From Selenobaculum gibii (GTDB lineage: Bacteria > Bacillota > Negativicutes > ICN-92133): a stretch of 64,000 nt of DNA. The stretch is taken from the NCBI RefSeq assembly GCF_030273445.1, contig NZ_CP120678.1:1651501-1715500 (forward strand), given 5' to 3'. The first letter of the stretch is position 1, and each line of letters opens with the position of its first letter. The translations under genes were made by a program, and so were the position numbers. Shown here piece by piece: positions 1-64,000 of this stretch. The notes below the pieces were generated by a model that saw nothing but the letters and a program-made list of their open reading frames with translations, was not told the DNA's origin and did not search any database.

Positions 1-8
1 AAATCCAT
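1..8 (-). CDS. Start of a leftward gene cut by the window edge
   Basis: An ATG at 8-6 on the minus strand is preceded by a strong GAGGAGG ribosome site at about 15-21, spaced normally. Only two codons (Met-Asp) and part of a third are visible, so the product cannot be identified. Its place after mutA-mutB-meaB would suit another gene of the methylmalonyl-CoA pathway such as an epimerase, but that is only inference from context. Confidence 0.5.
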
Positions 9-60
9 GTTAATCCTCCTCAACCTTTTTATAAAATATTAATTATTTTCCTTTACCTAT

Positions 61-99
61 TAAACACAAACTATGGTGATGCGAAAATCGCATCACCAT
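61..99 (-). terminator. Hairpin with U-rich tail, terminator-like
   Basis: Perfect 11-bp inverted repeat (73-83 with 89-99) around a 5-nt loop. On the minus strand it is followed by a U-rich tract (AGTTTGTGTTT). It lies between the structured RNA at 129-230 and the start codon at 8, so it could end the mut operon or act as the switchable terminator of a leader. Confidence 0.5.
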
Positions 100-128
100 T
101 GATGGGAATTTAATAGTTATATAGATAA

Positions 129-230
129 CGCAAACCGACGTGTGTGCACCTAATAATGAGCAATCACTAAAAGAGAGTCAAATACTTATAAAGTAACTTT
201 TAGGGTTGTGATATAGGAAGCCGGTTTGCG
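129..230 (-). ncRNA. Structured intercistronic RNA, class unknown
   Basis: Nine-base arms CGCAAACCG/CGGTTTGCG (129-137 and 222-230) enclose a second helix (167-173 with 197-203) and further short complementarities. It lies directly after the meaB stop and before a terminator-like hairpin and a new gene start, the usual layout of a cis-regulatory leader. I compared it by eye with the common riboswitch cores (cobalamin, TPP, lysine, M-box, THF) and found no match. Confidence 0.4.
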
Positions 231-249
231 GATATCTCTTTTCTGCCAC

Positions 250-1380
250 TTATTCTTCATAAGCGGCAAGCAGCCGCTGCATTGCCATAGTTGCTGAAAT
301 TTTACCTTCACCCACTTCTTCGTCAATGTGACTGCGGCATTCTCTTACCCGCTCATTTTGATAAAAGCGATTATGCAAATTTTCTTCAACCATTGAATAT
401 ACCCATGCCAAAGTTTGTTTCTTACGACGAGAAGTAAAGACTCCACTTACGGTCACAGTTTCTTTAAACTTTTCGATAACATGCCACAAGTCATCAATAC
501 CTTCCCCCGTAAGCGAGGAACAAGTGTGTGCACGTGTTTGCCAACCTTCGGTAGCCTGTCGTAAATAATGAAGAATACGCTCATACTCCACTTTGACCAT
601 TTGGGCCTTTTGCTTATTATCGCCATCAGCCTTATTAATCAAAATTGCATCGGCAATTTCCATAACACCCTTTTTCATCCCCTGTAATTCATCTCCTGCT
701 CCTGTTAAAACAACAAGCAAAAAGAAATCAACCATAGAGCGGACAGTAATTTCACTCTGTCCAACTCCAACGGTTTCTACCAAAATAATATCGTAGCCAG
801 CGGCTTCACATAAAAGTAAAGTTTCTCTACTTTTTTTCGTAACTCCGCCTAATGTGCAACTCGACGGTGATGGTCTAATAAATGCATTTGGTTCCTTTGA
901 CAAATTCTCCATCCGCGTTTTATCACCTAAAATACTGCCCTTTGTAATACTGCTACTTGGGTCAACCGCCAATACTGCAACTTTATGTCCGCGCCCACAC
1001 AATTTTGAACCAAGCGCTTCAATAAATGTACTCTTTCCCGCGCCAGGCACACCAGTAATCCCAACACGAATTGAGTTCCCTGTATGCGGTAATAATTTTT
1101 GCAATACTTGCTGCGCTAGCACCATATGCTTGGGCGAATTGCTTTCGATTAGAGTAATCGCCCTTGATAATAACATTCTGTCACCAGCTAAAACACCTTG
1201 CACATAATCATCGACTGTGAGCCTTGGACGTTTCACCCCACTTGCAGCTGTTTTTTCTAACGGGGCAGTCTTCTTTGTCATTCCGTCGTGCCCACCATCA
1301 ACCCCAGTCATCACACGGCAGGCAAATTCACTGCCGGCACACTCAGGTTGCCAATCAGGTCGATAAGTTGAATTACTCAT
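250..1380 (-). CDS. meaB: MeaB/ArgK-type GTPase, methylmalonyl-CoA mutase chaperone
   Basis: A G3E-family GTPase that gates adenosylcobalamin loading into methylmalonyl-CoA mutase and protects the enzyme from inactivation. Visible motifs are the P-loop GVPGAGKST (residues 110-118), the [18 protein letters not shown] segment, ETVGVGQSE (switch II area) and NKAD (base recognition). The 376-residue length includes an N-terminal extension of about 50 residues ahead of the helical region. The start overlaps the end of mutB by 8 bases, so the two are translationally coupled. The identity is firm; the role follows from the family and the operon position. Confidence 0.95.
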
Positions 1381-3556
1381 GATCCCAATTCAAGCGTTTT
1401 TTCAATTCTTCAAGGACTTTTCCGGCTGCAATCGGAATAATTGTCCCCGGTCCAAATATTGCTGCGGCACCATGTTCACGCAAGAAATCATAATCTTGGG
1501 CTGGAATAACACCGCCAATAACTACCATAATATCTTCACGTCCACGTTTTTTTAATTCCTCTATCAATTGTGGCAATAGAGTTTTATGCCCTGCGGCGAG
1601 CGAACTCATTCCCACAACATGGACATCGTTATCCACCGCATCTTGTGCAGTTTCCTCTGGTGTTTGGAATAACGGTCCGATATCAACATCAAATCCTAAA
1701 TCCGCAAAGGCTGTTGCAATTACTTTTGCTCCACGGTCATGGCCATCTTGCCCCATTTTTGCAATCATGATTCTCGGACGACGACCTTCTGCATCTTCAA
1801 ATTCATCTGTCATTTTGCGAACGCGTTTAATTTCATCTTCATCAGCAAATTCACTGCTATATACTCCAGAAATTGAACGAATAATGGCTTTATGCCGTCC
1901 AGAAACTTTTTCTACTGCATCGGAAATTTCACCAAGGCTCGCTCTTGCGCGGGCTGCATCTACTGCCAATGCTAATAAGTTTCCTTCCCCTGTTTCTACG
2001 GATTTTGTAATTGCTTCTAAACAAGATTGTACTTTATCATTATCACGATTTGATCGTAATTTTTCTAAACGACGAATTTGTGCCTGACGTACTGCTACAT
2101 TATCAACATCAAGAATATCCAATGGATCTTCTTTATCTAAACGATATTTATTTACGCCAACAATCATTTCATCGCGCGAATCAATATGCGCCTGTCTACG
2201 TGCTGCCGCTTCTTCGATTCTCATTTTTGGCAAACCTGTATCAATTGCTTTTGCCATACCACCAAGTGCTTCAACTTCTTGAATATGTGCCCAAGCGCTT
2301 TTTACCAGTTCTTGTGTTAATGCCTCTACATAATAGGAACCGCCCCACGGATCCACAACTTTACAAATTTTTGTTTCATCTTGTAAATATAATTGTGTGT
2401 TACGAGCAATACGTGCCGAGAAATCTGTTGGTAAGGCAATTGCTTCATCAAGTGCATTCGTATGCAATGATTGTGTATGTCCAAGTGCTGCTGCCATCGC
2501 CTCAATACATGTCCGAACAACATTATTAAATGGATCTTGCTCAGTTAAGCTCCAACCAGAAGTTTGCGAATGTGTTCTAAGTGCCATGGATTTTGTTTTT
2601 TGCGGATTAAATTGTTTAATAATCTTTGCCCATAGCAAACGTCCAGCACGCATCTTAGCAACTTCCATAAAGTAATTTTTTCCCATTGCCCAAAAGAAGG
2701 ATAATCGTGGTGCAAATGCATCTACACTTAATCCAGAATTTACCCCTGTTCTAATATATTCAAGCCCATCGGCAAGCGTATAACCAAGTTCAATATCCGC
2801 TGTCGCTCCAGCCTCCTGCATGTGATAACCCGAGATACTAATACTGTTAAACTTCGGCATAAATTGCGAAGTATAAGCAAAAATATCGCCGATAATCCGC
2901 ATCGATGCTGCTGGCGGATAAATGTACGTATTACGCACCATGAATTCTTTTAATATATCATTTTGGATTGTACCAGCTAAAACTTCTTGTTTTACCCCTT
3001 GTTCTTCTGCTGCAACAATATAGAATGCTAGTACCGGAAGCACCGCTCCATTCATTGTCATTGATACTGACATTTTATCTAATGGAATTCCCGAAAATAA
3101 AATTTCCATGTCAAGGATTGAATCAACAGCAACCCCTGCTTTACCAACATCACCAACAACGCGTGGATGATCGGAATCATAGCCACGATGTGTTGCCAAG
3201 TCAAAAGCGATAGACAAACCTTTCTGCCCAGCTGCTAAGTTACGACGATAAAACGCATTACTTTCTTCCGCCGTAGAAAACCCTGCATATTGGCGAACTG
3301 TCCACGGACGAGTTACATACATTGTTGGATAAGGGCCACGCAGAAATGGTGGAATCCCTGCGACATAATGTAAATGATTCATCCCTGCTAAATCACTTCT
3401 CGTATATAGCGGTTTTAAATCAATTTGTTCCATCGTCCGTTGATACAATTCTTTAACACTACACCCTGTTTGTGCTTCTAATCTATCTTTCCATTCAGCA
3501 AAACTCTCTTGTTTTGCCTGTCCTTGAAAAGCCATTTTTGTAAAATCAGGTTGCAT
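1373..3556 (-). CDS. mutB: Methylmalonyl-CoA mutase large subunit (B12-binding)
   Basis: Catalytic subunit of the heterodimeric adenosylcobalamin-dependent mutase that interconverts succinyl-CoA and (R)-methylmalonyl-CoA in the propionate pathway. The TIM-barrel substrate domain fills the N-terminal three quarters (e.g. [19 protein letters not shown]). The C-terminal B12 domain shows DGHDRG, the DxHxxG cobalt-ligand motif, near residue 604. The open frame extends 10 codons further upstream, but AAGGAGGG sits 8 bases before the ATG at 3556, which also overlaps the mutA stop as TAATG. That start gives 727 residues. Confidence 0.97.
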
Positions 3557-5724
3557 TATTTTATCCCTCCTTGTTGTTGTAGCCAAGTCAAGATATTATA
3601 GCAATTTGCCCGAACATGAATAAATTCCTCAACTCCTGCTTCACGATAAGATGCTTCATATTCTGGTGCTGGTGCGCCAGCAAGCATAACAATCATTTCT
3701 GGCTTTTCAGCTTTTATTTTTTTCGCAACTGGTGGAACAAGTTCCGGATACGTATCATCTGTTGAACAAATAATCGCGACTAAAGCGCCTGATTTTACTG
3801 CTGCTTCAGCTGCTTCATCGGTTGTCATAAATCCATCATTTTTAAGTACCTCAAAGCCACCTACTTCGAAGAACCCCGTACTAAAGTCAGCTCTAGGTTT
3901 ATGTTGCGGTATTTTCCCCATATTCGCTAAAAAGATTTTTAATTTTTCGCCATGCTCTACTTCATAAGCTTTGGCTTTATCACGCAACTGTTCGAACTGT
4001 TCTGTAAAACGATGTTTTTCCACCATACAAGGAATATTTTCCCCTTCACTGGTTTCATATAAAACATTTCTTGCATCCTCTAATGTTGCACCTGCACTAA
4101 ATACTGCTTCTAATACATTAATCAAATCATCTGATTTATTTTGAATACTTTGTCTTAACTGTAGTAATTTTTCATCACGAAATTTTTCATCAATGTCATC
4201 AACAAAATCATTAATTTGCTTTGTACGCATTTCTTTTATCGCTGCTACATCAAGTTCATTTTTCTCTAGCAATTCCTCTAGCGCATTCGCATACATATTT
4301 ACACCAACGACACGATCTGCACGTTGTGCTAATTTTTTGAAGCGCTGCATCAATACATCTTTTACATCGCCTTGTACTTTTCCAGCCTTTAACGCTTCAA
4401 TCATGCCGCCGTCAACTTCAACCTGTTGCATTACTTGCCATGACTTCTCAGCTACTTGTTTTGTTAAAGACTCAATATACCAGGATCCACCTGCTGGATC
4501 GACCGGTTGACATAAATTACATTCGTTTTGTAACATAATCTGCGTGTTTCTTGCAATACGTCTAGAAAACTCATCACCTAAACGAATCGCTGAATCAAAG
4601 GGTTGCACTTCTAAACTGTCAATACCACCAACAACCGCAGAAAAGGCTTCTGTTGTTGTTCTAAGCATATTTACATATGGATCATATACTGTTTTATTAA
4701 AGTTCGCAGTACATGCATGAATAATCATTTTTTGTGCTTCTTTATCACCGCCAAAACTTTCAACAACTTTAGACCATAACTGTCTTGCTGCTCTAAGTTT
4801 TGCAATTTCCATAAAGAACATTGCACCTAATGAAAAAGTAAATTGCATTTGTTTCGCAATTGTATTTATCTCTAGTCCACGTTTTTGTAATTCACGAATA
4901 TAAGTAATCGCCGTAGCCAAAACATAACCTAATTCTTGAACAGCACTAGCTCCACCATCGCTATACACTTGCCCATCCAAGATAATCGTTCTTAACTCTG
5001 GCACATTTTTTTCTGTCCATTTCACTGTTTTTGCAAGTTCATCGAATAAATCATCTAACGATGCAGATAACTCCCCTTTTGCTACCAATACACCAATTGG
5101 ATCAGCACCAATACAGCCATGTACATCAGTAAGTTTCTGAGAATTCGCTTTTAACATTGCACTGAGCATACTAATCATCAAGCTATTATTTGCACCACAA
5201 TTGACATATAATTGATACTTTCTCAAATCCAATCCAGCAAAAACTTCGTACATATCTTGAATCGTACTGATTGATACACCACCCTTTTGAATTTGCTTGT
5301 CAATCTTATCACCATTTTGTCCTTGTTTTGTAAGTGCATCAAGTTTAATATTGATGGCAGTTGCACCTTTTTCCAACTCATGTTTAATTAATTTGTTTAA
5401 TTCAGCTGGAATAACATCATCCATTTGTTGCGCAATAAGCCAAGGCTTTGTTATATAGCCCCCCTCATGTGTTCCCCGCATATAATTTTCCATGCCAGGC
5501 AAGTTTGATAATTCTTCTGGATTCGGTGCCATTTCCATAGTATACATTGGCTCTAAAGTAATGCCCTCATAGGTTTTCGTAAACAATTTTTTCTCGAAAC
5601 TGCCACCTTTTAACGTAGCAATTGCTTCTTGTTTCCACTCCTCATAATCAGGAGCAACAAACTCATCAAAGCTAACCTTTGGAAGTTCAGCTTCTTGCAG
5701 CTCTTTTTCTTCTGTTTGTTTCAT
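3556..5724 (-). CDS. mutA: Methylmalonyl-CoA mutase small subunit
   Basis: Non-catalytic partner of MutB, with the same two-domain fold. The C-terminal cobalamin-like domain has lost the DxHxxG cobalt ligand: the matching place reads [20 protein letters not shown], as is usual for MutA. First gene of mutA-mutB-meaB, with a 1-base overlap into mutB. The frame opens at 5748, but the ATG at 5724 has a better ribosome site (AAAGGA with an 8-base spacer), giving 722 residues. The leader carries several terminators and a cobalamin riboswitch. Confidence 0.95.
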
Positions 5725-5763
5725 ATTCCTAATCCTTTCTTGTAGCATACTGGTAACCTATTA

Positions 5764-5965
5764 AAGAGTTTTTATTAAAAAGGGAAGACAAGAGTGCCTC
5801 CCCCTTGTTTGAAAAAGGATGTCTCCGAGCGGAAACATCGGGCATACGCCCAGTACAATAAAAAATAAATATATGAGCAATGTTCTCCACCAAAGCTAAG
5901 AAGCGGAGAAAACTTTTTGACTAAAATAAAAAATCCTTCTTTGCCTACAATTGCAAAGAAGGATT
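5764..5965 (-). terminator. Stacked hairpins with U-tracts before mutA
   Basis: At least three leftward terminator-like structures lie in 200 bases. AATCCTTCTTTGC pairs with its complement at 5930-5965 and is followed by TTTTTTATTTT. A GATGT..TCC/GGA..ACATC hairpin near 5818-5843 is followed by TTTTT. A GGGGAG/CTTCCC hairpin near 5778-5803 is followed by TTTTT. A further stem, GTTCTCC/GGAGAA, lies near 5881-5912, and a perfect GGGCATACGCCC palindrome near 5850. No open frame fits between them. Confidence 0.6.
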
Positions 5966-5985
5966 TAAAGTTAATATATATTTAC

Positions 5986-6018
5986 TAAATAAAAATCTCG
6001 ACAAATATAAGTCGAGAT
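5986..6018 (-). terminator. Riboswitch expression-platform terminator
   Basis: ATCTCGAC (5995-6002) pairs with GTCGAGAT (6011-6018), and on the minus strand the stem is followed by TTTTTATTT. It is the first intrinsic terminator downstream of the cobalamin aptamer, so it is the likely off-switch. Confidence 0.65.
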
Positions 6019-6065
6019 AAATAGATTTAGAAATCTATAAATCTCCTTCCCATCGCTCGCAGGTC

Positions 6066-6235
6066 AAACGGTGATTGTTAATTAGGCAGTTCTCCTGGCT
6101 CTAGTTCATCGCTCGCTCAGTCTTCCCAGAATTTTTTCCAGTGACATTTGTTGAGTTCGCTCCCTAATACAGTGGCGGGACCGCGTTGGCATTTAACCAA
6201 ACTTCCCTATTAAGTCCTTTCGGACACCTAATTCT
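6066..6235 (-). ncRNA. Cobalamin (B12) riboswitch
   Basis: Read on the minus strand, the conserved core is complete and in order: GGTG.., TTAATAGGGAA, GGTTAAATGCCAACGCGGTC, CCGCCACTGT, GGGAGCGA, GTCACTGG, CTGGGAAG, then the B12 box AGCCAGGAGAACTGCC and the closing CACC. It reads toward mutA, about 340 bases away, but a terminator set lies in between. Such aptamers usually switch expression off when adenosylcobalamin is plentiful. Confidence 0.93.
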
Positions 6236-6370
6236 ATATATGAAATTTTATTTACTCTCATAAACAAGGCTTATCTTATCACTATGATTTATTTATGTCA
6301 ATAGTGTTTGCGTATATTTTTTTACAAAAATTCTTATTTTACCAACAAATTTATGCAAACTAACATAAAG

Positions 6371-6770
6371 TTATTTAAAAATCTGAATTTGCCCGCACCA
6401 CTTTTTCCATTCCAACGTCCCAGTAACAATAATATTAGGTGGCGTTCCAATCATCGTCATAATCCCACCAAACCCAGCAGCAAATGCTAGTGGCATCAAC
6501 TGCCTAGATACAGGGATTTTCGCAACTGAACAAATGCCAATAATAACATCAGTCGTTCCTTTATTAGAACGAATAGAGGACAATATCGCGGCAACTAACA
6601 TAATCGCAATCATTAGCTTATTTTCACTTTTTCCAGAGCCTTTTACGACGATATCGCCAATTTTCTGTGTGAATGAATCGAATCACATAGCCAAAAAAGC
6701 ATAACACAAAAAATATAATGGACATGTTGACTGCTATATTTAAAAACGGATTTGTCGTCACTGGTTGCAT
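6371..6770 (-). pseudogene. Remnant of a DASS/SLC13-type anion symporter
   Basis: The ATG at 6770 has a GAGGTGA ribosome site and reads into MQPVTTNPFLNIAV.. and a membrane segment. A frameshift near 6680 moves the rest to another frame (DSFTQKIGDIVVKGSG.. MIAIMLVAAILSS). That part carries GTPPN, the signature of sodium-dependent dicarboxylate/sulfate symporters. The frame then stops at 6371, far short of a full carrier of about 450 residues. Both the frameshift and the truncation point to a dead gene. A dicarboxylate carrier would fit next to the mut operon, but it is not functional here. Confidence 0.7.
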
Positions 6771-6823
6771 ATTACTTTCACCTCAATAATCATTTTAAAA
6801 TTGCATAAAAAAACATATCTCTG

Positions 6824-6969
6824 CTAATCATTGAGATTGCCAAAAGCATCTATCCCATTATACAGTGGTGTGGATGATGGTGGAAAAGCATATGCTGTCA
6901 AAATGGAAAGGATCCATAGAGGTAACACACATAAAAAGTTGATGACGATTTTTTTATTTTTCTTTTCAT
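6824..6969 (-). pseudogene. Short decayed membrane or exported protein remnant
   Basis: The ATG at 6969 follows a GGGGGAAA site and begins MKRKIKK. After the A7 run the frame is lost, but the shifted frame reads IVINFLCVLPLWILSILTAY (one hydrophobic segment), then AFPPSSTPLYNG and a stop. One missing base in the A-run explains the break. It lies just upstream of the symporter remnant and may be part of the same decayed locus. No family recognised. Confidence 0.3.
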
Positions 6970-7224
6970 AGTTTCCCCCTTTTCACTTTTTTGCAGATTT
7001 GCATTATCTTCTGCTCCGTTTTTGTATACAAATAAGTACTTCTTACAGAAATAAACTTCCTTATTATAATCTATGAAAAGAAGAATAAATTGGAAACAAT
7101 CATTTTTAGGTTCTTCATCCTTTATCCGATGATTAACCTGCTCTAAGACTCCCATCTTCTACAAGCGGGAGTTATATCCATAGAGCACAGGCGAGCGACT
7201 AAATCCCTGGATAACGATTTCTAA

Positions 7225-7256
7225 AATTCAGATGGAGTTAAAACTCCATCTGAATT
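7225..7256. repeat. Perfect 14-bp inverted repeat hairpin
   Basis: AATTCAGATGGAGT and its complement flank a 4-base TAAA loop. On the minus strand the tail is TTTTAGAAA, so it could end leftward transcription. It sits 65 bases upstream of the ferritin-like gene. Confidence 0.45.
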
Positions 7257-7320
7257 AAGAACTCTATTTATAAATATTGCTTTTATAGATGGTTATAACT
7301 ATCTATAGGAGGTGATTTGA

Positions 7321-7509
7321 TTGAGTCATATTGATATCAAAAAAACAATGGAGCAAACACTTTGTCAAAAGCAAGAGGAAATTAGAAACTACCAACGATT
7401 TTCACATGCATTTGATGACCCAGAAGCTGCAAAAATGTTTGCACATTTTGCAGAAGCAGAAATGTTGCATGCAACACAACTTATTGATATGCTAAAAAAA
7501 TTCAATTAA
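7321..7509 (+). CDS. Small ferritin-like/rubrerythrin-type helical protein
   Basis: 62 residues starting at TTG behind a very strong AGGAGGTGA site. The sequence is two amphipathic helices with EEIRNYQRF and FAEAEMLHATQLIDML. The ExxH pattern (E..H in AEMLHA) recalls half of a ferritin-like four-helix bundle, which could form a metal site by dimerising. It is monocistronic, with its own terminator at 7521-7560. The family is inferred from the pattern only. Confidence 0.6.
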   Translation: MSHIDIKKTMEQTLCQKQEEIRNYQRFSHAFDDPEAAKMFAHFAEAEMLHATQLIDMLKKFN

Positions 7510-7520
7510 AAAGCATAGTA

Positions 7521-7560
7521 AAATACGCCCAAGAGTTTATTCTCTTAGGGCGTATTTTTA
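7521..7560 (+). terminator. Intrinsic terminator of the ferritin-like gene
   Basis: AAATACGCCC..AGAG pairs with CTCT.AGGGCGTATTT around a short loop, followed by TTTTTA. Confidence 0.85.
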
Positions 7561-7683
7561 TCCGATCGATCATGTATCTCGGTAAGAGTTACAACTCCTA
7601 CTGAGGCAGCTTTGTTTATCATTTGTCGTTTCAGTATGAACATGCTACAATGATATTCATCTACAAAGAAAAGAGGTTTAGCT

Positions 7684-8253
7684 GTGCAATTTATTAAAGA
7701 ACTCCATCATTATCTACCAATAAACGAACAAGAAATCTCAGATAAAAAAGCGATGAGTCTAATGATTGAAAAATTTCCCGATACAATTTTATTACGTGAC
7801 AACACACTTGCTCATATAGCTGTTTCTGGTTTTATTGTCAATCAAACTTATGATAAAACCTTGATGATTCATCATAATATCTATCAATCCTGGGGATGGA
7901 CTGGTGGACACGCGGATGGGGATAGTAATTTATTGCAGGTTGCAATAAAAGAAGCAAAAGAAGAAACGGGAATCTCACAAGCTGCACCACTTACTAATTC
8001 ACTTGCCGGAATTGATATTCTCCCTGTATTCAGTCATATGAAACAAGGGAAATTCGTCAATACACATTTACATCTTTGTTTTTCTTATCTGCTTCTTGCT
8101 GATGAGTCAGAAACATTACAATACAAACCTGATGAAAACAGCGGAGTAAAATGGCTACCCTTTAGTCAAATTTCTAACTATTGTTCAGAAGCTCATATGA
8201 TCCCTGTATATGAAAAATTAATTCAAAAGGTAAAATACTATGCAAACAAATAG
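7684..8253 (+). CDS. NUDIX hydrolase
   Basis: 189 residues from a GTG start with an AAGAGG site. The Nudix box is visible as GGHADGDSNLLQVAIKEAKEETGI; the metal-binding KEAKEETG part is intact, while the upstream Glu of the classical box is Ser. WGWTGGHADGD is typical of a NUDIX subgroup of unassigned substrate. The end overlaps the start of mutY by 14 bases, so the two are co-translated. A role in nucleotide-pool cleaning beside mutY is tempting but unproven. Confidence 0.85.
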   Translation: MQFIKELHHYLPINEQEISDKKAMSLMIEKFPDTILLRDNTLAHIAVSGFIVNQTYDKTLMIHHNIYQSWGWTGGHADGDSNLLQVAIKEAKEETGISQAAPLTNSLAGIDILPVFSHMKQGKFVNTHLHLCFSYLLLADESETLQYKPDENSGVKWLPFSQISNYCSEAHMIPVYEKLIQKVKYYANK

Positions 8254-9289
8254 TACAACAATGATACTTAAAGAAATCGTTACACCCTTACTCCGTTGGT
8301 ATCATAGCCATGCACGCATTTTACCTTGGCGTGAAAATCCTAATCCTTACTTCGTCTGGATATCCGAAATCATGCTCCAACAAACACGCGTCGAAGCAGT
8401 GAAACCATATTTCGATCGTTTTATTTCTGCCTTGCCAACCGTTGAGTCATTAGCTGAAGTTCCCGAAAATGAATTATTAAAACTTTGGGAAGGATTAGGA
8501 TACTATAACCGTGCGCGAAATTTGCAGAAATCAGCACAAGAAATTGTTATAAATCATGATGGAAAGCTTCCTGCAAACTATAAAAAGCTTCTTTCCTTGC
8601 CTGGAATTGGGCCATATACGGCGGGAGCAATCGCTTCTATCGCTTATCAGATCCCCGTTCCAGCAGTTGATGGAAATGTTTTAAGAGTGATTACACGTTT
8701 ACTAGCAAGTCGCGATGATATTATGAAAGAAAAAACTCGCAAAAAAATTGAATCGTACCTTGCGCAAGTTATCCCCGCAAATGAAGCGGGTAATTTTAAT
8801 CAATCCTTAATGGAACTCGGTGCAACGGTTTGTTTACCAAAAGGAGCCGCAAAATGCTATAGCTGCCCGCTCAAGCAAATTTGTTTGAGTTTCGCTGAAG
8901 ATTGCATAAGTGAAATCCCTGTCAAAACACCTAAAAAAACGAAACGCATCGAAAGTTATACAATGCTTCGCTTACAATATGAAAATAAAATTGCTTTGCA
9001 AAAAAGACCATCCACCGGCTTACTTGCAAGCCTATGGGAATTACCTCACCTAGATAATCACATGGGCCAAGCACAAATAATTCATTATCTCCAAGAAAAA
9101 AACTATAAAGTAAAAAATATTACTCCGCTTCCGCCTTCCAAACACATTTTCACCCATATTGAATGGCATATGATAGGATATTATATTGAGTTAGAACAAA
9201 TCCCTGCCAAAAGCAATTATCATTGGATTTCACCACAAAACCTTATAGATGATTATGCCATACCAACGGCTTTTAAAGGTTATCTCTAA
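8240..9289 (+). CDS. mutY: A/G-specific adenine DNA glycosylase MutY
   Basis: Removes adenine mispaired with 8-oxoguanine. Seen: catalytic Glu in EIMLQQTRVE, helix-hairpin-helix LLSLPGIGPYTAGAIASIAY, catalytic Asp in AVDGNVLRV, and a [4Fe-4S] cluster motif. The cluster spacing is C-x7-C-x2-C-x5-C, one residue longer in the first gap than the usual C-x6-C. The C-terminal third (MLRLQYENKIALQKRPSTGLLASLWELP) is the MutT-like 8-oxoG recognition domain. The 349-residue length is normal. It overlaps the preceding NUDIX gene. Confidence 0.95.
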   Translation: MQTNSTTMILKEIVTPLLRWYHSHARILPWRENPNPYFVWISEIMLQQTRVEAVKPYFDRFISALPTVESLAEVPENELLKLWEGLGYYNRARNLQKSAQEIVINHDGKLPANYKKLLSLPGIGPYTAGAIASIAYQIPVPAVDGNVLRVITRLLASRDDIMKEKTRKKIESYLAQVIPANEAGNFNQSLMELGATVCLPKGAAKCYSCPLKQICLSFAEDCISEIPVKTPKKTKRIESYTMLRLQYENKIALQKRPSTGLLASLWELPHLDNHMGQAQIIHYLQEKNYKVKNITPLPPSKHIFTHIEWHMIGYYIELEQIPAKSNYHWISPQNLIDDYAIPTAFKGYL

Positions 9290-9315
9290 ATTTTAAAAAT
9301 AGATTTTCTATTAAT

Positions 9316-9358
9316 AATGCTTTTATAAACTTTAAATATGTTTATAAAAGCATTATAT
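9316..9358 (+). terminator. Terminator after mutY
   Basis: A 15-bp perfect inverted repeat (AATGCTTTTATAAAC and complement, 9316-9330 and 9340-9354) is followed by TATTT. It lies 27 bases after the mutY stop. Confidence 0.7.
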
Positions 9359-9426
9359 TTCCCCTAATATATTTATTTTTGTCTAGTAAATCAATATTAT
9401 GCCTTCATTATTTAGCTGACTTTACT

Positions 9427-9456
9427 TTGACAATAACACATCATTTCTACTATACT
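9427..9456 (+). promoter_or_regulatory. Sigma-A-type promoter of the permease gene
   Basis: TTGACA (9427-9432), 18-base spacer, TATACT (9451-9456). The predicted transcript begins near 9463, which rules out the earlier in-frame start at 9379. Confidence 0.75.
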
Positions 9457-9501
9457 CTTATTTATGACATTTTAAGAATAATAGGAAAAGGTGTGATTTT
9501 T

Positions 9502-10890
9502 TTGAATCTATTCCGAACAAAAAGCATAGAAGATATGCGTGCCATGGCTAAAAATTCTGGCATGGTAAAAAACTTAGGAGCAATGGATTTAATTTTGCTC
9601 GGCATCGGCTGTGTTATCGGAACGGGAATTTTTGTGTTGACTGGCGTTGCTGCTGCAAAATATGCTGGTCCTGCAGTAATGATTTCTTTTATTATTTCTG
9701 GTTTAGCCTGTGCTTTTGCTGGCCTTGCCTATGCAGAATTTGCTTCTATCGTTCCTTCATCAGGTAGTGCCTATACATACACTTATGCATCCTTAGGTGA
9801 ATTTATCGCGTTTCTCGTTGGTTGGAATCTAATTTTAGAGTACACTGTAACTTCTAGTGCCGTTGCTTCTGGCTGGTCGGGTTATGTTGTTGGATTACTA
9901 AAGTCGGCTGGGATAGAATTGCCACATGCATTCACTTTAGTTCCTGCTGATGGTGGCATTGTAAATATTCCAGCCATTTTAATTACAATGTTTTTAAGCT
10001 TATTGCTAATTCGTGGTACACAAGAAAGTGCCAAATTAAATAAAATTTTAGTATTTATTAAATTAGTAGCTGTATTTATCTTTCTTGCTCTTGCCGGTCC
10101 TAAAGTAAATCCTGTAAACTGGGAGCCATTTATGCCTTTCGGATTTTCTGGCATTGCGAGTGGTGCCGCTATTGTTTTCTTTGCTTACATTGGATTTGAT
10201 GCTGTTGCGACCTCAGCAGAAGAATGTCGTAATCCATCTCGAGATTTACCAATTGGTATTATTGGGTCTTTACTGGTTTGTACAGTATTGTATGTTGTTG
10301 TTGCGGGAGTCTTAACAGGTGTTGTTCCTTATACTGAATTAAATAATCCCGAACCTGTAGCTTTTGCGCTGCGCTATATCGGGTACAATATCGGCTCTGC
10401 ATTAGTTGCAGTAGGTGCAATTGCTGGTATTACTACAGTGTTACTCGTTCTTCTTTACGGACAAGCACGTATTTTCTTCGCGATGTCTCGTGACGGAATG
10501 GTTCCTGCAAAAGTATGTAAAATTCATTCCCGTTACAAAACACCATACCTTGTCACAATTCTTGGTGCAATTTTGGTATCGTTAATTGCAGGTTTTGCTC
10601 CTATCGGCTTGATTGCCGAAATGGCTAATATTGGTACATTAAGTGCATTTTTAATTGCTGCAATAGGTGTTTTGGTTCTGAGATTTACAAAGCCAGATTT
10701 ACCGCGTAGCTTCAAGTGTCCTTTGATTTACCTTGTATCACCACTTGCTGTAATTTCATGTGGGTACCTCATGTATAATCTTCCCTTCGATACTTGGGTA
10801 CGTTTCTTCGTTTGGTGCGCAATTGGCATATTCGTTTATTTTAGTTATAGCTACAAACACAGTGCAATCGCGGACCATGATGAAAATTAA
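9502..10890 (+). CDS. APC-family amino acid permease (cationic amino acid type)
   Basis: Membrane carrier with about 12 hydrophobic segments. The first carries GIGCVIGTGIFVLTG, the substrate-binding GxGIF signature of the APC superfamily, and ALVAVGAIAGITTVLLVLLYGQARIFFAMSRDG is typical of the YfnA/CAT group. The TTG at 9502 is preferred (MNLFRTKSIEDM, the usual N-terminus). The promoter at 9427-9456 lies downstream of the longest open frame start, and AAAGGTG is well spaced; the GTG at 9493 is an alternative. Single gene with its own terminator. Substrate not determinable. Confidence 0.9.
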   Translation: MNLFRTKSIEDMRAMAKNSGMVKNLGAMDLILLGIGCVIGTGIFVLTGVAAAKYAGPAVMISFIISGLACAFAGLAYAEFASIVPSSGSAYTYTYASLGEFIAFLVGWNLILEYTVTSSAVASGWSGYVVGLLKSAGIELPHAFTLVPADGGIVNIPAILITMFLSLLLIRGTQESAKLNKILVFIKLVAVFIFLALAGPKVNPVNWEPFMPFGFSGIASGAAIVFFAYIGFDAVATSAEECRNPSRDLPIGIIGSLLVCTVLYVVVAGVLTGVVPYTELNNPEPVAFALRYIGYNIGSALVAVGAIAGITTVLLVLLYGQARIFFAMSRDGMVPAKVCKIHSRYKTPYLVTILGAILVSLIAGFAPIGLIAEMANIGTLSAFLIAAIGVLVLRFTKPDLPRSFKCPLIYLVSPLAVISCGYLMYNLPFDTWVRFFVWCAIGIFVYFSYSYKHSAIADHDEN

Positions 10891-10909
10891 AACAACTTTA
10901 TAATTTATT

Positions 10910-10952
10910 AAAAAGCCCCTTAAATGTTTTCAAAACATTTAAGGGGCTTTTT
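10910..10952 (+). terminator. Terminator of the permease gene
   Basis: AAAAGCCCCTTAAATGTTTT pairs with its complement in a near-perfect 20-bp stem ending in GGGGCTTTTTAG. The A-tract on the other side allows bidirectional use. Confidence 0.9.
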
Positions 10953-11211
10953 AGTAGGATAGAAAATGAATATCTCAAGATTATATTAGTACTAAATACA
11001 ATCTTTACTTTTATTGAAAAGTACCATTATAAATTAACCTTTGTCACTATCGACACATTATCCGCAGCAATAATTATTTTCGATACTAATTTTCTATTCA
11101 GTGAGAGTATTTCTCGTATGTATTAGTATTATTATCGCAATTATAGCAAATGAGCTACCATATAACCAAATCTCACCATACAAATTAGTATAGTAAAAAT
11201 AATATTTTCTA

Positions 11212-11883
11212 TTATCCTAAAAGATCATCTTTCACTTTTTCAATGCCAATTCGCTCAATCATACGACCAAACCGCTCATATTTTCTTGCATTTTCCTTAT
11301 AATATTTTATTACTTTTTCAACTAAAGGCACTACTTCTTCTCTAGTAATATTTTCTGTCAATTTATCCGCTATTCTAGGTAAAACACCGGCACTACCGCC
11401 AATCACAATTGTATAACCTTTATTATTTCCCATAACCCCTAAATCTCTAACTGCATTTTCTGAACAGGAATTCGGGCAGCCCGATACGGCAATTTTAAAT
11501 TTCGCTGGAAGCTCCATGCCGTGATACATTTTATCAATTTCTAATCCTAATGATACAGTGTCTTGTTGCGCCCGTTTACAAAAAGTTTGGGCAGGACAAA
11601 TTCTAACACTACGTACACAGCTACCAATCGGACAACCTTTTTCCATTCCTAATTCGTTCCAAACAGCATCTAAATCATCTTCCTGAATACCTATAAGCGC
11701 TAATCGTTGCGAAGATGTAACTTTAATCGCAGCTGCGTTATATTTATCAAAAACATCTGCCATTTTCCGTAATATATTACTATCGGTAATAATGCCGCCC
11801 GGAATATGCGGAGCAACTGCATATGTTTTTTTATCTCGTTGAAGAATCGCACCTTGTTCTAAAATATCTTTTTTTATTTCCAT
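11212..11883 (-). CDS. Small sirohaem/[4Fe-4S] sulfite-nitrite reductase-like protein
   Basis: 223 residues, about half of a classical sulfite or nitrite reductase. It has one ferredoxin-like half domain (residues 15-75, VTSSQRLALIGI) and then the cluster/sirohaem motif C96-x5-C102 (CPAQTFC) with C136-x3-C140 (SGCPNSC). This layout matches the small dissimilatory-type reductase-like proteins of anaerobes, whose substrate is often unknown. It is alone on its strand. Sirohaem is also the substrate of AhbAB, encoded near 58 kb. Cofactor assignment is secure; substrate is not. Confidence 0.85.
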   Translation of the reverse strand: MEIKKDILEQGAILQRDKKTYAVAPHIPGGIITDSNILRKMADVFDKYNAAAIKVTSSQRLALIGIQEDDLDAVWNELGMEKGCPIGSCVRSVRICPAQTFCKRAQQDTVSLGLEIDKMYHGMELPAKFKIAVSGCPNSCSENAVRDLGVMGNNKGYTIVIGGSAGVLPRIADKLTENITREEVVPLVEKVIKYYKENARKYERFGRMIERIGIEKVKDDLLG

Positions 11884-11991
11884 AAAATATTTCTCCCCAT
11901 AAAAAGTTATGTAAACTACATAATTAAAGAGGCAAGTATAATTTTCCTGCTTATTTTTTTAAATGAAGTAAGTGAAAAATCTAAAACTTGT

Positions 11992-12588
11992 TTATCTCTT
12001 CTGTTTACGTCGAAAATATAAAATACCAACAACTATTACCATCAATATAATAAAAACAATACTTACTTCATGTCCTATCGTTCGTAATACCTGCCAATTT
12101 TCACCTAATGCCATACCTATATAAAGAATTAACGCAGTCCATGGTAATGAACCTAAAATCGTATAAAATACAAATTTATATAGATTCACCCCTGCGAATC
12201 CAGCTGGCAATGAAATAAATGTACGAATAACAGGCAACATTCTACTAAAAAACACCGCACTAATTCCATACGTATCAAACCAATGCTGTGCACTATCTAC
12301 ATGCGATTTTTTCATTAAAAAATATTTTCCATACTGATCTACAAATGGTCGTCCACCATATTTCCCTACATAATAGGCAAAGAGCGAACCAACTAAACCA
12401 CCAACCATTCCCCAAAACAAAGCTCCGCTAAAAGACATCTTTCCAATAAAAATTAAATACCCTCCAAACCCTAGAATTAGCTCACTAGGGATTGGAATAC
12501 AAGCATTTTCCAATGCCATTAAAAAAGAGACTGCAAAATATCCCCATGAGTTAATAAACTCTAAAAAAACTTCCGTAAACTGTTCCAT
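11992..12588 (-). CDS. DedA-family inner membrane protein
   Basis: 198 residues from the ATG at 12588, chosen for the GGAG site 6 bases upstream; the frame extends 10 codons further. It has the DedA/VTT hallmark ENACIPIPSELILGFGGYL, then GMVGGLVGSLFAYYVGKYGG and FFSRMLPVIRTFISLPAGFAGV, with four to five membrane segments. DedA proteins are polyprenyl-phosphate/lipid transporters (flippases) needed for envelope homeostasis. Monocistronic. Confidence 0.9.
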   Translation of the reverse strand: MEQFTEVFLEFINSWGYFAVSFLMALENACIPIPSELILGFGGYLIFIGKMSFSGALFWGMVGGLVGSLFAYYVGKYGGRPFVDQYGKYFLMKKSHVDSAQHWFDTYGISAVFFSRMLPVIRTFISLPAGFAGVNLYKFVFYTILGSLPWTALILYIGMALGENWQVLRTIGHEVSIVFIILMVIVVGILYFRRKQKR

Positions 12589-12798
12589 ATAAATCTCCAT
12601 TCCTGTCCTATTTATCAAATTATTTTATACTCTATTTTGAAAACAGACCATTATTATTATAAAACCAATAAAAATAATCGTCCAGTTATATCTCTATATT
12701 TTGCCTAGAGGCATAACAAATGTAAAAAGATTAATTAAACAATAATAACAACCACCCCGTAGAATTTTCAAGTTAAAGGTATTTTAAATCCTATTTGA
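12589..12798. other. Intergenic, no gene seen
   Basis: Divergent intergenic region between the leftward dedA gene and the rightward HNH-like gene. It is AT-rich and without an open frame or hairpin that I would defend; the promoter at 12799-12827 follows directly. Confidence 0.4.
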
Positions 12799-12827
12799 TT
12801 GAAAATATTTGGAATCCATTGTATAAT
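12799..12827 (+). promoter_or_regulatory. Sigma-A-type promoter of the zinc-finger gene
   Basis: TTGAAA (12799-12804), 17-base spacer, consensus TATAAT (12822-12827), about 65 bases before the start codon. Confidence 0.75.
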
Positions 12828-12891
12828 TATTGTCATACATAGGAAATTATTATTTCTTTTTGTAAATTAATGCTGAAAAGGTGGGATTCTT

Positions 12892-13170
12892 ATGGCAACG
12901 GTAAGAAATATCAATGGAACTTCTGACAGAAAGCCCGATGAATTTGATTCATGGAAAGATTTTTGGGAGTCTCGTACAGGGAAAAGTTTTGATAATTGCT
13001 CGTGCATCGGATGTTCAAACAAAGCCGAAATAGGTGGACATGTACAGAAGGAATCCGCTAACTCAAGAGATTTTTGGTATATAACTCCTTTATGCCAAAA
13101 CTGTAATCACAAAACAGAACCATTCAGTGTCGTAGATTATAATTTAGAAAGAATAAATCCATACGATTAA
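12892..13170 (+). CDS. Small HNH/treble-clef-like zinc protein
   Basis: 92 residues with an AAGGTGGG ribosome site. Two cysteine knuckles (CSCIGC and LCQNCNH) flank a GGHV segment. CxxC..H..CxxC-N-H is the pattern of a treble-clef HNH fold, but the final catalytic His/Asn pair is not certain. It is monocistronic, with promoter and terminator. Function unknown; a nuclease or a structural zinc protein are both possible. Confidence 0.7.
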   Translation: MATVRNINGTSDRKPDEFDSWKDFWESRTGKSFDNCSCIGCSNKAEIGGHVQKESANSRDFWYITPLCQNCNHKTEPFSVVDYNLERINPYD

Positions 13171-13182
13171 TAGAATTAACAA

Positions 13183-13215
13183 GCCCACTAAGAAATAAAT
13201 CTTAGTGGGTTTTTT
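13183..13215 (+). terminator. Terminator of the zinc-protein gene
   Basis: CCCACTAAG (13183-13191) pairs with CTTAGTGGG (13201-13209) and is followed by TTTTTT. Confidence 0.9.
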
Positions 13216-13320
13216 ATTGTGTAAAAAACTTTTAGGTTTTCTTAAAAATATGAAAATCTAAAAAAATTCTATTATGAATGTCTTATTATAAAGATAAATC
13301 TAGCCATAAAATTTTTATAA

Positions 13321-13722
13321 TTATTTAAATACTTTTTTATCTTCAATAACAATATGTTCAAATAACCACCTTTTTAAGAAGTCTCCAATTTCAACTAATA
13401 CTTCATTAGGAGATTTTTTCAATTTATCATTATTAAAAGATAAAATAATATTTCTAAATTTTTTGTGTTTTTCTTGATGTTCTTTCAAATATTGAGGATC
13501 CATTTGTCTAATGAATAATTCTTCAAAATAAAAATGATATGTCGTATATTCTCTAAGTTTCGCTAAAACTTGGATGACCATTTCGCTAGTTATACCATAA
13601 CATCTTATTAAAACCATCTGTTCGATATCTCGTGCTATTTTAAAAAGTTCCTTATGCTGCTCATCAATTTCCTCTACCCCAACACTGATAGACTCATCCC
13701 AATCAAATTTGAAATCAAACAT
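13321..13722 (-). CDS. Bacteriohaemerythrin
   Basis: 133 residues forming a four-helix O2-binding protein with a di-iron site. The ligand pattern is present: DEQHKELF, YHFYFEELF (H..E), KEHQEKHKKF and FEHIVIEDKK. It likely carries or scavenges oxygen in an anaerobe or microaerophile. It begins 57 bases after the BFD-like gene, with a GAAAGGCGGTGA site, and the two look like an operon for iron/oxygen handling. Confidence 0.9.
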   Translation of the reverse strand: MFDFKFDWDESISVGVEEIDEQHKELFKIARDIEQMVLIRCYGITSEMVIQVLAKLREYTTYHFYFEELFIRQMDPQYLKEHQEKHKKFRNIILSFNNDKLKKSPNEVLVEIGDFLKRWLFEHIVIEDKKVFK

Positions 13723-13779
13723 TAAGACTCACCGCCTTTCACTTTCAATCATTTATCTCATAATGATTTTATACGGGTC

Positions 13780-14007
13780 TTAGCCTTTTGATTTTGGGTC
13801 CATCTGATCAAGAAGTTCTTGAATCTTTGGGGTGCAACGACGACCATGGCAAGACCCGGAACCCACCCCCGTGACTTTTTGCACTTCAGCTATCGTTCTT
13901 GCGCCATTGTCAATCGCTTTTTTTATACTAGTACGATTGATTCCTTTGCATAGACATACTTTTGTAAGTTTATCTAGAATGTTCTGAGGTAATGTCTCAT
14001 TCTCCAT
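13780..14007 (-). CDS. BFD-like [2Fe-2S] protein
   Basis: 75 residues with the BFD-like domain: CLCKGI near the N-terminus and GSGSCHGRRC near residue 55, i.e. the CxC...CxxxxC ligand set. Related proteins are bacterioferritin-associated ferredoxins or modules of larger reductases. Ribosome site AAAGGAGA. It is the first gene of a pair with the haemerythrin. Confidence 0.85.
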   Translation of the reverse strand: MENETLPQNILDKLTKVCLCKGINRTSIKKAIDNGARTIAEVQKVTGVGSGSCHGRRCTPKIQELLDQMDPKSKG

Positions 14008-14046
14008 GATTTGTCTCCTTTATGTTTCGGATATAATTAAATCTTG

Positions 14047-14062
14047 ATATAGTATACTATAT
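14047..14062. promoter_or_regulatory. 16-bp perfect palindrome upstream of the BFD/haemerythrin pair
   Basis: ATATAGTATACTATAT is a perfect palindrome 40 bases before the start codon and contains a TATACT that could serve as the -10 box. That suggests an operator overlapping the promoter. The regulator is unknown. Confidence 0.45.
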
Positions 14063-14543
14063 AATCTAGGAGTAAAATAAGTTATATAGTGCTGAACCAC
14101 ACAGCTTATTTTGTATTTTAAAAGCATTTTTTATGCAAACCCGTTTCGAAGTGCATTAACTGTTAATATAAAACTCTACTCTTTCTTAATTTGTTGAGCA
14201 CAAAATAAATTATAGATCAACGGATTTTTTATAGATATTTCCTCCATCTAAACTTATAAAAAAAGTCATAATTTATATTTCCACACGTAAATATCCTATT
14301 AATTTTTAGAAAATCTTTGTTAAAAATAATTGCAAATGCAAAAGTAGAAAGAAAGAAATTTCACGGTGTCCGTCATAATTATTCAATACCAAGCCATAAT
14401 GAAACAATTGTAAATGCTATAAAATATCTATATGAAAATCGAAATGGTATCAACAACACTTTATTTAAAAGCATTGTCGATACCATTTCGTTACCGTGAT
14501 ATACGGCTCATATTGTTACCAACCTTCCGACTGGTTATATTCA
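14063..14543. other. Intergenic region left of the island
   Basis: About 480 bases without a convincing gene; a 60-codon rightward frame at 14317 starts at TTG without a ribosome site. An 11-12-bp inverted repeat (about 14440-14494, arms CGAAATGGTATC/GATACCATTTCG) is followed on the minus strand by ATTTTC. It could be the original terminator of the tRNA-Arg transcript before the island inserted. Confidence 0.35.
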
Positions 14544-14588
14544 CTGGTGCGCCTGGCACGATTCGAACGTGCGACACACGGCTTAGAA
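14544..14588 (-). repeat. att1: displaced tRNA-Arg 3' end, left island border
   Basis: 41 of 45 bases match the 3' end of tRNA-Arg(TCT) at 57703-57747, including the ACCA end and the anticodon-stem 3' side. The four differences lie in the T-stem and give GCACG/CGTGC, a perfectly paired stem, unlike the live tRNA. The similarity runs about 10 bases further left (ATATTCAC). This is the outermost border of the island and probably the original tRNA end. Confidence 0.85.
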
Positions 14589-15052
14589 GTTTTTCAGCTA
14601 TGATTTTATTGAAACTAATAGACCTTAATATAGCAAAACTACGTTAGTTTAAATAGTTTTCTTCCATATAATAGTGTTCTATCCATTTCATATTATCTTG
14701 TATTGGTGGACACAATCTGATATCCGTCCTTAAAGTTCCAACCAATTTTGTAACCTATCCATCCTTTATTTTAGCACCATCTTCGCTTTCTCTTCCGCAT
14801 GACGAAATTGTGCATTTGCAAGTTTCAAAGGTGAAACCGTCTCTATTCGTTACCAGACGGTTCTGCGTATCGGGTATAACAACGAAACAAGGCCGTTAAA
14901 ACCGTAGCAGTTCATCCCCTCTTTGAATTTCAAACTCTATTTTCTCCGCTATTCAAAATAGAGACACGTAAAAATAGTCCATTTTGTCACGATAATATCG
15001 CTAAAAAGAGTATCTCTGACTTTATTATTTTACACTTAATAGGTTTCATGTA
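14589..15052. other. Left end of element A, no gene
   Basis: The first 90 bases resemble those right of att2 (TTTTTCAGCTAT.., ..TTAATATAGCAA.., ..AAATAGTTTT..), so elements A and B share a left terminus. Further in are a hairpin AAACCGTCT/AGACGGTT (14846-14875) and a CTCTATTTT/AAAATAGAG inverted repeat (about 14936-14962), which could end transcription of the kinase operon. No open frame is credible. Confidence 0.5.
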
Positions 15053-16447
15053 TCAACCTAAAGTTTCTACCACTCTATCAACGTTTGGGCGTTCATTAGG
15101 ATTTTCCGACAACATTTCTAAAAATATATATTTAATATCATCATTAATACTACAATCATCAATTACGTCAATGTAATTATTTGATTTATTAACTAGTCTT
15201 CCATTTAATATAAACAAGCACGTCTGAGCCAAAGCATAAATATCCGCTTTGGCCCAATCAACATTAATTCCAACATTAGCGGCAATTACTTCAGGAGCAA
15301 AATACATATTACTCTTTTCGTTTAATATTTTCTTTTCAAGATTATTAAATACCGTATATAAAGCATACTCCGAAGTATCCTTCGTGCAATCAAAACGAGC
15401 TAACAAAGCCTTATATTTATCCTTTACCTTAAATATATAGAAAGCATCCGGACAAATATTTCTATGATAAAAGGGTGGTTCATACTCATGCATCGACATA
15501 ATTCCACGACATATCCCTTTTATGATATCGATTTTTTCTTTTAGCGATAAATTTTTAAGTAATTCAAAATTTATTTTTAAAGGCCTTCCAGGTAATGAAT
15601 ATACTTGATATTTATAATCACCATTACTACTACAAATATTTTCAGTCGTACGTATTATATTGGATGGATCTTCAAAATTCTCGTCCCATAGCTTATTAAC
15701 GGTTTCAATATCCCTTTTCTGGCTTAACGATATATTTTCAACATCAGAAGAAAATATATTATATAAAACTCTTCCATTCTTCTCATTTACAAATACTTTT
15801 TTTCCAGCTTCAAGATACAATCCCATATTTTCACATACTTTTTTAGGAACAGCTATATAGTCTCTAACAGGAATCATAGTGCTATCAAATTTGTGTTTTG
15901 CAGAATAATATATAGTCAAGAAATCATGAAATGAAACTAACATTTTCATACAATTTTCTTTATTGGGAATAAATTGATCTTTGATTTTCTTGTTAACATG
16001 TGAACTCTTACTTCCAAAATCATAAATATACTTTATAAATATTTTAATTGCTCTCCTATTATCTCTGTCATTTTTATTTCTATACTGATATTTTAATAAC
16101 ATAGGCTCAAAATCATTCACCCTATGTTTACATAATCCTATTATAATATTTTTGTAATTAATAATAGAAGCTGGTGTCGTAATTTCTGTTATGATTTCCT
16201 CCTCAATATCTTCATCTGTCTTTTCTGCATATTCCAATAACTGCTTTCTTCTTTTGCATTCTTCAAAGATTGCAAAATATTCATATGCCACACGCATTTT
16301 ATGTGAAAAATCTATGTAATTAATTTTAAATACTTTCTCTGCTTCAAAAAATTTATTGAATAGCTCTATATCCTTTGTTACATGATAAACAAATGTAAAA
16401 TTTCCCTTACCTATTATTTCTCCATTCTCTAATTTAATATATACCAT
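15053..16447 (-). CDS. Pseudokinase-domain protein, third gene of the kinase-helicase operon
   Basis: 464 residues. The N-terminal half (1-270) is of no family I know. The C-terminal half follows the protein-kinase C-lobe: MHEYEPPFYHRNICPDAFYIF at the HRD loop, YFAPEVI (APE) and AKADIYALAQTCLFILNG (DxxxLG helix), ending NPNERPNVDRVVETL. HRD is HRN, the Lys of HRDLKPxN is gone, and DFG reads FDC, so catalysis is unlikely. It lies 18 bases after the PLD gene behind AGAGGTGG. Probably a binding or regulatory partner of the active kinase encoded first in the operon; that role is inferred. Confidence 0.8.
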   Translation of the reverse strand: MVYIKLENGEIIGKGNFTFVYHVTKDIELFNKFFEAEKVFKINYIDFSHKMRVAYEYFAIFEECKRRKQLLEYAEKTDEDIEEEIITEITTPASIINYKNIIIGLCKHRVNDFEPMLLKYQYRNKNDRDNRRAIKIFIKYIYDFGSKSSHVNKKIKDQFIPNKENCMKMLVSFHDFLTIYYSAKHKFDSTMIPVRDYIAVPKKVCENMGLYLEAGKKVFVNEKNGRVLYNIFSSDVENISLSQKRDIETVNKLWDENFEDPSNIIRTTENICSSNGDYKYQVYSLPGRPLKINFELLKNLSLKEKIDIIKGICRGIMSMHEYEPPFYHRNICPDAFYIFKVKDKYKALLARFDCTKDTSEYALYTVFNNLEKKILNEKSNMYFAPEVIAANVGINVDWAKADIYALAQTCLFILNGRLVNKSNNYIDVIDDCSINDDIKYIFLEMLSENPNERPNVDRVVETLG

Positions 16448-16465
16448 TTAAATCACCCACCTCTT

Positions 16466-17947
16466 TTACAATTCAATATTTAATCTTTGTGAGTGAGACA
16501 GATTTTTTTTCATCTCCGCTATACATTGCGCAGATTCCGTATAATAACCTGTTTCCTGTCGAAATCCTCTTTGAGGATCCCCTTTGAATGAAAGCCAATT
16601 AAAGCTTGTAATTACCATAAATTCACTATCCATTATAAGCACTTTCTCGTGAGTATTATTTAATGCAATAAGTTCAAGGTTTTTACCATATTTCCTACTT
16701 TTTATATCATTAAGCTTATCAATAATCCATCTATCAGAATCTTCTTTCTTACTAATTCCATAGCCAATAATAACTCTCGTATTTCTTTTAGTAGCTTGAT
16801 CAATTAAATCTAATACTTCATTATCAAGCCCCCCAGATTTAATCCAAGGGGAAATAATAAGCACTGAACTTTTAGCCTCTTTCAAGGCTTGAATAAGTAA
16901 GGGTCTATGGTCATAAGTAAATAAAATTCTATCGGCACCTTTACGCTCATTCTCCATTTCTTTAATTTTCTTTTCTAAAAAACGAATCTGTTGCGTTGCT
17001 GTTTCTTCATCTTCTTCAAAACCATCTTCTGTCTGCTCTTTAATAATAGTTAACTGCGTCTGCAATTGTGTGATTTGCTTTTCAAATTCTTTAGACTTCT
17101 GAGTAAATTCTTTAGCCCCTTGAATTACCTCATTGGGCAATAAATTAAGTAATGGACAATCCTCAATTTCATCAAAATTATTCTTTCTATCAAACTCAAA
17201 TATTCTAGTATCATTATTGTACATATGTAATAGAATATTTTCATATTCCTGGCATCGTGTATGTTTATCAAATATCCTTAACTCAATGTCTTCTGTCCTT
17301 TTATTCATATATACTAAGACCGAGACCTTGTTGTATTCTACATAAACTTTTTCCATTTCAGGTATTGAAATTAAATCGCCTTCTAATTTATCTTTTGCAA
17401 AAACATTATCATTTTTAAATCTATTGATAGCTATCTTGACATTTTCAAAAGATAAATCGGTAAGTTCAGGTCTTTCTATATTGGGAATTATAGAAACTAA
17501 ATCAAAATCTTTAATTTCTTTTTTTCTATATTTTCTCTTTGAGTCAAGATATACTTTTCCTGTAAACCCATCCATATATACTTTATATTCAACATCTTCC
17601 GGTATAATAAGAGCCGCCTCTTTTAATGCCTCTTTCCCTTTGTCATTCATCTTAACTTTTGAATTAAATATATCTACTGTTACAAGTTCTGTAGCCTGTA
17701 AATCTGCAATAGCAGAATGCACAGTACTCTTATTTACTCCTAAAAATTTACTAATAATGTCAATACTTTCCATGTCTTCATTTACGAATTTTAAAATAAA
17801 TTCTTGTAATACAGATAAATTCTTTTTTTTCTGCATAGTGAGAATAAGTTCCATGCAAAATTGAGGAATCGCAGCTTCATAATATTTTACTATCTGAGCA
17901 TTTGGAATTGCATGTGCATTCTTCTTTGCAAGTTCTTCTATTATCAT
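16466..17947 (-). CDS. Winged-helix plus PLD-nuclease protein
   Basis: 493 residues. A winged helix-turn-helix spans about 45-95 (ISKFLGVNKSTVHSAIADLQ). A middle region of unknown fold follows, then a coiled coil near 278-340. The C-terminal phospholipase-D-like domain (345-493) shows SPWIKSGG, H433-x-K435-x4-D440 (HEKVLIMD) and SFNWLS. A single HKD means dimerisation is needed for a complete site, as in many PLD nucleases. Its ATG abuts the TAA of the kinase-helicase gene with no gap, so expression is coupled. A DNA or RNA nuclease effector is the likeliest role. Confidence 0.85.
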   Translation of the reverse strand: MIIEELAKKNAHAIPNAQIVKYYEAAIPQFCMELILTMQKKKNLSVLQEFILKFVNEDMESIDIISKFLGVNKSTVHSAIADLQATELVTVDIFNSKVKMNDKGKEALKEAALIIPEDVEYKVYMDGFTGKVYLDSKRKYRKKEIKDFDLVSIIPNIERPELTDLSFENVKIAINRFKNDNVFAKDKLEGDLISIPEMEKVYVEYNKVSVLVYMNKRTEDIELRIFDKHTRCQEYENILLHMYNNDTRIFEFDRKNNFDEIEDCPLLNLLPNEVIQGAKEFTQKSKEFEKQITQLQTQLTIIKEQTEDGFEEDEETATQQIRFLEKKIKEMENERKGADRILFTYDHRPLLIQALKEAKSSVLIISPWIKSGGLDNEVLDLIDQATKRNTRVIIGYGISKKEDSDRWIIDKLNDIKSRKYGKNLELIALNNTHEKVLIMDSEFMVITSFNWLSFKGDPQRGFRQETGYYTESAQCIAEMKKNLSHSQRLNIEL

Positions 17948-20900
17948 TTACTTCACCTCTTCTACGAGACAATCTTCTCTATTCGAATATATATATTGCA
18001 TAATTCCAACGAATGGATTATCTTGTCCATCTAATATAATCTTTCTCGTAACTGCCTGGTGATTACCAACAACTATTAAAAGCTCTCTAGCCCTTGAAAA
18101 TGCGACATTCAAGCGTCTTGCATCTTTTAAAAAGCCTAAATTACCTTCTTCATTACTTCTTACCACACTATAAAATACAATATCCGTTTCTCTACCTTGG
18201 AATGCATCAACTGTATTAATTTCTATAGTAATATTATTAAATCTTGCTGAATACTTACTTTCGTAAATACTTGTAAGTAGATCTCTTTGTGCTCTATATC
18301 CGGCAATAATAGCTACTTCCTTTTTTAGCTTTAACTCTTCTAATTCATCATTAATAAGCAATAAATATTCAAAAATTACTGCAGCCTCACATCTATTCCT
18401 GTAAGTATAATATTGTCCAGATCTAATAATTTCTTCTTTATTATCGTTTCTACATGCTGTCGAAAGCCAAACTAATGAATTATTATCAAAAACCTTTAAT
18501 GGAATTGATTTTTTATCTTTTGATGTCCTTGAAATAAGTTTTCCATCATAAAACATCTGACTAATGAGTTCTCCAATAATAGGATTCATTCTGTACTGCT
18601 CATCAAGAATACTCTTACACTTATCATTTAAATGTTCTTCTAAATACTCAAATAGACTTGTCTCCAAATCTTTTTTTGTAATATTATAATTGTTACCCTG
18701 TGGTTGTTTTATAAGATTTTCGTCTATAACTGGTGGAAGTTGCTTATGATCACCGACTAATACTATCTTCTTACCAAGAGCTATTGGTACTAGAATTTCA
18801 GGCGGTGTTGCCTTACCTGCTTCGTCGACAATAACCCAATCAAATTTCAAATCAACAGTAGCACCTAAACCTGCAATTCCAAGGCATGTCGCTCCAACAA
18901 CTGTTGCATCTGCCACACTTTCCTGTAATAATCCATCTCCCTGCTCAACACGAGTAATCCACGCTTTGCATAATCCTTCTATTTTTGAAAACTGATTATA
19001 CTTAATCTGATTTTCTTTTAATGAATTTTTTATAGTTACCTTTAGATTATCGTATTCTTCTCCTGATGATACACATAAAAAATCTTTCCAACACTCAATA
19101 TCTTTTTCTTTTGATTCAATATCCACATTAATTTTCTCATATTTACGTTCAAATTCATCTTTCTGCTCTGAAAGATGAATAGATTCTTCTAAAACTTCTT
19201 CTAGTCTATTATTTAAAGCCATAATATCCTCTGTAAAAGTATCTACAATATTTGCAAGCTCTTCTCCTAAAATACAATTTGCTTTAATATGAACTAATTT
19301 TTTCATGGAAATTATCTTTTCATTGATAAATTTCCATTTATCATTTAATATATCAATTTTATTTTTTTCTTCTTCAATAACAGAAAGTTCCTCAGTTAGT
19401 TGTTCAATAGATTTAGATAATTGTTCGATTTCCAGAATTATATTGTTTTTTTCTTGTAAGGATTCATCAATACCTATTTCAGCTTTATAGCTTTCCACTG
19501 CTTCCTGACATTTTGCAATAACAGACGCTGTCCACTCTTGACAAAAAGCATCCAATGTATAATTAATAACACTTTCGGAGAATTTTTCCTTAATGCCAAT
19601 ACGAATCATTTTAATTTCAGACATTAATTCTTTAATTTTAGTAAGAGAATGATCTACCGCTACATGTGACTGTGAAGCTATAAGAATCTGATTCTGAGGA
19701 TTTCTTTTTAAAATCTGATATACTAATTCACTAATAAATGTTGTTTTACCCGTACCAGGAGGGCCTTGCAACAAAAATAAATCATCAGCTGATAGTGCCA
19801 TCTCCAAACTTAATAACTTAGATTTGTCTATAAAAGATGATTTACAATCTTTAGCACTAATTAATTCATTTTCTCTGGAAGTCGCTTTCTCTGGATTAAA
19901 AATAATATCACTAATTGTAGGATTAACAATCTCTTTAAATCTTACATTTTTCAAAGCCCTTGTTTGTCTATTTAATGCACTTTCAAACATTTTATTACTT
20001 ATCGAAATCTCACCTGAATCAGCCACATTTTCTATATTAATATTTCTAGCCAAGTCAATAATCATCTTTGAATTTTTACATTCACGCATAAAACCTACCT
20101 CGTACACTTTGAAAATGCTGTTTCGCATAGTCATTGTAAGCATATTATCAGGTGAAAATTCTATTTCAAGTACATCTTTTTCAAGTTCAACCTCTATCGA
20201 ATTCTCTTTTTCGTTAATAGTAAAACTCCTATAACGAATAGTACATTTTTCTTTTTCCATCTTGTTTCTTTGAAGTTTAAGAATTTCGCTCCATTTACTT
20301 GCAATATCCTTTACATGTAAATTATCAGCTTTAATCTGATTTTTCACTTTTTCATATTCCATAATTTCTTCAATAAGTTTATTTATATCTATTTCTCCTG
20401 TTGATACAATTCTATTACCTGAAGCAGATATTTTCACTTTGTATGGAACTTCATATGCATTTTCTTTTCTATCCATTAATTCAGCACCATTCAAAAATCT
20501 AATACTGATGATAGTAAAACGCTTGCTATTTCTATTATCAATTTTACAAATACAAATATACTGTTTTCCCATAAGATCATAAGATATTTCATTCATATCT
20601 GATCGCTTTGTCCTAATATAATGCTTTCCTGATAAGTCCTTTTCAATAGCCGCAGCTGCTAAAGGAAGTTCATCTTTATCTATATAGCCATACTGAAATA
20701 AAAGAGTAGAAGCTTTTTTAGTTAACCCTAAGCTAAGAAATTTATCCTGACTAAGTTGAGACTTAGTATATACTATATCACGCTTAATTTCTGATATTTT
20801 GGCATATCTTAAATTAGTTTCTTTATTAAGCATCTTAGAAATAATATCTTTTATTTCTTCTGGCAAGTCGCTAATATCTAAATTATCTTTATCTTTTATC

Positions 20901-21529
20901 TTTTCCCCTTTAAAAATTTCATAGAAAATAAGGCCAAGTGAATAAATATCACTTTGACCTGTTATTGTTTTCCCCTCTGCTTGCTCTGGTGAACGATATT
21001 GGGGTGTAGAATAATTACAAACAGTATAATCACTATAGAATGTATCTATGAATTTACTAATACCAAAATCAATAATTTTAACAACATTATCTTGGTTGAA
21101 CATTATATTCGATGGCTTTAAATCTCTGTGTACAATATCTTTCTTATGTAAGTATTCTACTGCTCCAAGAACCTGCTCCATTAGCTCAAGCTTTGGATAA
21201 TAATCATTAATACATAAATCTTCAAAAGCTTCTTCAAAATTCTTACCGTTAACATATTCCAAAACAATATAGAATTTTTCAAGAGCGTCATCAAATCCTT
21301 TATCGATGATTTCAACAATGTTAGTGTGTTGTACTTTTTCTAGAGATTCTACTTCGCGCTGAAATATTTTTTCTTGAAGGTCGTCATTCTTTCCACAAGA
21401 ACATTTATCAAACAACTTAACGACAATAGGTGTACCATATTGATCTTCACATAAATACAGTGTAGACATATTTCCACCAGGGATTTTTCGTATAATACGA
21501 TATTGGTCATCTACCCATTTGCTAGCCAT
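17948..21529 (-). CDS. Ser/Thr protein kinase fused to SF1 (UPF1/DNA2-like) helicase
   Basis: About 1190 residues. The kinase domain (1-260) is intact: ATP Lys (VVKLF, K40), HRDLKPSN (136-143), DFG (156-158), YRSPEQ and SDIYSLG. A linker of unknown fold follows to about 560. Then comes a superfamily 1 helicase: GPPGTGKT (591-598), a long coiled coil (690-850) in place of the usual 1B insertions, DEAG (904-907), GDHKQLPP (928-935), EQYRMNP, VDAFQGRE and NVAFSRAR. Numbering is from the upstream ATG at 21535; the ATG at 21529 is better spaced from AAAGGAG. First gene of three. A phosphorylation-gated nucleic-acid motor is inferred. Confidence 0.9.
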   Translation of the reverse strand: MASKWVDDQYRIIRKIPGGNMSTLYLCEDQYGTPIVVKLFDKCSCGKNDDLQEKIFQREVESLEKVQHTNIVEIIDKGFDDALEKFYIVLEYVNGKNFEEAFEDLCINDYYPKLELMEQVLGAVEYLHKKDIVHRDLKPSNIMFNQDNVVKIIDFGISKFIDTFYSDYTVCNYSTPQYRSPEQAEGKTITGQSDIYSLGLIFYEIFKGEKIKDKDNLDISDLPEEIKDIISKMLNKETNLRYAKISEIKRDIVYTKSQLSQDKFLSLGLTKKASTLLFQYGYIDKDELPLAAAAIEKDLSGKHYIRTKRSDMNEISYDLMGKQYICICKIDNRNSKRFTIISIRFLNGAELMDRKENAYEVPYKVKISASGNRIVSTGEIDINKLIEEIMEYEKVKNQIKADNLHVKDIASKWSEILKLQRNKMEKEKCTIRYRSFTINEKENSIEVELEKDVLEIEFSPDNMLTMTMRNSIFKVYEVGFMRECKNSKMIIDLARNINIENVADSGEISISNKMFESALNRQTRALKNVRFKEIVNPTISDIIFNPEKATSRENELISAKDCKSSFIDKSKLLSLEMALSADDLFLLQGPPGTGKTTFISELVYQILKRNPQNQILIASQSHVAVDHSLTKIKELMSEIKMIRIGIKEKFSESVINYTLDAFCQEWTASVIAKCQEAVESYKAEIGIDESLQEKNNIILEIEQLSKSIEQLTEELSVIEEEKNKIDILNDKWKFINEKIISMKKLVHIKANCILGEELANIVDTFTEDIMALNNRLEEVLEESIHLSEQKDEFERKYEKINVDIESKEKDIECWKDFLCVSSGEEYDNLKVTIKNSLKENQIKYNQFSKIEGLCKAWITRVEQGDGLLQESVADATVVGATCLGIAGLGATVDLKFDWVIVDEAGKATPPEILVPIALGKKIVLVGDHKQLPPVIDENLIKQPQGNNYNITKKDLETSLFEYLEEHLNDKCKSILDEQYRMNPIIGELISQMFYDGKLISRTSKDKKSIPLKVFDNNSLVWLSTACRNDNKEEIIRSGQYYTYRNRCEAAVIFEYLLLINDELEELKLKKEVAIIAGYRAQRDLLTSIYESKYSARFNNITIEINTVDAFQGRETDIVFYSVVRSNEEGNLGFLKDARRLNVAFSRARELLIVVGNHQAVTRKIILDGQDNPFVGIMQYIYSNREDCLVEEVK

Positions 21530-22153
21530 GTCCATTTCTCCTTTAGTACTTAAAATAATTTAAGTTATAATAATTGTAGGGACGATTCTTTTGAAATAAA
21601 TAAAAAATTTTAAAAATATATCCAAATTAGCGCACCAACGGTGCAAAAGTGAATATATTACATTGCCAAAAATAGCAAAGCTGACAGAGCTAACTCAAAG
21701 TATAATCGCTAAAACAAAACTATGTAGAATCTCCCCTTCGATTTTTTCTCCACATTTTTCTTTGATTATTAGCTCAAATTCTCGTATTCTATCTAATCAT
21801 CCGTACTAAGCACAATAAATCTTGTAGCGACGTATATATGCCATTCTGTCATTATTCAACTTGATATGTCTGTTGCTGGCCCAATTTTACCTATTATAAG
21901 CTACAAATTTTTTCAATTTCCATTCTTCTAATGACTATAACATCTAAATTTGCTATAAAACAACAAAAATCCTGCCAAAATAACAAAAATTTGACAGCTA
22001 TTCTAATTTTTATTGCCATTACCAATGATATGTTTCACCTAGATTAGTTTTATAAACGCTGTAAACAAATAAAAGGTCTATTAATGAAACCACTCATTGC
22101 CTCCCTAGACCCAAAAAAGGTTCTAGCAAAATGCTAGAACCCTTGATTTCATA
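21530..22153. other. Right end of element A, no gene
   Basis: About 620 AT-rich bases between the kinase-helicase start and att2. The operon promoter must lie at the left end; TTATAAC near 21565 is a possible -10. At 22119-22142 a perfect hairpin GGTTCTAGCA/TGCTAGAACC is followed leftward by CCTTTTTT. It is a copy of the tRNA-Arg terminator found also at 31028 and 57669, so it marks the right terminus of element A. Confidence 0.5.
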
Positions 22154-22198
22154 CGGTGCGCCTAGGGCGATCCCAAAGCTCGACACACGGTTTAGAAT
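22154..22198 (-). repeat. att2: degenerate tRNA-Arg 3' end, border of elements A and B
   Basis: 38 of 45 bases match the tRNA-Arg 3' end. It is preceded by a copy of the tRNA terminator (22119-22142) and followed by a stretch similar to that right of att1. The mutations fall in the T-loop and acceptor end, as expected for a displaced copy no longer under selection. Confidence 0.85.
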
Positions 22199-22467
22199 TT
22201 TTTCAGCTATACTCTTATTAGTTATAATAGGTTTTAATATAGCAAGAATGCACTAATTAAATAGTTTTATTCATCTCATGCTATGGGTTATTAGTGGGCA
22301 AAAAATGCTCATAGTACTAGAAAACAGATTTTTCCTATTCTTTTCACTTTTAGGGTAAGCCTACGTACCGTACTCCCCTGCTCATATATTGGTAAATATC
22401 CCCTGTAGTTTACAGAATAATTAAGTTATACTGTCACTTATAATGTATAAATCTGGAGGTAAGTATC

Positions 22468-23001
22468 ATGACATATAACCCTAAACAAAATTCTGAGCTA
22501 CAGGATATTAGAAATAAAATAAAAAATCTTAATGAAAAGCTTAGCCAACTTGAAGCAAAGTATGACAATGAAGAAAAACTTAATGAAGAAAATGAGAAAA
22601 GTAAGAAAGAGTTAAAAAAGCATCCATTTTTAGCTACTATGATTCCTCTTAATCTTATAGTTATTATATATGGTGTGTATTGTACGATATTAATCATTGC
22701 TCATGATTGTATGAAAGCATGGAACTTTGAGCCAAACACAATTGAATTTATTGGCACAGGTGCTAGCCTTATAGTTCCAATAGCGCTTTTACTAGGTTTG
22801 CAGAGATTTTTGAAACATCAGCAGTTAATTCAATATGAACCTTATTTTAAATTTGGGAATAGTATTTTGACTATTTTAGCATCAATTATTTCACTCTACC
22901 TTCCAGAATCGATTGTATTTTCGAGCAAGGGAGTTTTTGGAGTTGTGTACATTGCGTCATTAGTAAATTGTGCTATCAGTTACTATGGTTCGAAAAAGTA
23001 G
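22468..23001 (+). CDS. Coiled-coil membrane protein of unknown function
   Basis: 177 residues behind a TGGAGG site. A charged coiled coil (residues 8-50) is followed by about four hydrophobic segments (55-80, 92-112, 128-146, 155-172). No family recognised. It stands alone on the plus strand at the left end of element B, a cargo position. Small coiled-coil/transmembrane proteins of this shape occur as defence or exclusion factors, but nothing here proves such a role. Confidence 0.75.
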   Translation: MTYNPKQNSELQDIRNKIKNLNEKLSQLEAKYDNEEKLNEENEKSKKELKKHPFLATMIPLNLIVIIYGVYCTILIIAHDCMKAWNFEPNTIEFIGTGASLIVPIALLLGLQRFLKHQQLIQYEPYFKFGNSILTILASIISLYLPESIVFSSKGVFGVVYIASLVNCAISYYGSKK

Positions 23002-23030
23002 GTTTTCTCTTTATTGACCCCACGCTTAAC

Positions 23031-23168
23031 GGAGGCTGCTGAAAAATTCCTTTGTTTTAAATAAATGTATAATCGCATAGAAAAAGACCGTTAGAACGCA
23101 TTCATTGCGCTTCAACGATCTTTCTTTTTAATTGCACTTTGGAGAATACAGACTTTTTTAGCAGCCTT
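23031..23168. mobile_element. MITE-like element, 138 bp, 8-bp target duplication
   Basis: Terminal inverted repeats (GAGGCTGCTGAAAAA left, TTTTTTAGCAGCCTT right) are flanked on both sides by the direct repeat CGCTTAAC (23023-23030 and 23169-23176). The interior is non-coding and carries a hairpin around AAAGA..GTT / AAC..TCTTT. These are the hallmarks of a transposase-less miniature element moved in trans. Confidence 0.75.
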
Positions 23169-23176
23169 CGCTTAAC

Positions 23177-23414
23177 TGTATAAAATCAAGTCATATTCTC
23201 ATGATGCGTTGACTGGTCAATTACCAACGCATCACACTTATAGCATTTACCTTAAAAGAGTTACTAACCTAACCTCATTCAACCGAAAACGTTCTCTTAA
23301 TTAAGGTACTTTTAATATTATAAACTTGTCTTATAAGTCTTGTAAATAGGATAATATCCTCTTCAACGAGTCTCAAACGAATCGTAAAATTGTTTGAGCT
23401 TATTATTATTCTAC
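23177..23414. other. Intergenic with copy of sigma-gene 3' end
   Basis: No gene. Positions 23380-23405 repeat, base for base, the last 26 bases of 3' coding sequence of the sigma factor (23800-23825), implying a duplication or an insertion between the two copies. Confidence 0.6.
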
Positions 23415-23609
23415 TCAATACAAGCCGTATGGTGTTATATGTAACCACTCATTTCTTGAATTAATACGAAAATCAACACGAATATAGTTCCACTTCTGGA
23501 GAACAGCTATAAATTCAATCGTACTATCATTCACTCTTAGAAATTCAGTTTTAAAATTATTAAATATCTTCTTCTCTTCTTCATTTAACCTGTTATAGCC
23601 TTTAATCAT
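23415..23609 (-). CDS. Small hypothetical protein
   Basis: 64 residues (MIKGYNRLNEEEKKIFNNFK...). The ATG at 23609 has AGGAG 8 bases upstream; a GTG three codons earlier is less likely. Soluble and charged, of no recognised family. It lies between the two copies of the 26-bp repeat, so it may be part of an inserted unit. Confidence 0.5.
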   Translation of the reverse strand: MIKGYNRLNEEEKKIFNNFKTEFLRVNDSTIEFIAVLQKWNYIRVDFRINSRNEWLHITPYGLY

Positions 23610-23629
23610 GGGTAACACTCCTAGTTATG

Positions 23630-23785
23630 CTCCCGTGGGAACGTTTTTTGATGGCTATAGCTCACGTTAGGAGCGGAGTGAAGTCAAGTGATCATGGAAT
23701 AGCGGAGCGTAGTGAGCATATGCCGTGAAAGCACTTGACGTAATGAGCACCGACAGTATAATTTTCATCACAAAAAACATTATTT
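23630..23785. ncRNA. GC-rich structured element between small ORF and sigma gene
   Basis: GC-rich stretch in AT-rich surroundings with nested complementarity: GTTTTTTGATG at the left against CATCACAAAAAAC at the right, and inner GTCAAGTG/CACTTGAC (about 23683 and 23742). The purine-rich motif AGCGGAGTGAAG / AGCGGAGCGTAGTGAGC occurs twice. It could be a structured RNA, a terminator or a recombination remnant. Confidence 0.4.
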
Positions 23786-24688
23786 CTAGTGCTTTTTTAA
23801 ATCGTAAAATTGTTTGAGCTTATTAAGGGCTGTTTTTTCTAGATTGTCAAGAATACATAAATTGAATCTTGATATACCAATTCTCTTACCAATTGCAGTC
23901 CTGGTATAATCCGCATTGCAACCAATGCCAAACTTCATACAAATGACAATACGTTCTTCTTTAGATAGAATCTTTAATGCTTCTGGGAGTTTATCTATTT
24001 TCTTTTGCTGTTCTATTTTAGTTTCATTTTCTAATATTAACTCTTCAGGTGTTGGATCCCAAGATGCAAATAAAACTGTCTTAGTTCCAGCTTCATCAGC
24101 TTTTATTAGTCCATCTATATCAATAATTGACTCAGACATATTAGCAGCCGAAACAGTCTTGCTCATAAATTTTAGAGTGCAGTTTAATTCTATTGCTAAT
24201 TCATTAATCTTAGGTGCTCGTCCTAAGATTTTTTCTAATTTGTTTCTCGCTGCATTATATTCCATAATTCGCCGAGTCATATATGGTCCGCAAATCGCTG
24301 AATAATTGTCTGTTATGTATTGATATATATGTTTTCTTATATTAGGAACAGCATATGTACTAAACCGACATTTTTTCTCTAAAGAAAAGCGTTCTATAGC
24401 ATCATGTAATCCTTTATAACCTTCTTGAATTAAATCTTCTAATTGGATTAAGCATGATGACCTATATATATAATTTTTTGCAGTAGAATTGTATATTCTT
24501 TTCGCTACCATAATAACTAAAGCTCTATTACATATAAATAGTTTGGATCTTGCTGAATCGTCTTTATTCGTACACCATCTATGGAGCAAGTCGTATTCTT
24601 CTTCTTTATTTAGAGTACGATATAAAGGTTCTATTAATATCTGCTCTTTTTCATCTTCAAGATTAAAAAATCCTTTCAAAATTTTCAC
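23786..24688 (-). CDS. Sigma-70 family RNA polymerase sigma factor of a mobile element
   Basis: 300 residues. Region 2 is visible as LIQLEDLIQEGYKGLHDAIERFSLEKKCRFSTYAVPNIRKHIYQYI (about 80-125). Region 3 follows (GRAPKINELAIELNCT), then region 4 (LSKEERIVICMKFGIG..YTRTAIGKRIGISRFNLCILDNLEKTALNKL). Regions 2-4 resemble group 1-3 sigma factors but lack region 1.1. The start overlaps the TrbL stop by 4 bases (ATGA), so it is an operon member of the transfer genes, an unusual place for a sigma factor. It may direct transcription of the element's own genes. Confidence 0.85.
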   Translation of the reverse strand: MKILKGFFNLEDEKEQILIEPLYRTLNKEEEYDLLHRWCTNKDDSARSKLFICNRALVIMVAKRIYNSTAKNYIYRSSCLIQLEDLIQEGYKGLHDAIERFSLEKKCRFSTYAVPNIRKHIYQYITDNYSAICGPYMTRRIMEYNAARNKLEKILGRAPKINELAIELNCTLKFMSKTVSAANMSESIIDIDGLIKADEAGTKTVLFASWDPTPEELILENETKIEQQKKIDKLPEALKILSKEERIVICMKFGIGCNADYTRTAIGKRIGISRFNLCILDNLEKTALNKLKQFYDLKKH

Positions 24689-25980
24689 TCCTTTTTAGTA
24701 GGTGGGAGAAATCTTTCTGAATTAAAATTTTGGGTATCCTGGCTTGATGTGAAATTAGGTTTTCCATTTCTTCCTTCGTTTATTTTTTTATCATCACTCT
24801 TAATAAAACTTGATGGTTTTTCGGAGATTGAATGGTTGTCACCACTAAGATTATTATACTTTTCCGCTGAACCTACTCCCATGAAATTGCTTTTTACTTG
24901 ACTATTAGAATCATCTGTAGGAGAACTAAAACCTCCACCACTTGAAGTATTATCTGATGCAGTAAAGCCACCTGTATCTTGCATTGTACTTCCACTGTCA
25001 TTGGCGCCTGCAGTTGCAATTCTTAAGCCATTTGAAGCACCTCTTACTGTATTTGCCAAACCTCTTGCCGTACTTGAAGCAGCTTGAGAGATTTTAGTTG
25101 TTGCAAAACTTGCAGCCATCCCAGCCCCTAAAGCTGATCCTGCTGTCAATGATGGTGCTCCTCCCATAAATCCAGCAGCCATATTAGGAGCTTTCCATGC
25201 TAATAAGGCAACTGAAAATACCCCACTAATTAATCGTAAACAATCAACATTTGTTGGATTTTCAGGGCATGTCCACGTTTGCATTAATGGTAATGCTGCA
25301 GAAATAATAAATGTTAAAAACATCATTTTCACACCAAATGCAAAAGCCATTCCAATAGCCCTTGTAGCAATAAAAGACGTATATTGAAATGATGCAAAAG
25401 GTATTAATATTGGTAATAATGCAGCTGAAATTTTAAATTCTAATAAAGTCATGAATATTTGCCATGCGATAATATAAAAGCCAATAATTAAAACAATACT
25501 ACTTCCAAAGAAAAATAAATTAGGAAATAATTTTGCTATGGTTAATTCTCCATTTAAGGTTGCAGCAATTATTTTAATTGTACTCCCAATAAAACTTCCA
25601 TCTGGATTTTGGGCAGCTGTAAATGAATATACATTTTCACTTAAGTTATATCCAATCTCAATTATTTTTGATGGATTTGTTAACTCATCAATTGTAATCC
25701 CTCCACCTGCTGCCACGGATCCAGCCATAATTAAACTTTCCATTATGGCATTCATTAAAGTTGAGTAAGATTCTAGGAAAAAGGCGAACGTGCCATACTT
25801 TAATATTTTTGTTATTAAAAACGTATGTATTTCTACTTGTTCTAATTGTAATAATAGCGAAAAGAAAAAATCTAACGTAACAATAAGAATAAGTAAACTT
25901 TGAGCATGAGGCATAAGCAAAATTACCCCATTGTCACATATAGTTTGAAAATTAGCTAGTAAGCTAGTAAGCAAGCCCAT
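24685..25980 (-). CDS. trbL: TrbL/VirB6-type conjugative transfer membrane protein
   Basis: 431 residues with six or more hydrophobic segments in the first 280, including VLIIGFYIIAWQIFMTLLEFKISAALLPILIPFASF, the conserved TrbL core. A Gly/Ala-rich stretch (PNMAAGFMGGAPSLTAGSALG) and a hydrophilic Ser/Asn-rich tail follow. TrbL forms the inner-membrane channel part of type IV secretion. The other transfer ATPases (TrbB, TrbE, VirD4) are not in the window, so the system is incomplete here. Confidence 0.85.
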   Translation of the reverse strand: MGLLTSLLANFQTICDNGVILLMPHAQSLLILIVTLDFFFSLLLQLEQVEIHTFLITKILKYGTFAFFLESYSTLMNAIMESLIMAGSVAAGGGITIDELTNPSKIIEIGYNLSENVYSFTAAQNPDGSFIGSTIKIIAATLNGELTIAKLFPNLFFFGSSIVLIIGFYIIAWQIFMTLLEFKISAALLPILIPFASFQYTSFIATRAIGMAFAFGVKMMFLTFIISAALPLMQTWTCPENPTNVDCLRLISGVFSVALLAWKAPNMAAGFMGGAPSLTAGSALGAGMAASFATTKISQAASSTARGLANTVRGASNGLRIATAGANDSGSTMQDTGGFTASDNTSSGGGFSSPTDDSNSQVKSNFMGVGSAEKYNNLSGDNHSISEKPSSFIKSDDKKINEGRNGKPNFTSSQDTQNFNSERFLPPTKKE

Positions 25981-25982
25981 TT

Positions 25983-26171
25983 TTATTTTCCTCCTATTTT
26001 GCCTATGCCAGCACCTTGATCATATTTTTCCCCCTCAACATGCTGTCTTTTTTCTACTGGAGTTTGTTTTTTATCTTCGTTATTAGCACTACTACCACAG
26101 CCGGCAATAAAGCTCATAGTGAAAATTAAAACTACTGAAAAAGCTACAATTTTTAAACTTCTAACTTTCAT
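25983..26171 (-). CDS. Small lipoprotein, TrbK-like by position
   Basis: 62 residues from the ATG at 26171 (AGGAGGAAAATC upstream); the open frame runs 20 codons further. A signal peptide with lipobox FIAGC is followed by a short charged tail. A lipoprotein directly before trbL matches the place of TrbK, the entry-exclusion lipoprotein, in trb operons. The assignment rests on signal type and order, not on similarity. Confidence 0.7.
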   Translation of the reverse strand: MKVRSLKIVAFSVVLIFTMSFIAGCGSSANNEDKKQTPVEKRQHVEGEKYDQGAGIGKIGGK

Positions 26172-26536
26172 GATTTTCCTCCTAAAACGCGAATTATGCC
26201 TATCATATTTCCTAAAAGTAAAACGCCCCAAGCAACTAATAATAAAAGTCTAGTATTAGTAAAAATTTTTTGTTTGGGATTATATTGATAAGCACACCAA
26301 ATCAAACACGGAAAAATGATAAGTAAAACAAAACTTAATATTTTGCTTGCAGTGGGGAATAAATTAATAGGAATCATTGGAACACCCCAAATAAATATTG
26401 AATAAATAATAAGGCTGCTTACTAGCTCTTTTTTATGAATTACACGACCCGTTTTGACTTCCATAATAAATAAAGCGATAAAAAAAACTACAAGTACGAC
26501 TGTAAGAAAAACTTGTATATTTTGCACCCATTTCAC
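26168..26536 (-). CDS. Four-helix membrane protein in transfer cluster
   Basis: 122 residues with hydrophobic segments at about 8-26, 38-58, 65-84 and 96-116. It overlaps the lipoprotein start by 4 bases (ATGA) and the preceding gene's stop by 4 bases, so all are in one operon. No family recognised; likely a conjugation accessory. Confidence 0.75.
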   Translation of the reverse strand: MKWVQNIQVFLTVVLVVFFIALFIMEVKTGRVIHKKELVSSLIIYSIFIWGVPMIPINLFPTASKILSFVLLIIFPCLIWCAYQYNPKQKIFTNTRLLLLVAWGVLLLGNMIGIIRVLGGKS

Positions 26537-27288
26537 ATCCCTTTAATTTCTTTTTTTCGATACTTTTCTAAGTCTTCTTCCTGTATTTTCCCTACTGGTT
26601 TTGAGGTATATTTTTGATTAAGACTTTGTTGGCTTCTATCAAATTTTATAAAATTTGTTATATCATCTTTAAAAATATACACGTCAAATTTTTCATTATA
26701 TTTGCTTAAATCATGAATTTTATGGGCTAAATTTTTATCCCGAACAAAATAGTTTACTTTTTTAACCGAATCATTAAAAATATATTGATTCAATATTTTT
26801 TTGAGCCTATCTCTATTCTTTTCGCTTATTTCAACTTCAATTGCTTGATCGCGAATAAGTAAATCTGGAATTCTCATCTTCCTTTCATTCAGATCACAAT
26901 AACCTAAATCTCTTCTTGTTTCTCTGTCAGTTTCGATTTCGCCATCATCTTCTAAATTTTTCAAAAGGCTAAAATATAAATCAATAACGAGCATGTCATG
27001 CTCCAAGAAACAACGTTTCACATTTGTTGTTTTACAATTTAAATATTCAGCTCCATTTTCAGCAATTGTTATAATCGCTGGTTCATTTATTTGCAGTTTT
27101 GTTCTCATTAAATATTTTGCTTCTACCAAACGTTTCAAAACTCTATTTTGAATGATTTGATAACTTTTTTTATCAATAGGCATGTCCAATAACTGAATTA
27201 AATGTTTCTCATTACACCAACCAAACCGACCAATAAAATCTAAAACTTTGAAATCTCTTGGTACTAATAAAATTCTTTTCTCTTTCAT
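26533..27288 (-). CDS. Replication-relaxation family protein
   Basis: About 251 residues. An N-terminal winged helix (PRDFKVLDFIGRFGWCNEKHLIQLL) and a central HDMLVIDLYFSLL...RIPDLLIRDQAIEVEIS segment match the layout of the plasmid replication-relaxation family seen beside conjugation genes in Gram-positives. The PDLL..EVE pattern could be a PD-(D/E)xK-like core. Start at the ATG with TGGAG 8 bases upstream. First gene of the transfer operon. Confidence 0.75.
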   Translation of the reverse strand: MKEKRILLVPRDFKVLDFIGRFGWCNEKHLIQLLDMPIDKKSYQIIQNRVLKRLVEAKYLMRTKLQINEPAIITIAENGAEYLNCKTTNVKRCFLEHDMLVIDLYFSLLKNLEDDGEIETDRETRRDLGYCDLNERKMRIPDLLIRDQAIEVEISEKNRDRLKKILNQYIFNDSVKKVNYFVRDKNLAHKIHDLSKYNEKFDVYIFKDDITNFIKFDRSQQSLNQKYTSKPVGKIQEEDLEKYRKKEIKGM

Positions 27289-27328
27289 GCTATACACTCC
27301 ATTTTCAATTTTTTCGTTCCCCGTTCTA

Positions 27329-27374
27329 GGGAGGGTTGTAAGGGAGGGTTGTAAGGGAGGGTTGTAAGGGAGGG
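27329..27374 (+). repeat. 13-bp G-rich tandem repeat (3.5 copies)
   Basis: GGGAGGGTTGTAA is repeated three times from 27329, ending with a partial GGGAGGG. Regularly spaced G-triplets on the plus strand could fold as a G-quadruplex, or the copies could be iterons. It is located upstream of the transfer operon. Confidence 0.8.
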
Positions 27375-27500
27375 AACGGACCTTACGGAGGTAGTTTGAA
27401 GGAGGAAATCCTTCAAGGTCTTCATCTCTCTTTTCTTAATTTTTATCTTACTTTTTCTATTTTGTTTTTATTTACAAAACTAATTTATTGCTAATTTCTA

Positions 27501-27643
27501 AGCCAGTCGCCCCGCCATTTTTCTATGATTCTCTATTTTTCCAGACCTCACCCTAACATAAAGTATGTTGTTGGGGTGAGGTCTGGAAAAATAGAGAACG
27601 TAGCCGACAGGCGGAGAATAGAAGAATGGCGGGGCGACTGGCT
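27501..27643. repeat. Very large nested inverted repeat next to the integrase
   Basis: The outer arms, AGCCAGTCGCCCCGCCATT and its complement (27501-27519, 27625-27643), are perfect and continue 7 bases with one mismatch. The inner arms, 23 bp perfect (27531-27553, 27574-27596), close on AACAT/ATGTT. The whole 143 bases can extrude as a two-stage hairpin. A 77-codon leftward frame through it is only a by-product. It may be a single-strand origin, transfer origin or structured RNA. Confidence 0.85.
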
Positions 27644-27650
27644 GGCGTAT

Positions 27651-27698
27651 GCATAGAAAAACCGTTGAACCCAAACTAGATTTTTCTATGCTTTTTTT
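27651..27698 (+). terminator. Rightward terminator after the inverted repeat
   Basis: GCATAGAAAA (27651-) pairs with TTTTCTATGC (-27691), followed by TTTTTTT on the plus strand. It would end a rightward transcript covering the nested repeat, although no protein gene lies there, and it faces the integrase gene end. Confidence 0.65.
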
Positions 27699-27736
27699 AT
27701 GACTTTTCAACAGATTATTGTTCAAAAACACCAGTT

Positions 27737-28987
27737 TTATTGTTGTATTTCGCCAATTTCACATTCTTTTTCATTACTTTTTTTTACATGAAAATTAATC
27801 GTTTTTTCAAGTGATTTTATAGCTTCTCCCTGTAAATTGGGCAGTAAATGAGAGTACGTATTTAAAGTCATTGCAACGGTTGCGTGACCCATTCTTTCTT
27901 GCACGATTTTTGGATTCACACCCGACATCAATAATTGAGACGCGTGCGTATGACGAAGGTCATGCGCCCTAAAACTTTCACTAATTCCTACCTTTTTTAA
28001 AAGAGGTTTAAAAATTCTTCTTGTGAAGTTACTTGGATGTAGTACATTACCAAAAATATTAGTAATTACTAAATCATTTTCATGATATTTATCTCCTAAC
28101 TTTTCTTTATGAGCATTTTGCCAAGCTCTATATATTTTTAATGCTCTAATGGTAGATTCCATCAATGAAATTTGTCGCCTTGATTTTGCAGTTTTAGTAT
28201 CTTGAAAATTTAAACTTGGCTTACTCGTATTGATTGTCCTTTTCACATAGATCAATCCATTTTCCAAATCGACGCAATCCCATTTCAATCCTATTAGCTC
28301 ACCAAACCTCATCCCAGTTTCTAATGCTAAAACAATAAATATAAATGGTACTTGTCCATACTCTAATTTAAAATTTTTTGAGACTCGAATTAATTCATTC
28401 GACTGCTCAAAAGTTAAAATGTTAATTTCACTTTTTACATTTTTAAGTGCAACAGTCCCTTCCACTACATTCTTTTTAACGACACCATCTTTTTGTGCTT
28501 GATCAAGTGCTGCACGCAGATATTTTCTTGTAGCGTTTATCGTACTTGTTGAAATTCCAATTTCACCTTTACCGCCTTTTTCCAGAAGTTCATTTAGAAC
28601 ATGTTGTACCTGTACCCCTGTTAATTTTCGTATTTGCATATTACCAAGGCTGGGCTTGATATAACATCTTAGACATGACTCATATTTAGCAAATGTTTTT
28701 TCTCTAACTTTATTTTTCGCATAATTATCAAGCCAAAACTTTAGCCACTCCCAAAGAGTAATTTTTTCAAAATTGGGTAAAAGTCCATTTTCCACTTCTT
28801 TTTTCCATTGTTTACCTCTAGAAACTGCTTCACGTGCGGTTAGTGCTGAAAAACTTTTTCGCTTTGTTTTTCCTGTTTTAGGATCAAGATAGGAAAACCG
28901 TGCTTCGTAATTATTTCTTTTGGGGTTAAAAGATACTGTTCCCTCACCATGAAATCGTTTATTTGCCAAAATATCATCTACTTCCAT
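27737..28987 (-). CDS. int: Tyrosine site-specific integrase of element B
   Basis: 416 residues: N-terminal arm-binding domain (YEARFSYLDPKTGKTKRKSF), core-binding domain (about 80-170) and catalytic domain with Arg in LALETGMRFGELIGLKWD, H-x-x-R in RAHDLRHTHASQLL, His in MGHATVAMTLNTYSH and the Tyr nucleophile there. All catalytic residues are present. It lies 2 kb inside the right end of element B, and the borders att2/att3 are its expected products. The ribosome site is weak. Confidence 0.92.
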   Translation of the reverse strand: MEVDDILANKRFHGEGTVSFNPKRNNYEARFSYLDPKTGKTKRKSFSALTAREAVSRGKQWKKEVENGLLPNFEKITLWEWLKFWLDNYAKNKVREKTFAKYESCLRCYIKPSLGNMQIRKLTGVQVQHVLNELLEKGGKGEIGISTSTINATRKYLRAALDQAQKDGVVKKNVVEGTVALKNVKSEINILTFEQSNELIRVSKNFKLEYGQVPFIFIVLALETGMRFGELIGLKWDCVDLENGLIYVKRTINTSKPSLNFQDTKTAKSRRQISLMESTIRALKIYRAWQNAHKEKLGDKYHENDLVITNIFGNVLHPSNFTRRIFKPLLKKVGISESFRAHDLRHTHASQLLMSGVNPKIVQERMGHATVAMTLNTYSHLLPNLQGEAIKSLEKTINFHVKKSNEKECEIGEIQQ

Positions 28988-29024
28988 TACTTTAAAATTG
29001 ATTTAAATTCATTTCAAATCACTT

Positions 29025-29798
29025 CTATTGCATTTTATTTAATCTACCCAGACTGTTATTGTACTTTTTAAATTTATCTTGCCAGAATGAATTTTGAAAA
29101 CTCGCATCACTTAAAACCGTATCATCGTCCAATTGTTGGTTTACCTGAATTCTCTTTTCTTTCATTTTTTCTCTTTCGCGTTTTTCAGTTTCATTAAATT
29201 GCCTATTTTTTCTAATAGAAGAAACAACCCATCCACTTAAATTACATATGCCAGATTTATTTGCTTCTGCATATTCAATGTTTTCTAGAATTTGTGTTGC
29301 ATCATAATCTGAACAAAGTTCCTGTATGGTATTTTTTTCTATCTTATATTTTTCCAACAACATAATAATTTCTCTGTTGTTGTTGTTGTTGTTGTTATTA
29401 ATATCTGTATTAGTACAATCATTATTATTATGTATTGGATTATCCGTCGCCGGATAATCGGTCTTCGGATAGTCCGGCGACGGTTTTTCCGTTTCTGGTG
29501 CAGTTTCAAAGATCACGTAATCATACCCAGCATATTTACCTTTTTCATTTCTTGCTTTAGTTCGAATTATATATCCGTTCTCTTCCAAGTTTCTCAATGC
29601 TGTTCGAATCGAATCACGTTTGTCATTTGACGATCGATTAACTAAATCTTCTACTCTGACTATCCAATTATCAGGCTTTGACATTAAATAAGCCCATACT
29701 CCTTTTGCTTTCCACGTCAGTCTGTTATCTTCAAGTGTTTTTTTATAAAGCTGAACAAAAGGATTTTCTTTATTTTTCTTTACGGTTACTTTTGACAT
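29025..29798 (-). CDS. Helix-turn-helix replication-initiation-like protein
   Basis: About 257 residues from the ATG with AAGAGGTGA upstream. The N-terminal winged helix (PFVQLYKKTLEDNRLTWKAKGVWAYLMSKPDNWIVRVEDL...IRTALRNLEENGYI) is common in replication proteins of Firmicute mobile elements. A linker of repeated PDYPKTDYPATDN and eight Asn follows, encoded by a (GTT)7 run on the plus strand. The C-terminal part (EKREREKMKEKR) is charged. Likely DNA binding; exact role unproven. Confidence 0.7.
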   Translation of the reverse strand: MSKVTVKKNKENPFVQLYKKTLEDNRLTWKAKGVWAYLMSKPDNWIVRVEDLVNRSSNDKRDSIRTALRNLEENGYIIRTKARNEKGKYAGYDYVIFETAPETEKPSPDYPKTDYPATDNPIHNNNDCTNTDINNNNNNNNREIIMLLEKYKIEKNTIQELCSDYDATQILENIEYAEANKSGICNLSGWVVSSIRKNRQFNETEKREREKMKEKRIQVNQQLDDDTVLSDASFQNSFWQDKFKKYNNSLGRLNKMQ

Positions 29799-29892
29799 AA
29801 AATTTATCACCTCTTAATTCTCTGTCAAATGACTTTTTTTCTAGTACGTGATATAATTTGTACAACAAATGTTTTACAATTGATTTACAAAT

Positions 29893-30288
29893 TTAAATAT
29901 TCCGTGAAGTCAAAAGTTCTTCAACGAACCAAGCTGGAATAAATGGCTTTCTTCCTATTTTGACAGCTTTAATTTCGCCGGTCTTGATTTTTGCATAAAC
30001 TGTACTTTTAGATATTTTGTTGTTAAGTACTTCCCTGCGAAATTCGTCTACATCATAAAGCTTTTTTGTTGGTGTTGGCATTAGCTCTTCTTCCTTTGTA
30101 ATTGTAAAAAGTTGTTCAGCTGGGACTTCAAAATATTTCGCAAGTTTTTGTGCTAATACCCATGATGGATCGTTTTGACACGTTATTAGAGAGCTAATCA
30201 TTTGCCTACTAACACCTACTGATTTTGCTAGATCAGTAAAGGTTAAATTACGTTTTAAAATTTCTCGTTCAAAAAATTCACGTTTCAT
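29893..30288 (-). CDS. Cro/CI repressor fused to an excisionase-type helix-turn-helix
   Basis: 131 residues. An XRE-type HTH spans residues 12-60 (FTDLAKSVGVSRQMISSLI), and a second MerR/excisionase-like HTH spans 75-125 (KLYDVDEFRREVLNNKISKSTVYAKIKTGEIKAVKIGRKPFIPAWFVEELL). Two DNA-binding modules in one small protein could link lysogeny-type repression to excision. Ribosome site AGGAGGT. Divergent from the repressor gene at 30378, with palindromic sites between. Confidence 0.85.
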   Translation of the reverse strand: MKREFFEREILKRNLTFTDLAKSVGVSRQMISSLITCQNDPSWVLAQKLAKYFEVPAEQLFTITKEEELMPTPTKKLYDVDEFRREVLNNKISKSTVYAKIKTGEIKAVKIGRKPFIPAWFVEELLTSRNI

Positions 30289-30309
30289 CTTTTTACCTCC
30301 TATTCTCTA

Positions 30310-30368
30310 CCGCAACCACAGGTTGCTATTTATATTATTATATTACCGCAACCTACAGTTGCGGTCAA
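30310..30368. promoter_or_regulatory. Divergent operator region with promoter of the HTH-Xis gene
   Basis: Two related sites are present: CCGCAACCACAGGTTGC (30310-30326) and the 19-bp palindrome CCGCAACCTACAGTTGCGG (30346-30364). On the minus strand TTGACC (30363-30368), a 17-base spacer and TAATAT (30340-30345) form a promoter whose spacer is the palindrome itself. A repressor bound there would block RNA polymerase directly. Confidence 0.8.
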
Positions 30369-30377
30369 GGAGTTTTT

Positions 30378-30971
30378 ATGTTTAATAAAGATATTTTTGT
30401 TAAAATTCTAAATCAATTAATGTCCGATAATAAAATTAGTAAACAAGAATTATCAAATATTGTAGGAGTTAGCCGCCAAGCGATTAGCAAAGTGGCAAAC
30501 GGCATAAACCTTCCAACAATGGACAATTTAGTTATAATAGCTAATTATTTTGCAATTTCTTTAGATTATTTAGCCGGGCGTAACGATGATCCACAACATG
30601 AATACTATCTACAGAAAGCCGAAGAAGAGTTGTTAAAAGATGCACCAGAAGGTTTTGAAGATCACTACAAGTGCTATAAAGCAAGGTTTGACAACAAAAC
30701 AGATTTGCAAATGATTATTAAATATCGTGAATTGAAAAAAGAATGGAATGAAGAAGGCATTATTAAATCCATTCAACGATACAATGATGTACGGAAACAG
30801 CTTCATCGACAACAACAAATTAATGATTTTTTAGAAAACCCAATAGATCAATTATTGGCTCCTAAAAAACCTGCTTTTCTAAATCAATATGCTGACCCAG
30901 AAATTCTGGGAAAAGTCGCATATAAAATGGCTAAAGAATATCAAACAAAAAAAGATAGCCAATCAGATTAA
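30378..30971 (+). CDS. XRE-family transcriptional repressor
   Basis: 197 residues with an N-terminal HTH (KQELSNIVGVSRQAISKVANG, about 18-40) and YFAISLDYLAGRNDDP, typical of CI-like repressors. A charged C-terminal half is probably for multimerisation; no peptidase motif is seen. AAGGAG site. Divergent from the HTH-Xis gene and likely the binder of the CCGCAAC palindromes. Confidence 0.85.
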   Translation: MFNKDIFVKILNQLMSDNKISKQELSNIVGVSRQAISKVANGINLPTMDNLVIIANYFAISLDYLAGRNDDPQHEYYLQKAEEELLKDAPEGFEDHYKCYKARFDNKTDLQMIIKYRELKKEWNEEGIIKSIQRYNDVRKQLHRQQQINDFLENPIDQLLAPKKPAFLNQYADPEILGKVAYKMAKEYQTKKDSQSD

Positions 30972-30995
30972 TTCTGATTGGCTATCTTTCTTTAT
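30953..30995 (+). terminator. Terminator overlapping the repressor stop codon
   Basis: AGATAGCCAATCAG (30953-30966) pairs with CTGATTGGCTATCT (30974-30987), followed by TTCTTT. The left arm is the last coding sequence of the repressor. Confidence 0.8.
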
Positions 30996-31027
30996 TGGTG
31001 GACAATTGGTGGACAAACAACAAAAAA

Positions 31028-31050
31028 GGCCTTAGCAAACTGCTAAGACC
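31028..31050 (-). terminator. Displaced copy of the tRNA-Arg terminator
   Basis: GGCCTTAGCA/TGCTAAGACC hairpin followed leftward by TTTTTTGTTG, directly left of att3. It is the same arrangement as at 22119 and 57669, showing that each element's right end carries a tRNA terminator. Confidence 0.7.
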
Positions 31051-31062
31051 CTTGATTTCAAA

Positions 31063-31107
31063 TGGTGCGCCTGGGGCGATTCGAACGCTCGACACACGGC
31101 TTAGAAG
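31063..31107 (-). repeat. att3: exact tRNA-Arg 3' end, border of elements B and C
   Basis: 45 of 45 bases are identical to the live tRNA-Arg 3' end (57703-57747). This is the expected attL of the youngest integration, whose integrase is at 56324-57526. Confidence 0.92.
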
Positions 31108-31349
31108 AGAGCTTTATATTTTTTTCTAAACTCTTCATGCATTTCACAAACTTCTCAAGCCCTTATAAATCAAGCTTTTCGGAATTTATCATTAAATAAA
31201 CAAACACTACAATCCGTTAATATTTTTCATTATTTTTTATTAAAACCACATATTTTGTATCATTTTATCATTAATAAGCAGTTTATAAGCAGTGGATTTA
31301 TCATTGAGCATATATAAAAAAATTACAATCGAAGTTGATAATTACAGCT

Positions 31350-31550
31350 TTAGATTCTCTCTTCAATCAAACTATCTATATCATTTACAATATAATTTGC
31401 ACCTGTAGTATGCAAAGCATCATAACAGGCATAAAGATATTGGGATATATTGTATTTGCTAAATATATCTATGACCTCTTTTCCCGATATTCCTTTTTGA
31501 CTCTTATATTCTTCTATACAATAAATTAAAAAAGGTAATTCTTTACTCAT
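31350..31550 (-). CDS. DUF3791-family small protein
   Basis: 66 residues: PFLIYCIEEYKSQKGISGKEVIDIFSKYNISQYLYACYDALHTTGANYIVNDID is the DUF3791 pattern. It starts 2 bases after the stop of the preceding small gene, behind GAGGGG. It is the last gene of a three-gene set with a DUF3990 protein; such pairs behave like toxin-antitoxin modules in their distribution. Antitoxin or accessory role inferred. Confidence 0.75.
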   Translation of the reverse strand: MSKELPFLIYCIEEYKSQKGISGKEVIDIFSKYNISQYLYACYDALHTTGANYIVNDIDSLIEERI

Positions 31551-31552
31551 GC

Positions 31553-31792
31553 CTACCCCTCCTCTGGAAAAGTAATCTGTCCTGTTCTTTTTTCTTCATC
31601 ATACATATGGTATAAAGTAAGCGGACTAAAATGCCAAAGTTTTGTACCTTCATCTTCCAGTAAACTATACAATTCAGATTGATATAGCTGATTTGTTGCT
31701 TCTATTTCATCAATATTTTCTTTATCGGAAATTATATAGATTAATTTTGGTAAAATTAATGTTAGTATCGCTTTAAAATGTTTATCTGACAT
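31553..31792 (-). CDS. Middle small protein of the DUF3990 trio
   Basis: 79 residues from the ATG at 31792 (MSDKHFKAILTLILPKLIYIISD...) behind GGGGGAAG, one base after the DUF3990 stop; the frame extends upstream inside that gene. An all-helical prediction seems likely. The ending LWHFSPLTLYHMYDEEKRTGQITFPEEG is distinctive, but I know no function. Confidence 0.75.
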   Translation of the reverse strand: MSDKHFKAILTLILPKLIYIISDKENIDEIEATNQLYQSELYSLLEDEGTKLWHFSPLTLYHMYDEEKRTGQITFPEEG

Positions 31793-31793
31793 T

Positions 31794-32282
31794 TTATTCT
31801 TCCCCCTTAATCGCCCCTTCAAAAGATAAATATTTAAGTGCTGTCTCTGTTGTAAATACAACTTGATCATATAATTTTTTTATTTTCAAATTATCTAAAG
31901 TTTGTTGTTTCGTTAATAGTCCCTCTGTATATAATGCAAAAGTTCGATAAACATCATCATCTGCGACTGCCCCTACGATAACATCGTATAGTTTATCGTT
32001 ATATTCACCAGCTCGATTCATAGATACAAAATCAAGCCAGGCTTCATTTGCAAAATCAAATTTTAATATTTTTAAATGCTCAAATGCTTTTTCTTCATCA
32101 AAATTATATACATTAACTACAGGATTGCCAGTTTTTCGCCGTTTAATCACTTTATTAGCAAAACTGATTGCCTGATTTTTATTTGTTGTCGTATAAAATC
32201 CAAAACCAAAATCTAAAAATCTATTTTGTATAATCAATCTAGGTTGTTCAACAATCATATTAGAACCATGATAAAGTTTCAT
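31794..32282 (-). CDS. DUF3990 protein, ADP-ribosyltransferase-like
   Basis: 162 residues from the ATG at 32282. The pattern [40 protein letters not shown] and [14 protein letters not shown] is that of DUF3990. His of YHG, Tyr of FYTT and the DQV near the C-terminus resemble the H-Y-[E/Q] triad of ADP-ribosyltransferases. It heads an operon with two tiny genes. A toxin that modifies a cellular target is a reasonable inference. Confidence 0.75.
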
Positions 32283-32367
32283 AACAAACATCCTTCTAAT
32301 TTCAAAATAAAAATACTTGTAGTAATTATATCATATTAAAGGCAGCCTCATCTAGGCTGCCTTTAAT

Positions 32368-32988
32368 TTATGCAACATTACTTCCATTATTTAATTTTTG
32401 ACATTTCATACAAAGTGGTACCCCATGCTTACTTAGCGAATATTTATAAACCTTCTCCGTCAACTCATCTTTACATTTTTTGCAGAGATATTCATTAGCT
32501 ACAACATTATTCGTTGTGGCTTTATTTTTTGCCGATTTCCCCTTATTTTCTTCATGTATTACATTAGATTCATCCGTACCACTATCTGCTTCTGGATCAT
32601 CGCCGGTAGCAATGGCAAAGCTCATCATATACGCATATTTAATTCCTGCTGTTTGGGCTTTCATTATTGCTTTATCCCCTGAATCTTGACCACTGCCAAG
32701 TCCTATAAAGCTAACAGTTTCCCCACTATCCCCATCTACCAGCATTACGTCTACTTTTACTGTGACTAAATGCTCAATACTTCCTTTTGCCGTTGTTACT
32801 TCATCCATTCTCAGTAATTCAGTTAATACTATGGAACATAAATTATGTTTTACTAAGGCTTGGTTTATTTTTTCTAACACATCAGCACTTGTTGCATACG
32901 AATAATTATGAAAACTATTTCTTCCTTTCTTTTCTATATAGGACACTTCTTTCATGATTTCTACCAGTTTTTTTGCAATCTTTTGCAT
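32368..32988 (-). CDS. erf: ERF-family single-strand annealing recombinase
   Basis: About 206 residues from the ATG at 32988 (AGAGGTGG site). IAKKLVEIMKEVSYIEKKGRNSFHNYSYATSADVLEKINQALVKHNL and GLGSGQDSGDKAIMKAQTAGIKYAYMMSFAIATGDDPEAD are characteristic of ERF. The C-terminus carries a CxxC..CxxC zinc finger (CKKCKDELTEKVY..CMKCQKL). Phage and mobile elements use ERF for recombination and circularisation. It belongs to an accessory gene run with DUF932. Confidence 0.88.
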   Translation of the reverse strand: MQKIAKKLVEIMKEVSYIEKKGRNSFHNYSYATSADVLEKINQALVKHNLCSIVLTELLRMDEVTTAKGSIEHLVTVKVDVMLVDGDSGETVSFIGLGSGQDSGDKAIMKAQTAGIKYAYMMSFAIATGDDPEADSGTDESNVIHEENKGKSAKNKATTNNVVANEYLCKKCKDELTEKVYKYSLSKHGVPLCMKCQKLNNGSNVA

Positions 32989-33001
32989 AATAAGACCACC
33001 T

Positions 33002-33194
33002 CTACTTACAAAGCTTACATTCATCACATTTTCTATGGAAATAATGTTCATCATCTACATAATAAAGGCAGGTAATCGGATTAAATATTGCTGTGCAGGT
33101 TGTTCCTTCATATTCAGCAATATATTTATTTCCGTCTACCTGCCTAATTAATGTTGCTACTGCAAAATCTCTTTTACTATGGATAAAGGCTCAT
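33002..33194 (-). pseudogene. Small gene with broken 5' end
   Basis: From 33190 to the stop at 33002 one frame reads IHSKRDFAVATLIRQVDGNKYIAEYEGTTC... and ends YFHRKCDECKLCK, which looks like real protein with a C-terminal Cys cluster. It has no start codon: the nearby ATG at 33194, with an AAGGAAAG site, is in another frame and stops after five codons. A single frameshift near 33185 would explain this. Confidence 0.45.
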
Positions 33195-33213
33195 ACTTTT
33201 TTATTTTCTTTCC

Positions 33214-33522
33214 TTAGCCTGCTTTCCTTTCTTGTGTCGGCAACTGATAGGATTGGCTTGAATTTAGCAAGATTTCCTCCAAATAGCTAAATTCCATCGC
33301 AATGCTGCCAACATATTCTGTATCTATTTTTTCAATATCCGTATGGGATAGCATTATGTAAATGCTATCTGCTATTTCTTTTATTTGAGCGTAGCTTAAT
33401 GTAAGTAACACTTCGGTATTACGACTTTTATTATTTAGCATAATACCGATAGATTGCTTGTTTTGTATAAGTTTTGCCTTTATTTCGCTATAGGTCATAA
33501 CTGCATTGATAGTGCAACACAT
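33214..33522 (-). CDS. Hypothetical small protein
   Basis: 102 residues, ATG with TAGGAGTGA upstream. Soluble, helical, no family known. It lies in the DUF932-ERF run of the mobile element. Confidence 0.65.
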   Translation of the reverse strand: MCCTINAVMTYSEIKAKLIQNKQSIGIMLNNKSRNTEVLLTLSYAQIKEIADSIYIMLSHTDIEKIDTEYVGSIAMEFSYLEEILLNSSQSYQLPTQERKAG

Positions 33523-33554
33523 AATAATTCACTCCTATTTTGTTATTGTTCATC

Positions 33555-33827
33555 TTAGGCAATAGAATGATCGCCAAATTTATATTGACGTTTATATTTT
33601 TCAAATTCGCTTATTTCAAAAGTCCCATGACACCAATCTAAACAAGTACGTAAATCCTTAAATTCTTCAACAAAACATTCACCTTCGGTATTGTCAATAC
33701 CAACAAACATTCCTTGATAACGGTAGTAAAAACACTGTCGAGGAACGAATCTTCTTTGGCACCATCTTTGCATTAGTTTTTGTGCTTTATGGTGGCTGAT
33801 TCTCATTACATCCATCATATCTGCCAT
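33555..33827 (-). CDS. Hypothetical small protein
   Basis: About 90 residues from the ATG at 33827 (AAGGAGG, 8-base spacer); the longer frame starts inside the DUF932 gene. RFVPRQCFYYRYQGMFVGIDNTEGECFVEEFKDLRTCLDWCHG has four Cys and aromatic clusters. Family unknown; co-transcribed with DUF932. Confidence 0.65.
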   Translation of the reverse strand: MADMMDVMRISHHKAQKLMQRWCQRRFVPRQCFYYRYQGMFVGIDNTEGECFVEEFKDLRTCLDWCHGTFEISEFEKYKRQYKFGDHSIA

Positions 33828-33840
33828 TATGCCAGCCTCC

Positions 33841-34983
33841 TTATCTTGCAATAGAAATTACATTTTTATTTTGTATCGGTGTTACATTTTTCATGGAAGG
33901 ATTTATATCATTACTCGTCCTAGGATACGCTGATGCGACTAATTGATTCTTTATTGGTAATGCAAGTAGTTCTCCGCCTAGTCTTTCTAGCTCTGTAGCA
34001 CGGTTGTAATCTTCTATATCTTGGCTAGACCTTGTGATTGCATTGATTAGCCCAAATTTTGAATTATCTCCTGCCATAATAAAGTGCCTTAAAATTCCGC
34101 CTCGTTCATTTTGATTGAGTACATATTTATCTGCTAACAGTTCTACTGTTTTAATAGGATCATCACCTGTAGATTGTTGTTTTGTTTGACGAAGTTTATC
34201 TACAGATAACATAAATTTCGCTTCATCTACAGCACATCTTACGGTATCTTGCACTTTCATAAAGAAAGCTTTATCATCAGCTTCTAATGTTTCATCACGA
34301 TAGATTTCATAAGCGGATTCTTCACTTTCGACCTGTTTACCGACATGGTATCGCTTTTGGGCATAATCTTTAACAATTAAACCATTTTTACAAACTAAAC
34401 GGTAAATTAATGGTTCTACTTTTAAACTGCCTAACCCGACTTCACTATTTGAGATAACAATTCCAGCTTGTACTATGTCATTTACATCAACTTCTGCTTT
34501 TAGCTTTTTATTAATGACTTTGATATACATGTGAGTATCAGTAATATCTGCGGAAACTATCTCTGCCCCTTTCATTTCTTTAATAATTGGCAGAACTGCT
34601 TCGGCTAATTCTAGGTTATCTAATCTACGGTAACGGTCGGATAGAAAGGCTCTAATATTCGTATCTAAGGTACGGAGCATTCTGCGTTCACCGTTTTTGC
34701 TAAACCAGCTATTGATATTTTCATCTAATAGCGATGGATATTCGAGTCGCATTTTCTGATAATACTTCAATGGAATCTGTAATCGGCTGGCAATTTGCTG
34801 ATGGGTGAGGTCATTGACATTAAAGATTTGATTTGTATTTCCTAGGTCTACATCTAATTGGCTTTGTCCGTGTTCATTTGTTGTAATCATAAGACTACGA
34901 GTATCGGCAATAAAATCTTTTCTTGCCATACGTTGACGTTCTAATTCTTTGCATAATTCGATTAATGTTTTTCCTTGTTTCAT
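33841..34983 (-). CDS. DUF932 protein
   Basis: 380 residues. QIASRLQIPLKYYQKMRLEYPSLLDENINSWF, RAFLSDRYRRLDNLELAEAVLPII and YRLVCKNGLIV are the DUF932 (phage/plasmid-like protein) pattern. It is common on plasmids and integrated elements, with no established function. First gene of the leftward run that ends with the ERF and DUF3990 genes. Confidence 0.85.
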   Translation of the reverse strand: MKQGKTLIELCKELERQRMARKDFIADTRSLMITTNEHGQSQLDVDLGNTNQIFNVNDLTHQQIASRLQIPLKYYQKMRLEYPSLLDENINSWFSKNGERRMLRTLDTNIRAFLSDRYRRLDNLELAEAVLPIIKEMKGAEIVSADITDTHMYIKVINKKLKAEVDVNDIVQAGIVISNSEVGLGSLKVEPLIYRLVCKNGLIVKDYAQKRYHVGKQVESEESAYEIYRDETLEADDKAFFMKVQDTVRCAVDEAKFMLSVDKLRQTKQQSTGDDPIKTVELLADKYVLNQNERGGILRHFIMAGDNSKFGLINAITRSSQDIEDYNRATELERLGGELLALPIKNQLVASAYPRTSNDINPSMKNVTPIQNKNVISIAR

Positions 34984-35080
34984 GATAAATTCCTCATTTC
35001 TTTATTTTTACCTACTTATAAATAGGCAGAAAAATAGCAAGTGTACATCTATTCGCACACTTGCCATTGATTATATTTAT

Positions 35081-35848
35081 TCAATTTTCCTGCGTTGTCA
35101 TTTCACTCAATACATCTCTAATAATTATCAGCATAAACTCAATAAACACCGTAGAATCTGCATCACGATCTGCTTTACCTAATGCTTCATAATATTCTGC
35201 TTGTCTTTCTTTTACCAATGTTTCTATGGGAATCCAAGCAAATACTTCTTTCCATTGGCTCAAAAGCAACGTATGCCACATTCTCCCCATTCGTCCATTC
35301 CCATCAGCAAATGGATGAATAAACTCAAATTCATAGTGAAAAACACAACTTTTAATGAGTGGATGCACTTTAGATTCTTTATACCATTCAATAAGCTCCT
35401 GCATTAATTCCAGAACTCTATTTGCCGGCGGAGCTACATGTACGACTTTATCACCATTAAAAATACCTACACCACCACTTCTAAATCTCCCATTCTCTTT
35501 AACCAAGTCAAGCATAAGAATTTTATGTGCTTTTAACATATCTTCTATAGAAAGTGGCTCAAAGTCTAATAATATTTCATATGCTTCATAAGCGTTTTTT
35601 ACTTCCCTAATCTCTTGTGGTGCTCCTAATATTCGTTTACCATTTAATATTGCTGTCACTTGATCTAGCGATAGTGAATTATTTTCAATCGCCAAGGAAG
35701 CTTGAATTGTTTTTATTCTATTTGCACGACGAAGTTTAGGATTTGTTGATAGATGATTTGATACATTTATGTGACCAATAAACTCACTAATCTCTGAGAG
35801 CATTTGTATCATATCATCAGTAATAGAAAATGGCGGTTTATATCCCAT
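35081..35848 (-). CDS. Fic-family AMP transferase with N-terminal inhibitory motif
   Basis: 255 residues. The Fic core HPFADGNGRMGR (178-189) has the catalytic His and nucleotide-binding loop. Upstream, S51-LAI-E55-N56 fits the inhibitory [S/T]xxxE[G/N] helix, placing it among N-terminally auto-inhibited (class II) Fic proteins. It transfers AMP or another nucleotide to a target protein, often a toxin or regulator. It stands alone, separated from DUF932 by about 100 bases. Confidence 0.9.
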   Translation of the reverse strand: MGYKPPFSITDDMIQMLSEISEFIGHINVSNHLSTNPKLRRANRIKTIQASLAIENNSLSLDQVTAILNGKRILGAPQEIREVKNAYEAYEILLDFEPLSIEDMLKAHKILMLDLVKENGRFRSGGVGIFNGDKVVHVAPPANRVLELMQELIEWYKESKVHPLIKSCVFHYEFEFIHPFADGNGRMGRMWHTLLLSQWKEVFAWIPIETLVKERQAEYYEALGKADRDADSTVFIEFMLIIIRDVLSEMTTQEN

Positions 35849-36021
35849 AAGTGTAATAACACTCTCCCTCTGATATTTTTCTATTCATTTATTATATCAC
35901 ACTTTTTAAACTTAATTTACAGCCTTATGTAATTTTATTCCATAACATTTATAAATAATCATAAAAATAGCGGATAAGCCTTTTCGCCTATTCGCTATCC
36001 TTCATATAAGAATTTAAATTT

Positions 36022-36225
36022 TTACTTACTCGTATTAAAATAATTTGCAAACCAAACACTATCCCAATGACTTGCTACCATCCATAAACAAATTAATGTT
36101 ATCCCTATGCGTACAGGTTTAGGAAATTTTGACCCTGCCCACATTAAAATAATACCTACTGGCGGTATCATAATAAGCATTAATATAACAAACCACGTTG
36201 AATAGTACCACTTTTTCTTTTCCAT
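36022..36225 (-). CDS. Small two-helix membrane protein
   Basis: 67 residues, ATG with AGAGGAGAG site. Hydrophobic segments at about 9-31 and 39-55. The first of these, FVILMLIMIPPVGIILMW, resembles small membrane proteins of integrated elements. No function known. Confidence 0.65.
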   Translation of the reverse strand: MEKKKWYYSTWFVILMLIMIPPVGIILMWAGSKFPKPVRIGITLICLWMVASHWDSVWFANYFNTSK

Positions 36226-36243
36226 AAATTCTCTCCTCTTTCT

Positions 36244-36342
36244 CTAACCAACAATTGCGTTTACAATCGACATTCCTATGTGATAAATAATATACATAAC
36301 AATGAAAAATATCCACATCAAACAGCCTGGTTTTTTTCCCAT
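36244..36342 (-). CDS. Very small membrane protein (32 aa)
   Basis: Reads MGKKPGCLMWIFFIVMYIIY.. with one membrane segment, behind TTGGAGTGA with correct spacing, and stops 20 bases before the next gene's start. A competing 83-codon frame over the same bases lacks a ribosome site. Confidence 0.55.
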   Translation of the reverse strand: MGKKPGCLMWIFFIVMYIIYHIGMSIVNAIVG

Positions 36343-36373
36343 ATCTTTCACTCCAATCTAATAGAAACAATGC

Positions 36374-36574
36374 TTAAAATATTTTATTAATTATAATGAG
36401 TAAAATTAAAGGAACTCCAATTACGATTAACTTCCCAAATTGACCACAATATTCGCCTTTCCATAATAACTCTATATTTTTTGTATATGGTCCATCCACA
36501 TTGCCTGAAAGCCCTTTATAAATTGTTTTGCCACTAAAAAACAGTACAAGTATCATTAAAATTCCTTTTATCAT
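36374..36574 (-). CDS. Small two-helix membrane protein
   Basis: 66 residues from the ATG at 36574 (AAGGTGG close upstream). Membrane segments near both ends, with a charged loop containing GPYTKNIELLWKGEYCGQFG. Family unknown. One of three consecutive small membrane-protein genes. Confidence 0.6.
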   Translation of the reverse strand: MIKGILMILVLFFSGKTIYKGLSGNVDGPYTKNIELLWKGEYCGQFGKLIVIGVPLILLIIINKIF

Positions 36575-36600
36575 ATTTGCCACCTTACATTTTCATCAAT

Positions 36601-37284
36601 TTAATGTTTTTCAAAACTTTTATCTTTTTCATTTCTTACACCAAAGGCCATCGCATTAGCAGATTTTGAATAATACAAATAATAGATTTTATCGCCCCGT
36701 TTTACTTCTCTATCAATCTTTTTTAAATCCTCCCGACTAGATGTACCCCCAAGCTCATGGAATAAATTAAATGCATTCATTCCATCGCTATCTTTTAGCT
36801 CTGGGCTAATCGTATAAATAAATTGTACTCTAACCGCATTCAATATTTGCGAATCATTATTATAAGCTATTCGCTTTTCCATAGAATCTGACATCATCGC
36901 TGATCTGTCTGGTTCGTTGTATAAAAGAGTAGCATATCTAATGTTTCCATTTTTTTTATTAATTGTACAGCTTAAGAATAGATGGTCACTAAATCTATGT
37001 CCTGTGACATTTTGAACCTCACCTTCGTCTATTTTTAAATCTGGCATGACAATAGGTAAATTAGTTTCTTTGCTTAAAATATTAAATTGCTCTTGAAATT
37101 GTTTTGGCGTAAATCCGATAGAATAAGCTGTCTTACTTTCTCCTCCAGATGCCATAATTCCAACGACAAAGAATAATAAAATAATTCCCAAACACCCAAA
37201 CGATCCTTTTTTCCATTTAGAAAGTTTTTTCTTTTCAGTTTCTACTTTTAAGTCACTTGTATTTTTGCTACTTTTACCAAACAT
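36601..37284 (-). CDS. Membrane-anchored protein of unknown function
   Basis: About 227 residues from the ATG at 37284 (AAAGGAA site). A short cytosolic Lys-rich tail and one membrane segment (GCLGIILLFFVVGIM) are followed by an outside domain of about 170 residues without recognised motifs. It is co-directional with the small membrane-protein genes and the repressor gene upstream. Confidence 0.65.
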   Translation of the reverse strand: MFGKSSKNTSDLKVETEKKKLSKWKKGSFGCLGIILLFFVVGIMASGGESKTAYSIGFTPKQFQEQFNILSKETNLPIVMPDLKIDEGEVQNVTGHRFSDHLFLSCTINKKNGNIRYATLLYNEPDRSAMMSDSMEKRIAYNNDSQILNAVRVQFIYTISPELKDSDGMNAFNLFHELGGTSSREDLKKIDREVKRGDKIYYLYYSKSANAMAFGVRNEKDKSFEKH

Positions 37285-37329
37285 ATTGATCATTTCCTTT
37301 CATCATCTCAATTTTTAATACTAAATTCA

Positions 37330-37572
37330 TTAGTTAGATAAATCTTTAAACTTAAATAACACCTCAATATTTATTCCTAAAGCATCAGCAATTGCAATAA
37401 GTACAGGTAATGAAACAGCATTTTTTACTAATCCACGTTCAATTTGCGACAAATAACAACTACTAATATTCACCTGTTCCGCTAACTGTGTTTGAGTTAA
37501 TCTTCTGTATCTCCGATAGTAGCAAATATTTAAACCAATTTGACGCATTTGCTCTTGATATGCTAATTTCAT
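37330..37572 (-). CDS. XRE-family helix-turn-helix protein
   Basis: 80 residues: GLNICYYRRYRRLTQTQLAEQVNISSCYLSQIERG is a clear HTH_3 with DALGINIEVLFKF closing the domain. Ribosome site AGAGGTGAG. It lies just upstream of the membrane-protein genes and may regulate them. Confidence 0.85.
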   Translation of the reverse strand: MKLAYQEQMRQIGLNICYYRRYRRLTQTQLAEQVNISSCYLSQIERGLVKNAVSLPVLIAIADALGINIEVLFKFKDLSN

Positions 37573-37735
37573 TGTAAAAATTTCTCACCTCTCTTTGTTT
37601 AAATTATCTCATAATTCGTCATTTGCTCGCTTTAGAGAATAGTTATAATACTTTAACTACAGCTTATAGATTTAGACTTTTGCAATTCTTATTTTATTTG
37701 CCAATTAAAATAAGAAAGCAGCAACTAATTCTTTA

Positions 37736-38347
37736 TCAGTTACTGCTTAGTAAATCTTGCTCTTTAAAGCTAAAATATGTATTTTTACCGATGATCACGT
37801 GGTCGAGAACTTTAATATTTATAATATCTCCTGATTTTACGACAACTTCGGTCATCCGTTTATCTTCCTCACTGGGAAACGGTTCTGAACTTGGATGATT
37901 ATGTACTAATATGATATGGCTTGCCATAAGTTTTATTGCCGGGGAAAAGATTTCTCTTGGGGATGCTAAACTTGCATTGATTGTGCCTTTGGATATAAGC
38001 CTTTGACAAATAATATGATTTTTTGTGTTTAGCATAAGTATGCGAAATTCTTCTTGCTGTAAATCTTCCATATCGTGAAAATAGTCTGCAATATCTTGTG
38101 GTGATGAGATTTTTGTAATTCGCTTAGATTTTTCTTTTTGCATACGTGATAAAAGCTCTTTAATACAAGCTAATTTATGCAGCTTACTTTGTCCTAATCC
38201 TTTTGTAGTTTTTGCATCTACTGCTGATGTGTGCATGACAACACCATATAACGATTGATACTCTGCGATAAGCTGATTTACCGTAGATTCTGGTATGAAG
38301 GTACTTAACAATTCTTCATCTGATAAGCTTTCTAAATCTGATTTCAT
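37736..38347 (-). CDS. RadC-like JAB-domain protein
   Basis: 203 residues from the ATG at 38347 (GGGAGGA site); the open frame extends 38 codons up through a hairpin and is unlikely to be used. The JAB/MPN core is seen: LMASHIILVHNHPSSEPFPSEEDKRMTE (HxHPS...D metal site), preceded by the helix-hairpin-helix-like GLGQSKLHKLACIKELL. Often found on mobile elements beside anti-restriction genes; the enzymatic role is unsettled. Confidence 0.88.
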   Translation of the reverse strand: MKSDLESLSDEELLSTFIPESTVNQLIAEYQSLYGVVMHTSAVDAKTTKGLGQSKLHKLACIKELLSRMQKEKSKRITKISSPQDIADYFHDMEDLQQEEFRILMLNTKNHIICQRLISKGTINASLASPREIFSPAIKLMASHIILVHNHPSSEPFPSEEDKRMTEVVVKSGDIINIKVLDHVIIGKNTYFSFKEQDLLSSN

Positions 38348-38368
38348 TTTAAAATCCTCCCTTAAAAT

Positions 38369-38396
38369 AAACTTGGCACTAGCTAAATCAATAGCT
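38369..38396. repeat. 11-bp hairpin in the radC leader
   Basis: GGCACTAGCTA and its complement flank a 6-base loop, 22 bases before the radC start. The leftward tail AAGTTTATTTTAA is U-rich, so it could be a terminator or attenuator. A second inverted repeat (TTGCAAG..CTTGCAA) lies at about 38420-38460. Confidence 0.5.
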
Positions 38397-38528
38397 AGTG
38401 CCTTTATGTATGTTCCTATGTTCCTTTGCAAGGGCTCTTCGTTATATGCGAAGGCTTGCAAGTTGTTTCATAGTTATAATATATAATCAAAAATTTATAA
38501 TTTTACTATTTTATTTATATTATTTCCA

Positions 38529-39143
38529 TTAATCATTTTTATGTTCTTTCCTCATAAAAATGATTCCATTATTCATTGTTCCTTTATAAGAAAAATTATT
38601 CTCTAATAAGACAGACTTATGAACAACAGCAATGGTTTCAAATATTTCTCCACCACTACTATCATACAAAACTACAGAAAAAATTTTATATCCTAACATA
38701 TTCAAAACTGGATTCATATAAATTAAATCACATTGAATATAAATATAACCAATAATACACATTACACAAACCATTACTATAACATCTACAATATTTTCTA
38801 AAGATAAGCCTAAACATGGCAATAAATATAATGCAATATAATTCATAAAATATTCGCTACTTTTATTTTGTGCTTTACATATCGTATAAGATATATGATT
38901 TGTTTTTTCAGTCTCTTTTAAAATCCATTTCAAATATAAAAAAGATGTAATACTAATAACTAAAACAATTAGAAAAATCCAATTTTCTAATTCACTGCTA
39001 AAAATCATATGAACTACTTCTTCATACTCAATACAGTCCCTTCTATTTGGGAAAATCCTCTCAAAAAAATTCTTTATCAACATTAATAAAAACAATGGGA
39101 TATACGATGAGCAAAATAACATTATTTTATGAAAATTTTTCAT
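38529..39143 (-). CDS. kwaA: KwaA-like membrane protein of a Kiwa-type defence pair
   Basis: 204 residues from the ATG at 39143 (GATGGTGA site), close to the usual KwaA length. Four membrane segments (about 9-26, 52-74, 95-112, 118-142) are followed by a C-terminal soluble part of about 60 residues. It begins within a few bases of the kwaB-like stop. KwaA is the membrane sensor part of Kiwa, acting with KwaB against phage. The call rests on size, topology and partner; the order (B then A) is reversed compared with the described E. coli pair. Confidence 0.65.
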   Translation of the reverse strand: MKNFHKIMLFCSSYIPLFLLMLIKNFFERIFPNRRDCIEYEEVVHMIFSSELENWIFLIVLVISITSFLYLKWILKETEKTNHISYTICKAQNKSSEYFMNYIALYLLPCLGLSLENIVDVIVMVCVMCIIGYIYIQCDLIYMNPVLNMLGYKIFSVVLYDSSGGEIFETIAVVHKSVLLENNFSYKGTMNNGIIFMRKEHKND

Positions 39144-39155
39144 AAAAATCACCAT

Positions 39156-40124
39156 CTATTTTATATTCTTTTCGACCGCTAATGCTAATAATCTTTCGTT
39201 ACTTAATTCATCAATAACATAATGTCCTAATAATAAATCTAAAATTTCTTTTACTCCTCTTTTATTAGTATACGATATTTTTTTATCTTTTGTTAATGAG
39301 ATTGATAGTTCTCTATTTTTTATTATTTGGGGAATATTTTTTATATATTGTGTATATTGCTGAAATTTATTTTCAACTACCAGACTTGCCAATCTAGGTA
39401 AATAAAATCCATTGCCCTTACAATCTTCAATAAATGAGTCTGCATCTTCTAATAAACCTGCTTTCTTTATACACTCGCTATTTTCTTCAATTACCTCAAT
39501 AAAAACGTCTTTAAACCCAAAAATACTATTAAAACTATTTCTATTAATAATATAATAAATACCTTTATATAAGAATGCATCAACATGAGAATCAAAAGTT
39601 AAAATCTGCTCTTTTATTTCTTCAAGTTTATTTCCTGCAAAAATAAATTTTTGTGACCTTTTAAAAGCAGTATTAGGATGATAATACTTTTTAAACAATG
39701 TAACTTTTTCTTCTTTTTCTCCTTGATTAAAAAACATATCTAAAACAATAAAATCTATTTTTTCAAAATCTGTCTTTCGATCTACAAATTCAGGAGATTC
39801 CCCTGCAACAATATCTTGCAAAATTTCCTTGCCATTAATTACTTTTTCTTCATCAATCCATTGCAGTGAATCAGTTTGAGATGCAAGAAAATGAAATTTA
39901 CAAACATCTTTATCTTTTAAAGAAATCAATATATTTTCTATGCTTTTTTTCATTATATCATTTATAGTTTCTTCATTTCCCGATAGAAAAAAAGCCTTAT
40001 ATTTATCTCTCTTCCTTTTAGTTTTTTTAAATAAAACCAGTTTATTAGATGCCTCTTCAATATTTTTTAAACAAAAATCGCATACCTCTTCTAATTTATC
40101 CTTTTCAAAAAAAATATTACCCAT
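39156..40124 (-). CDS. kwaB: KwaB-like (DUF4868) protein of a Kiwa-type pair
   Basis: 322 residues, close to described KwaB (about 315). DFIVLDMFFNQGEKEEKVTLFKKYYHPNTAFKRSQKF, DAFLYKGIYYIINRNSFNSIFGFKDVF and LPRLASLVVENKFQQY fit the DUF4868 layout. Ribosome site GGAGG. It is followed directly by a four-helix membrane gene of KwaA size and sits beside a type I R-M operon. KwaB is the DNA-associated effector of Kiwa. The family call is by eye. Confidence 0.7.
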   Translation of the reverse strand: MGNIFFEKDKLEEVCDFCLKNIEEASNKLVLFKKTKRKRDKYKAFFLSGNEETINDIMKKSIENILISLKDKDVCKFHFLASQTDSLQWIDEEKVINGKEILQDIVAGESPEFVDRKTDFEKIDFIVLDMFFNQGEKEEKVTLFKKYYHPNTAFKRSQKFIFAGNKLEEIKEQILTFDSHVDAFLYKGIYYIINRNSFNSIFGFKDVFIEVIEENSECIKKAGLLEDADSFIEDCKGNGFYLPRLASLVVENKFQQYTQYIKNIPQIIKNRELSISLTKDKKISYTNKRGVKEILDLLLGHYVIDELSNERLLALAVEKNIK

Positions 40125-40232
40125 TTAGAACCTCCAAACATAATCTAATTTATTTTCGTATAAAAATTCAAACCATATTTTCTTGCCTAGTTAAGGGTTA
40201 TTTTTACATTATCAAAAATTTATTGTCATCTT

Positions 40233-43200
40233 TTATTCTTCATCAGGTAATTCAATATCGAATCCATCTTCAAGTACAAATTTACGAAGTAATTCATCAA
40301 TCCTAATATTTACTTTGAATAACGGAATACTTTTTCCTTCTATTTTTTCGAAGTATTCCTTTGCTTTTGTTTTATCTACCGAATTTTTCAACTCATCAAA
40401 ACGCCCATACTCATTAATGTTTGTAGCATTCACTCTAAGTCCCATTAGATTTCTTAATATCTTCTGATCCACATTAAAAACTTTAGATAAACAATAAATT
40501 TGCTCCATTTTTGCCTTATCTTGATATTCAGTAATGTAATCTCTCAATGTTTTTCCTTCTTCTACCGTGACGTCACCTCTTTGAATATCATGAAGAAAAA
40601 TATTTGCATATTTTTGTTCTTCCTGTGTTAATGTAGCAAAAGTTTTATGTAGCTCATTTAATGCTTGTTCAATAACTTCTTTAGCGGTTTCCTCCAAATG
40701 AATTAGTTTCAAATATTTATTAAAGCGAGAATTCATATAATCAGCATCAATTATACCTGTATCAATTTCAGTTAAATATCCTTCAATATTAAATGGAACA
40801 TCGTTACTACTATTCTGGTTTTCTTCATTTGTTGAACCAAATAATTCCTTATAACGTAATGCCAAAATCAAATATGTATTTTCATTAAAACCTACTTTAA
40901 CTTTTATTTTTCGTCTATCTTTTTCCTTTTTAATTTCATAAATTAACTTTTCCCATGTAAACCCTTGAATTTTAGCAGCTTCTAAATGCTCATTCAATTT
41001 TTTGAAAAGTGAGGCAAACTTTCCTCTCTCTGAATTATCATCAGGCAATTTTTCAAAATTAACAATTCCTGCATTAGTAAATACTTCACTAATTTCTTCA
41101 AAAAAGCTGTTCATCTTTTCTAAATTCTTATCAAGCTTTTGTACAAATAATCCAATCGGATTTTCGCCAGAATATTCTTTAATAGCATCATTTATATTCC
41201 TCTCCATTGTATGAGGCATACGATAATACCGAATCGTACCAAATGGTTTTTCGGGTCCAAATAAACGGTTTGTTCTTGAAAAAGCTTGAATAATATTTTC
41301 ATACCGTAAAACTTTGTCCAGATATAATGTATTTACCCATTTAGAATCAAACCCTGTAAGCATTTGGTCAACAACAATCAATAAATCAAGTTGCAGTTCA
41401 GATTTTTCTGCAATTCTTGTATATGGTGCTTTATGTGATAATCTGGCAGCAATATCTTTTTTGAATTTATCGTGAGAAGAAAGTCCAAATTTCTGTCCGT
41501 ATCTTTCATTGTAATCTTCCATGATTTCTACAAGCCCGTCCTCTTTAAAAATGCCACCATCCATATTATCTATATTGGGATCAAACAGTGCAGTTATTTT
41601 TAAATCAGGATTTTCCTTCTTTATCAAACGGTAATAATCAATCGCTTCCGGTATGCTACTGGTAGCAAAAATAGCATGAAACTTTCCTGCATGGCTTAAT
41701 GTTAACCAATTTTCAATTATATCTTTGACCACTTCCCGTTTATGATCGTTTGTTTTATATTGACTTTTGGGAATATAATCTTCAATTCCTTTTATATATT
41801 TATCATTATCATCTTTAGAGCCTGCCATGGCAATTTCACTTTTATTTAAAAACCTATAATAAACTTCTTTCTTTTTTTCATCAGCAATTGCTTCTGCTTC
41901 ATTTTTTGCTTTGGCTTGTTGTAAAGCCACTTCTTTACGTATATCAGTATCCTTAAATGTTGCCACTCTATATGTATCAAAACCCAGAACATTTTTATCA
42001 CGTATACCATCTGCAATACTATAACGATGTAGTTCATCACCAAATACTGTTGATGTGGTATTCTTTTTCTTCTGATTTTTTTCGTTAATTGGCGTACCCG
42101 TAAAGCCAAAGAAAATAGCTGACGGAAATGTTCGCTTGATCGTTATTAACATATCGCCAAAGGTTGAACGATGAGCTTCATCGACAATAAAAACAATTCT
42201 CTTTGATTTCATTAATTCTAAATCTTTATCATTTAGCCCGTCTACTTCATCTTTTATATTGCTCATTTTTTGAATTGAAGTAACGATTAAAGTATCATGC
42301 GGATTAGAGCTTTTTAATTTTGTTACCAGAACACCTGTATTTTCAGTTGACTGCACCGTTTCATTTTCATCAGCAAATCCACGATATTCTTTTAATGATT
42401 GCGTACCAAGTTCAATTCTATCCATTAAAAATATAACTTTATCTGCGTCTTTGGAGTTAGCTATTAGCTGTGCTGATTTAAAGCTTGTCATAGTTTTTCC
42501 TGAGCCTGTTGTGTGCCAAATATGTCCACCTAATAAATTATTATCGCCCCACTTTGCTTTTGCAACTTTATCTGATATTGCATTTGCTGCGTAATATTGA
42601 TAACTACGCATAACTTTTAACACACCATCTGTATCATCGGCAACAGTATAAAAACCAATTAGTTGATGTGCCATAGGGATTGATAGTAAAGAGGAAGCAA
42701 TATCTTTCCATTCATTGATAGGTTGATTGTCAAAATTAGCCCAATGAAAATAATAATCACGATTAAACTTACCATCTATTCCAGGATTAGCAAAATAAAG
42801 CGTTTCTTTTGGTTCCATTGCGACAAAAACTTGTACTAATGAAAATAGGCCAGTAAAAATTCCTTCGTGCGAATATTTTTCAATCTGATTAGTAGCTTGA
42901 CTAACGGCAATTCCATTTCTTTTTAACTCAATATGAATCACAGGCATTCCATTAATCAATAGCATTAAATCGCCACGTCGCTCATTTAAAATCTTGGATT
43001 TAGCTTTAAACTGTGGCTGCTGAGCTATTTGATAGCGACTCTGCCCTGCGGCAATTTCACTTCTATCGTATATTTTCAGGCTAACTTCTTTGCCAAAATG
43101 AAGTTCATCTACCGGATTATCTCTTGTAATCGCTACTGTTTTCCCATTGATAAACCCGTTCAATTTTAGTGGCGTTCTCAAGGTAGTAATCTGCTCAATA

Positions 43201-43397
43201 ATTTGCTGCATCTCTCCATCTGTTAAAGGAATATTATTTAATCTATCACGGTCTTTATTATTTTGATAAAGAATAGTTGCCCAATTTTTTATTAAATCTT
43301 CTTCGGTAGGATATTTTAAGATATCAGTTTCCCACCCTTTACTAAACAGTACTTTGATTAGAGCTTCTTCAAAATCTTTTTCTTTTGTAAATATCAT
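40233..43397 (-). CDS. hsdR: Type I restriction endonuclease subunit R
   Basis: 1054 residues. An N-terminal PD-(D/E)xK nuclease (GD143..E157-L-K159 in RRGDLMLLINGMPVIHIELKR) is followed by a SF2 translocase with TTGSGKT (296-302), DEAH (406-409) and GFTGTP. DRIELGTQSLKEYRGF and QMLTGFDSKWVNTLYLDK are standard HsdR motifs. The C-terminal helical domain binds the methylase. All motifs are intact, so an active restriction system is expected with hsdM and hsdS upstream. Confidence 0.95.
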   Translation of the reverse strand: MIFTKEKDFEEALIKVLFSKGWETDILKYPTEEDLIKNWATILYQNNKDRDRLNNIPLTDGEMQQIIEQITTLRTPLKLNGFINGKTVAITRDNPVDELHFGKEVSLKIYDRSEIAAGQSRYQIAQQPQFKAKSKILNERRGDLMLLINGMPVIHIELKRNGIAVSQATNQIEKYSHEGIFTGLFSLVQVFVAMEPKETLYFANPGIDGKFNRDYYFHWANFDNQPINEWKDIASSLLSIPMAHQLIGFYTVADDTDGVLKVMRSYQYYAANAISDKVAKAKWGDNNLLGGHIWHTTGSGKTMTSFKSAQLIANSKDADKVIFLMDRIELGTQSLKEYRGFADENETVQSTENTGVLVTKLKSSNPHDTLIVTSIQKMSNIKDEVDGLNDKDLELMKSKRIVFIVDEAHRSTFGDMLITIKRTFPSAIFFGFTGTPINEKNQKKKNTTSTVFGDELHRYSIADGIRDKNVLGFDTYRVATFKDTDIRKEVALQQAKAKNEAEAIADEKKKEVYYRFLNKSEIAMAGSKDDNDKYIKGIEDYIPKSQYKTNDHKREVVKDIIENWLTLSHAGKFHAIFATSSIPEAIDYYRLIKKENPDLKITALFDPNIDNMDGGIFKEDGLVEIMEDYNERYGQKFGLSSHDKFKKDIAARLSHKAPYTRIAEKSELQLDLLIVVDQMLTGFDSKWVNTLYLDKVLRYENIIQAFSRTNRLFGPEKPFGTIRYYRMPHTMERNINDAIKEYSGENPIGLFVQKLDKNLEKMNSFFEEISEVFTNAGIVNFEKLPDDNSERGKFASLFKKLNEHLEAAKIQGFTWEKLIYEIKKEKDRRKIKVKVGFNENTYLILALRYKELFGSTNEENQNSSNDVPFNIEGYLTEIDTGIIDADYMNSRFNKYLKLIHLEETAKEVIEQALNELHKTFATLTQEEQKYANIFLHDIQRGDVTVEEGKTLRDYITEYQDKAKMEQIYCLSKVFNVDQKILRNLMGLRVNATNINEYGRFDELKNSVDKTKAKEYFEKIEGKSIPLFKVNIRIDELLRKFVLEDGFDIELPDEE

Positions 43398-43422
43398 TCT
43401 CTTCTCCTGTTATAGCAAAATT

Positions 43423-44034
43423 TTACTTATTTAAGTTTTCCATTTTAAAAACGTTATAGCCTTCGTAATGATAACTAGCATCAATACCTTTCATATATAC
43501 TTCACGGTCATCAATTTTATCAGTCAAGGCTTGCTTCAATAATAACTTTATTTCTACATCTTTAATCGGACTTCTTTCCATTGCCAACAGATAATCTTCT
43601 TTATCTACCTTGCTCCAGTCAACAACACATTTTATTTCTTTTTTTAGAATTAAATCAAGCCAAATTCTCGTACTACGACCATTGCCTTCACGGAAAGGAT
43701 GAGCAACATTCATCTCAACATATTTTTCAATAATTTCATCAAAATTAGATTGAGGCATCTTATCAATATGATTAAGAGCAGCTTCAAGATACATTACAGG
43801 CACAAAACGAAAATTACCTTTTGCTATATTTACTTTACGAATCAGTCCAGCAAAATCATATAGTTCAGTAAACAAATACTTATGAATTTGAGCAAGCCCA
43901 ACAAATTTACCAACTTCAAATGTATCAAGTAACCCTGTTTCGAATAAAGCAAGAGCCTTTTTTTTGCTTAGTTTTTCTTCGATTCTTGCCAACTCAGCAG
44001 AATCGTTAATTCCTAATTTATTCTCTAAAGCCAT
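43423..44034 (-). CDS. Fic protein embedded in the type I R-M operon
   Basis: 203 residues from the ATG at 44034 (AAAGGGG site). The Fic motif HPFREGNGRSTR (112-123) is intact, and FTELYDFAGLIRKVNIAKGNFRFVPVMYLE is the flap/target-recognition part. No clear inhibitory motif is seen. It sits between hsdS and hsdR, 25 bases from hsdR. An AMP transferase in this position may guard or regulate the R-M enzyme or act as an abortive back-up; both are inference. Confidence 0.9.
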   Translation of the reverse strand: MALENKLGINDSAELARIEEKLSKKKALALFETGLLDTFEVGKFVGLAQIHKYLFTELYDFAGLIRKVNIAKGNFRFVPVMYLEAALNHIDKMPQSNFDEIIEKYVEMNVAHPFREGNGRSTRIWLDLILKKEIKCVVDWSKVDKEDYLLAMERSPIKDVEIKLLLKQALTDKIDDREVYMKGIDASYHYEGYNVFKMENLNK

Positions 44035-44050
44035 AATTGCCCCTTTCTTC

Positions 44051-45187
44051 TTAAACAAACATTTTTTCTAAACAAGATTTTTTGATATTTTTTAGTTTTT
44101 CTAACTGACGCTGATGAAGGGTGATAATGTTGTCGAGATTTTTGAAGTATACCCCTATTTGATACTGTGCCTCTACACTTGGTAGCTTAACTTCTGTTTT
44201 CAAAATATTATCATTGTATAATCTTTTGATTGTACTACCCTCAATTCCTGACCATACAGTAACCTCGTAAATATACTTCAAAAATGTATCATCAATTCTT
44301 TCATCGTGTTTTAACCATACAATATTAGAATCTTGAAAATACTCATCTTTTCCTGTAAATTCAACAGTTCTTCCAATACTCCCCGAAGCAGAAATTAAGA
44401 TTGCCCCCTTATCAGGATATGGATATTTTGATTTATATGCCTCAAAAAGTTCTCTTGAAATATACGCATCGGGTTCTGCACCAAATGTTCCAATTTTATA
44501 AAATGGAACATCTCCTTCCTCTGATGTCTGTTCCTTGAAAATTCGTTTGCACATCGCAACAGAACCTAATTCTCCAAACTTACTCTGTTCCCAAGAGTCA
44601 TTAAATCCTTTGAAACGAATTTCCGGTTTATCTTCGCCTTTTTTCGGAAACATTTTTTCTAGGCAAGACTTTTTAATATTTACTAATTTGTCATACTTAC
44701 GCTGATGAAGGGTGATAAGGTTGTCGAGGTTCCTAAAATATGTTCCAATTACTTGTTGTTCCAAATACTCAGGTACTAAAACTTCGATTTCATTTATAGC
44801 TGTTTTTGATAAACTTGGAACTCCTGTTGACTCGTCTTTCTTTCTCCAATCAATATTCTGAAAAATATCAAAAGCAAAATTAAGGTCTATATCATTCCTC
44901 GGAACTGCGTAAAATAGCGTATCTACTGTCCAAAATGGTGCTTTTAGAATGTAAGGTTTATCAATCGTTCCTTTCCTTCCAATCCCAATAGCGTCATCAT
45001 CATACGATAGAGCCTTATCTACACTTAACATATAGCCACCTGTTCCATACACAGGAATATCTCCCTCTGACAAGTGTTTATAATCTTTCCCACTGCAAAC
45101 ATCAACAACAGTTTCCAACTTACGCTGTTCCCACTCATCACTAAATTCCTTAAACCTAACCTCAGGCCTATTTTTCTTCTCAGTCAT
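44051..45187 (-). CDS. hsdS: Type I restriction specificity subunit S
   Basis: About 378 residues with two target-recognition domains, each followed by a near-identical helical spacer (NLDNLITLHQRKYDKLVNIKKSCLEKMF and NLDNIITLHQRQLEKLKNIKKSCLEKMF). WEQRK and WEQSK open each half. The start at 45187 lies just behind the hsdM stop (AAAGGTGA in the hsdM end). The two repeats at DNA level (about 44060-44150 and 44651-44740) could permit domain exchange. Confidence 0.93.
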   Translation of the reverse strand: MTEKKNRPEVRFKEFSDEWEQRKLETVVDVCSGKDYKHLSEGDIPVYGTGGYMLSVDKALSYDDDAIGIGRKGTIDKPYILKAPFWTVDTLFYAVPRNDIDLNFAFDIFQNIDWRKKDESTGVPSLSKTAINEIEVLVPEYLEQQVIGTYFRNLDNLITLHQRKYDKLVNIKKSCLEKMFPKKGEDKPEIRFKGFNDSWEQSKFGELGSVAMCKRIFKEQTSEEGDVPFYKIGTFGAEPDAYISRELFEAYKSKYPYPDKGAILISASGSIGRTVEFTGKDEYFQDSNIVWLKHDERIDDTFLKYIYEVTVWSGIEGSTIKRLYNDNILKTEVKLPSVEAQYQIGVYFKNLDNIITLHQRQLEKLKNIKKSCLEKMFV

Positions 45188-45188
45188 C

Positions 45189-47951
45189 CTATTCACCTTT
45201 TAATAGAGACTGAAATTCTCTAAGCCCTTTCATGTCAAACTCATTGCCTTCGATTTCATCAATTAAATCTGAAAGTGATATTTCTGCTTCTTTAATCTGC
45301 GTTGCAACATCCAAATAGGTAACAGCATATTTATCTGCAAGGTGCTGAATTTTCGTTACTAAATCCTTAATCATTGCTTCAGGTAAACTATGTATTGCCA
45401 AGGTTAGCGGATGAATCCACTTTTCTTCCAATAGTTCTAAAACTTGCTTGTCGGTTAGCTTTTCAATCGTTTCTTTTGTCAATAAATGAAGTTCATTACT
45501 CGCTTGTTTAACTTCTGTTTTTAGCCCTTTTTCTTCGACAAATAAATTGTTCACGCGGATTAGTTTTGCTTCCAGTGTATCTTCCGTAAAAGTTACATCT
45601 GATTGTAATTCTCTTATATAGGCACTTACTTTAGCTTTGGCATAAGTACCGTCTTTATTCGGTTCAATTTTTGACCATGACACTTGTGGATGATGTTTTA
45701 CATAGTCTTCTTTTTCCGCTTTTTTAGCTTTCGCATCTAATAATTCCATATATCCGTTCAGGGCGATAATTTCGTCATTTTCAAATTCTGCATATATTTT
45801 CTTTACTTCTTCATTTAGTTCGGCTGAAACAAAAGCAGTATTATCTTCATTTAATGCTTTGGTAGTTTCTTTTTCCTCTTCGGTTAATGATTCCAGCATT
45901 TCTTCAAATTCTGCCGTAATTTCCAAAAGTCTATTTTCTTTTTGCTTTAACATGTTCGTTTCATCTTTTAAAATAATATTTTGTACCAACTCAAATGAAA
46001 GAACATGACCTATCCAACCTTCTTGTACTTCCTGTTCTTTCCCGTCCTTTTTCTTTACAACCATATTAGGATTCACTTTTTTAGTAGCCTCAAATCCTTC
46101 TGTTTGGATAATTTCAAGGTCTACGGCAATTTTTGACCACTCGTTATCTAACAATTGATAAGATTCATATTTATCAACTAGTGATATAGATTGTAATCGG
46201 CTGAATATTTCATCAGTAAGAATAGCTTCCTCTTGCGAAATATTTAATGTTGTCATTTTTTCAATGAATTCTTGTTTTAAATATCGCGGAAAATCAGCAA
46301 ATGCACGATTAAAATTTTCAATAAAATTTTTAACATCGCGATGTTCAGTAACAGCATTCTTAATATTATCTACACCTAATGTGACGTAAGGTGTTTTATC
46401 ATCAATAAATAAGGCAGTTTTAAGATTAGGAAAAGCTCTCCAGAAAACTTCTAATTCATTAAGTTCAGCTTTTGGAATTCCACCAAACATGGAAGCATAA
46501 ATATCCCATGTTTCACTATTTTCGGATGAATCAACATACCGAGGAATATTCAAGTTATAGTCATTACTCCGAATTTCTTCAATGCTGACTTTCCGAGAGA
46601 ATTTATCTACTTCTTCCCGATTTATTACAACATCTACTATTTTCTTTATGTCTGATGCTCTTAGTTGATTACTTTTTCCGACTTTTTCAAACCCTTTAGA
46701 TGCATCGACAATCAATACGTCACTATGATCACGAACTTTTCTTAATACCATAATAATCGTAGGAATCCCTGTACCAAAGAAAATATTTGCGGGTAATCCT
46801 ATAATCGCATCAATATGATGTCCTTCAACTAAGTTTCTACGAATATTGCCTTCTTCACCACCTCTAAACAGTACACCATGAGGCAAAACGATGGTCATAA
46901 TACCATCAGATTTAACATGATATAAATCATGTAATAAAAATGCAAAATCAGCTTTGGATTTAGGTGCTACACCAAAGTTGGCATAGCGTGGATCAGTTTC
47001 TTTATTCGTAGTATCCCAAACTTGAGAATATGGCGGATTTGACACAACTGCATCTACGTGTAAAGGGTCATATGTGCCGATTGGGTCATTTTCCTCAAAA
47101 AATGGCCAGTCATCTTCTAATGTGTCCGCATTCCGCGTAACGATATTATCTGCGGAAATGCCACGCATAACTAAATTCATTCTAGTTAGATTGTAAGTAT
47201 TTGCTTTTAGTTCTTGTGCGTAGTACTTGATAGGAGATTTCGCACTTATATGTTTAGCTACCGCCTGCCCTATATTAATTAGTAATGATCCAGAACCACT
47301 TGTCGGGTCATAAATTTTTATTTCATTTCTATCTTTAAGATGATTTGCTATGATTTCCGACATTAATACCGAGACTTCATGTGGAGTATAAAATTCTCCC
47401 GCTTTTTTTCCTGCGTTAGCAGCAAACATCCCAATCAAATATTCATAAATAAACCCAACTACATCATAGCCCTGTCTGCCATTCATCGGAATATCTTTAA
47501 TAAGCTGAATTAAATCACTAATAGCTTTTGTCTGCGAACCTGAACTATCACCTAATTTACTTAGTCCTGTTTGCAACGTGTCAAAAATACGGTCAAATAC
47601 TTTCTTATGGGCAGGATTAATCAAACGATTAAATGCCGATAATGCATCTCTAACATCTGAAACATCAAAATCCCGTCCTTTTTGGAGCCAAGTGGAGAAA
47701 AGGTCATCATAAGCTATAAAATATCCGACACCATTTTGAATAAATTTTACCGTCTCTTCATCCTCTTCAGTAAGTAGCTTTATATCCTCCTGTGTAAAAT
47801 CATTTTCTTCTAAAAATTTAACTTCTTGATCCGATAAAAATTTATAAAAGATAAATCCTAAGATGTAATCCTTATATTCATTAGCTTCAATTTTGGAACG
47901 CATTTTATTTGCTGATTCCCATATTTTATTTGCAAGTTGTTGTTTATTCAT
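45189..47951 (-). CDS. hsdM: Type I restriction-modification methylase subunit M
   Basis: 920 residues. An N-terminal HsdM helical domain (ESANKMRSKIEANEYKDYILGFIFYKFLSD) is followed by the N6-adenine methyltransferase with DPTSGSG (215-221) and NPPY (305-308). Beyond about 520 there is a 400-residue extension, helical and charged, as in the long HsdM group of Firmicutes; it includes a GWIGHVLSFELVQNIIL segment. First gene of hsdM-hsdS-fic-hsdR. Confidence 0.93.
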   Translation of the reverse strand: MNKQQLANKIWESANKMRSKIEANEYKDYILGFIFYKFLSDQEVKFLEENDFTQEDIKLLTEEDEETVKFIQNGVGYFIAYDDLFSTWLQKGRDFDVSDVRDALSAFNRLINPAHKKVFDRIFDTLQTGLSKLGDSSGSQTKAISDLIQLIKDIPMNGRQGYDVVGFIYEYLIGMFAANAGKKAGEFYTPHEVSVLMSEIIANHLKDRNEIKIYDPTSGSGSLLINIGQAVAKHISAKSPIKYYAQELKANTYNLTRMNLVMRGISADNIVTRNADTLEDDWPFFEENDPIGTYDPLHVDAVVSNPPYSQVWDTTNKETDPRYANFGVAPKSKADFAFLLHDLYHVKSDGIMTIVLPHGVLFRGGEEGNIRRNLVEGHHIDAIIGLPANIFFGTGIPTIIMVLRKVRDHSDVLIVDASKGFEKVGKSNQLRASDIKKIVDVVINREEVDKFSRKVSIEEIRSNDYNLNIPRYVDSSENSETWDIYASMFGGIPKAELNELEVFWRAFPNLKTALFIDDKTPYVTLGVDNIKNAVTEHRDVKNFIENFNRAFADFPRYLKQEFIEKMTTLNISQEEAILTDEIFSRLQSISLVDKYESYQLLDNEWSKIAVDLEIIQTEGFEATKKVNPNMVVKKKDGKEQEVQEGWIGHVLSFELVQNIILKDETNMLKQKENRLLEITAEFEEMLESLTEEEKETTKALNEDNTAFVSAELNEEVKKIYAEFENDEIIALNGYMELLDAKAKKAEKEDYVKHHPQVSWSKIEPNKDGTYAKAKVSAYIRELQSDVTFTEDTLEAKLIRVNNLFVEEKGLKTEVKQASNELHLLTKETIEKLTDKQVLELLEEKWIHPLTLAIHSLPEAMIKDLVTKIQHLADKYAVTYLDVATQIKEAEISLSDLIDEIEGNEFDMKGLREFQSLLKGE

Positions 47952-48043
47952 AGTTCCTCCGATTGATTTATCTCTATATTTCTAAATAATAGTTTTATTA
48001 TTACAAATTAGCTTTTTACATAACAAAAACCTTTTATAAAATT

Positions 48044-48502
48044 CTAAATAAAAGGCAACTTTTCTCTATAATTTTTCAATTTTTCGACTTCTTCAAAATA
48101 TTGTTGTTTATTAAATGAAAATTTTCCCAGCTTATTGTATTGCCATGTTTTTCTATGTATTTGTTCAAAATCATACCATACAACAACATCTTTTCCTATA
48201 TCAATTGCTACTTCTAGTGGCCAACATTCTACACAACCACATGTACAACCGTAAATAGGAACTTTCCATTTTGTAAAATTTTTCGATAAATCCTCATACA
48301 ATTCTTTTGGAATAATTCCTATATAACTGCCTGCTAAACTTTTCTTTTTTTCTGCTGTAGCGAATGGCAACTCACATTCTTTTACCATATCAAGTAAATT
48401 TTCACCGTTTATAAAAATAGCAATTACATCATATAAACAATCATCACTTTGACAACCATCATCAAAAGAAATTTTTACAATTTTAAATTCAATCTTATCC
48501 AT
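48044..48502 (-). CDS. Hypothetical protein with conserved Cys loop
   Basis: 152 residues: a compact alpha/beta protein with YGCTCGCVECWPLEV in the middle, a motif that recurs in small proteins of unknown function, and VVVWYDFEQIHRKTWQY at the end. The Cys cluster suggests a metal site. It lies 25 bases after the PD-(D/E)xK-like gene, so the two are likely co-transcribed. Confidence 0.65.
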   Translation of the reverse strand: MDKIEFKIVKISFDDGCQSDDCLYDVIAIFINGENLLDMVKECELPFATAEKKKSLAGSYIGIIPKELYEDLSKNFTKWKVPIYGCTCGCVECWPLEVAIDIGKDVVVWYDFEQIHRKTWQYNKLGKFSFNKQQYFEEVEKLKNYREKLPFI

Positions 48503-48528
48503 TCATATATTCCTCTAAACTCTTTAGA

Positions 48529-49509
48529 TTATTCCCATAACTCATCTAGTGTTTTTGAATTTTTCAACTTCATATAAGATGTATATCTAGGCGATTGCGG
48601 TGCTTTTCCTTTTCCTCCTTTTAAAGCAATTCTTGAAATTTGTTTTAAACTACCTTTTTTGAAATTCACTATGTATTTATTGGTATCTTTATATTTTTCT
48701 ATACTTTCCACTTCCGCTATATGTGTAATCGCAGAAATCGGCGCAACCTGATAAGCTGCTATATATTTTATTTTCTCAATCATCGCTGATGAAATACGGA
48801 TGGAATACCATCTATCATTATTTAAAAACTCTTCATTAAAGCCCTCTTCTTGTGCAGGTACAACAATCGTATCTAGTTCATCATAGTCAATATTTTCGGC
48901 TAAGTCTACAATCACTTCATCTTGGAATGATGTTACTCTATGTATTTTGTCATTTCCACATGTATAGGTTTGAGCTTCAATAATATCCGTAGCAATTTTA
49001 ATTTTTGCCAAAACACTTTCAAGCTCAGGGGTTTGTTCATCAATTACAATAATCACTGCTACATCTTTGTCAAAAATCAATTTATCCAATAACTCATTAG
49101 CATTACTAAATTTTGAGTTTTTAAAAAACTCATCCAATTTTTCTTGTTTTTTCGGATCTGCATTAATCTCATCAAGTAAAATTGTTTTAATTTTATGCTT
49201 ACTAATATCAGAGGAAATTGCAAAACGCAATACTTGTTCCCCAATATGCCCATAAACATCATGACTATTAAGCTCAACTTCTACAAAATAAAGTGTTGGA
49301 TTCTCATGAAACATTAGGTCTAAATAGTATCCATCCGGTATCGCTGCACCCTTATTCGATTTACCAATTTTCTTTTTTATATCAAAGTAAATTCCTTTAT
49401 CACCAAAAATATAGTCAGAATGTTCAACAACCATTCTTTCATATTCTGCTTCCGTTTGATAGGAGTATAGGTTATATATCTTTTTCTTACTATCTATTAT
49501 TTTGTACAT
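48529..49509 (-). CDS. Putative PD-(D/E)xK-like nuclease-fold protein
   Basis: 326 residues. The N-terminal part has GAAIPDGYYLDLMFHENPTLYFVEVELNSHDVYGHIGEQVLRF: an Asp, then YFVEVEL, resembling the D...ExK core with Glu/Leu in place of Lys, as in DUF91/NucS-like proteins. The middle (VIIVIDEQTPELESVLAKI) resembles a Rossmann-like strand-helix. The C-terminal basic stretch (KGGKGKAPQSPRYTSYMKLK) may bind nucleic acid. Nuclease activity unproven. Upstream of the R-M operon in the same direction. Confidence 0.55.
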   Translation of the reverse strand: MYKIIDSKKKIYNLYSYQTEAEYERMVVEHSDYIFGDKGIYFDIKKKIGKSNKGAAIPDGYYLDLMFHENPTLYFVEVELNSHDVYGHIGEQVLRFAISSDISKHKIKTILLDEINADPKKQEKLDEFFKNSKFSNANELLDKLIFDKDVAVIIVIDEQTPELESVLAKIKIATDIIEAQTYTCGNDKIHRVTSFQDEVIVDLAENIDYDELDTIVVPAQEEGFNEEFLNNDRWYSIRISSAMIEKIKYIAAYQVAPISAITHIAEVESIEKYKDTNKYIVNFKKGSLKQISRIALKGGKGKAPQSPRYTSYMKLKNSKTLDELWE

Positions 49510-49580
49510 ATTAATCCCCCAAAAAGCTAAGATTTAAATTATGCTACACAATTTACTTTTTAAAGATATTATTTTTTTCA

Positions 49581-51416
49581 TCATTCTATCTTAAAAAAAT
49601 CTTGAATCCCCATTTTTCGCCATGCATCTAATTTCATTTGTTTTTCTTCCCGCGCTAATCGTTTTCTTTCTTCTTCCAATGATCTTAATTTTCCTTCCAT
49701 GAAAAATATAGCTTCTCTTTGCTTTCTATCTTCAATATCTGGCAATAAAATACTTTTTAAGTCTTTAGTACTTAATAGTGGAATTGCCGTTCCAGATTTT
49801 TTCTTTGACAACATGTACTGCCCTACAGGACTTTCTAAGTACATTTTTATAATTTTAGAATGAAAATAGTCATTTTTTAATCTCATCCCATAAAAATTTT
49901 GCGACAATAATATTTTTCCCTTTATATATGGAATACGACAAATTTTTGTCAATTCCCCCCTAGCCGTAATAATAATGTCATTTTCTTGCACTTCGTACAG
50001 AGATACTTTCGCATTATTAGTTATCGTATAACTTTTTAACTTATCCATTACCAACTGACCATTTTGTACATCAGCAAGGTTAATAATTTTATATTCACCA
50101 GTTTCATCTTCTTGAATTTCTTTTGTTATATTTATCCCTCGATAAACATCTACAAATTTATCTAATGATGCATACTCTTTACCGTCTGGAAATGTCGTCC
50201 AATCAAAAGATACAACGCCCACACCCTCTACCGAAATTGTCCGTTTATATACATAACGACTAGGCAGTAAATTTGCTTCTTTTATCTCGTTTATATTAAT
50301 AATACGAGATAACTCATCTTGATTTATTTTATTGCAATATATATCTACAATCTTTTGTATCTCAGTATCATCCAATATGCAATTTTTACGGTTTTGTACT
50401 CCCATGCTTTCAGCATTAATAAATAAAATTTTCTCTTTCATATTCTCTTGTTTATTTTTATTAAAAATAATTAAATTTACTGAAATTCCTGAATTTTTAT
50501 AAAGTCCCTCTGGTAAAGCTACCACAGCTTCAATGACATCATTTTCTAACATTTTTTCTCTTACACGTTGGTCTTTTCCCGTACAAAAAAGACTTCCACT
50601 AGGAACCACTATAACTCCTTTTCCATCTTCTTTTAATGCATTCAATGTATGTGATGCAAAAAGTAATTCTGCTGAACGTGCATTTGCTAATCCATATGTA
50701 AATTGACCATATTTATCTATGACAATTTCATTCTCGATATTTTTCCACGTTAATCCAAATGGAGGATTCATTAAAACTAAATCAAACTGTTTCACTCGCC
50801 CATTTTCCATTATTGGTTCTAAAATAGGATTGGCAAACCTAGTAAATGACTTACTATATTTGAGAAATTCTCTTAATCGCCAAATATCAACATTGCTTTT
50901 ATCCATATCACAGCGATAAATAATATCGTTTTGTACTTTTAACTGCATAAATTTCTCTTTACATAGTCCCATGCCAACAGCACCTAAGTATATTGATTTA
51001 TCCTCTTGATTATTGAATATCTTCATTGCTAACTTCTCAATACTAGCAGGCAGAAACTTTGTTGCTATTGATTTACTTTCTTTTATAAGTAAATCATAAA
51101 ATTCCACTAACTTATCGAAAGATATTTGATTAATTTCAGGTAATAGTTTTTCATTTACTATTTTTATTAACTCAAAATTAAAAATACTATTATTCTCATC
51201 ATACGTCAAAATATTATATTGTAGATTTATTTCTTTAAAGTGTGTATTACCTAAATCATATGCTTCACTACTGCTGATCATATTATTAAACAATGTCGTA
51301 CCATCTTCAAAATCCAGTTTTTTAATTACTAAGTATTTACCAATTAAAATTAAAGAACTTTTTTCATCTAATATCGAACATAAATTTTCTAGTAAATCCA
51401 AAACTATTTTTCTCAT
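49581..51416 (-). CDS. Solitary N6-adenine methylase fused to a specificity domain, degenerate motif I
   Basis: 611 residues. The catalytic motif NPPF is present in DLVLMNPPFGLTW, with SGISVNLIIFNKNK and VIVVPSGSLFCTGKDQRVREKMLENDVIEAVVALPEG following the HsdM pattern. A type I S-like target domain (WTTFPDGKEYASLDKFVDVYRG...; SKKKSGTAIPLLSTKDLKSILLP) forms the C-terminus. The S-adenosylmethionine motif I, expected before NPPF, reads YLGAVGMG rather than DPxxGxG. No nuclease gene is paired with it. It may be a BREX/type I-like modifier or a non-catalytic recogniser. Confidence 0.8.
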   Translation of the reverse strand: MRKIVLDLLENLCSILDEKSSLILIGKYLVIKKLDFEDGTTLFNNMISSSEAYDLGNTHFKEINLQYNILTYDENNSIFNFELIKIVNEKLLPEINQISFDKLVEFYDLLIKESKSIATKFLPASIEKLAMKIFNNQEDKSIYLGAVGMGLCKEKFMQLKVQNDIIYRCDMDKSNVDIWRLREFLKYSKSFTRFANPILEPIMENGRVKQFDLVLMNPPFGLTWKNIENEIVIDKYGQFTYGLANARSAELLFASHTLNALKEDGKGVIVVPSGSLFCTGKDQRVREKMLENDVIEAVVALPEGLYKNSGISVNLIIFNKNKQENMKEKILFINAESMGVQNRKNCILDDTEIQKIVDIYCNKINQDELSRIININEIKEANLLPSRYVYKRTISVEGVGVVSFDWTTFPDGKEYASLDKFVDVYRGINITKEIQEDETGEYKIINLADVQNGQLVMDKLKSYTITNNAKVSLYEVQENDIIITARGELTKICRIPYIKGKILLSQNFYGMRLKNDYFHSKIIKMYLESPVGQYMLSKKKSGTAIPLLSTKDLKSILLPDIEDRKQREAIFFMEGKLRSLEEERKRLAREEKQMKLDAWRKMGIQDFFKIE

Positions 51417-51475
51417 AAATGCTCTCCTAACTAAAATTATTACTCATTAAACAAATTCGTATGTAAACCCTTTTA

Positions 51476-51706
51476 TCACGTAAAAAACCAAATTTTCACC
51501 GTATATATTACAGAAAAAATTAATGACATGCAGAAAAATATTCCGCCTATAAATGTACCTGCAAAACAAGATATGCAAAAAAACATCATAGCTCCAAACA
51601 AAACTCCTAAAAATATTGAAAGCGGCAATAAAAACAACCAATAAATTCCGTTTTTAACTATTATAATAATCACATCCTTTAGTTGCTTTATATAATACAT
51701 TTCCAA
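51476..51706 (-). CDS. Small two-helix membrane protein
   Basis: About 76 residues with hydrophobic segments at about 12-45 and 47-75, rich in Phe/Ile/Gly. The start codon (TTG or the ATG two codons on) has only a weak site. It lies directly before the methylase-fusion gene. No family known. Confidence 0.4.
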   Translation of the reverse strand: MEMYYIKQLKDVIIIIVKNGIYWLFLLPLSIFLGVLFGAMMFFCISCFAGTFIGGIFFCMSLIFSVIYTVKIWFFT

Positions 51707-51875
51707 TAATATTTTAATTATAGTTTTTAAATTACTATTTTTATTTATTTTAGCATATTTATATTAAATTCAATACTATAAAATAGTTTTTATTTTACTA
51801 TTTTATAAATTTTAATCTTAAATCAACTCTATTAATCTAACATAATAGTAAAAAAAACTTAAGGAGTTGATTATA

Positions 51876-52076
51876 ATGCTGATTAATAAATCTGTTTTTC
51901 ATGTATCTGATGCTGCCAGCTTACTTTGTTGTAGCTCACAAGTTATTTACGAACTTATTCATAACGATAAATTATTTGCCTACAAAGACGGTAAGGCATG
52001 GAAAATTCCAGAAAAGTCTATCACTGATTATATTAATGCCAGAATCATTAATACTGCTCTAACTAAACGATATTAA
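51876..52076 (+). CDS. Excisionase-like helix-turn-helix protein
   Basis: 66 residues from the ATG at 51876 (AAGGAG site). VFHVSDAASLLCCSSQVIYELIHNDKLFAYKDGKAWKIPEKSITDYI is the HTH_17/excisionase pattern. It is paired with a similar gene 80 bases on; probably small DNA-bending regulators of the element. Confidence 0.8.
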   Translation: MLINKSVFHVSDAASLLCCSSQVIYELIHNDKLFAYKDGKAWKIPEKSITDYINARIINTALTKRY

Positions 52077-52154
52077 ATTATACTCAAATACAATGCAATT
52101 TAATATTTCATGTCTAACATATTATTAAATACATTTAGCAGGAGGAATAAAATC

Positions 52155-52352
52155 ATGGATAATCTTATTGGCGAAATAATAACTGTGGATGAACTATGCG
52201 AAACCTTAATGATTGGCAAAAATGCCGCTTATAAATTATTATCTTCTGGCGATATAAAAGCATTTCGTATTAATCGTATATGGAAGATTCCAAGACAATC
52301 CGTAACTGAGTATATTTATACCCAAATAACACAATCTCCCACAACCGATTAA
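52155..52352 (+). CDS. Second excisionase-like helix-turn-helix protein
   Basis: 65 residues from the ATG at 52155 (AGGAGGAA site). ITVDELCETLMIGKNAAYKLLSSGDIKAFRINRIWKIPRQSVTEYI is again HTH_17. It resembles the previous gene in layout, so the two may be diverged duplicates. Its stop overlaps the convergent 666-residue gene by 4 bases. Confidence 0.82.
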   Translation: MDNLIGEIITVDELCETLMIGKNAAYKLLSSGDIKAFRINRIWKIPRQSVTEYIYTQITQSPTTD

Positions 52353-54349
52353 GGTTGCGGGAGATTTATATTAGACTTAACTTTTATGTATTCTTTCATA
52401 TCCATACTTCTAAGAATCGCTTTCAAATTTTTTAAAACTTTATCACCTTCTGTTTCCAAATTTAAAATAGGTTTTACCTCAGACAACATATAATTTAAGT
52501 ATTTTTCAACTGACTTTTCCTTTTCATCCACCAATTTTTCTACTTTCAATGCCAATTGAAATTTTTCAACGTCAATACCTACTCCTTTAAACCCCCACAA
52601 ATTATCTTTAGCAGATTTTCGAAGTCGACAATACTTAAACCCCAACTCTTGCAAAATATTAACCAAATCAACTCGTTTCATCGGAGCTTCTTGAAATCTT
52701 TTATTAAAATAATCGCAAAAAGCCGAATAAATGTCTTTTGCATAGCAATCTTTATTTTCATCAACTAAACAACAATCAATTAAAAATTTTTTTATAATTG
52801 CGTCATTTGTTAACGTGATTTTTTTCTTTTCTTTTTTCTTAGGATTACATAAAAGATTTAATCCATATGCTGTAAAAATCCAATTTATCCATTGAAAATC
52901 AACATCTGAAAAAACAATCTCATTTATCAGCTCTACTAATTTCTCATCTGCACTATCATTTTTTATTTCAATTATATTCAAAAGTTTAGGAAATTTTTTT
53001 ATATAATCATCTATCTCTTTCTGAGTGGTAACCAAATGAATATATCGAAAATTACTAATAAAGGTTAAGTTGCCTACAACCTCGTCCTTCAATCTAATAG
53101 TTTTCCCCTTCAGAACACGCTGATAGTTTTTTACCATCTCTTCTGTTAACATTTGCTTTTTAAATGAAATATTAAGCATTCCCCCCTGCACCTTATCGCT
53201 TATCATTTCACTTAAACTTTTAATATTTTTTGTGTCCTGAATGTTATAATGTGATACAATATTTTCTTCAAAAAATTTCATTAAAAAAAGAGCAAATGCA
53301 CCTGGAATATTTGTATATACTAAATTTAAAAATGGGGTAGGATCTTTTTCTAAACTTATCCTTGCAAATAATACTGCTAGTTGATTTATTAATGTAATAT
53401 CATTTTGAGTAATTAATTCTAAAACCCTAATAAAACTTTCCGGCTTTTTCTTTAAAAAAATCGGCAATTTTTTTTCTAAATCATCTGCGTTCGTTACATT
53501 ATCAACATATATAGTTTTTTTTCCTTTTCGAATATATGCAGCAGGAAAAGAATTTGTCTTAATTTTAGGGCTAGCTTCAATTTTAACTTTTTCACCTATA
53601 TTTTTTTCATGAAATAAAGCTACAATCCTTTCCATAACAATACGTTGAAATGATTTATTTATTTTCATAGCAGGTTGATTTTTTAAATAGTACTTATTTA
53701 CTAAATTTTTACAATTACACTTAAATACATTTTTCTTTAATATTGGTATTCTATGCTTAAATTTTTTTTTATTATAATCATTCAAAATTTCTTTATAACT
53801 AGCTTCACTTATCATCTTTGGAGATTGTTGTAAATTATTATTTTCTCCTAGATAAAAAATATTTGCATCAAACTTTTTAAAAGCTGTAGCTACATCAAAA
53901 AAATACTCTAAACAATTATTTTTAAATTTAAAAGCCATATAATCTCGCTCTGCTTTAGGCTCATCTTTCATACTATTTAATAAATCATATAAGTATTTAA
54001 ACCATGCTTCATTTGGTTCTGGTAAATCCATATCTTTAAAAATTTTTTTGTAATTATTCTTATTTAATTTCCATATTTGTCCAAAAAGCCAAAACGCAAT
54101 AACCCCATCAGAACAAATTCTAAAACAATTTACATTATACATAAATTGCACTTTTCCTTTAATTAACTCAACCTTTTGATAACCAATTATATTTTCCAAA
54201 GATTTATCAAGCACACGATAAAAAGGAATTCCTAATCGAATACATTCTCTATTTAAAACTTCTAAATAATAATTATTAACAAAATCAAAATACAATTTAT
54301 ATTTTTTTATATTTTTATTTTCCCATTCTACTTTTTTCATAATATCCAA
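52349..54349 (-). CDS. Divergent P4/D5-type primase-helicase-like protein lacking a Walker A motif
   Basis: 666 residues, Lys/Asn-rich. The C-terminus (about 545-620: IIKKFLIDCCLVDENKDCYAKDIYSAFCDYFNKRFQEAPMKRVDLVNILQELGFKYCRLRK..NLWGFKGVGID) fits the winged-helix module that follows SF3 helicases in phage/plasmid primases. The preceding part has the right order for an SF3 core (PFLNLVYTNIPGAFALFLMKFFEE; then FISNFRYIHLVTTQKEIDDYIKKFPKLLNIIEI), but there is no GxxGxGKT. So ATPase activity looks lost. Distant assignment; upstream is the AT-rich region at 54350-54680. Confidence 0.5.
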   Translation of the reverse strand: MDIMKKVEWENKNIKKYKLYFDFVNNYYLEVLNRECIRLGIPFYRVLDKSLENIIGYQKVELIKGKVQFMYNVNCFRICSDGVIAFWLFGQIWKLNKNNYKKIFKDMDLPEPNEAWFKYLYDLLNSMKDEPKAERDYMAFKFKNNCLEYFFDVATAFKKFDANIFYLGENNNLQQSPKMISEASYKEILNDYNKKKFKHRIPILKKNVFKCNCKNLVNKYYLKNQPAMKINKSFQRIVMERIVALFHEKNIGEKVKIEASPKIKTNSFPAAYIRKGKKTIYVDNVTNADDLEKKLPIFLKKKPESFIRVLELITQNDITLINQLAVLFARISLEKDPTPFLNLVYTNIPGAFALFLMKFFEENIVSHYNIQDTKNIKSLSEMISDKVQGGMLNISFKKQMLTEEMVKNYQRVLKGKTIRLKDEVVGNLTFISNFRYIHLVTTQKEIDDYIKKFPKLLNIIEIKNDSADEKLVELINEIVFSDVDFQWINWIFTAYGLNLLCNPKKKEKKKITLTNDAIIKKFLIDCCLVDENKDCYAKDIYSAFCDYFNKRFQEAPMKRVDLVNILQELGFKYCRLRKSAKDNLWGFKGVGIDVEKFQLALKVEKLVDEKEKSVEKYLNYMLSEVKPILNLETEGDKVLKNLKAILRSMDMKEYIKVKSNINLPQP

Positions 54350-54679
54350 TATATCCCTTTAAACCATTTTACAAATTATAGGTGTGTCGAAAACAACTAT
54401 GTGTCATTTTTTATTCTAAATCATTTAATTGTTTATGTAAATATTTTTTATTTATTATTTACTAAAATTTCAGTGGTTTTTTATTTATTATTTGTTATCT
54501 CTCTATTAAAATTTGAATTTATTGCGAATTTTATTATATCTATTTAACTATAAAATAAAAAAATACAGTAGGTATAACTAATATATAAATATATATTATA
54601 TCTATTTACTATTACTTAATTTATAAAAATATAGTGTATAAATGGACATAAAATTCTCTACTATTTGGAGGGAGGTGTA
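54350..54679. other. Very AT-rich intergenic region, possible origin
   Basis: 330 bases, nearly all A/T, with short runs such as TTTATTTATTATTTACT and ATATATAAATATATATT and no open frame. Placed between a primase-like gene and the mobilisation genes, it could hold a replication origin. Nothing in it is specific enough to name. Confidence 0.35.
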
Positions 54680-54716
54680 AGCAAGGTAACGTTTTGTCGG
54701 ACAAAGTCACCTTGCT
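54680..54716 (+). other. oriT: Candidate oriT hairpin before mobC
   Basis: AGCAAGGTAAC..TTTGTC pairs with GACAAAGTCACCTTGCT around a GG loop, with small bulges. It ends six bases before the mobC start. A hairpin with flanking conserved bases next to mobC-relaxase is the usual place of a transfer origin; the CTTTTAAG tail could also make it a terminator. Confidence 0.5.
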
Positions 54717-54722
54717 TTTAAG

Positions 54723-55070
54723 ATGAAAAAACACCAGCAAATTTACGAATCAAAAATCAGCACTCAAAAGAAGTTCAAAAAATCGTTTCGGTTAAATGAG
54801 GTCGAAGAAAAAAAGTTTCAAAAGCTTTTAAAATCCTCTGGTTTAAATCAAACAGATTTTATAAAAAATAGCTGTTTAAATAATCAGATCCACGCCATTC
54901 CCCATGCAAGTGAAATCGCAAGAACTTTAGCTGGGTTGCACAATAAAACAAACAGTTTAAATGATGATACTGTAGCACAAGAAATTAAAAATCAGATTAG
55001 CTATCTTGGTATGTTAATAACAAATCAACCGATAAAACCATTTTTTATTTGCAATAAAATAAGGAAGTGA
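54723..55070 (+). CDS. mobC: MobC-like relaxosome accessory protein
   Basis: 115 residues. KFKKSFRLNEVEEKKFQKLLKSSGLNQTDFIKNSCLN is a ribbon-helix-helix of the MobC type that opens the DNA strand at oriT for the relaxase. It is followed by the relaxase gene, whose start is 5 bases past the mobC stop. The expected C-terminal helical part is short here. Confidence 0.8.
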   Translation: MKKHQQIYESKISTQKKFKKSFRLNEVEEKKFQKLLKSSGLNQTDFIKNSCLNNQIHAIPHASEIARTLAGLHNKTNSLNDDTVAQEIKNQISYLGMLITNQPIKPFFICNKIRK

Positions 55071-55075
55071 ATCCC

Positions 55076-55552
55076 ATGGCTATTATAAAATTCATTGGAA
55101 ACAATCGTCGAACTCTATATGGACAAGTTGAGTATCTCAAAGATCAAAAAAAGACTTCATCTGAATATAGCTATGGGTTTGGAGTAAATCCTGACTTCGC
55201 AACTGAAGATATGCGTACAATAAAGTTACTTCATCAACAAGAAGACGGCAGACAGTATAAGCAATTTATATTAAGTTTCGATAGGCAAGAACAAAATGAA
55301 TTAACAACAGATAAACTAATGAAGATTGGTGTAAAAGTCGGACACTATTATTCAAACAATTATCAAATTCTAATGACTGCTCATTTTGATACCGACAATC
55401 TACATCTTCACTATCTTATTAATAGCGTAAACATTCATACAGGTCAAAAATTTACGTCTGGTCGACTAGATTTACATAAATTCAAGCTATATGTTGATGA
55501 GATATTAAAAAACTACAATATGCATCTGCGTATGTATTCCCCTGAGGTTTAA
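55076..55552 (+). CDS. mobA: Minimal MobA-type relaxase
   Basis: 158 residues from the ATG at 55076 (AAGGAAGTGA site). The metal-binding three-His motif is intact: AHFDTDNLHLHYLINSVN (H103, H110, H112, N116). Tyr20 in VEYLKD is the candidate nucleophile. Relaxases normally exceed 300 residues; here only the catalytic N-terminal domain is present, with no C-terminal primase or coupling region. It is either a genuine minimal relaxase or a truncated one. Confidence 0.82.
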   Translation: MAIIKFIGNNRRTLYGQVEYLKDQKKTSSEYSYGFGVNPDFATEDMRTIKLLHQQEDGRQYKQFILSFDRQEQNELTTDKLMKIGVKVGHYYSNNYQILMTAHFDTDNLHLHYLINSVNIHTGQKFTSGRLDLHKFKLYVDEILKNYNMHLRMYSPEV

Positions 55553-55672
55553 GCCATAATATTATTTGCTAAACTATATAAATTGAGTTATATATTATTG
55601 AATTGAGCAACGGAAATTTAATATTTTACACAACACCTAACTTTTCAGTAAAAATGAAAAGGAGGAATTTAT

Positions 55673-55978
55673 ATGATTTTAAAATATTATGGTGTTTTGG
55701 GAAGCAATGGAATCGGAGTTTATACGAATTGGAGGCTTGTAGAAGAATCAAAACCTTATATAAAAAATTTCATGAACAAAAAATTTTTTATAGCAGATGA
55801 TGCATTAAAATTTGCGTGCTGGGGTGGTCAATATTCTCGTGGTATTAGATTACCTCTAGATAGTTTAACATTAGATAAATTGGAACTTAACCATTTTTAT
55901 TATATTGACGAATTAAAAACATTATTAAACGCTGATTGTTCAAAAGGAGCATTTACCCCTTTTTATATCGTACACTAA
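55673..55978 (+). CDS. Viroplasmin-like small protein
   Basis: 101 residues with an AAGGAGG site. YYGVLGSNGIGVYTNWRLVEESKPYIKNFMNKKFFIADDALKFA resembles the caulimovirus VI/RNase H1 N-terminal (hybrid-binding) fold, where a Gly..W..K..F pattern binds RNA:DNA hybrids. No RNase H catalytic domain follows. It lies between the relaxase and the excisionase. The fold call is tentative. Confidence 0.55.
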   Translation: MILKYYGVLGSNGIGVYTNWRLVEESKPYIKNFMNKKFFIADDALKFACWGGQYSRGIRLPLDSLTLDKLELNHFYYIDELKTLLNADCSKGAFTPFYIVH

Positions 55979-56019
55979 AATGATGGACATTAAATTCAAA
56001 TCAGAAGGGATAAAATAAA

Positions 56020-56247
56020 ATGTACAAAAACAATAATGAAGTTGAATTTTTAACTGCTAGAGAAGTGTCTAGTGTATTCTTTCAAGGAAAGCTTCCCTAT
56101 TCAGGAGTTCTTAAAATGACAAGAAATGGAGAACTACCAGCTATGAAACGCGGGAAATCTTATATTTATATGGTCTCCGCTCTAAAAGAATGGGCACAAA
56201 AAAACTTATCTAAACCTTCATGGGCAAATAAACAAAAAAATTTATAA
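56020..56247 (+). CDS. xis: Excisionase of element C
   Basis: 75 residues: EFLTAREVSSVFFQGKLPYSGVLKMTRNGELPAMKRGKSYIYMVSALKEWAQKNL is an HTH_17-like DNA-bending protein. The gene lies 76 bases upstream of the integrase, the classical xis-int order. Ribosome site AGAAGGG. Confidence 0.8.
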   Translation: MYKNNNEVEFLTAREVSSVFFQGKLPYSGVLKMTRNGELPAMKRGKSYIYMVSALKEWAQKNLSKPSWANKQKNL

Positions 56248-56323
56248 AATAAATAAAAGCGTAAAAAGAGCTTAACTGAGTTATATCGGCTAGGCTCTTT
56301 TCTATTTAAAGGGGGTCATTATA

Positions 56324-57526
56324 ATGCCAGGTTCATTGGTAGATTTAGGAAACAATAAATGGGAACTACGTGTTTCATTAGGCTACAATATCAACGGTAA
56401 ACAAATCCGTAAAACCAAAAGAATAATTTCAAAATCAAAAAAAGCAGCAGAAAAAGAGTTAGCAAAATTTTATGTAGAAGTAACAAAGAATCCAGTCATT
56501 AAAGGTGATAAAATTTCATTTGGTGAATTTATTGAAATTTGGCAGCAACGTCATAATCAAAAATTATCCAACAAGACAAGTTATCGAAATAGCGAATTGT
56601 TGAAAAATAGAATTCTACCAGCGTTTTACTCCAAACAACTAGAAAAAATAACCGATATGGATATTGTGAAATTCATTGAAGAGCTTAAAAAGCCTCATAT
56701 GAGACAAGATAAACGAAACTTAAATACATTATCTGATGGCAGTATTCAAATGCACTACAAACTAATCCGCAGTATATTAAATAAAGCTGTGCAGTGGCGT
56801 TATTTAGTTGAAAATCCCTGTCGTTTAATCGCCAAAGACGACATCCCAAAAGCAAATTATCGACGTTTACCAATTTGGCAGGAAAACGATTTAAAAAGGT
56901 TTCTTGCAACTTTAGAAAAAATAAGTAATTCACCACGTGAGCTTAAATATAAATTAATGATTAGCTTAGCCTTGATTACCGGTGCTAGACGGGGTGAATT
57001 TACAGCTTTGACTTGGGATTGTATTGATTTTGTAAATGCTAGAATTTATATTGAAAAAGCAAGTGAAGCTATAGCTAATAAGCCTCTTGCAATAAAAGTT
57101 CCCAAAACAAAATCATCTATACGCTGGTTGAATATAGATAGCTATACCGTCTCTTTGCTAAAGCTGCAAAAACAATTTCAAGATGAATTTTTAACCAAGC
57201 ATCATTATTCGAATCCAAAGCAATTTATTTTCTTATCACGAAAAGTAATTAATCAAGAAGTTAGTCAAATCTATCCTTCTAGTTTGTACATATGGCTAAG
57301 TAAGTTTTGTAAAAAATATGATTTTCCAGCCATTACTGTGCACTCATTTCGACACATGGCTGCTAGCTATGCTTTAGCCTATGGAGTTCCATTGACAACT
57401 GTTCAACATATGCTTGGACACACGGATATAAAAACGACTGCTATTTACCTTCATGAACTTGAATCTAAACGTAAAGAAGCAGTACAGATACTCTCTAAAC
57501 AATGGAATCAATTTAGAAATGCATAA
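56324..57526 (+). CDS. int: Tyrosine integrase of element C (tRNA-Arg specific)
   Basis: 400 residues: AP2-like N-terminal arm domain (NKWELRVSLGYNINGKQIRKTKR), core-binding domain, then the catalytic domain with LALITGARRGEFTALTWD (Arg), VHSFRHMAASYAL (His, Arg), MLGHTDIKTTAIYLHE (His, Tyr). AAAGGGGG site. It lies 177 bases from the 3' end of tRNA-Arg, its presumed attachment site, and looks fully functional. Confidence 0.95.
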   Translation: MPGSLVDLGNNKWELRVSLGYNINGKQIRKTKRIISKSKKAAEKELAKFYVEVTKNPVIKGDKISFGEFIEIWQQRHNQKLSNKTSYRNSELLKNRILPAFYSKQLEKITDMDIVKFIEELKKPHMRQDKRNLNTLSDGSIQMHYKLIRSILNKAVQWRYLVENPCRLIAKDDIPKANYRRLPIWQENDLKRFLATLEKISNSPRELKYKLMISLALITGARRGEFTALTWDCIDFVNARIYIEKASEAIANKPLAIKVPKTKSSIRWLNIDSYTVSLLKLQKQFQDEFLTKHHYSNPKQFIFLSRKVINQEVSQIYPSSLYIWLSKFCKKYDFPAITVHSFRHMAASYALAYGVPLTTVQHMLGHTDIKTTAIYLHELESKRKEAVQILSKQWNQFRNA

Positions 57527-57663
57527 AGCCCACAATTCTTGTATAATTTAAAAATTTTGATAAAAGTAAAAAGCCTTTGCAGATTGCAAAGGCTTAAATT
57601 TATTGTATATCTATAATTGGCTTATGTGATAAACAAGCAGTCGATAAGCAGTTTTATACAACA

Positions 57664-57693
57664 AAAAAGGCTCTAGCAAAATGCTAGAACCCT
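57664..57693 (-). terminator. Terminator of the tRNA-Pro/tRNA-Arg transcript
   Basis: GGCTCTAGCA/TGCTAGAACC hairpin followed leftward by CCTTTTTTGTTG. The same unit is found at 22119 and 31028, so it was brought in with the element end. Confidence 0.8.
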
Positions 57694-57702
57694 AATATTC
57701 AC

Positions 57703-57779
57703 TGGTGCGCCTGGGGCGATTCGAACGCTCGACACACGGCTTAGAAGGCCGTTGCTCTATCCAACTGAGCTACAGGCGC
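57703..57779 (-). tRNA. tRNA-Arg(TCT), integration target
   Basis: Full cloverleaf on the minus strand: acceptor GCGCCTG/CAGGCGC, D-arm GCTC..GAGC, anticodon arm ACGGC-CTTCTAA-GCCGT (anticodon TCT), variable GTGTC, T-arm GAGCG-TTCGAAT-CGCCC, encoded CCA. The T-stem contains an A:C mismatch (second pair). The last 45 bases are the attachment core shared with att1-att3. Confidence 0.95.
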
Positions 57780-57785
57780 GATTGA

Positions 57786-57862
57786 TGGTCGGAGCAGCAG
57801 GATTCGAACCTGCGACCCCCTGGTCCCAAGCCAGGTGCTCTACCAAACTGAGCCATGCCCCG
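57786..57862 (-). tRNA. tRNA-Pro(TGG)
   Basis: Cloverleaf with acceptor CGGGGCA/TGCTCCG, anticodon loop CTTGGGA (TGG), T-arm GCAGG-TTCGAAT-CCTGC and encoded CCA. It lies 6 bases before tRNA-Arg, in one transcript. Confidence 0.95.
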
Positions 57863-58022
57863 TCAACCACAATATATATTATAGCGATTTGAAATGTTCT
57901 TGTCAATAACTTTTTTTATTTATTTCAATTAAATATTTAAATAAAGTTCATTGGCTAACATCCATAATATATAGCTTTGTTAGTATAACAAATGAATTCC
58001 TATATGTCAAATAAAACTTATA

Positions 58023-58490
58023 CTACTCACAAAAATAGCGCATACTTGTTTTTTTCCACTCTTTTACGGAATACAGCATCATATAATCTGATAAATTCGT
58101 TTGTTCCGCAATTCCATCGGCAATTTCAGCACACTCTTCTCGTGTATGAGCATGAATCATGGTATACATATTATATGGCCATTCTGGCACTGTATCTCTA
58201 TCATAGCAGTGGGATACAGACGGATTCATCGCCATCAAAGCTCCAACTTCTTCAATCCGCTCCTGCGGAACAATCCATACACACAGAGAATTTGCAGCAA
58301 AACCTACTTCTCGATGTCTTAATACCGCACCAACTTTACGGATTCTTCCCGACCGTTTATATTCTTTTAACTTTGCTAGCAAAAGTTCTTCAGTAATTCC
58401 GATACGTTCTGCAATTTCTTTATACGGTTGAGCTACTAAAGGAAATTCTTCTTGTGATGCCCGAATAATTTTTTTATCTAGTTCATTCAT
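58023..58490 (-). CDS. ahbB: Sirohaem decarboxylase subunit AhbB
   Basis: 155 residues of the Lrp/AsnC-like fold. HTH-like N-terminus (YKEIAERIGITEELLLAKLKEYKRSGRIRKVGAVLRHREVGFAANSLCVW) and C-terminal ferredoxin-like part (SHCYDRDTVPEWPYNMYTMIHAHTREE). GAVLRHREVG and PEWPYNMYTM are hallmarks of AhbB. With AhbA it converts sirohaem to 12,18-didecarboxysirohaem in the alternative haem pathway. It starts 11 bases after ahbA. Confidence 0.93.
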   Translation of the reverse strand: MNELDKKIIRASQEEFPLVAQPYKEIAERIGITEELLLAKLKEYKRSGRIRKVGAVLRHREVGFAANSLCVWIVPQERIEEVGALMAMNPSVSHCYDRDTVPEWPYNMYTMIHAHTREECAEIADGIAEQTNLSDYMMLYSVKEWKKTSMRYFCE

Positions 58491-58501
58491 TAAGCCTTCA
58501 C

Positions 58502-58954
58502 CTACTTCAACGTAAACTGAACGCTAACCTTATATTTACGATTAGCAGCCATACTTATAATCTTTTCAACTCCAGAAATTTGACGAATCTCATCTAAAAT
58601 TTTCGTTTGCGTTACTTTATTAGGTGTCAATAAAGTAAACCATAAGTTAAACTCACCTTCACGCTCATAATTGTGTGTCACACCTGGATATGTATTAATG
58701 GCAAGAGCAACATCATCCATACTTTCTTTTGTTACTTTAGCCGCTACTAACGTTCCTGCATATCCCAGTTTTGCGGAGTCAAAAAATGGACCTATCCTCC
58801 GCACATATCCATCTGCTTGCAATTCTTGCAATCGATGAATCACAGTCATTTCATCCGTTCCTAAAATCTCCGCTAAATCAGCAAATGGATGTGAACTTAA
58901 CGGCAAATTTGTTTGCAGTAAATTCAGTAAATCTTTATCAAACGATGTTAACAA
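58502..58954 (-). CDS. ahbA: Sirohaem decarboxylase subunit AhbA
   Basis: 150 residues, homologous to AhbB in layout. DEMTVIHRLQELQADGYVRRIGPFFDSAKLGYAGTLVAAKV and YPGVTHNYEREGEFNLWFTLL are typical of AhbA. First gene of the ahbAB pair, and usually found as a heterodimer. Its presence with AhbB, and with a sirohaem protein at 11.2 kb, suggests an anaerobe making haem from sirohaem. Confidence 0.93.
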   Translation of the reverse strand: MLTSFDKDLLNLLQTNLPLSSHPFADLAEILGTDEMTVIHRLQELQADGYVRRIGPFFDSAKLGYAGTLVAAKVTKESMDDVALAINTYPGVTHNYEREGEFNLWFTLLTPNKVTQTKILDEIRQISGVEKIISMAANRKYKVSVQFTLK

Positions 58955-59044
58955 ATTTCCCCGCTCCTCTATTATCTTTCCATTTCATAGATATATTTAT
59001 ATAAATAAAAGACAGTAATTACTGTCTTTTATCATCAACCTATT

Positions 59045-59668
59045 CTATTCTACCAAAACGGTACTAATCACGTCAAGCAAATCTGAACGTCCTTCACTTT
59101 TTACAGAAGAGTAAGGTAATACATCAAGATCTGGAACACCCAATACCTTTTTTATTTGTTTTACCTGCTTTTGTACAGCATTTTTACTTAACTTATCCGC
59201 CTTTGTTGCAATGATTAGTACAGGCAAATTATTTTCCACTAACCAGTTAAACATTTCAATATCACTTTTCATTGGATCATGACGAATATCTATCAATTGG
59301 CAAACAAATTGTAGCCGCGGCGATTTTAATAAGTATTCTTCAATGAATTTCGCCCATACTTTTCGATTTGCTTGCCCTGTTTTTGCATACCCATAGCCAG
59401 GTAAATCAACAAGAAAAAAAGATCTCCGTTCTTCTATGCTAGGGATTTTGGCACTTAATTCATAAAAATTAATCGTTTGTGTTTTTCCTGGTGTACCACT
59501 AACTCTAGCAAGTCCACCAACTCTGCTAAGCGAATTAATTAAGGACGACTTACCTACATTAGAGCGACCAATAAAGACAACCTCTGGTAAATCGCCTTCT
59601 GGGTATTGATCAGCACGCACTGCTGATGCAATATACTTTCCTTGTGTAATAATTATTTCTTCTTTCAT
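59045..59668 (-). CDS. ysxC: YsxC/EngB ribosome-biogenesis GTPase
   Basis: 207 residues. GRSNVGKSSLINSL (P-loop), TPGKTQTINFY (switch I), DLPGYGYAK (G3), TKADKL (G4). It helps assemble the large ribosomal subunit. The start codon overlaps the lon stop by one base (TAATG). Confidence 0.95.
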   Translation of the reverse strand: MKEEIIITQGKYIASAVRADQYPEGDLPEVVFIGRSNVGKSSLINSLSRVGGLARVSGTPGKTQTINFYELSAKIPSIEERRSFFLVDLPGYGYAKTGQANRKVWAKFIEEYLLKSPRLQFVCQLIDIRHDPMKSDIEMFNWLVENNLPVLIIATKADKLSKNAVQKQVKQIKKVLGVPDLDVLPYSSVKSEGRSDLLDVISTVLVE

Positions 59669-61977
59669 TATTCACTCACCAACGCACATTTTAAAACTTC
59701 ATCCATATTTTCTGCTAATACAAATTCTAATTGTTTACGCACATTTGCTGGGATTTCATCCATATCTCTTTTATTCTCGCTTGGAAGAATAATTGTCTTA
59801 ATTCCCATACGATGTGCCGCCAATACCTTTTCTTTTAATCCGCCGATCGGTAAAACACGACCTCTTAACGTAATCTCACCAGTCATTGCAACATCGCTAC
59901 GCACTTTTCTTCCGGTTAACGCAGAAATAACTGCTGTTGCCATTGTAATTCCAGCAGATGGCCCATCTTTTGGAATAGCACCCTCTGGTAAATGAATATG
60001 GATATCTTGCTTTTCATGAAAATCTGCTGGAATATTAAACTCTTCTGCTCTGCTTCTAATATAGGAAATACCTGCTTGCGCTGATTCTTTCATTACATCA
60101 CCAAGCTGACCAGTTAAGATTAAATTTCCTTTGCCTTTCATAATCGTAACTTCCGTAGGCAATACATCCCCGCCAACCTCAGTCCAGGCAAGTCCAGTGC
60201 TTACACCAACTTGATGGTTTTCTTCTGCCTTACGATGCTGATATTTCGCTGCACCTAAAAATACATGAAGATTTTGCACCGTCACTTTGACAGACTTTTT
60301 ATCTTCTTGCACAATCTGACGTGCAACTTTACGACAAACTTTTGCAATTGTCCGCTCTAAATTACGTACCCCAGCTTCTCGCGTATAATCACTAATAAGC
60401 TTTTTCAACGTTGCATCAGACAATTGTAATTGTTTTTCACTCAATCCATGTTCTTTTCTTTGTTTATCCACTAAATAACGCTTCGCAATTTGAATTTTTT
60501 CTTCTTCTGTATAACCTGCTAAGGTGATAATCTCCATACGATCACGAAGTGGTCTTGGAATATTATGAATACCATTTGCTGTTACAATCCAAAGAACTTT
60601 AGATAAGTCAAACGGAGCTTCTATATAGTGGTCACTAAAAGTGTTGTTTTGTTCTGGGTCAAGAACCTCAAGTAACGCCGCAGATGGATCTCCACGGAAA
60701 TCAGCATTCATCTTATCAATTTCATCAAGCAAAAATACAGGATTTTTAGAACCTGACGTTTTCATGCCTTGGATAATTCGCCCTGGCATTGCACCGACAT
60801 AAGTACGACGATGTCCACGAATTTCTGCTTCATCGCGTACGCCACCTAAGGAAGCCCTAACAAATTTACGCTGCATTGCACGTGCAATAGAACGCGCCAA
60901 AGATGTTTTTCCTACCCCTGGAGGACCAACTAGACATAGAATTGGGCCTTTCATATTATCCGCCAATTTACGAATTGCTAAATATTCTAAAATGCGTTCT
61001 TTTACTTCTTCAAGTCCATAATGGTCTTGATTTAGCACTTCTTCGGCGACATTAATATCTAGTCGATCTTCGGTAACTTCATTCCATGGCAAAGCTAATA
61101 GCCAATCAATATAAGTTCGAATTACGCCTGTTTCTGCTGAACTAGAGGACATTTTCTCTAAACGAGAAATCTCTTTATTGACTCTTTCAATAATCTCTTC
61201 TGGATAATTTCCATCTTCTAATTTTTTTCGGTATTCAGCAATCTCCACCGTTTTATCATCTTTATCGCCAAGCTCTTTTTGAATTGCTTTTAATTGCTCA
61301 CGCAAATAATATTCTTTTTGCGTTTTTTCCATCTGCTTACGCACACGACCGCTAATTTTCTTCTCTAATTCAAGGATTTCCATCTCTCTGCTCAGAATTT
61401 CACACAGCTTTTCCAATCTGTCTTTCACTTCAATTGCATTCAATAGCTCTTGCTTATCTTCAATTTTTAAAGTTAAATGACTAGCAATCAAATCACTTAA
61501 TCTGCCTAAATCTTCTACTACAACTACAGATACTAAAGTCTCGGGTGGAATTTTTTTGCTCAATTTTACCCATTGTTCAAATTGATGAATGACCGCTCTG
61601 CTTAATGCTTCAAGTTCTAAATTAGGTTCACTTTCTTCATTGAATTCTTTTACTTCGACTTCATAATGAGAACTATCTGTAACGTATTCAGTAATTTCTG
61701 CACGGTAAAGTCCTTCTACTAGAACACGAATCGTACCGCCTGGTAATTTTAGCAGCTGTTTAACCTCTGCAACTGTTCCTATCTTAAAAATATCTTCCGG
61801 TGTTGGATTATCAGTAGAAGCATCTTTTTGTGCTGCTAACATAATAATACGATCTTGTACCATTGCCTCTTCTAGCGCAGCAATAGATTTTTCACGTCCA
61901 ACGTCTAAATGGATAATCATATATGGAAAGACCATTATTCCACGCAGTGGTAATAACGGTAACTTACGAGTTGTCAT
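59668..61977 (-). CDS. lon: ATP-dependent Lon protease (LonA)
   Basis: 769 residues. The N-terminal LAN substrate domain ([34 protein letters not shown]) and coiled coil ([32 protein letters not shown]) precede the AAA+ module with GPPGVGKT and Walker [11 protein letters not shown]. The C-terminal protease has the Ser of KDGPSAG and the catalytic Lys in [13 protein letters not shown]. Normal length. Co-transcribed with ysxC. Confidence 0.97.
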
Positions 61978-62194
61978 AATAAAAAACCTCCTATTTATAA
62001 CTACTTTAATTAGTTTCAGCGTTAAGTGTCACAAATATTCTTATATTCTTACTCGCCCATTGAAAATCCTCTATTAACACCTATTTTTAGAAAAAAAATA
62101 GCTAAAAGTGCTTATTTTGTATAATTAAACACTTTTAGCTAACTTTATCCGCAGATTAACTCTATCTTAAGAAAATTTTTATGGAAAAAACAAA
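61978..62194. other. Intergenic between lonB and lon
   Basis: About 215 bases. A near-repeat of TTAGCTAAAAGTG/CACTTTTAGCTAA (about 62096-62142) forms an inverted repeat that could end lonB transcription and separate it from lon. No CIRCE-type heat-shock site was seen. Confidence 0.4.
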
Positions 62195-63916
62195 TTAATT
62201 CTGCGTTGTTACGCCGGAAGCAGCAAGTATATCTGGTTTATCCATATGAATTTCTTTTATAGTAATTTCATTTTTATCCAAAATTGCATATGGAATAGCT
62301 TCACTAATATGTTCAATTGGAATAACTTCGATATCCATTTTTCCATATAAAACTTGCCAATTTTCTTTTGGAATTAGAACTCTTTGCGCCCCGGCTTGTT
62401 TTGCTGCTGCAACTTTTGCATTAACTCCTCCCACTGGTTTTACAAAACCACGGATAGATATTTCTCCTGTCATTGCCACTTTATTATCAATTGGCTGATT
62501 ATAAAGTGCAGAATAGATTGAAATTGCAATGGTAAGCCCTGCAGATGGCCCATCTACAGGTGTTCCACCAGGAAAATTTACATGAACATCATAATCCGCA
62601 AAATCAATATGATATTGATTCGTAAGTACAGTCAAAACATTTTCTACTGATCCTTTTGCCATACTTTTACGACGCATTTTATGCCCCGTTGTCGTGATTT
62701 CCTCTTCGTCTACTACACCAGTAAGAGTTAATCGTCCTGTATGCGTTTTATTTGGCATCGCACAAACTTCTATCTCCATCATTGTCCCCAAATTTGTGCC
62801 ATAGACCGCTAATCCATTTGCTACACCAATTTGCGGAATAACAGGAATCTTCTTGTCAGGTCTAGGGCTATACTGCCCAAAATTAATTACCCATTCTACA
62901 TCTTCAGTTTTCACCAGGCTACCACGTTCATTCACTGCAATTCCCGCTGCAATCTGAGCAATATTTACTGCATCGCGTCCATTCATCGCATATTTTTTTA
63001 TAATTTCTATCGCTTCTGACTCAACTTCAAAATGTATTTTACGAAAAGCATTTTGTGCTATAACAGAAATTTCTTCCGGCAATATTTGTCTAAAAAATAC
63101 TTCGACACATCGTGATCTAATTGCGCTTGGTATTTCTTGTGCTTGCCTAGTTGTTGCCGCAATAAGACGAAAATCTGCTGGTAATCCATTCGTAAAAATA
63201 TCATGAATATGACTTGGTATATTTTCATCTTCTCGGTTATAATAGGAACTTTCGAGAAAAACTTTACGATCTTCTAATACTTTAAGTAGCTTGTTCATTT
63301 GCAAAGGATGTAACTCTCCAATTTCATCTATAAATAAAATTCCACCATGTGCTTTAGTAACCGCCCCTGGCTTTGGCTGTGGAATACCGGCAACGCCTAA
63401 TGCCCCAGCGCCTTGATAAATTGGATCATGCACCGTACCAATCAAAGGATCTGCAATTCCTCTTTCATCAAATCTTGCTGTAGTTGCATCGACTTCAATA
63501 AACTTTGCCTTTTTGCCGAACGGCGATACTGGACATTTTTTTGCCTCTTCCAAAATAAGTCTAGCTGCTGCTGTTTTACCAATTCCCGGCGGACCATAGA
63601 TGATAACATGTTGTGGATTTGCACCGCATAAAGCTGCTCTTAAGGCTTTTATTCCTTCTTCTTGCCCAATAACTTCTTCAAAACTTTGCGGGCGTGTTTT
63701 CTCTGCAAGTGGTTCTGTTAGCGAAATTTCTCGCATGTTCGCTAACTTTTCCATTTCTTTTTTAGATTCCTTTTCAACAGCGACTTTATTGCCTTGTTGC
63801 GACTTCAACAGATTAAAAAAATAGAGTCCAATCACTATCGCAAAAAAGAATTGTATAACAGTAATAACATTAATTGCATAATCCACTTTTCTAAATTCCC
63901 CCTCATACTTATCCAC
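62195..63916 (-). CDS. lonB: ATP-dependent protease LonB, membrane-anchored
   Basis: 573 residues: N-terminal membrane segment (ITVIQFFFAIVIGLYFFNLL, about 18-37), AAA+ domain with GPPGIGKT and ILFIDEIGELH, and Lon-type protease with Ser in VDGPSAG and Lys in GGVNAKVAAAKQAG. It lacks the LAN domain, as LonB does. The GTG at 63916 abuts the TGA of an upstream gene; a second GTG at 63883, with AGGGGG further upstream, is an alternative start. In Bacillus LonB works in the forespore; its role here is not clear. Confidence 0.92.
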   Translation of the reverse strand: MDKYEGEFRKVDYAINVITVIQFFFAIVIGLYFFNLLKSQQGNKVAVEKESKKEMEKLANMREISLTEPLAEKTRPQSFEEVIGQEEGIKALRAALCGANPQHVIIYGPPGIGKTAAARLILEEAKKCPVSPFGKKAKFIEVDATTARFDERGIADPLIGTVHDPIYQGAGALGVAGIPQPKPGAVTKAHGGILFIDEIGELHPLQMNKLLKVLEDRKVFLESSYYNREDENIPSHIHDIFTNGLPADFRLIAATTRQAQEIPSAIRSRCVEVFFRQILPEEISVIAQNAFRKIHFEVESEAIEIIKKYAMNGRDAVNIAQIAAGIAVNERGSLVKTEDVEWVINFGQYSPRPDKKIPVIPQIGVANGLAVYGTNLGTMMEIEVCAMPNKTHTGRLTLTGVVDEEEITTTGHKMRRKSMAKGSVENVLTVLTNQYHIDFADYDVHVNFPGGTPVDGPSAGLTIAISIYSALYNQPIDNKVAMTGEISIRGFVKPVGGVNAKVAAAKQAGAQRVLIPKENWQVLYGKMDIEVIPIEHISEAIPYAILDKNEITIKEIHMDKPDILAASGVTTQN

Positions 63917-64000
63917 TCATAAAGCAAAACTTGATTCATCTGGATTTTTAACTACATTTCTAGTATGAGCAAAGGGAATATTTTTATCCCCGAAAATAAA
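63917..64000 (-). CDS. C-terminal end of an upstream gene, cut by the window edge
   Basis: The last 27 codons are open and end FIFGDKNIPFAHTRNVVKNPDESSFAL-stop, directly abutting the lonB GTG. The fragment is too short to name; clpX often precedes lonB in Firmicutes, but this tail does not look like ClpX to me. Confidence 0.5.
   Translation of the reverse strand, partial: FIFGDKNIPFAHTRNVVKNPDESSFAL

Follow-up and report, generated by a model that had tools for sequence, protein, structure and literature searches.

Two T-stem alleles at a tRNA-Arg(UCU) gene bordered by an array of integrative elements in Selenobaculum gibii

Results

The tRNA-Arg(UCU) gene and the copies of its 3' half

The window, i.e. 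the whole stretch of 64,000 nucleotides of Selenobaculum gibii DNA analysed here, holds one tRNA-Arg(UCU) gene, three further copies of its 3' half and two tyrosine integrase genes, as follows.

57703..57779, minus strand: live tRNA-Arg(UCU) gene, called by ARAGORN as tRNA-Arg(tct); the 3' half, 57703-57747, forms the junction with element 3
31063..31107, minus strand: att3, at the border between elements 3 and 2, with 45/45 bases as in the live 3' half
22154..22198 (about), minus strand: att2, junction of elements 2 and 1, a decayed copy of the GAGCG/CGCCC type with a terminator after it
14545..14589, minus strand: att1, best read as the border between element 1 and relic element 0, with GCACG/CGTGC as its T-stem
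56324..57526, plus strand: tyrosine integrase of element 3, beside the live tRNA (Pfam Phage_integrase, 7.5e-25)
27737..28987, minus strand: tyrosine integrase of element 2 (Pfam Phage_integrase, 1e-29)

A 37-nt core pattern gave 0 chance matches in 100 shuffles, and a genome-wide search found no fifth copy of the 3' half at its threshold. Each copy runs, in the tRNA orientation, from the anticodon loop to the CCA end, and each has a different 5' flank. Direct repeats of the tRNA 3' end are present at every element boundary (att1, att2, att3 and the live gene), and between the four copies lie three elements, which have accumulated next to the tRNA 3' end as an array of 43 kb. The T-arm of the live gene reads GAGCG-TTCGAAT-CGCCC, the single non-pair being A50 opposite C64, while that of att1 reads GCACG-TTCGAAT-CGTGC, with every stem position paired; the two 3' halves share 41/45 bases, and all four differences lie in the T-stem. 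Elements 1, 2 and 3 all have a T-stem of the GAGCG/CGCCC type (in att2, att3 and the live gene, respectively), att2 having lost stem pairing and T-loop bases by decay.

The live gene forms a full cloverleaf according to ARAGORN, which shows that an intact tRNA has been rebuilt, and since its 3' flank leads into the tyrosine integrase at 56324-57526, the live 3' half is element-supplied and belongs to element 3. These results bear out three statements of a preliminary description of this DNA, namely that the T-stem of the live tRNA-Arg has an A:C mismatch, that the outermost copy is fully paired with the rest of the 45 bases the same, and that the live 3' half came from an element. Two checks proposed there were also carried out: a whole-genome search found no other tRNA-Arg(UCU) gene, leaving the live gene as the sole copy, and the live version was predicted to be the weaker one, with energies of -2.4 vs -5.7 kcal/mol (att1 type) for the T-arm hairpin alone and -28.6 vs -31.9 kcal/mol for the whole tRNA, values that leave out base modification and tertiary contacts. 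A tRNA-Pro(UGG) gene adjoins the tRNA-Arg gene at window positions 57786-57862, and has an identical second copy at genome position C1:10477-10554.

Elements 3 and 2 each contain an integrase, and element 1 is without a recognised integrase of its own; ARAGORN found no other tRNAs inside the elements. As to their cargo, a three-gene block of element 1 (window 15053-21535) matches two defence proteins strongly, MkoA (2.3e-241) and MkoB (2.7e-80), and a further gene at 15053-16447 matches MkoA weakly. Element 3 carries, at window 39156-51416, type I restriction-modification genes together with a KwaB-like gene, and also an N-6 methylase that stands apart from them and has a specificity-like end (49581-51416).

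The DNA outside att1

In the usual anatomy of integration at the anticodon loop, the T-arm moves together with the 3' (P') flank; the principle is described in PMC4383910. Two features were recognised in the corresponding flank of att1, i.e. on the outer side of the array.

14442..14530, minus strand: P' arm of relic element 0, with arm-type repeats, the CCGTATATCA motif and a hairpin (nhmmer E 2.8e-7 and 5.6e-6)
14284..14434, plus strand: probable decayed C-terminus of the element 0 tyrosine integrase, collinear with phage integrase residues 319-370

A class-wide DNA search with this flank returned, outside its own genome, short weak matches only, after which a route through integrases and arm profiles was adopted. 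The att1 3' flank aligns with the attP arm of the circular phage contig IMGVR_UViG_3300042922_000383 with a score of 81, compared with 48 for the best of 2000 shuffles, which preserve base composition only, and 25-26 for the other flanks of the array. The integrase family of this phage adjoins tRNA-Arg(UCU) in G187, G197, G152, G023 and other genomes. In the arms of most family members, an arm-type repeat comes first, a CCGTNNNTCA-like motif follows, and a further two repeats come after it; this plan is found beside tRNA-Arg(UCU) in G187, G229, G307, G197 and G152. A P' arm profile built from four of these arms, with att1 left out, gave one significant match in the 64-kb window, at 14526-14442 (E 2.8e-7), the next match having an E of 1.6. 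The putative integrase relic scores 52 when aligned with the final 50 residues of the phage integrase, compared with at most 49 in 200 shuffles; this is weak alone, but the relic lies in the expected place, on the expected strand and at the expected spacing beyond the P' arm. As a separate observation, the tRNA-Arg(UCU) gene beside a member of this integrase family in G187 (L218:9207-9345) has a T51xT63 mismatch in its T-stem.

The DNA outside att1 is thus a P' arm and, at the position expected, a probable decayed integrase C-terminus, and not host flank. From these alignments, att1 is best read as the place where element 1 meets an older element 0, and its paired T-stem GCACG/CGTGC as borne by that older, eroded element. 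This does not agree with the earlier proposal of att1 as a remnant of the host's ancestral 3' end, displaced by 43 kb; the original 3' end of the host tRNA cannot be identified from att1. Element 0 may have arrived earlier or later than element 1, so that its allele was not necessarily ever carried by the live tRNA.

T-stem alleles in relatives

The alleles were compared across 380 genomes of the class, among which there are no genus, family or order mates of the present genome (G000). Its position was taken from single-gene Lon trees, rebuilt without most long-branch rows after a 31-row tree had placed G011 beside G000 on a very long branch. In these trees, G000 groups with G004 and G001 (support 93/91), and G013 comes next (100/99 for the four). 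Among the relatives with a readable gene, G004 is the closest; its mispaired tRNA is identical to that of G000, and an outer copy at a distance of 1.6 kb carries the same allele as its live tRNA; the assembly of G001 has no tRNA-Arg(UCU) gene. G013, which is sister to the G000-G004-G001 group, natively has GCACG/CGTGC, as do G017 and G031. In G016, a member of another order, the identical 77-nt mispaired tRNA has no element adjoining it, and is followed by a terminator, an exonuclease gene, cysK and tRNA-Arg(ACG). This looks like the native gene order without an element, as cysK and tRNA-Arg(ACG) lie downstream in G005 as well; long-ago loss of an element is possible. The two exact cassette copies in G004 (L047:7575-9240), which have ~50 nt of 3' flank in common, the terminator included, are separated by a single small gene, and no integrase lies in the interval.

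The comparison of relatives, which the preliminary description had also proposed, showed the mispaired allele in G004 and G016 and the paired one in G013, G017 and G031. An island-free relative with GAGCG/CGCCC was to count against an altered host tRNA, and G016 is one, within the limit that it belongs to another order. That att1 is nonetheless the host's own 3' end, and that an element swapped a fully paired T-arm for a mispaired one, would fit the native paired alleles of G013, G017 and G031 and the common occurrence of T-stems of this type in related families, but we consider it unlikely, given the P' arm and integrase relic on the outer flank and the mispaired allele of G004 and G016; the paired allele was possibly that of the host before element 0, but att1 cannot show so.

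The comparison also bears on whether att1 once had GAGCG/CGCCC and acquired GCACG/CGTGC by drift after its displacement. Displaced copies do decay, as att2 shows with its lost stem pairing and T-loop bases, but in att1 there are four changes, confined to the stem and leaving it perfectly paired, with the other 41 bases intact, which is not drift-like. As the outcome of these four compensated changes is the very allele native to G013, G017 and G031, drift was rejected, and the exact identity of att1 with the G013 3' half brings it close to refutation; we give it hardly any credence.

Frequency of the mispair

Among the tRNA-Arg(UCU) sequences read across the class, 56 are distinct; 48 of these have a fully paired T-stem, and a mismatch was flagged in the other eight, one of which (L063) is probably a mis-framed call. 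As six of the flagged mismatches are at 50:64, and at least 11 species of genus g34 carry A50xC64, the latter is a tolerated, recurrent variant of tRNA-Arg(UCU) in the class. It is native in other genera, so that the mispair alone is no evidence of damage. With att1 bordering element DNA and the element-free G016 having the same mismatch, there is no good sign that a mobile element damaged the host tRNA. Mispaired T-stems may be commoner beside elements.

The T-stem pairs 49:65, 50:64 and 51:63 have been reported as determinants of EF-Tu affinity (PMC11231383), and the two alleles differ at 50:64 and 51:63, so that, judged by sequence, they may differ in EF-Tu binding. These reported pairs, and the recurrence of A50xC64 in g34, could also be taken to mean that the mispaired stem is a selected adjustment of EF-Tu affinity instead of a neutral variant; this would seem rather improbable, as fully paired stems form the majority of the distinct sequences.

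A shared 45-nt cassette

The exact 45-nt cassette with GAGCG/CGCCC is found in att3, the live gene, both G004 copies, G016 and the attP of the circular phage, and 43 nt of it are found exactly in G005, where they lie 2.86 Mb away from the tRNA-Arg of G005 itself, a different one. The flanks differ among these sites, and several different elements therefore carry the cassette. It is plausible, if unproven for this genome, that elements spread the cassette into hosts with other alleles. The G005 site (L138:11828-12080) is an orphan attP-like one, with both arms (TGTCCACCAAT repeats) around the 43-nt mispaired cassette, and lies between host-like genes. Viral contigs L183-L186, which matched a relaxed pattern, were set aside because of their different T-stems.

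Discussion

We consider it highly probable that this tRNA-Arg(UCU) gene is an integration hot spot that has received at least four elements (relic 0, 1, 2 and 3), that att1 is the junction of elements 1 and 0, and that A50xC64 is a tolerated variant. In the history that we propose, tyrosine integrases would cross over in the anticodon loop, a position that we infer, and the attP of each element would bring its own 45-nt tRNA 3' half. On integration, the attP half would become the live 3' half and the previous half would move outward. Element 0 would have carried GCACG/CGTGC, and elements 1-3, in their presumed order of insertion, GAGCG/CGCCC, with an A50xC64 mispair that would be near neutral.

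Genomic islands in tRNA genes have been catalogued by Islander: the attP holds a tRNA fragment, the tRNA is restored when the element integrates, and the element ends can be told from the displaced fragments (PMC4383910). Tandem arrays are known there as well, only four arrays of three or more being given (PMC4383910). The present array shares the attP fragment, the rebuilt tRNA and the displaced fragments at element ends with those islands, but differs from them in that its successive 3' halves are not all of one allele and in that its outermost fragment borders a relic element instead of host DNA. In the tRNA-dependent lysogeny of mycobacteriophages, a tyrosine integrase likewise recombines within a host tRNA gene, but the tRNA is not rebuilt and the phage brings a whole tRNA gene (PMC10865867); here the attP half rebuilds the tRNA, and the pattern of an unrebuilt tRNA with a complete tRNA gene on the element was not seen. 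The attP of Salmonella phage epsilon34 holds the 3' end of a tRNA-Arg gene (argU), as here, but host group and sequence are different, and the match is limited to a short part of the tRNA. A literature search, covering subscription papers only in part, found no paper on T-stem replacement by elements.

A practical consequence is that an outermost att copy can pass for the original tRNA end of the host, and that the flanking arm decides. A wider reading is that the mispaired 45-nt cassette circulates on different integrative elements and a phage across several families, overwriting the host's 50:64 and 51:63, and that elements, and not host mutation, drive the evolution of the T-stem; we hold this to be possible but doubtful. 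What remains is modest, i.e. one exact mispaired 45-nt cassette on several elements, including the attP of a circular phage, swapping pairs with a role in EF-Tu affinity. Were the wider reading true, mobile elements would spread alternative T-stems of a single-copy tRNA gene, and would provide a natural test of how freely the pairs that tune EF-Tu binding can be exchanged.
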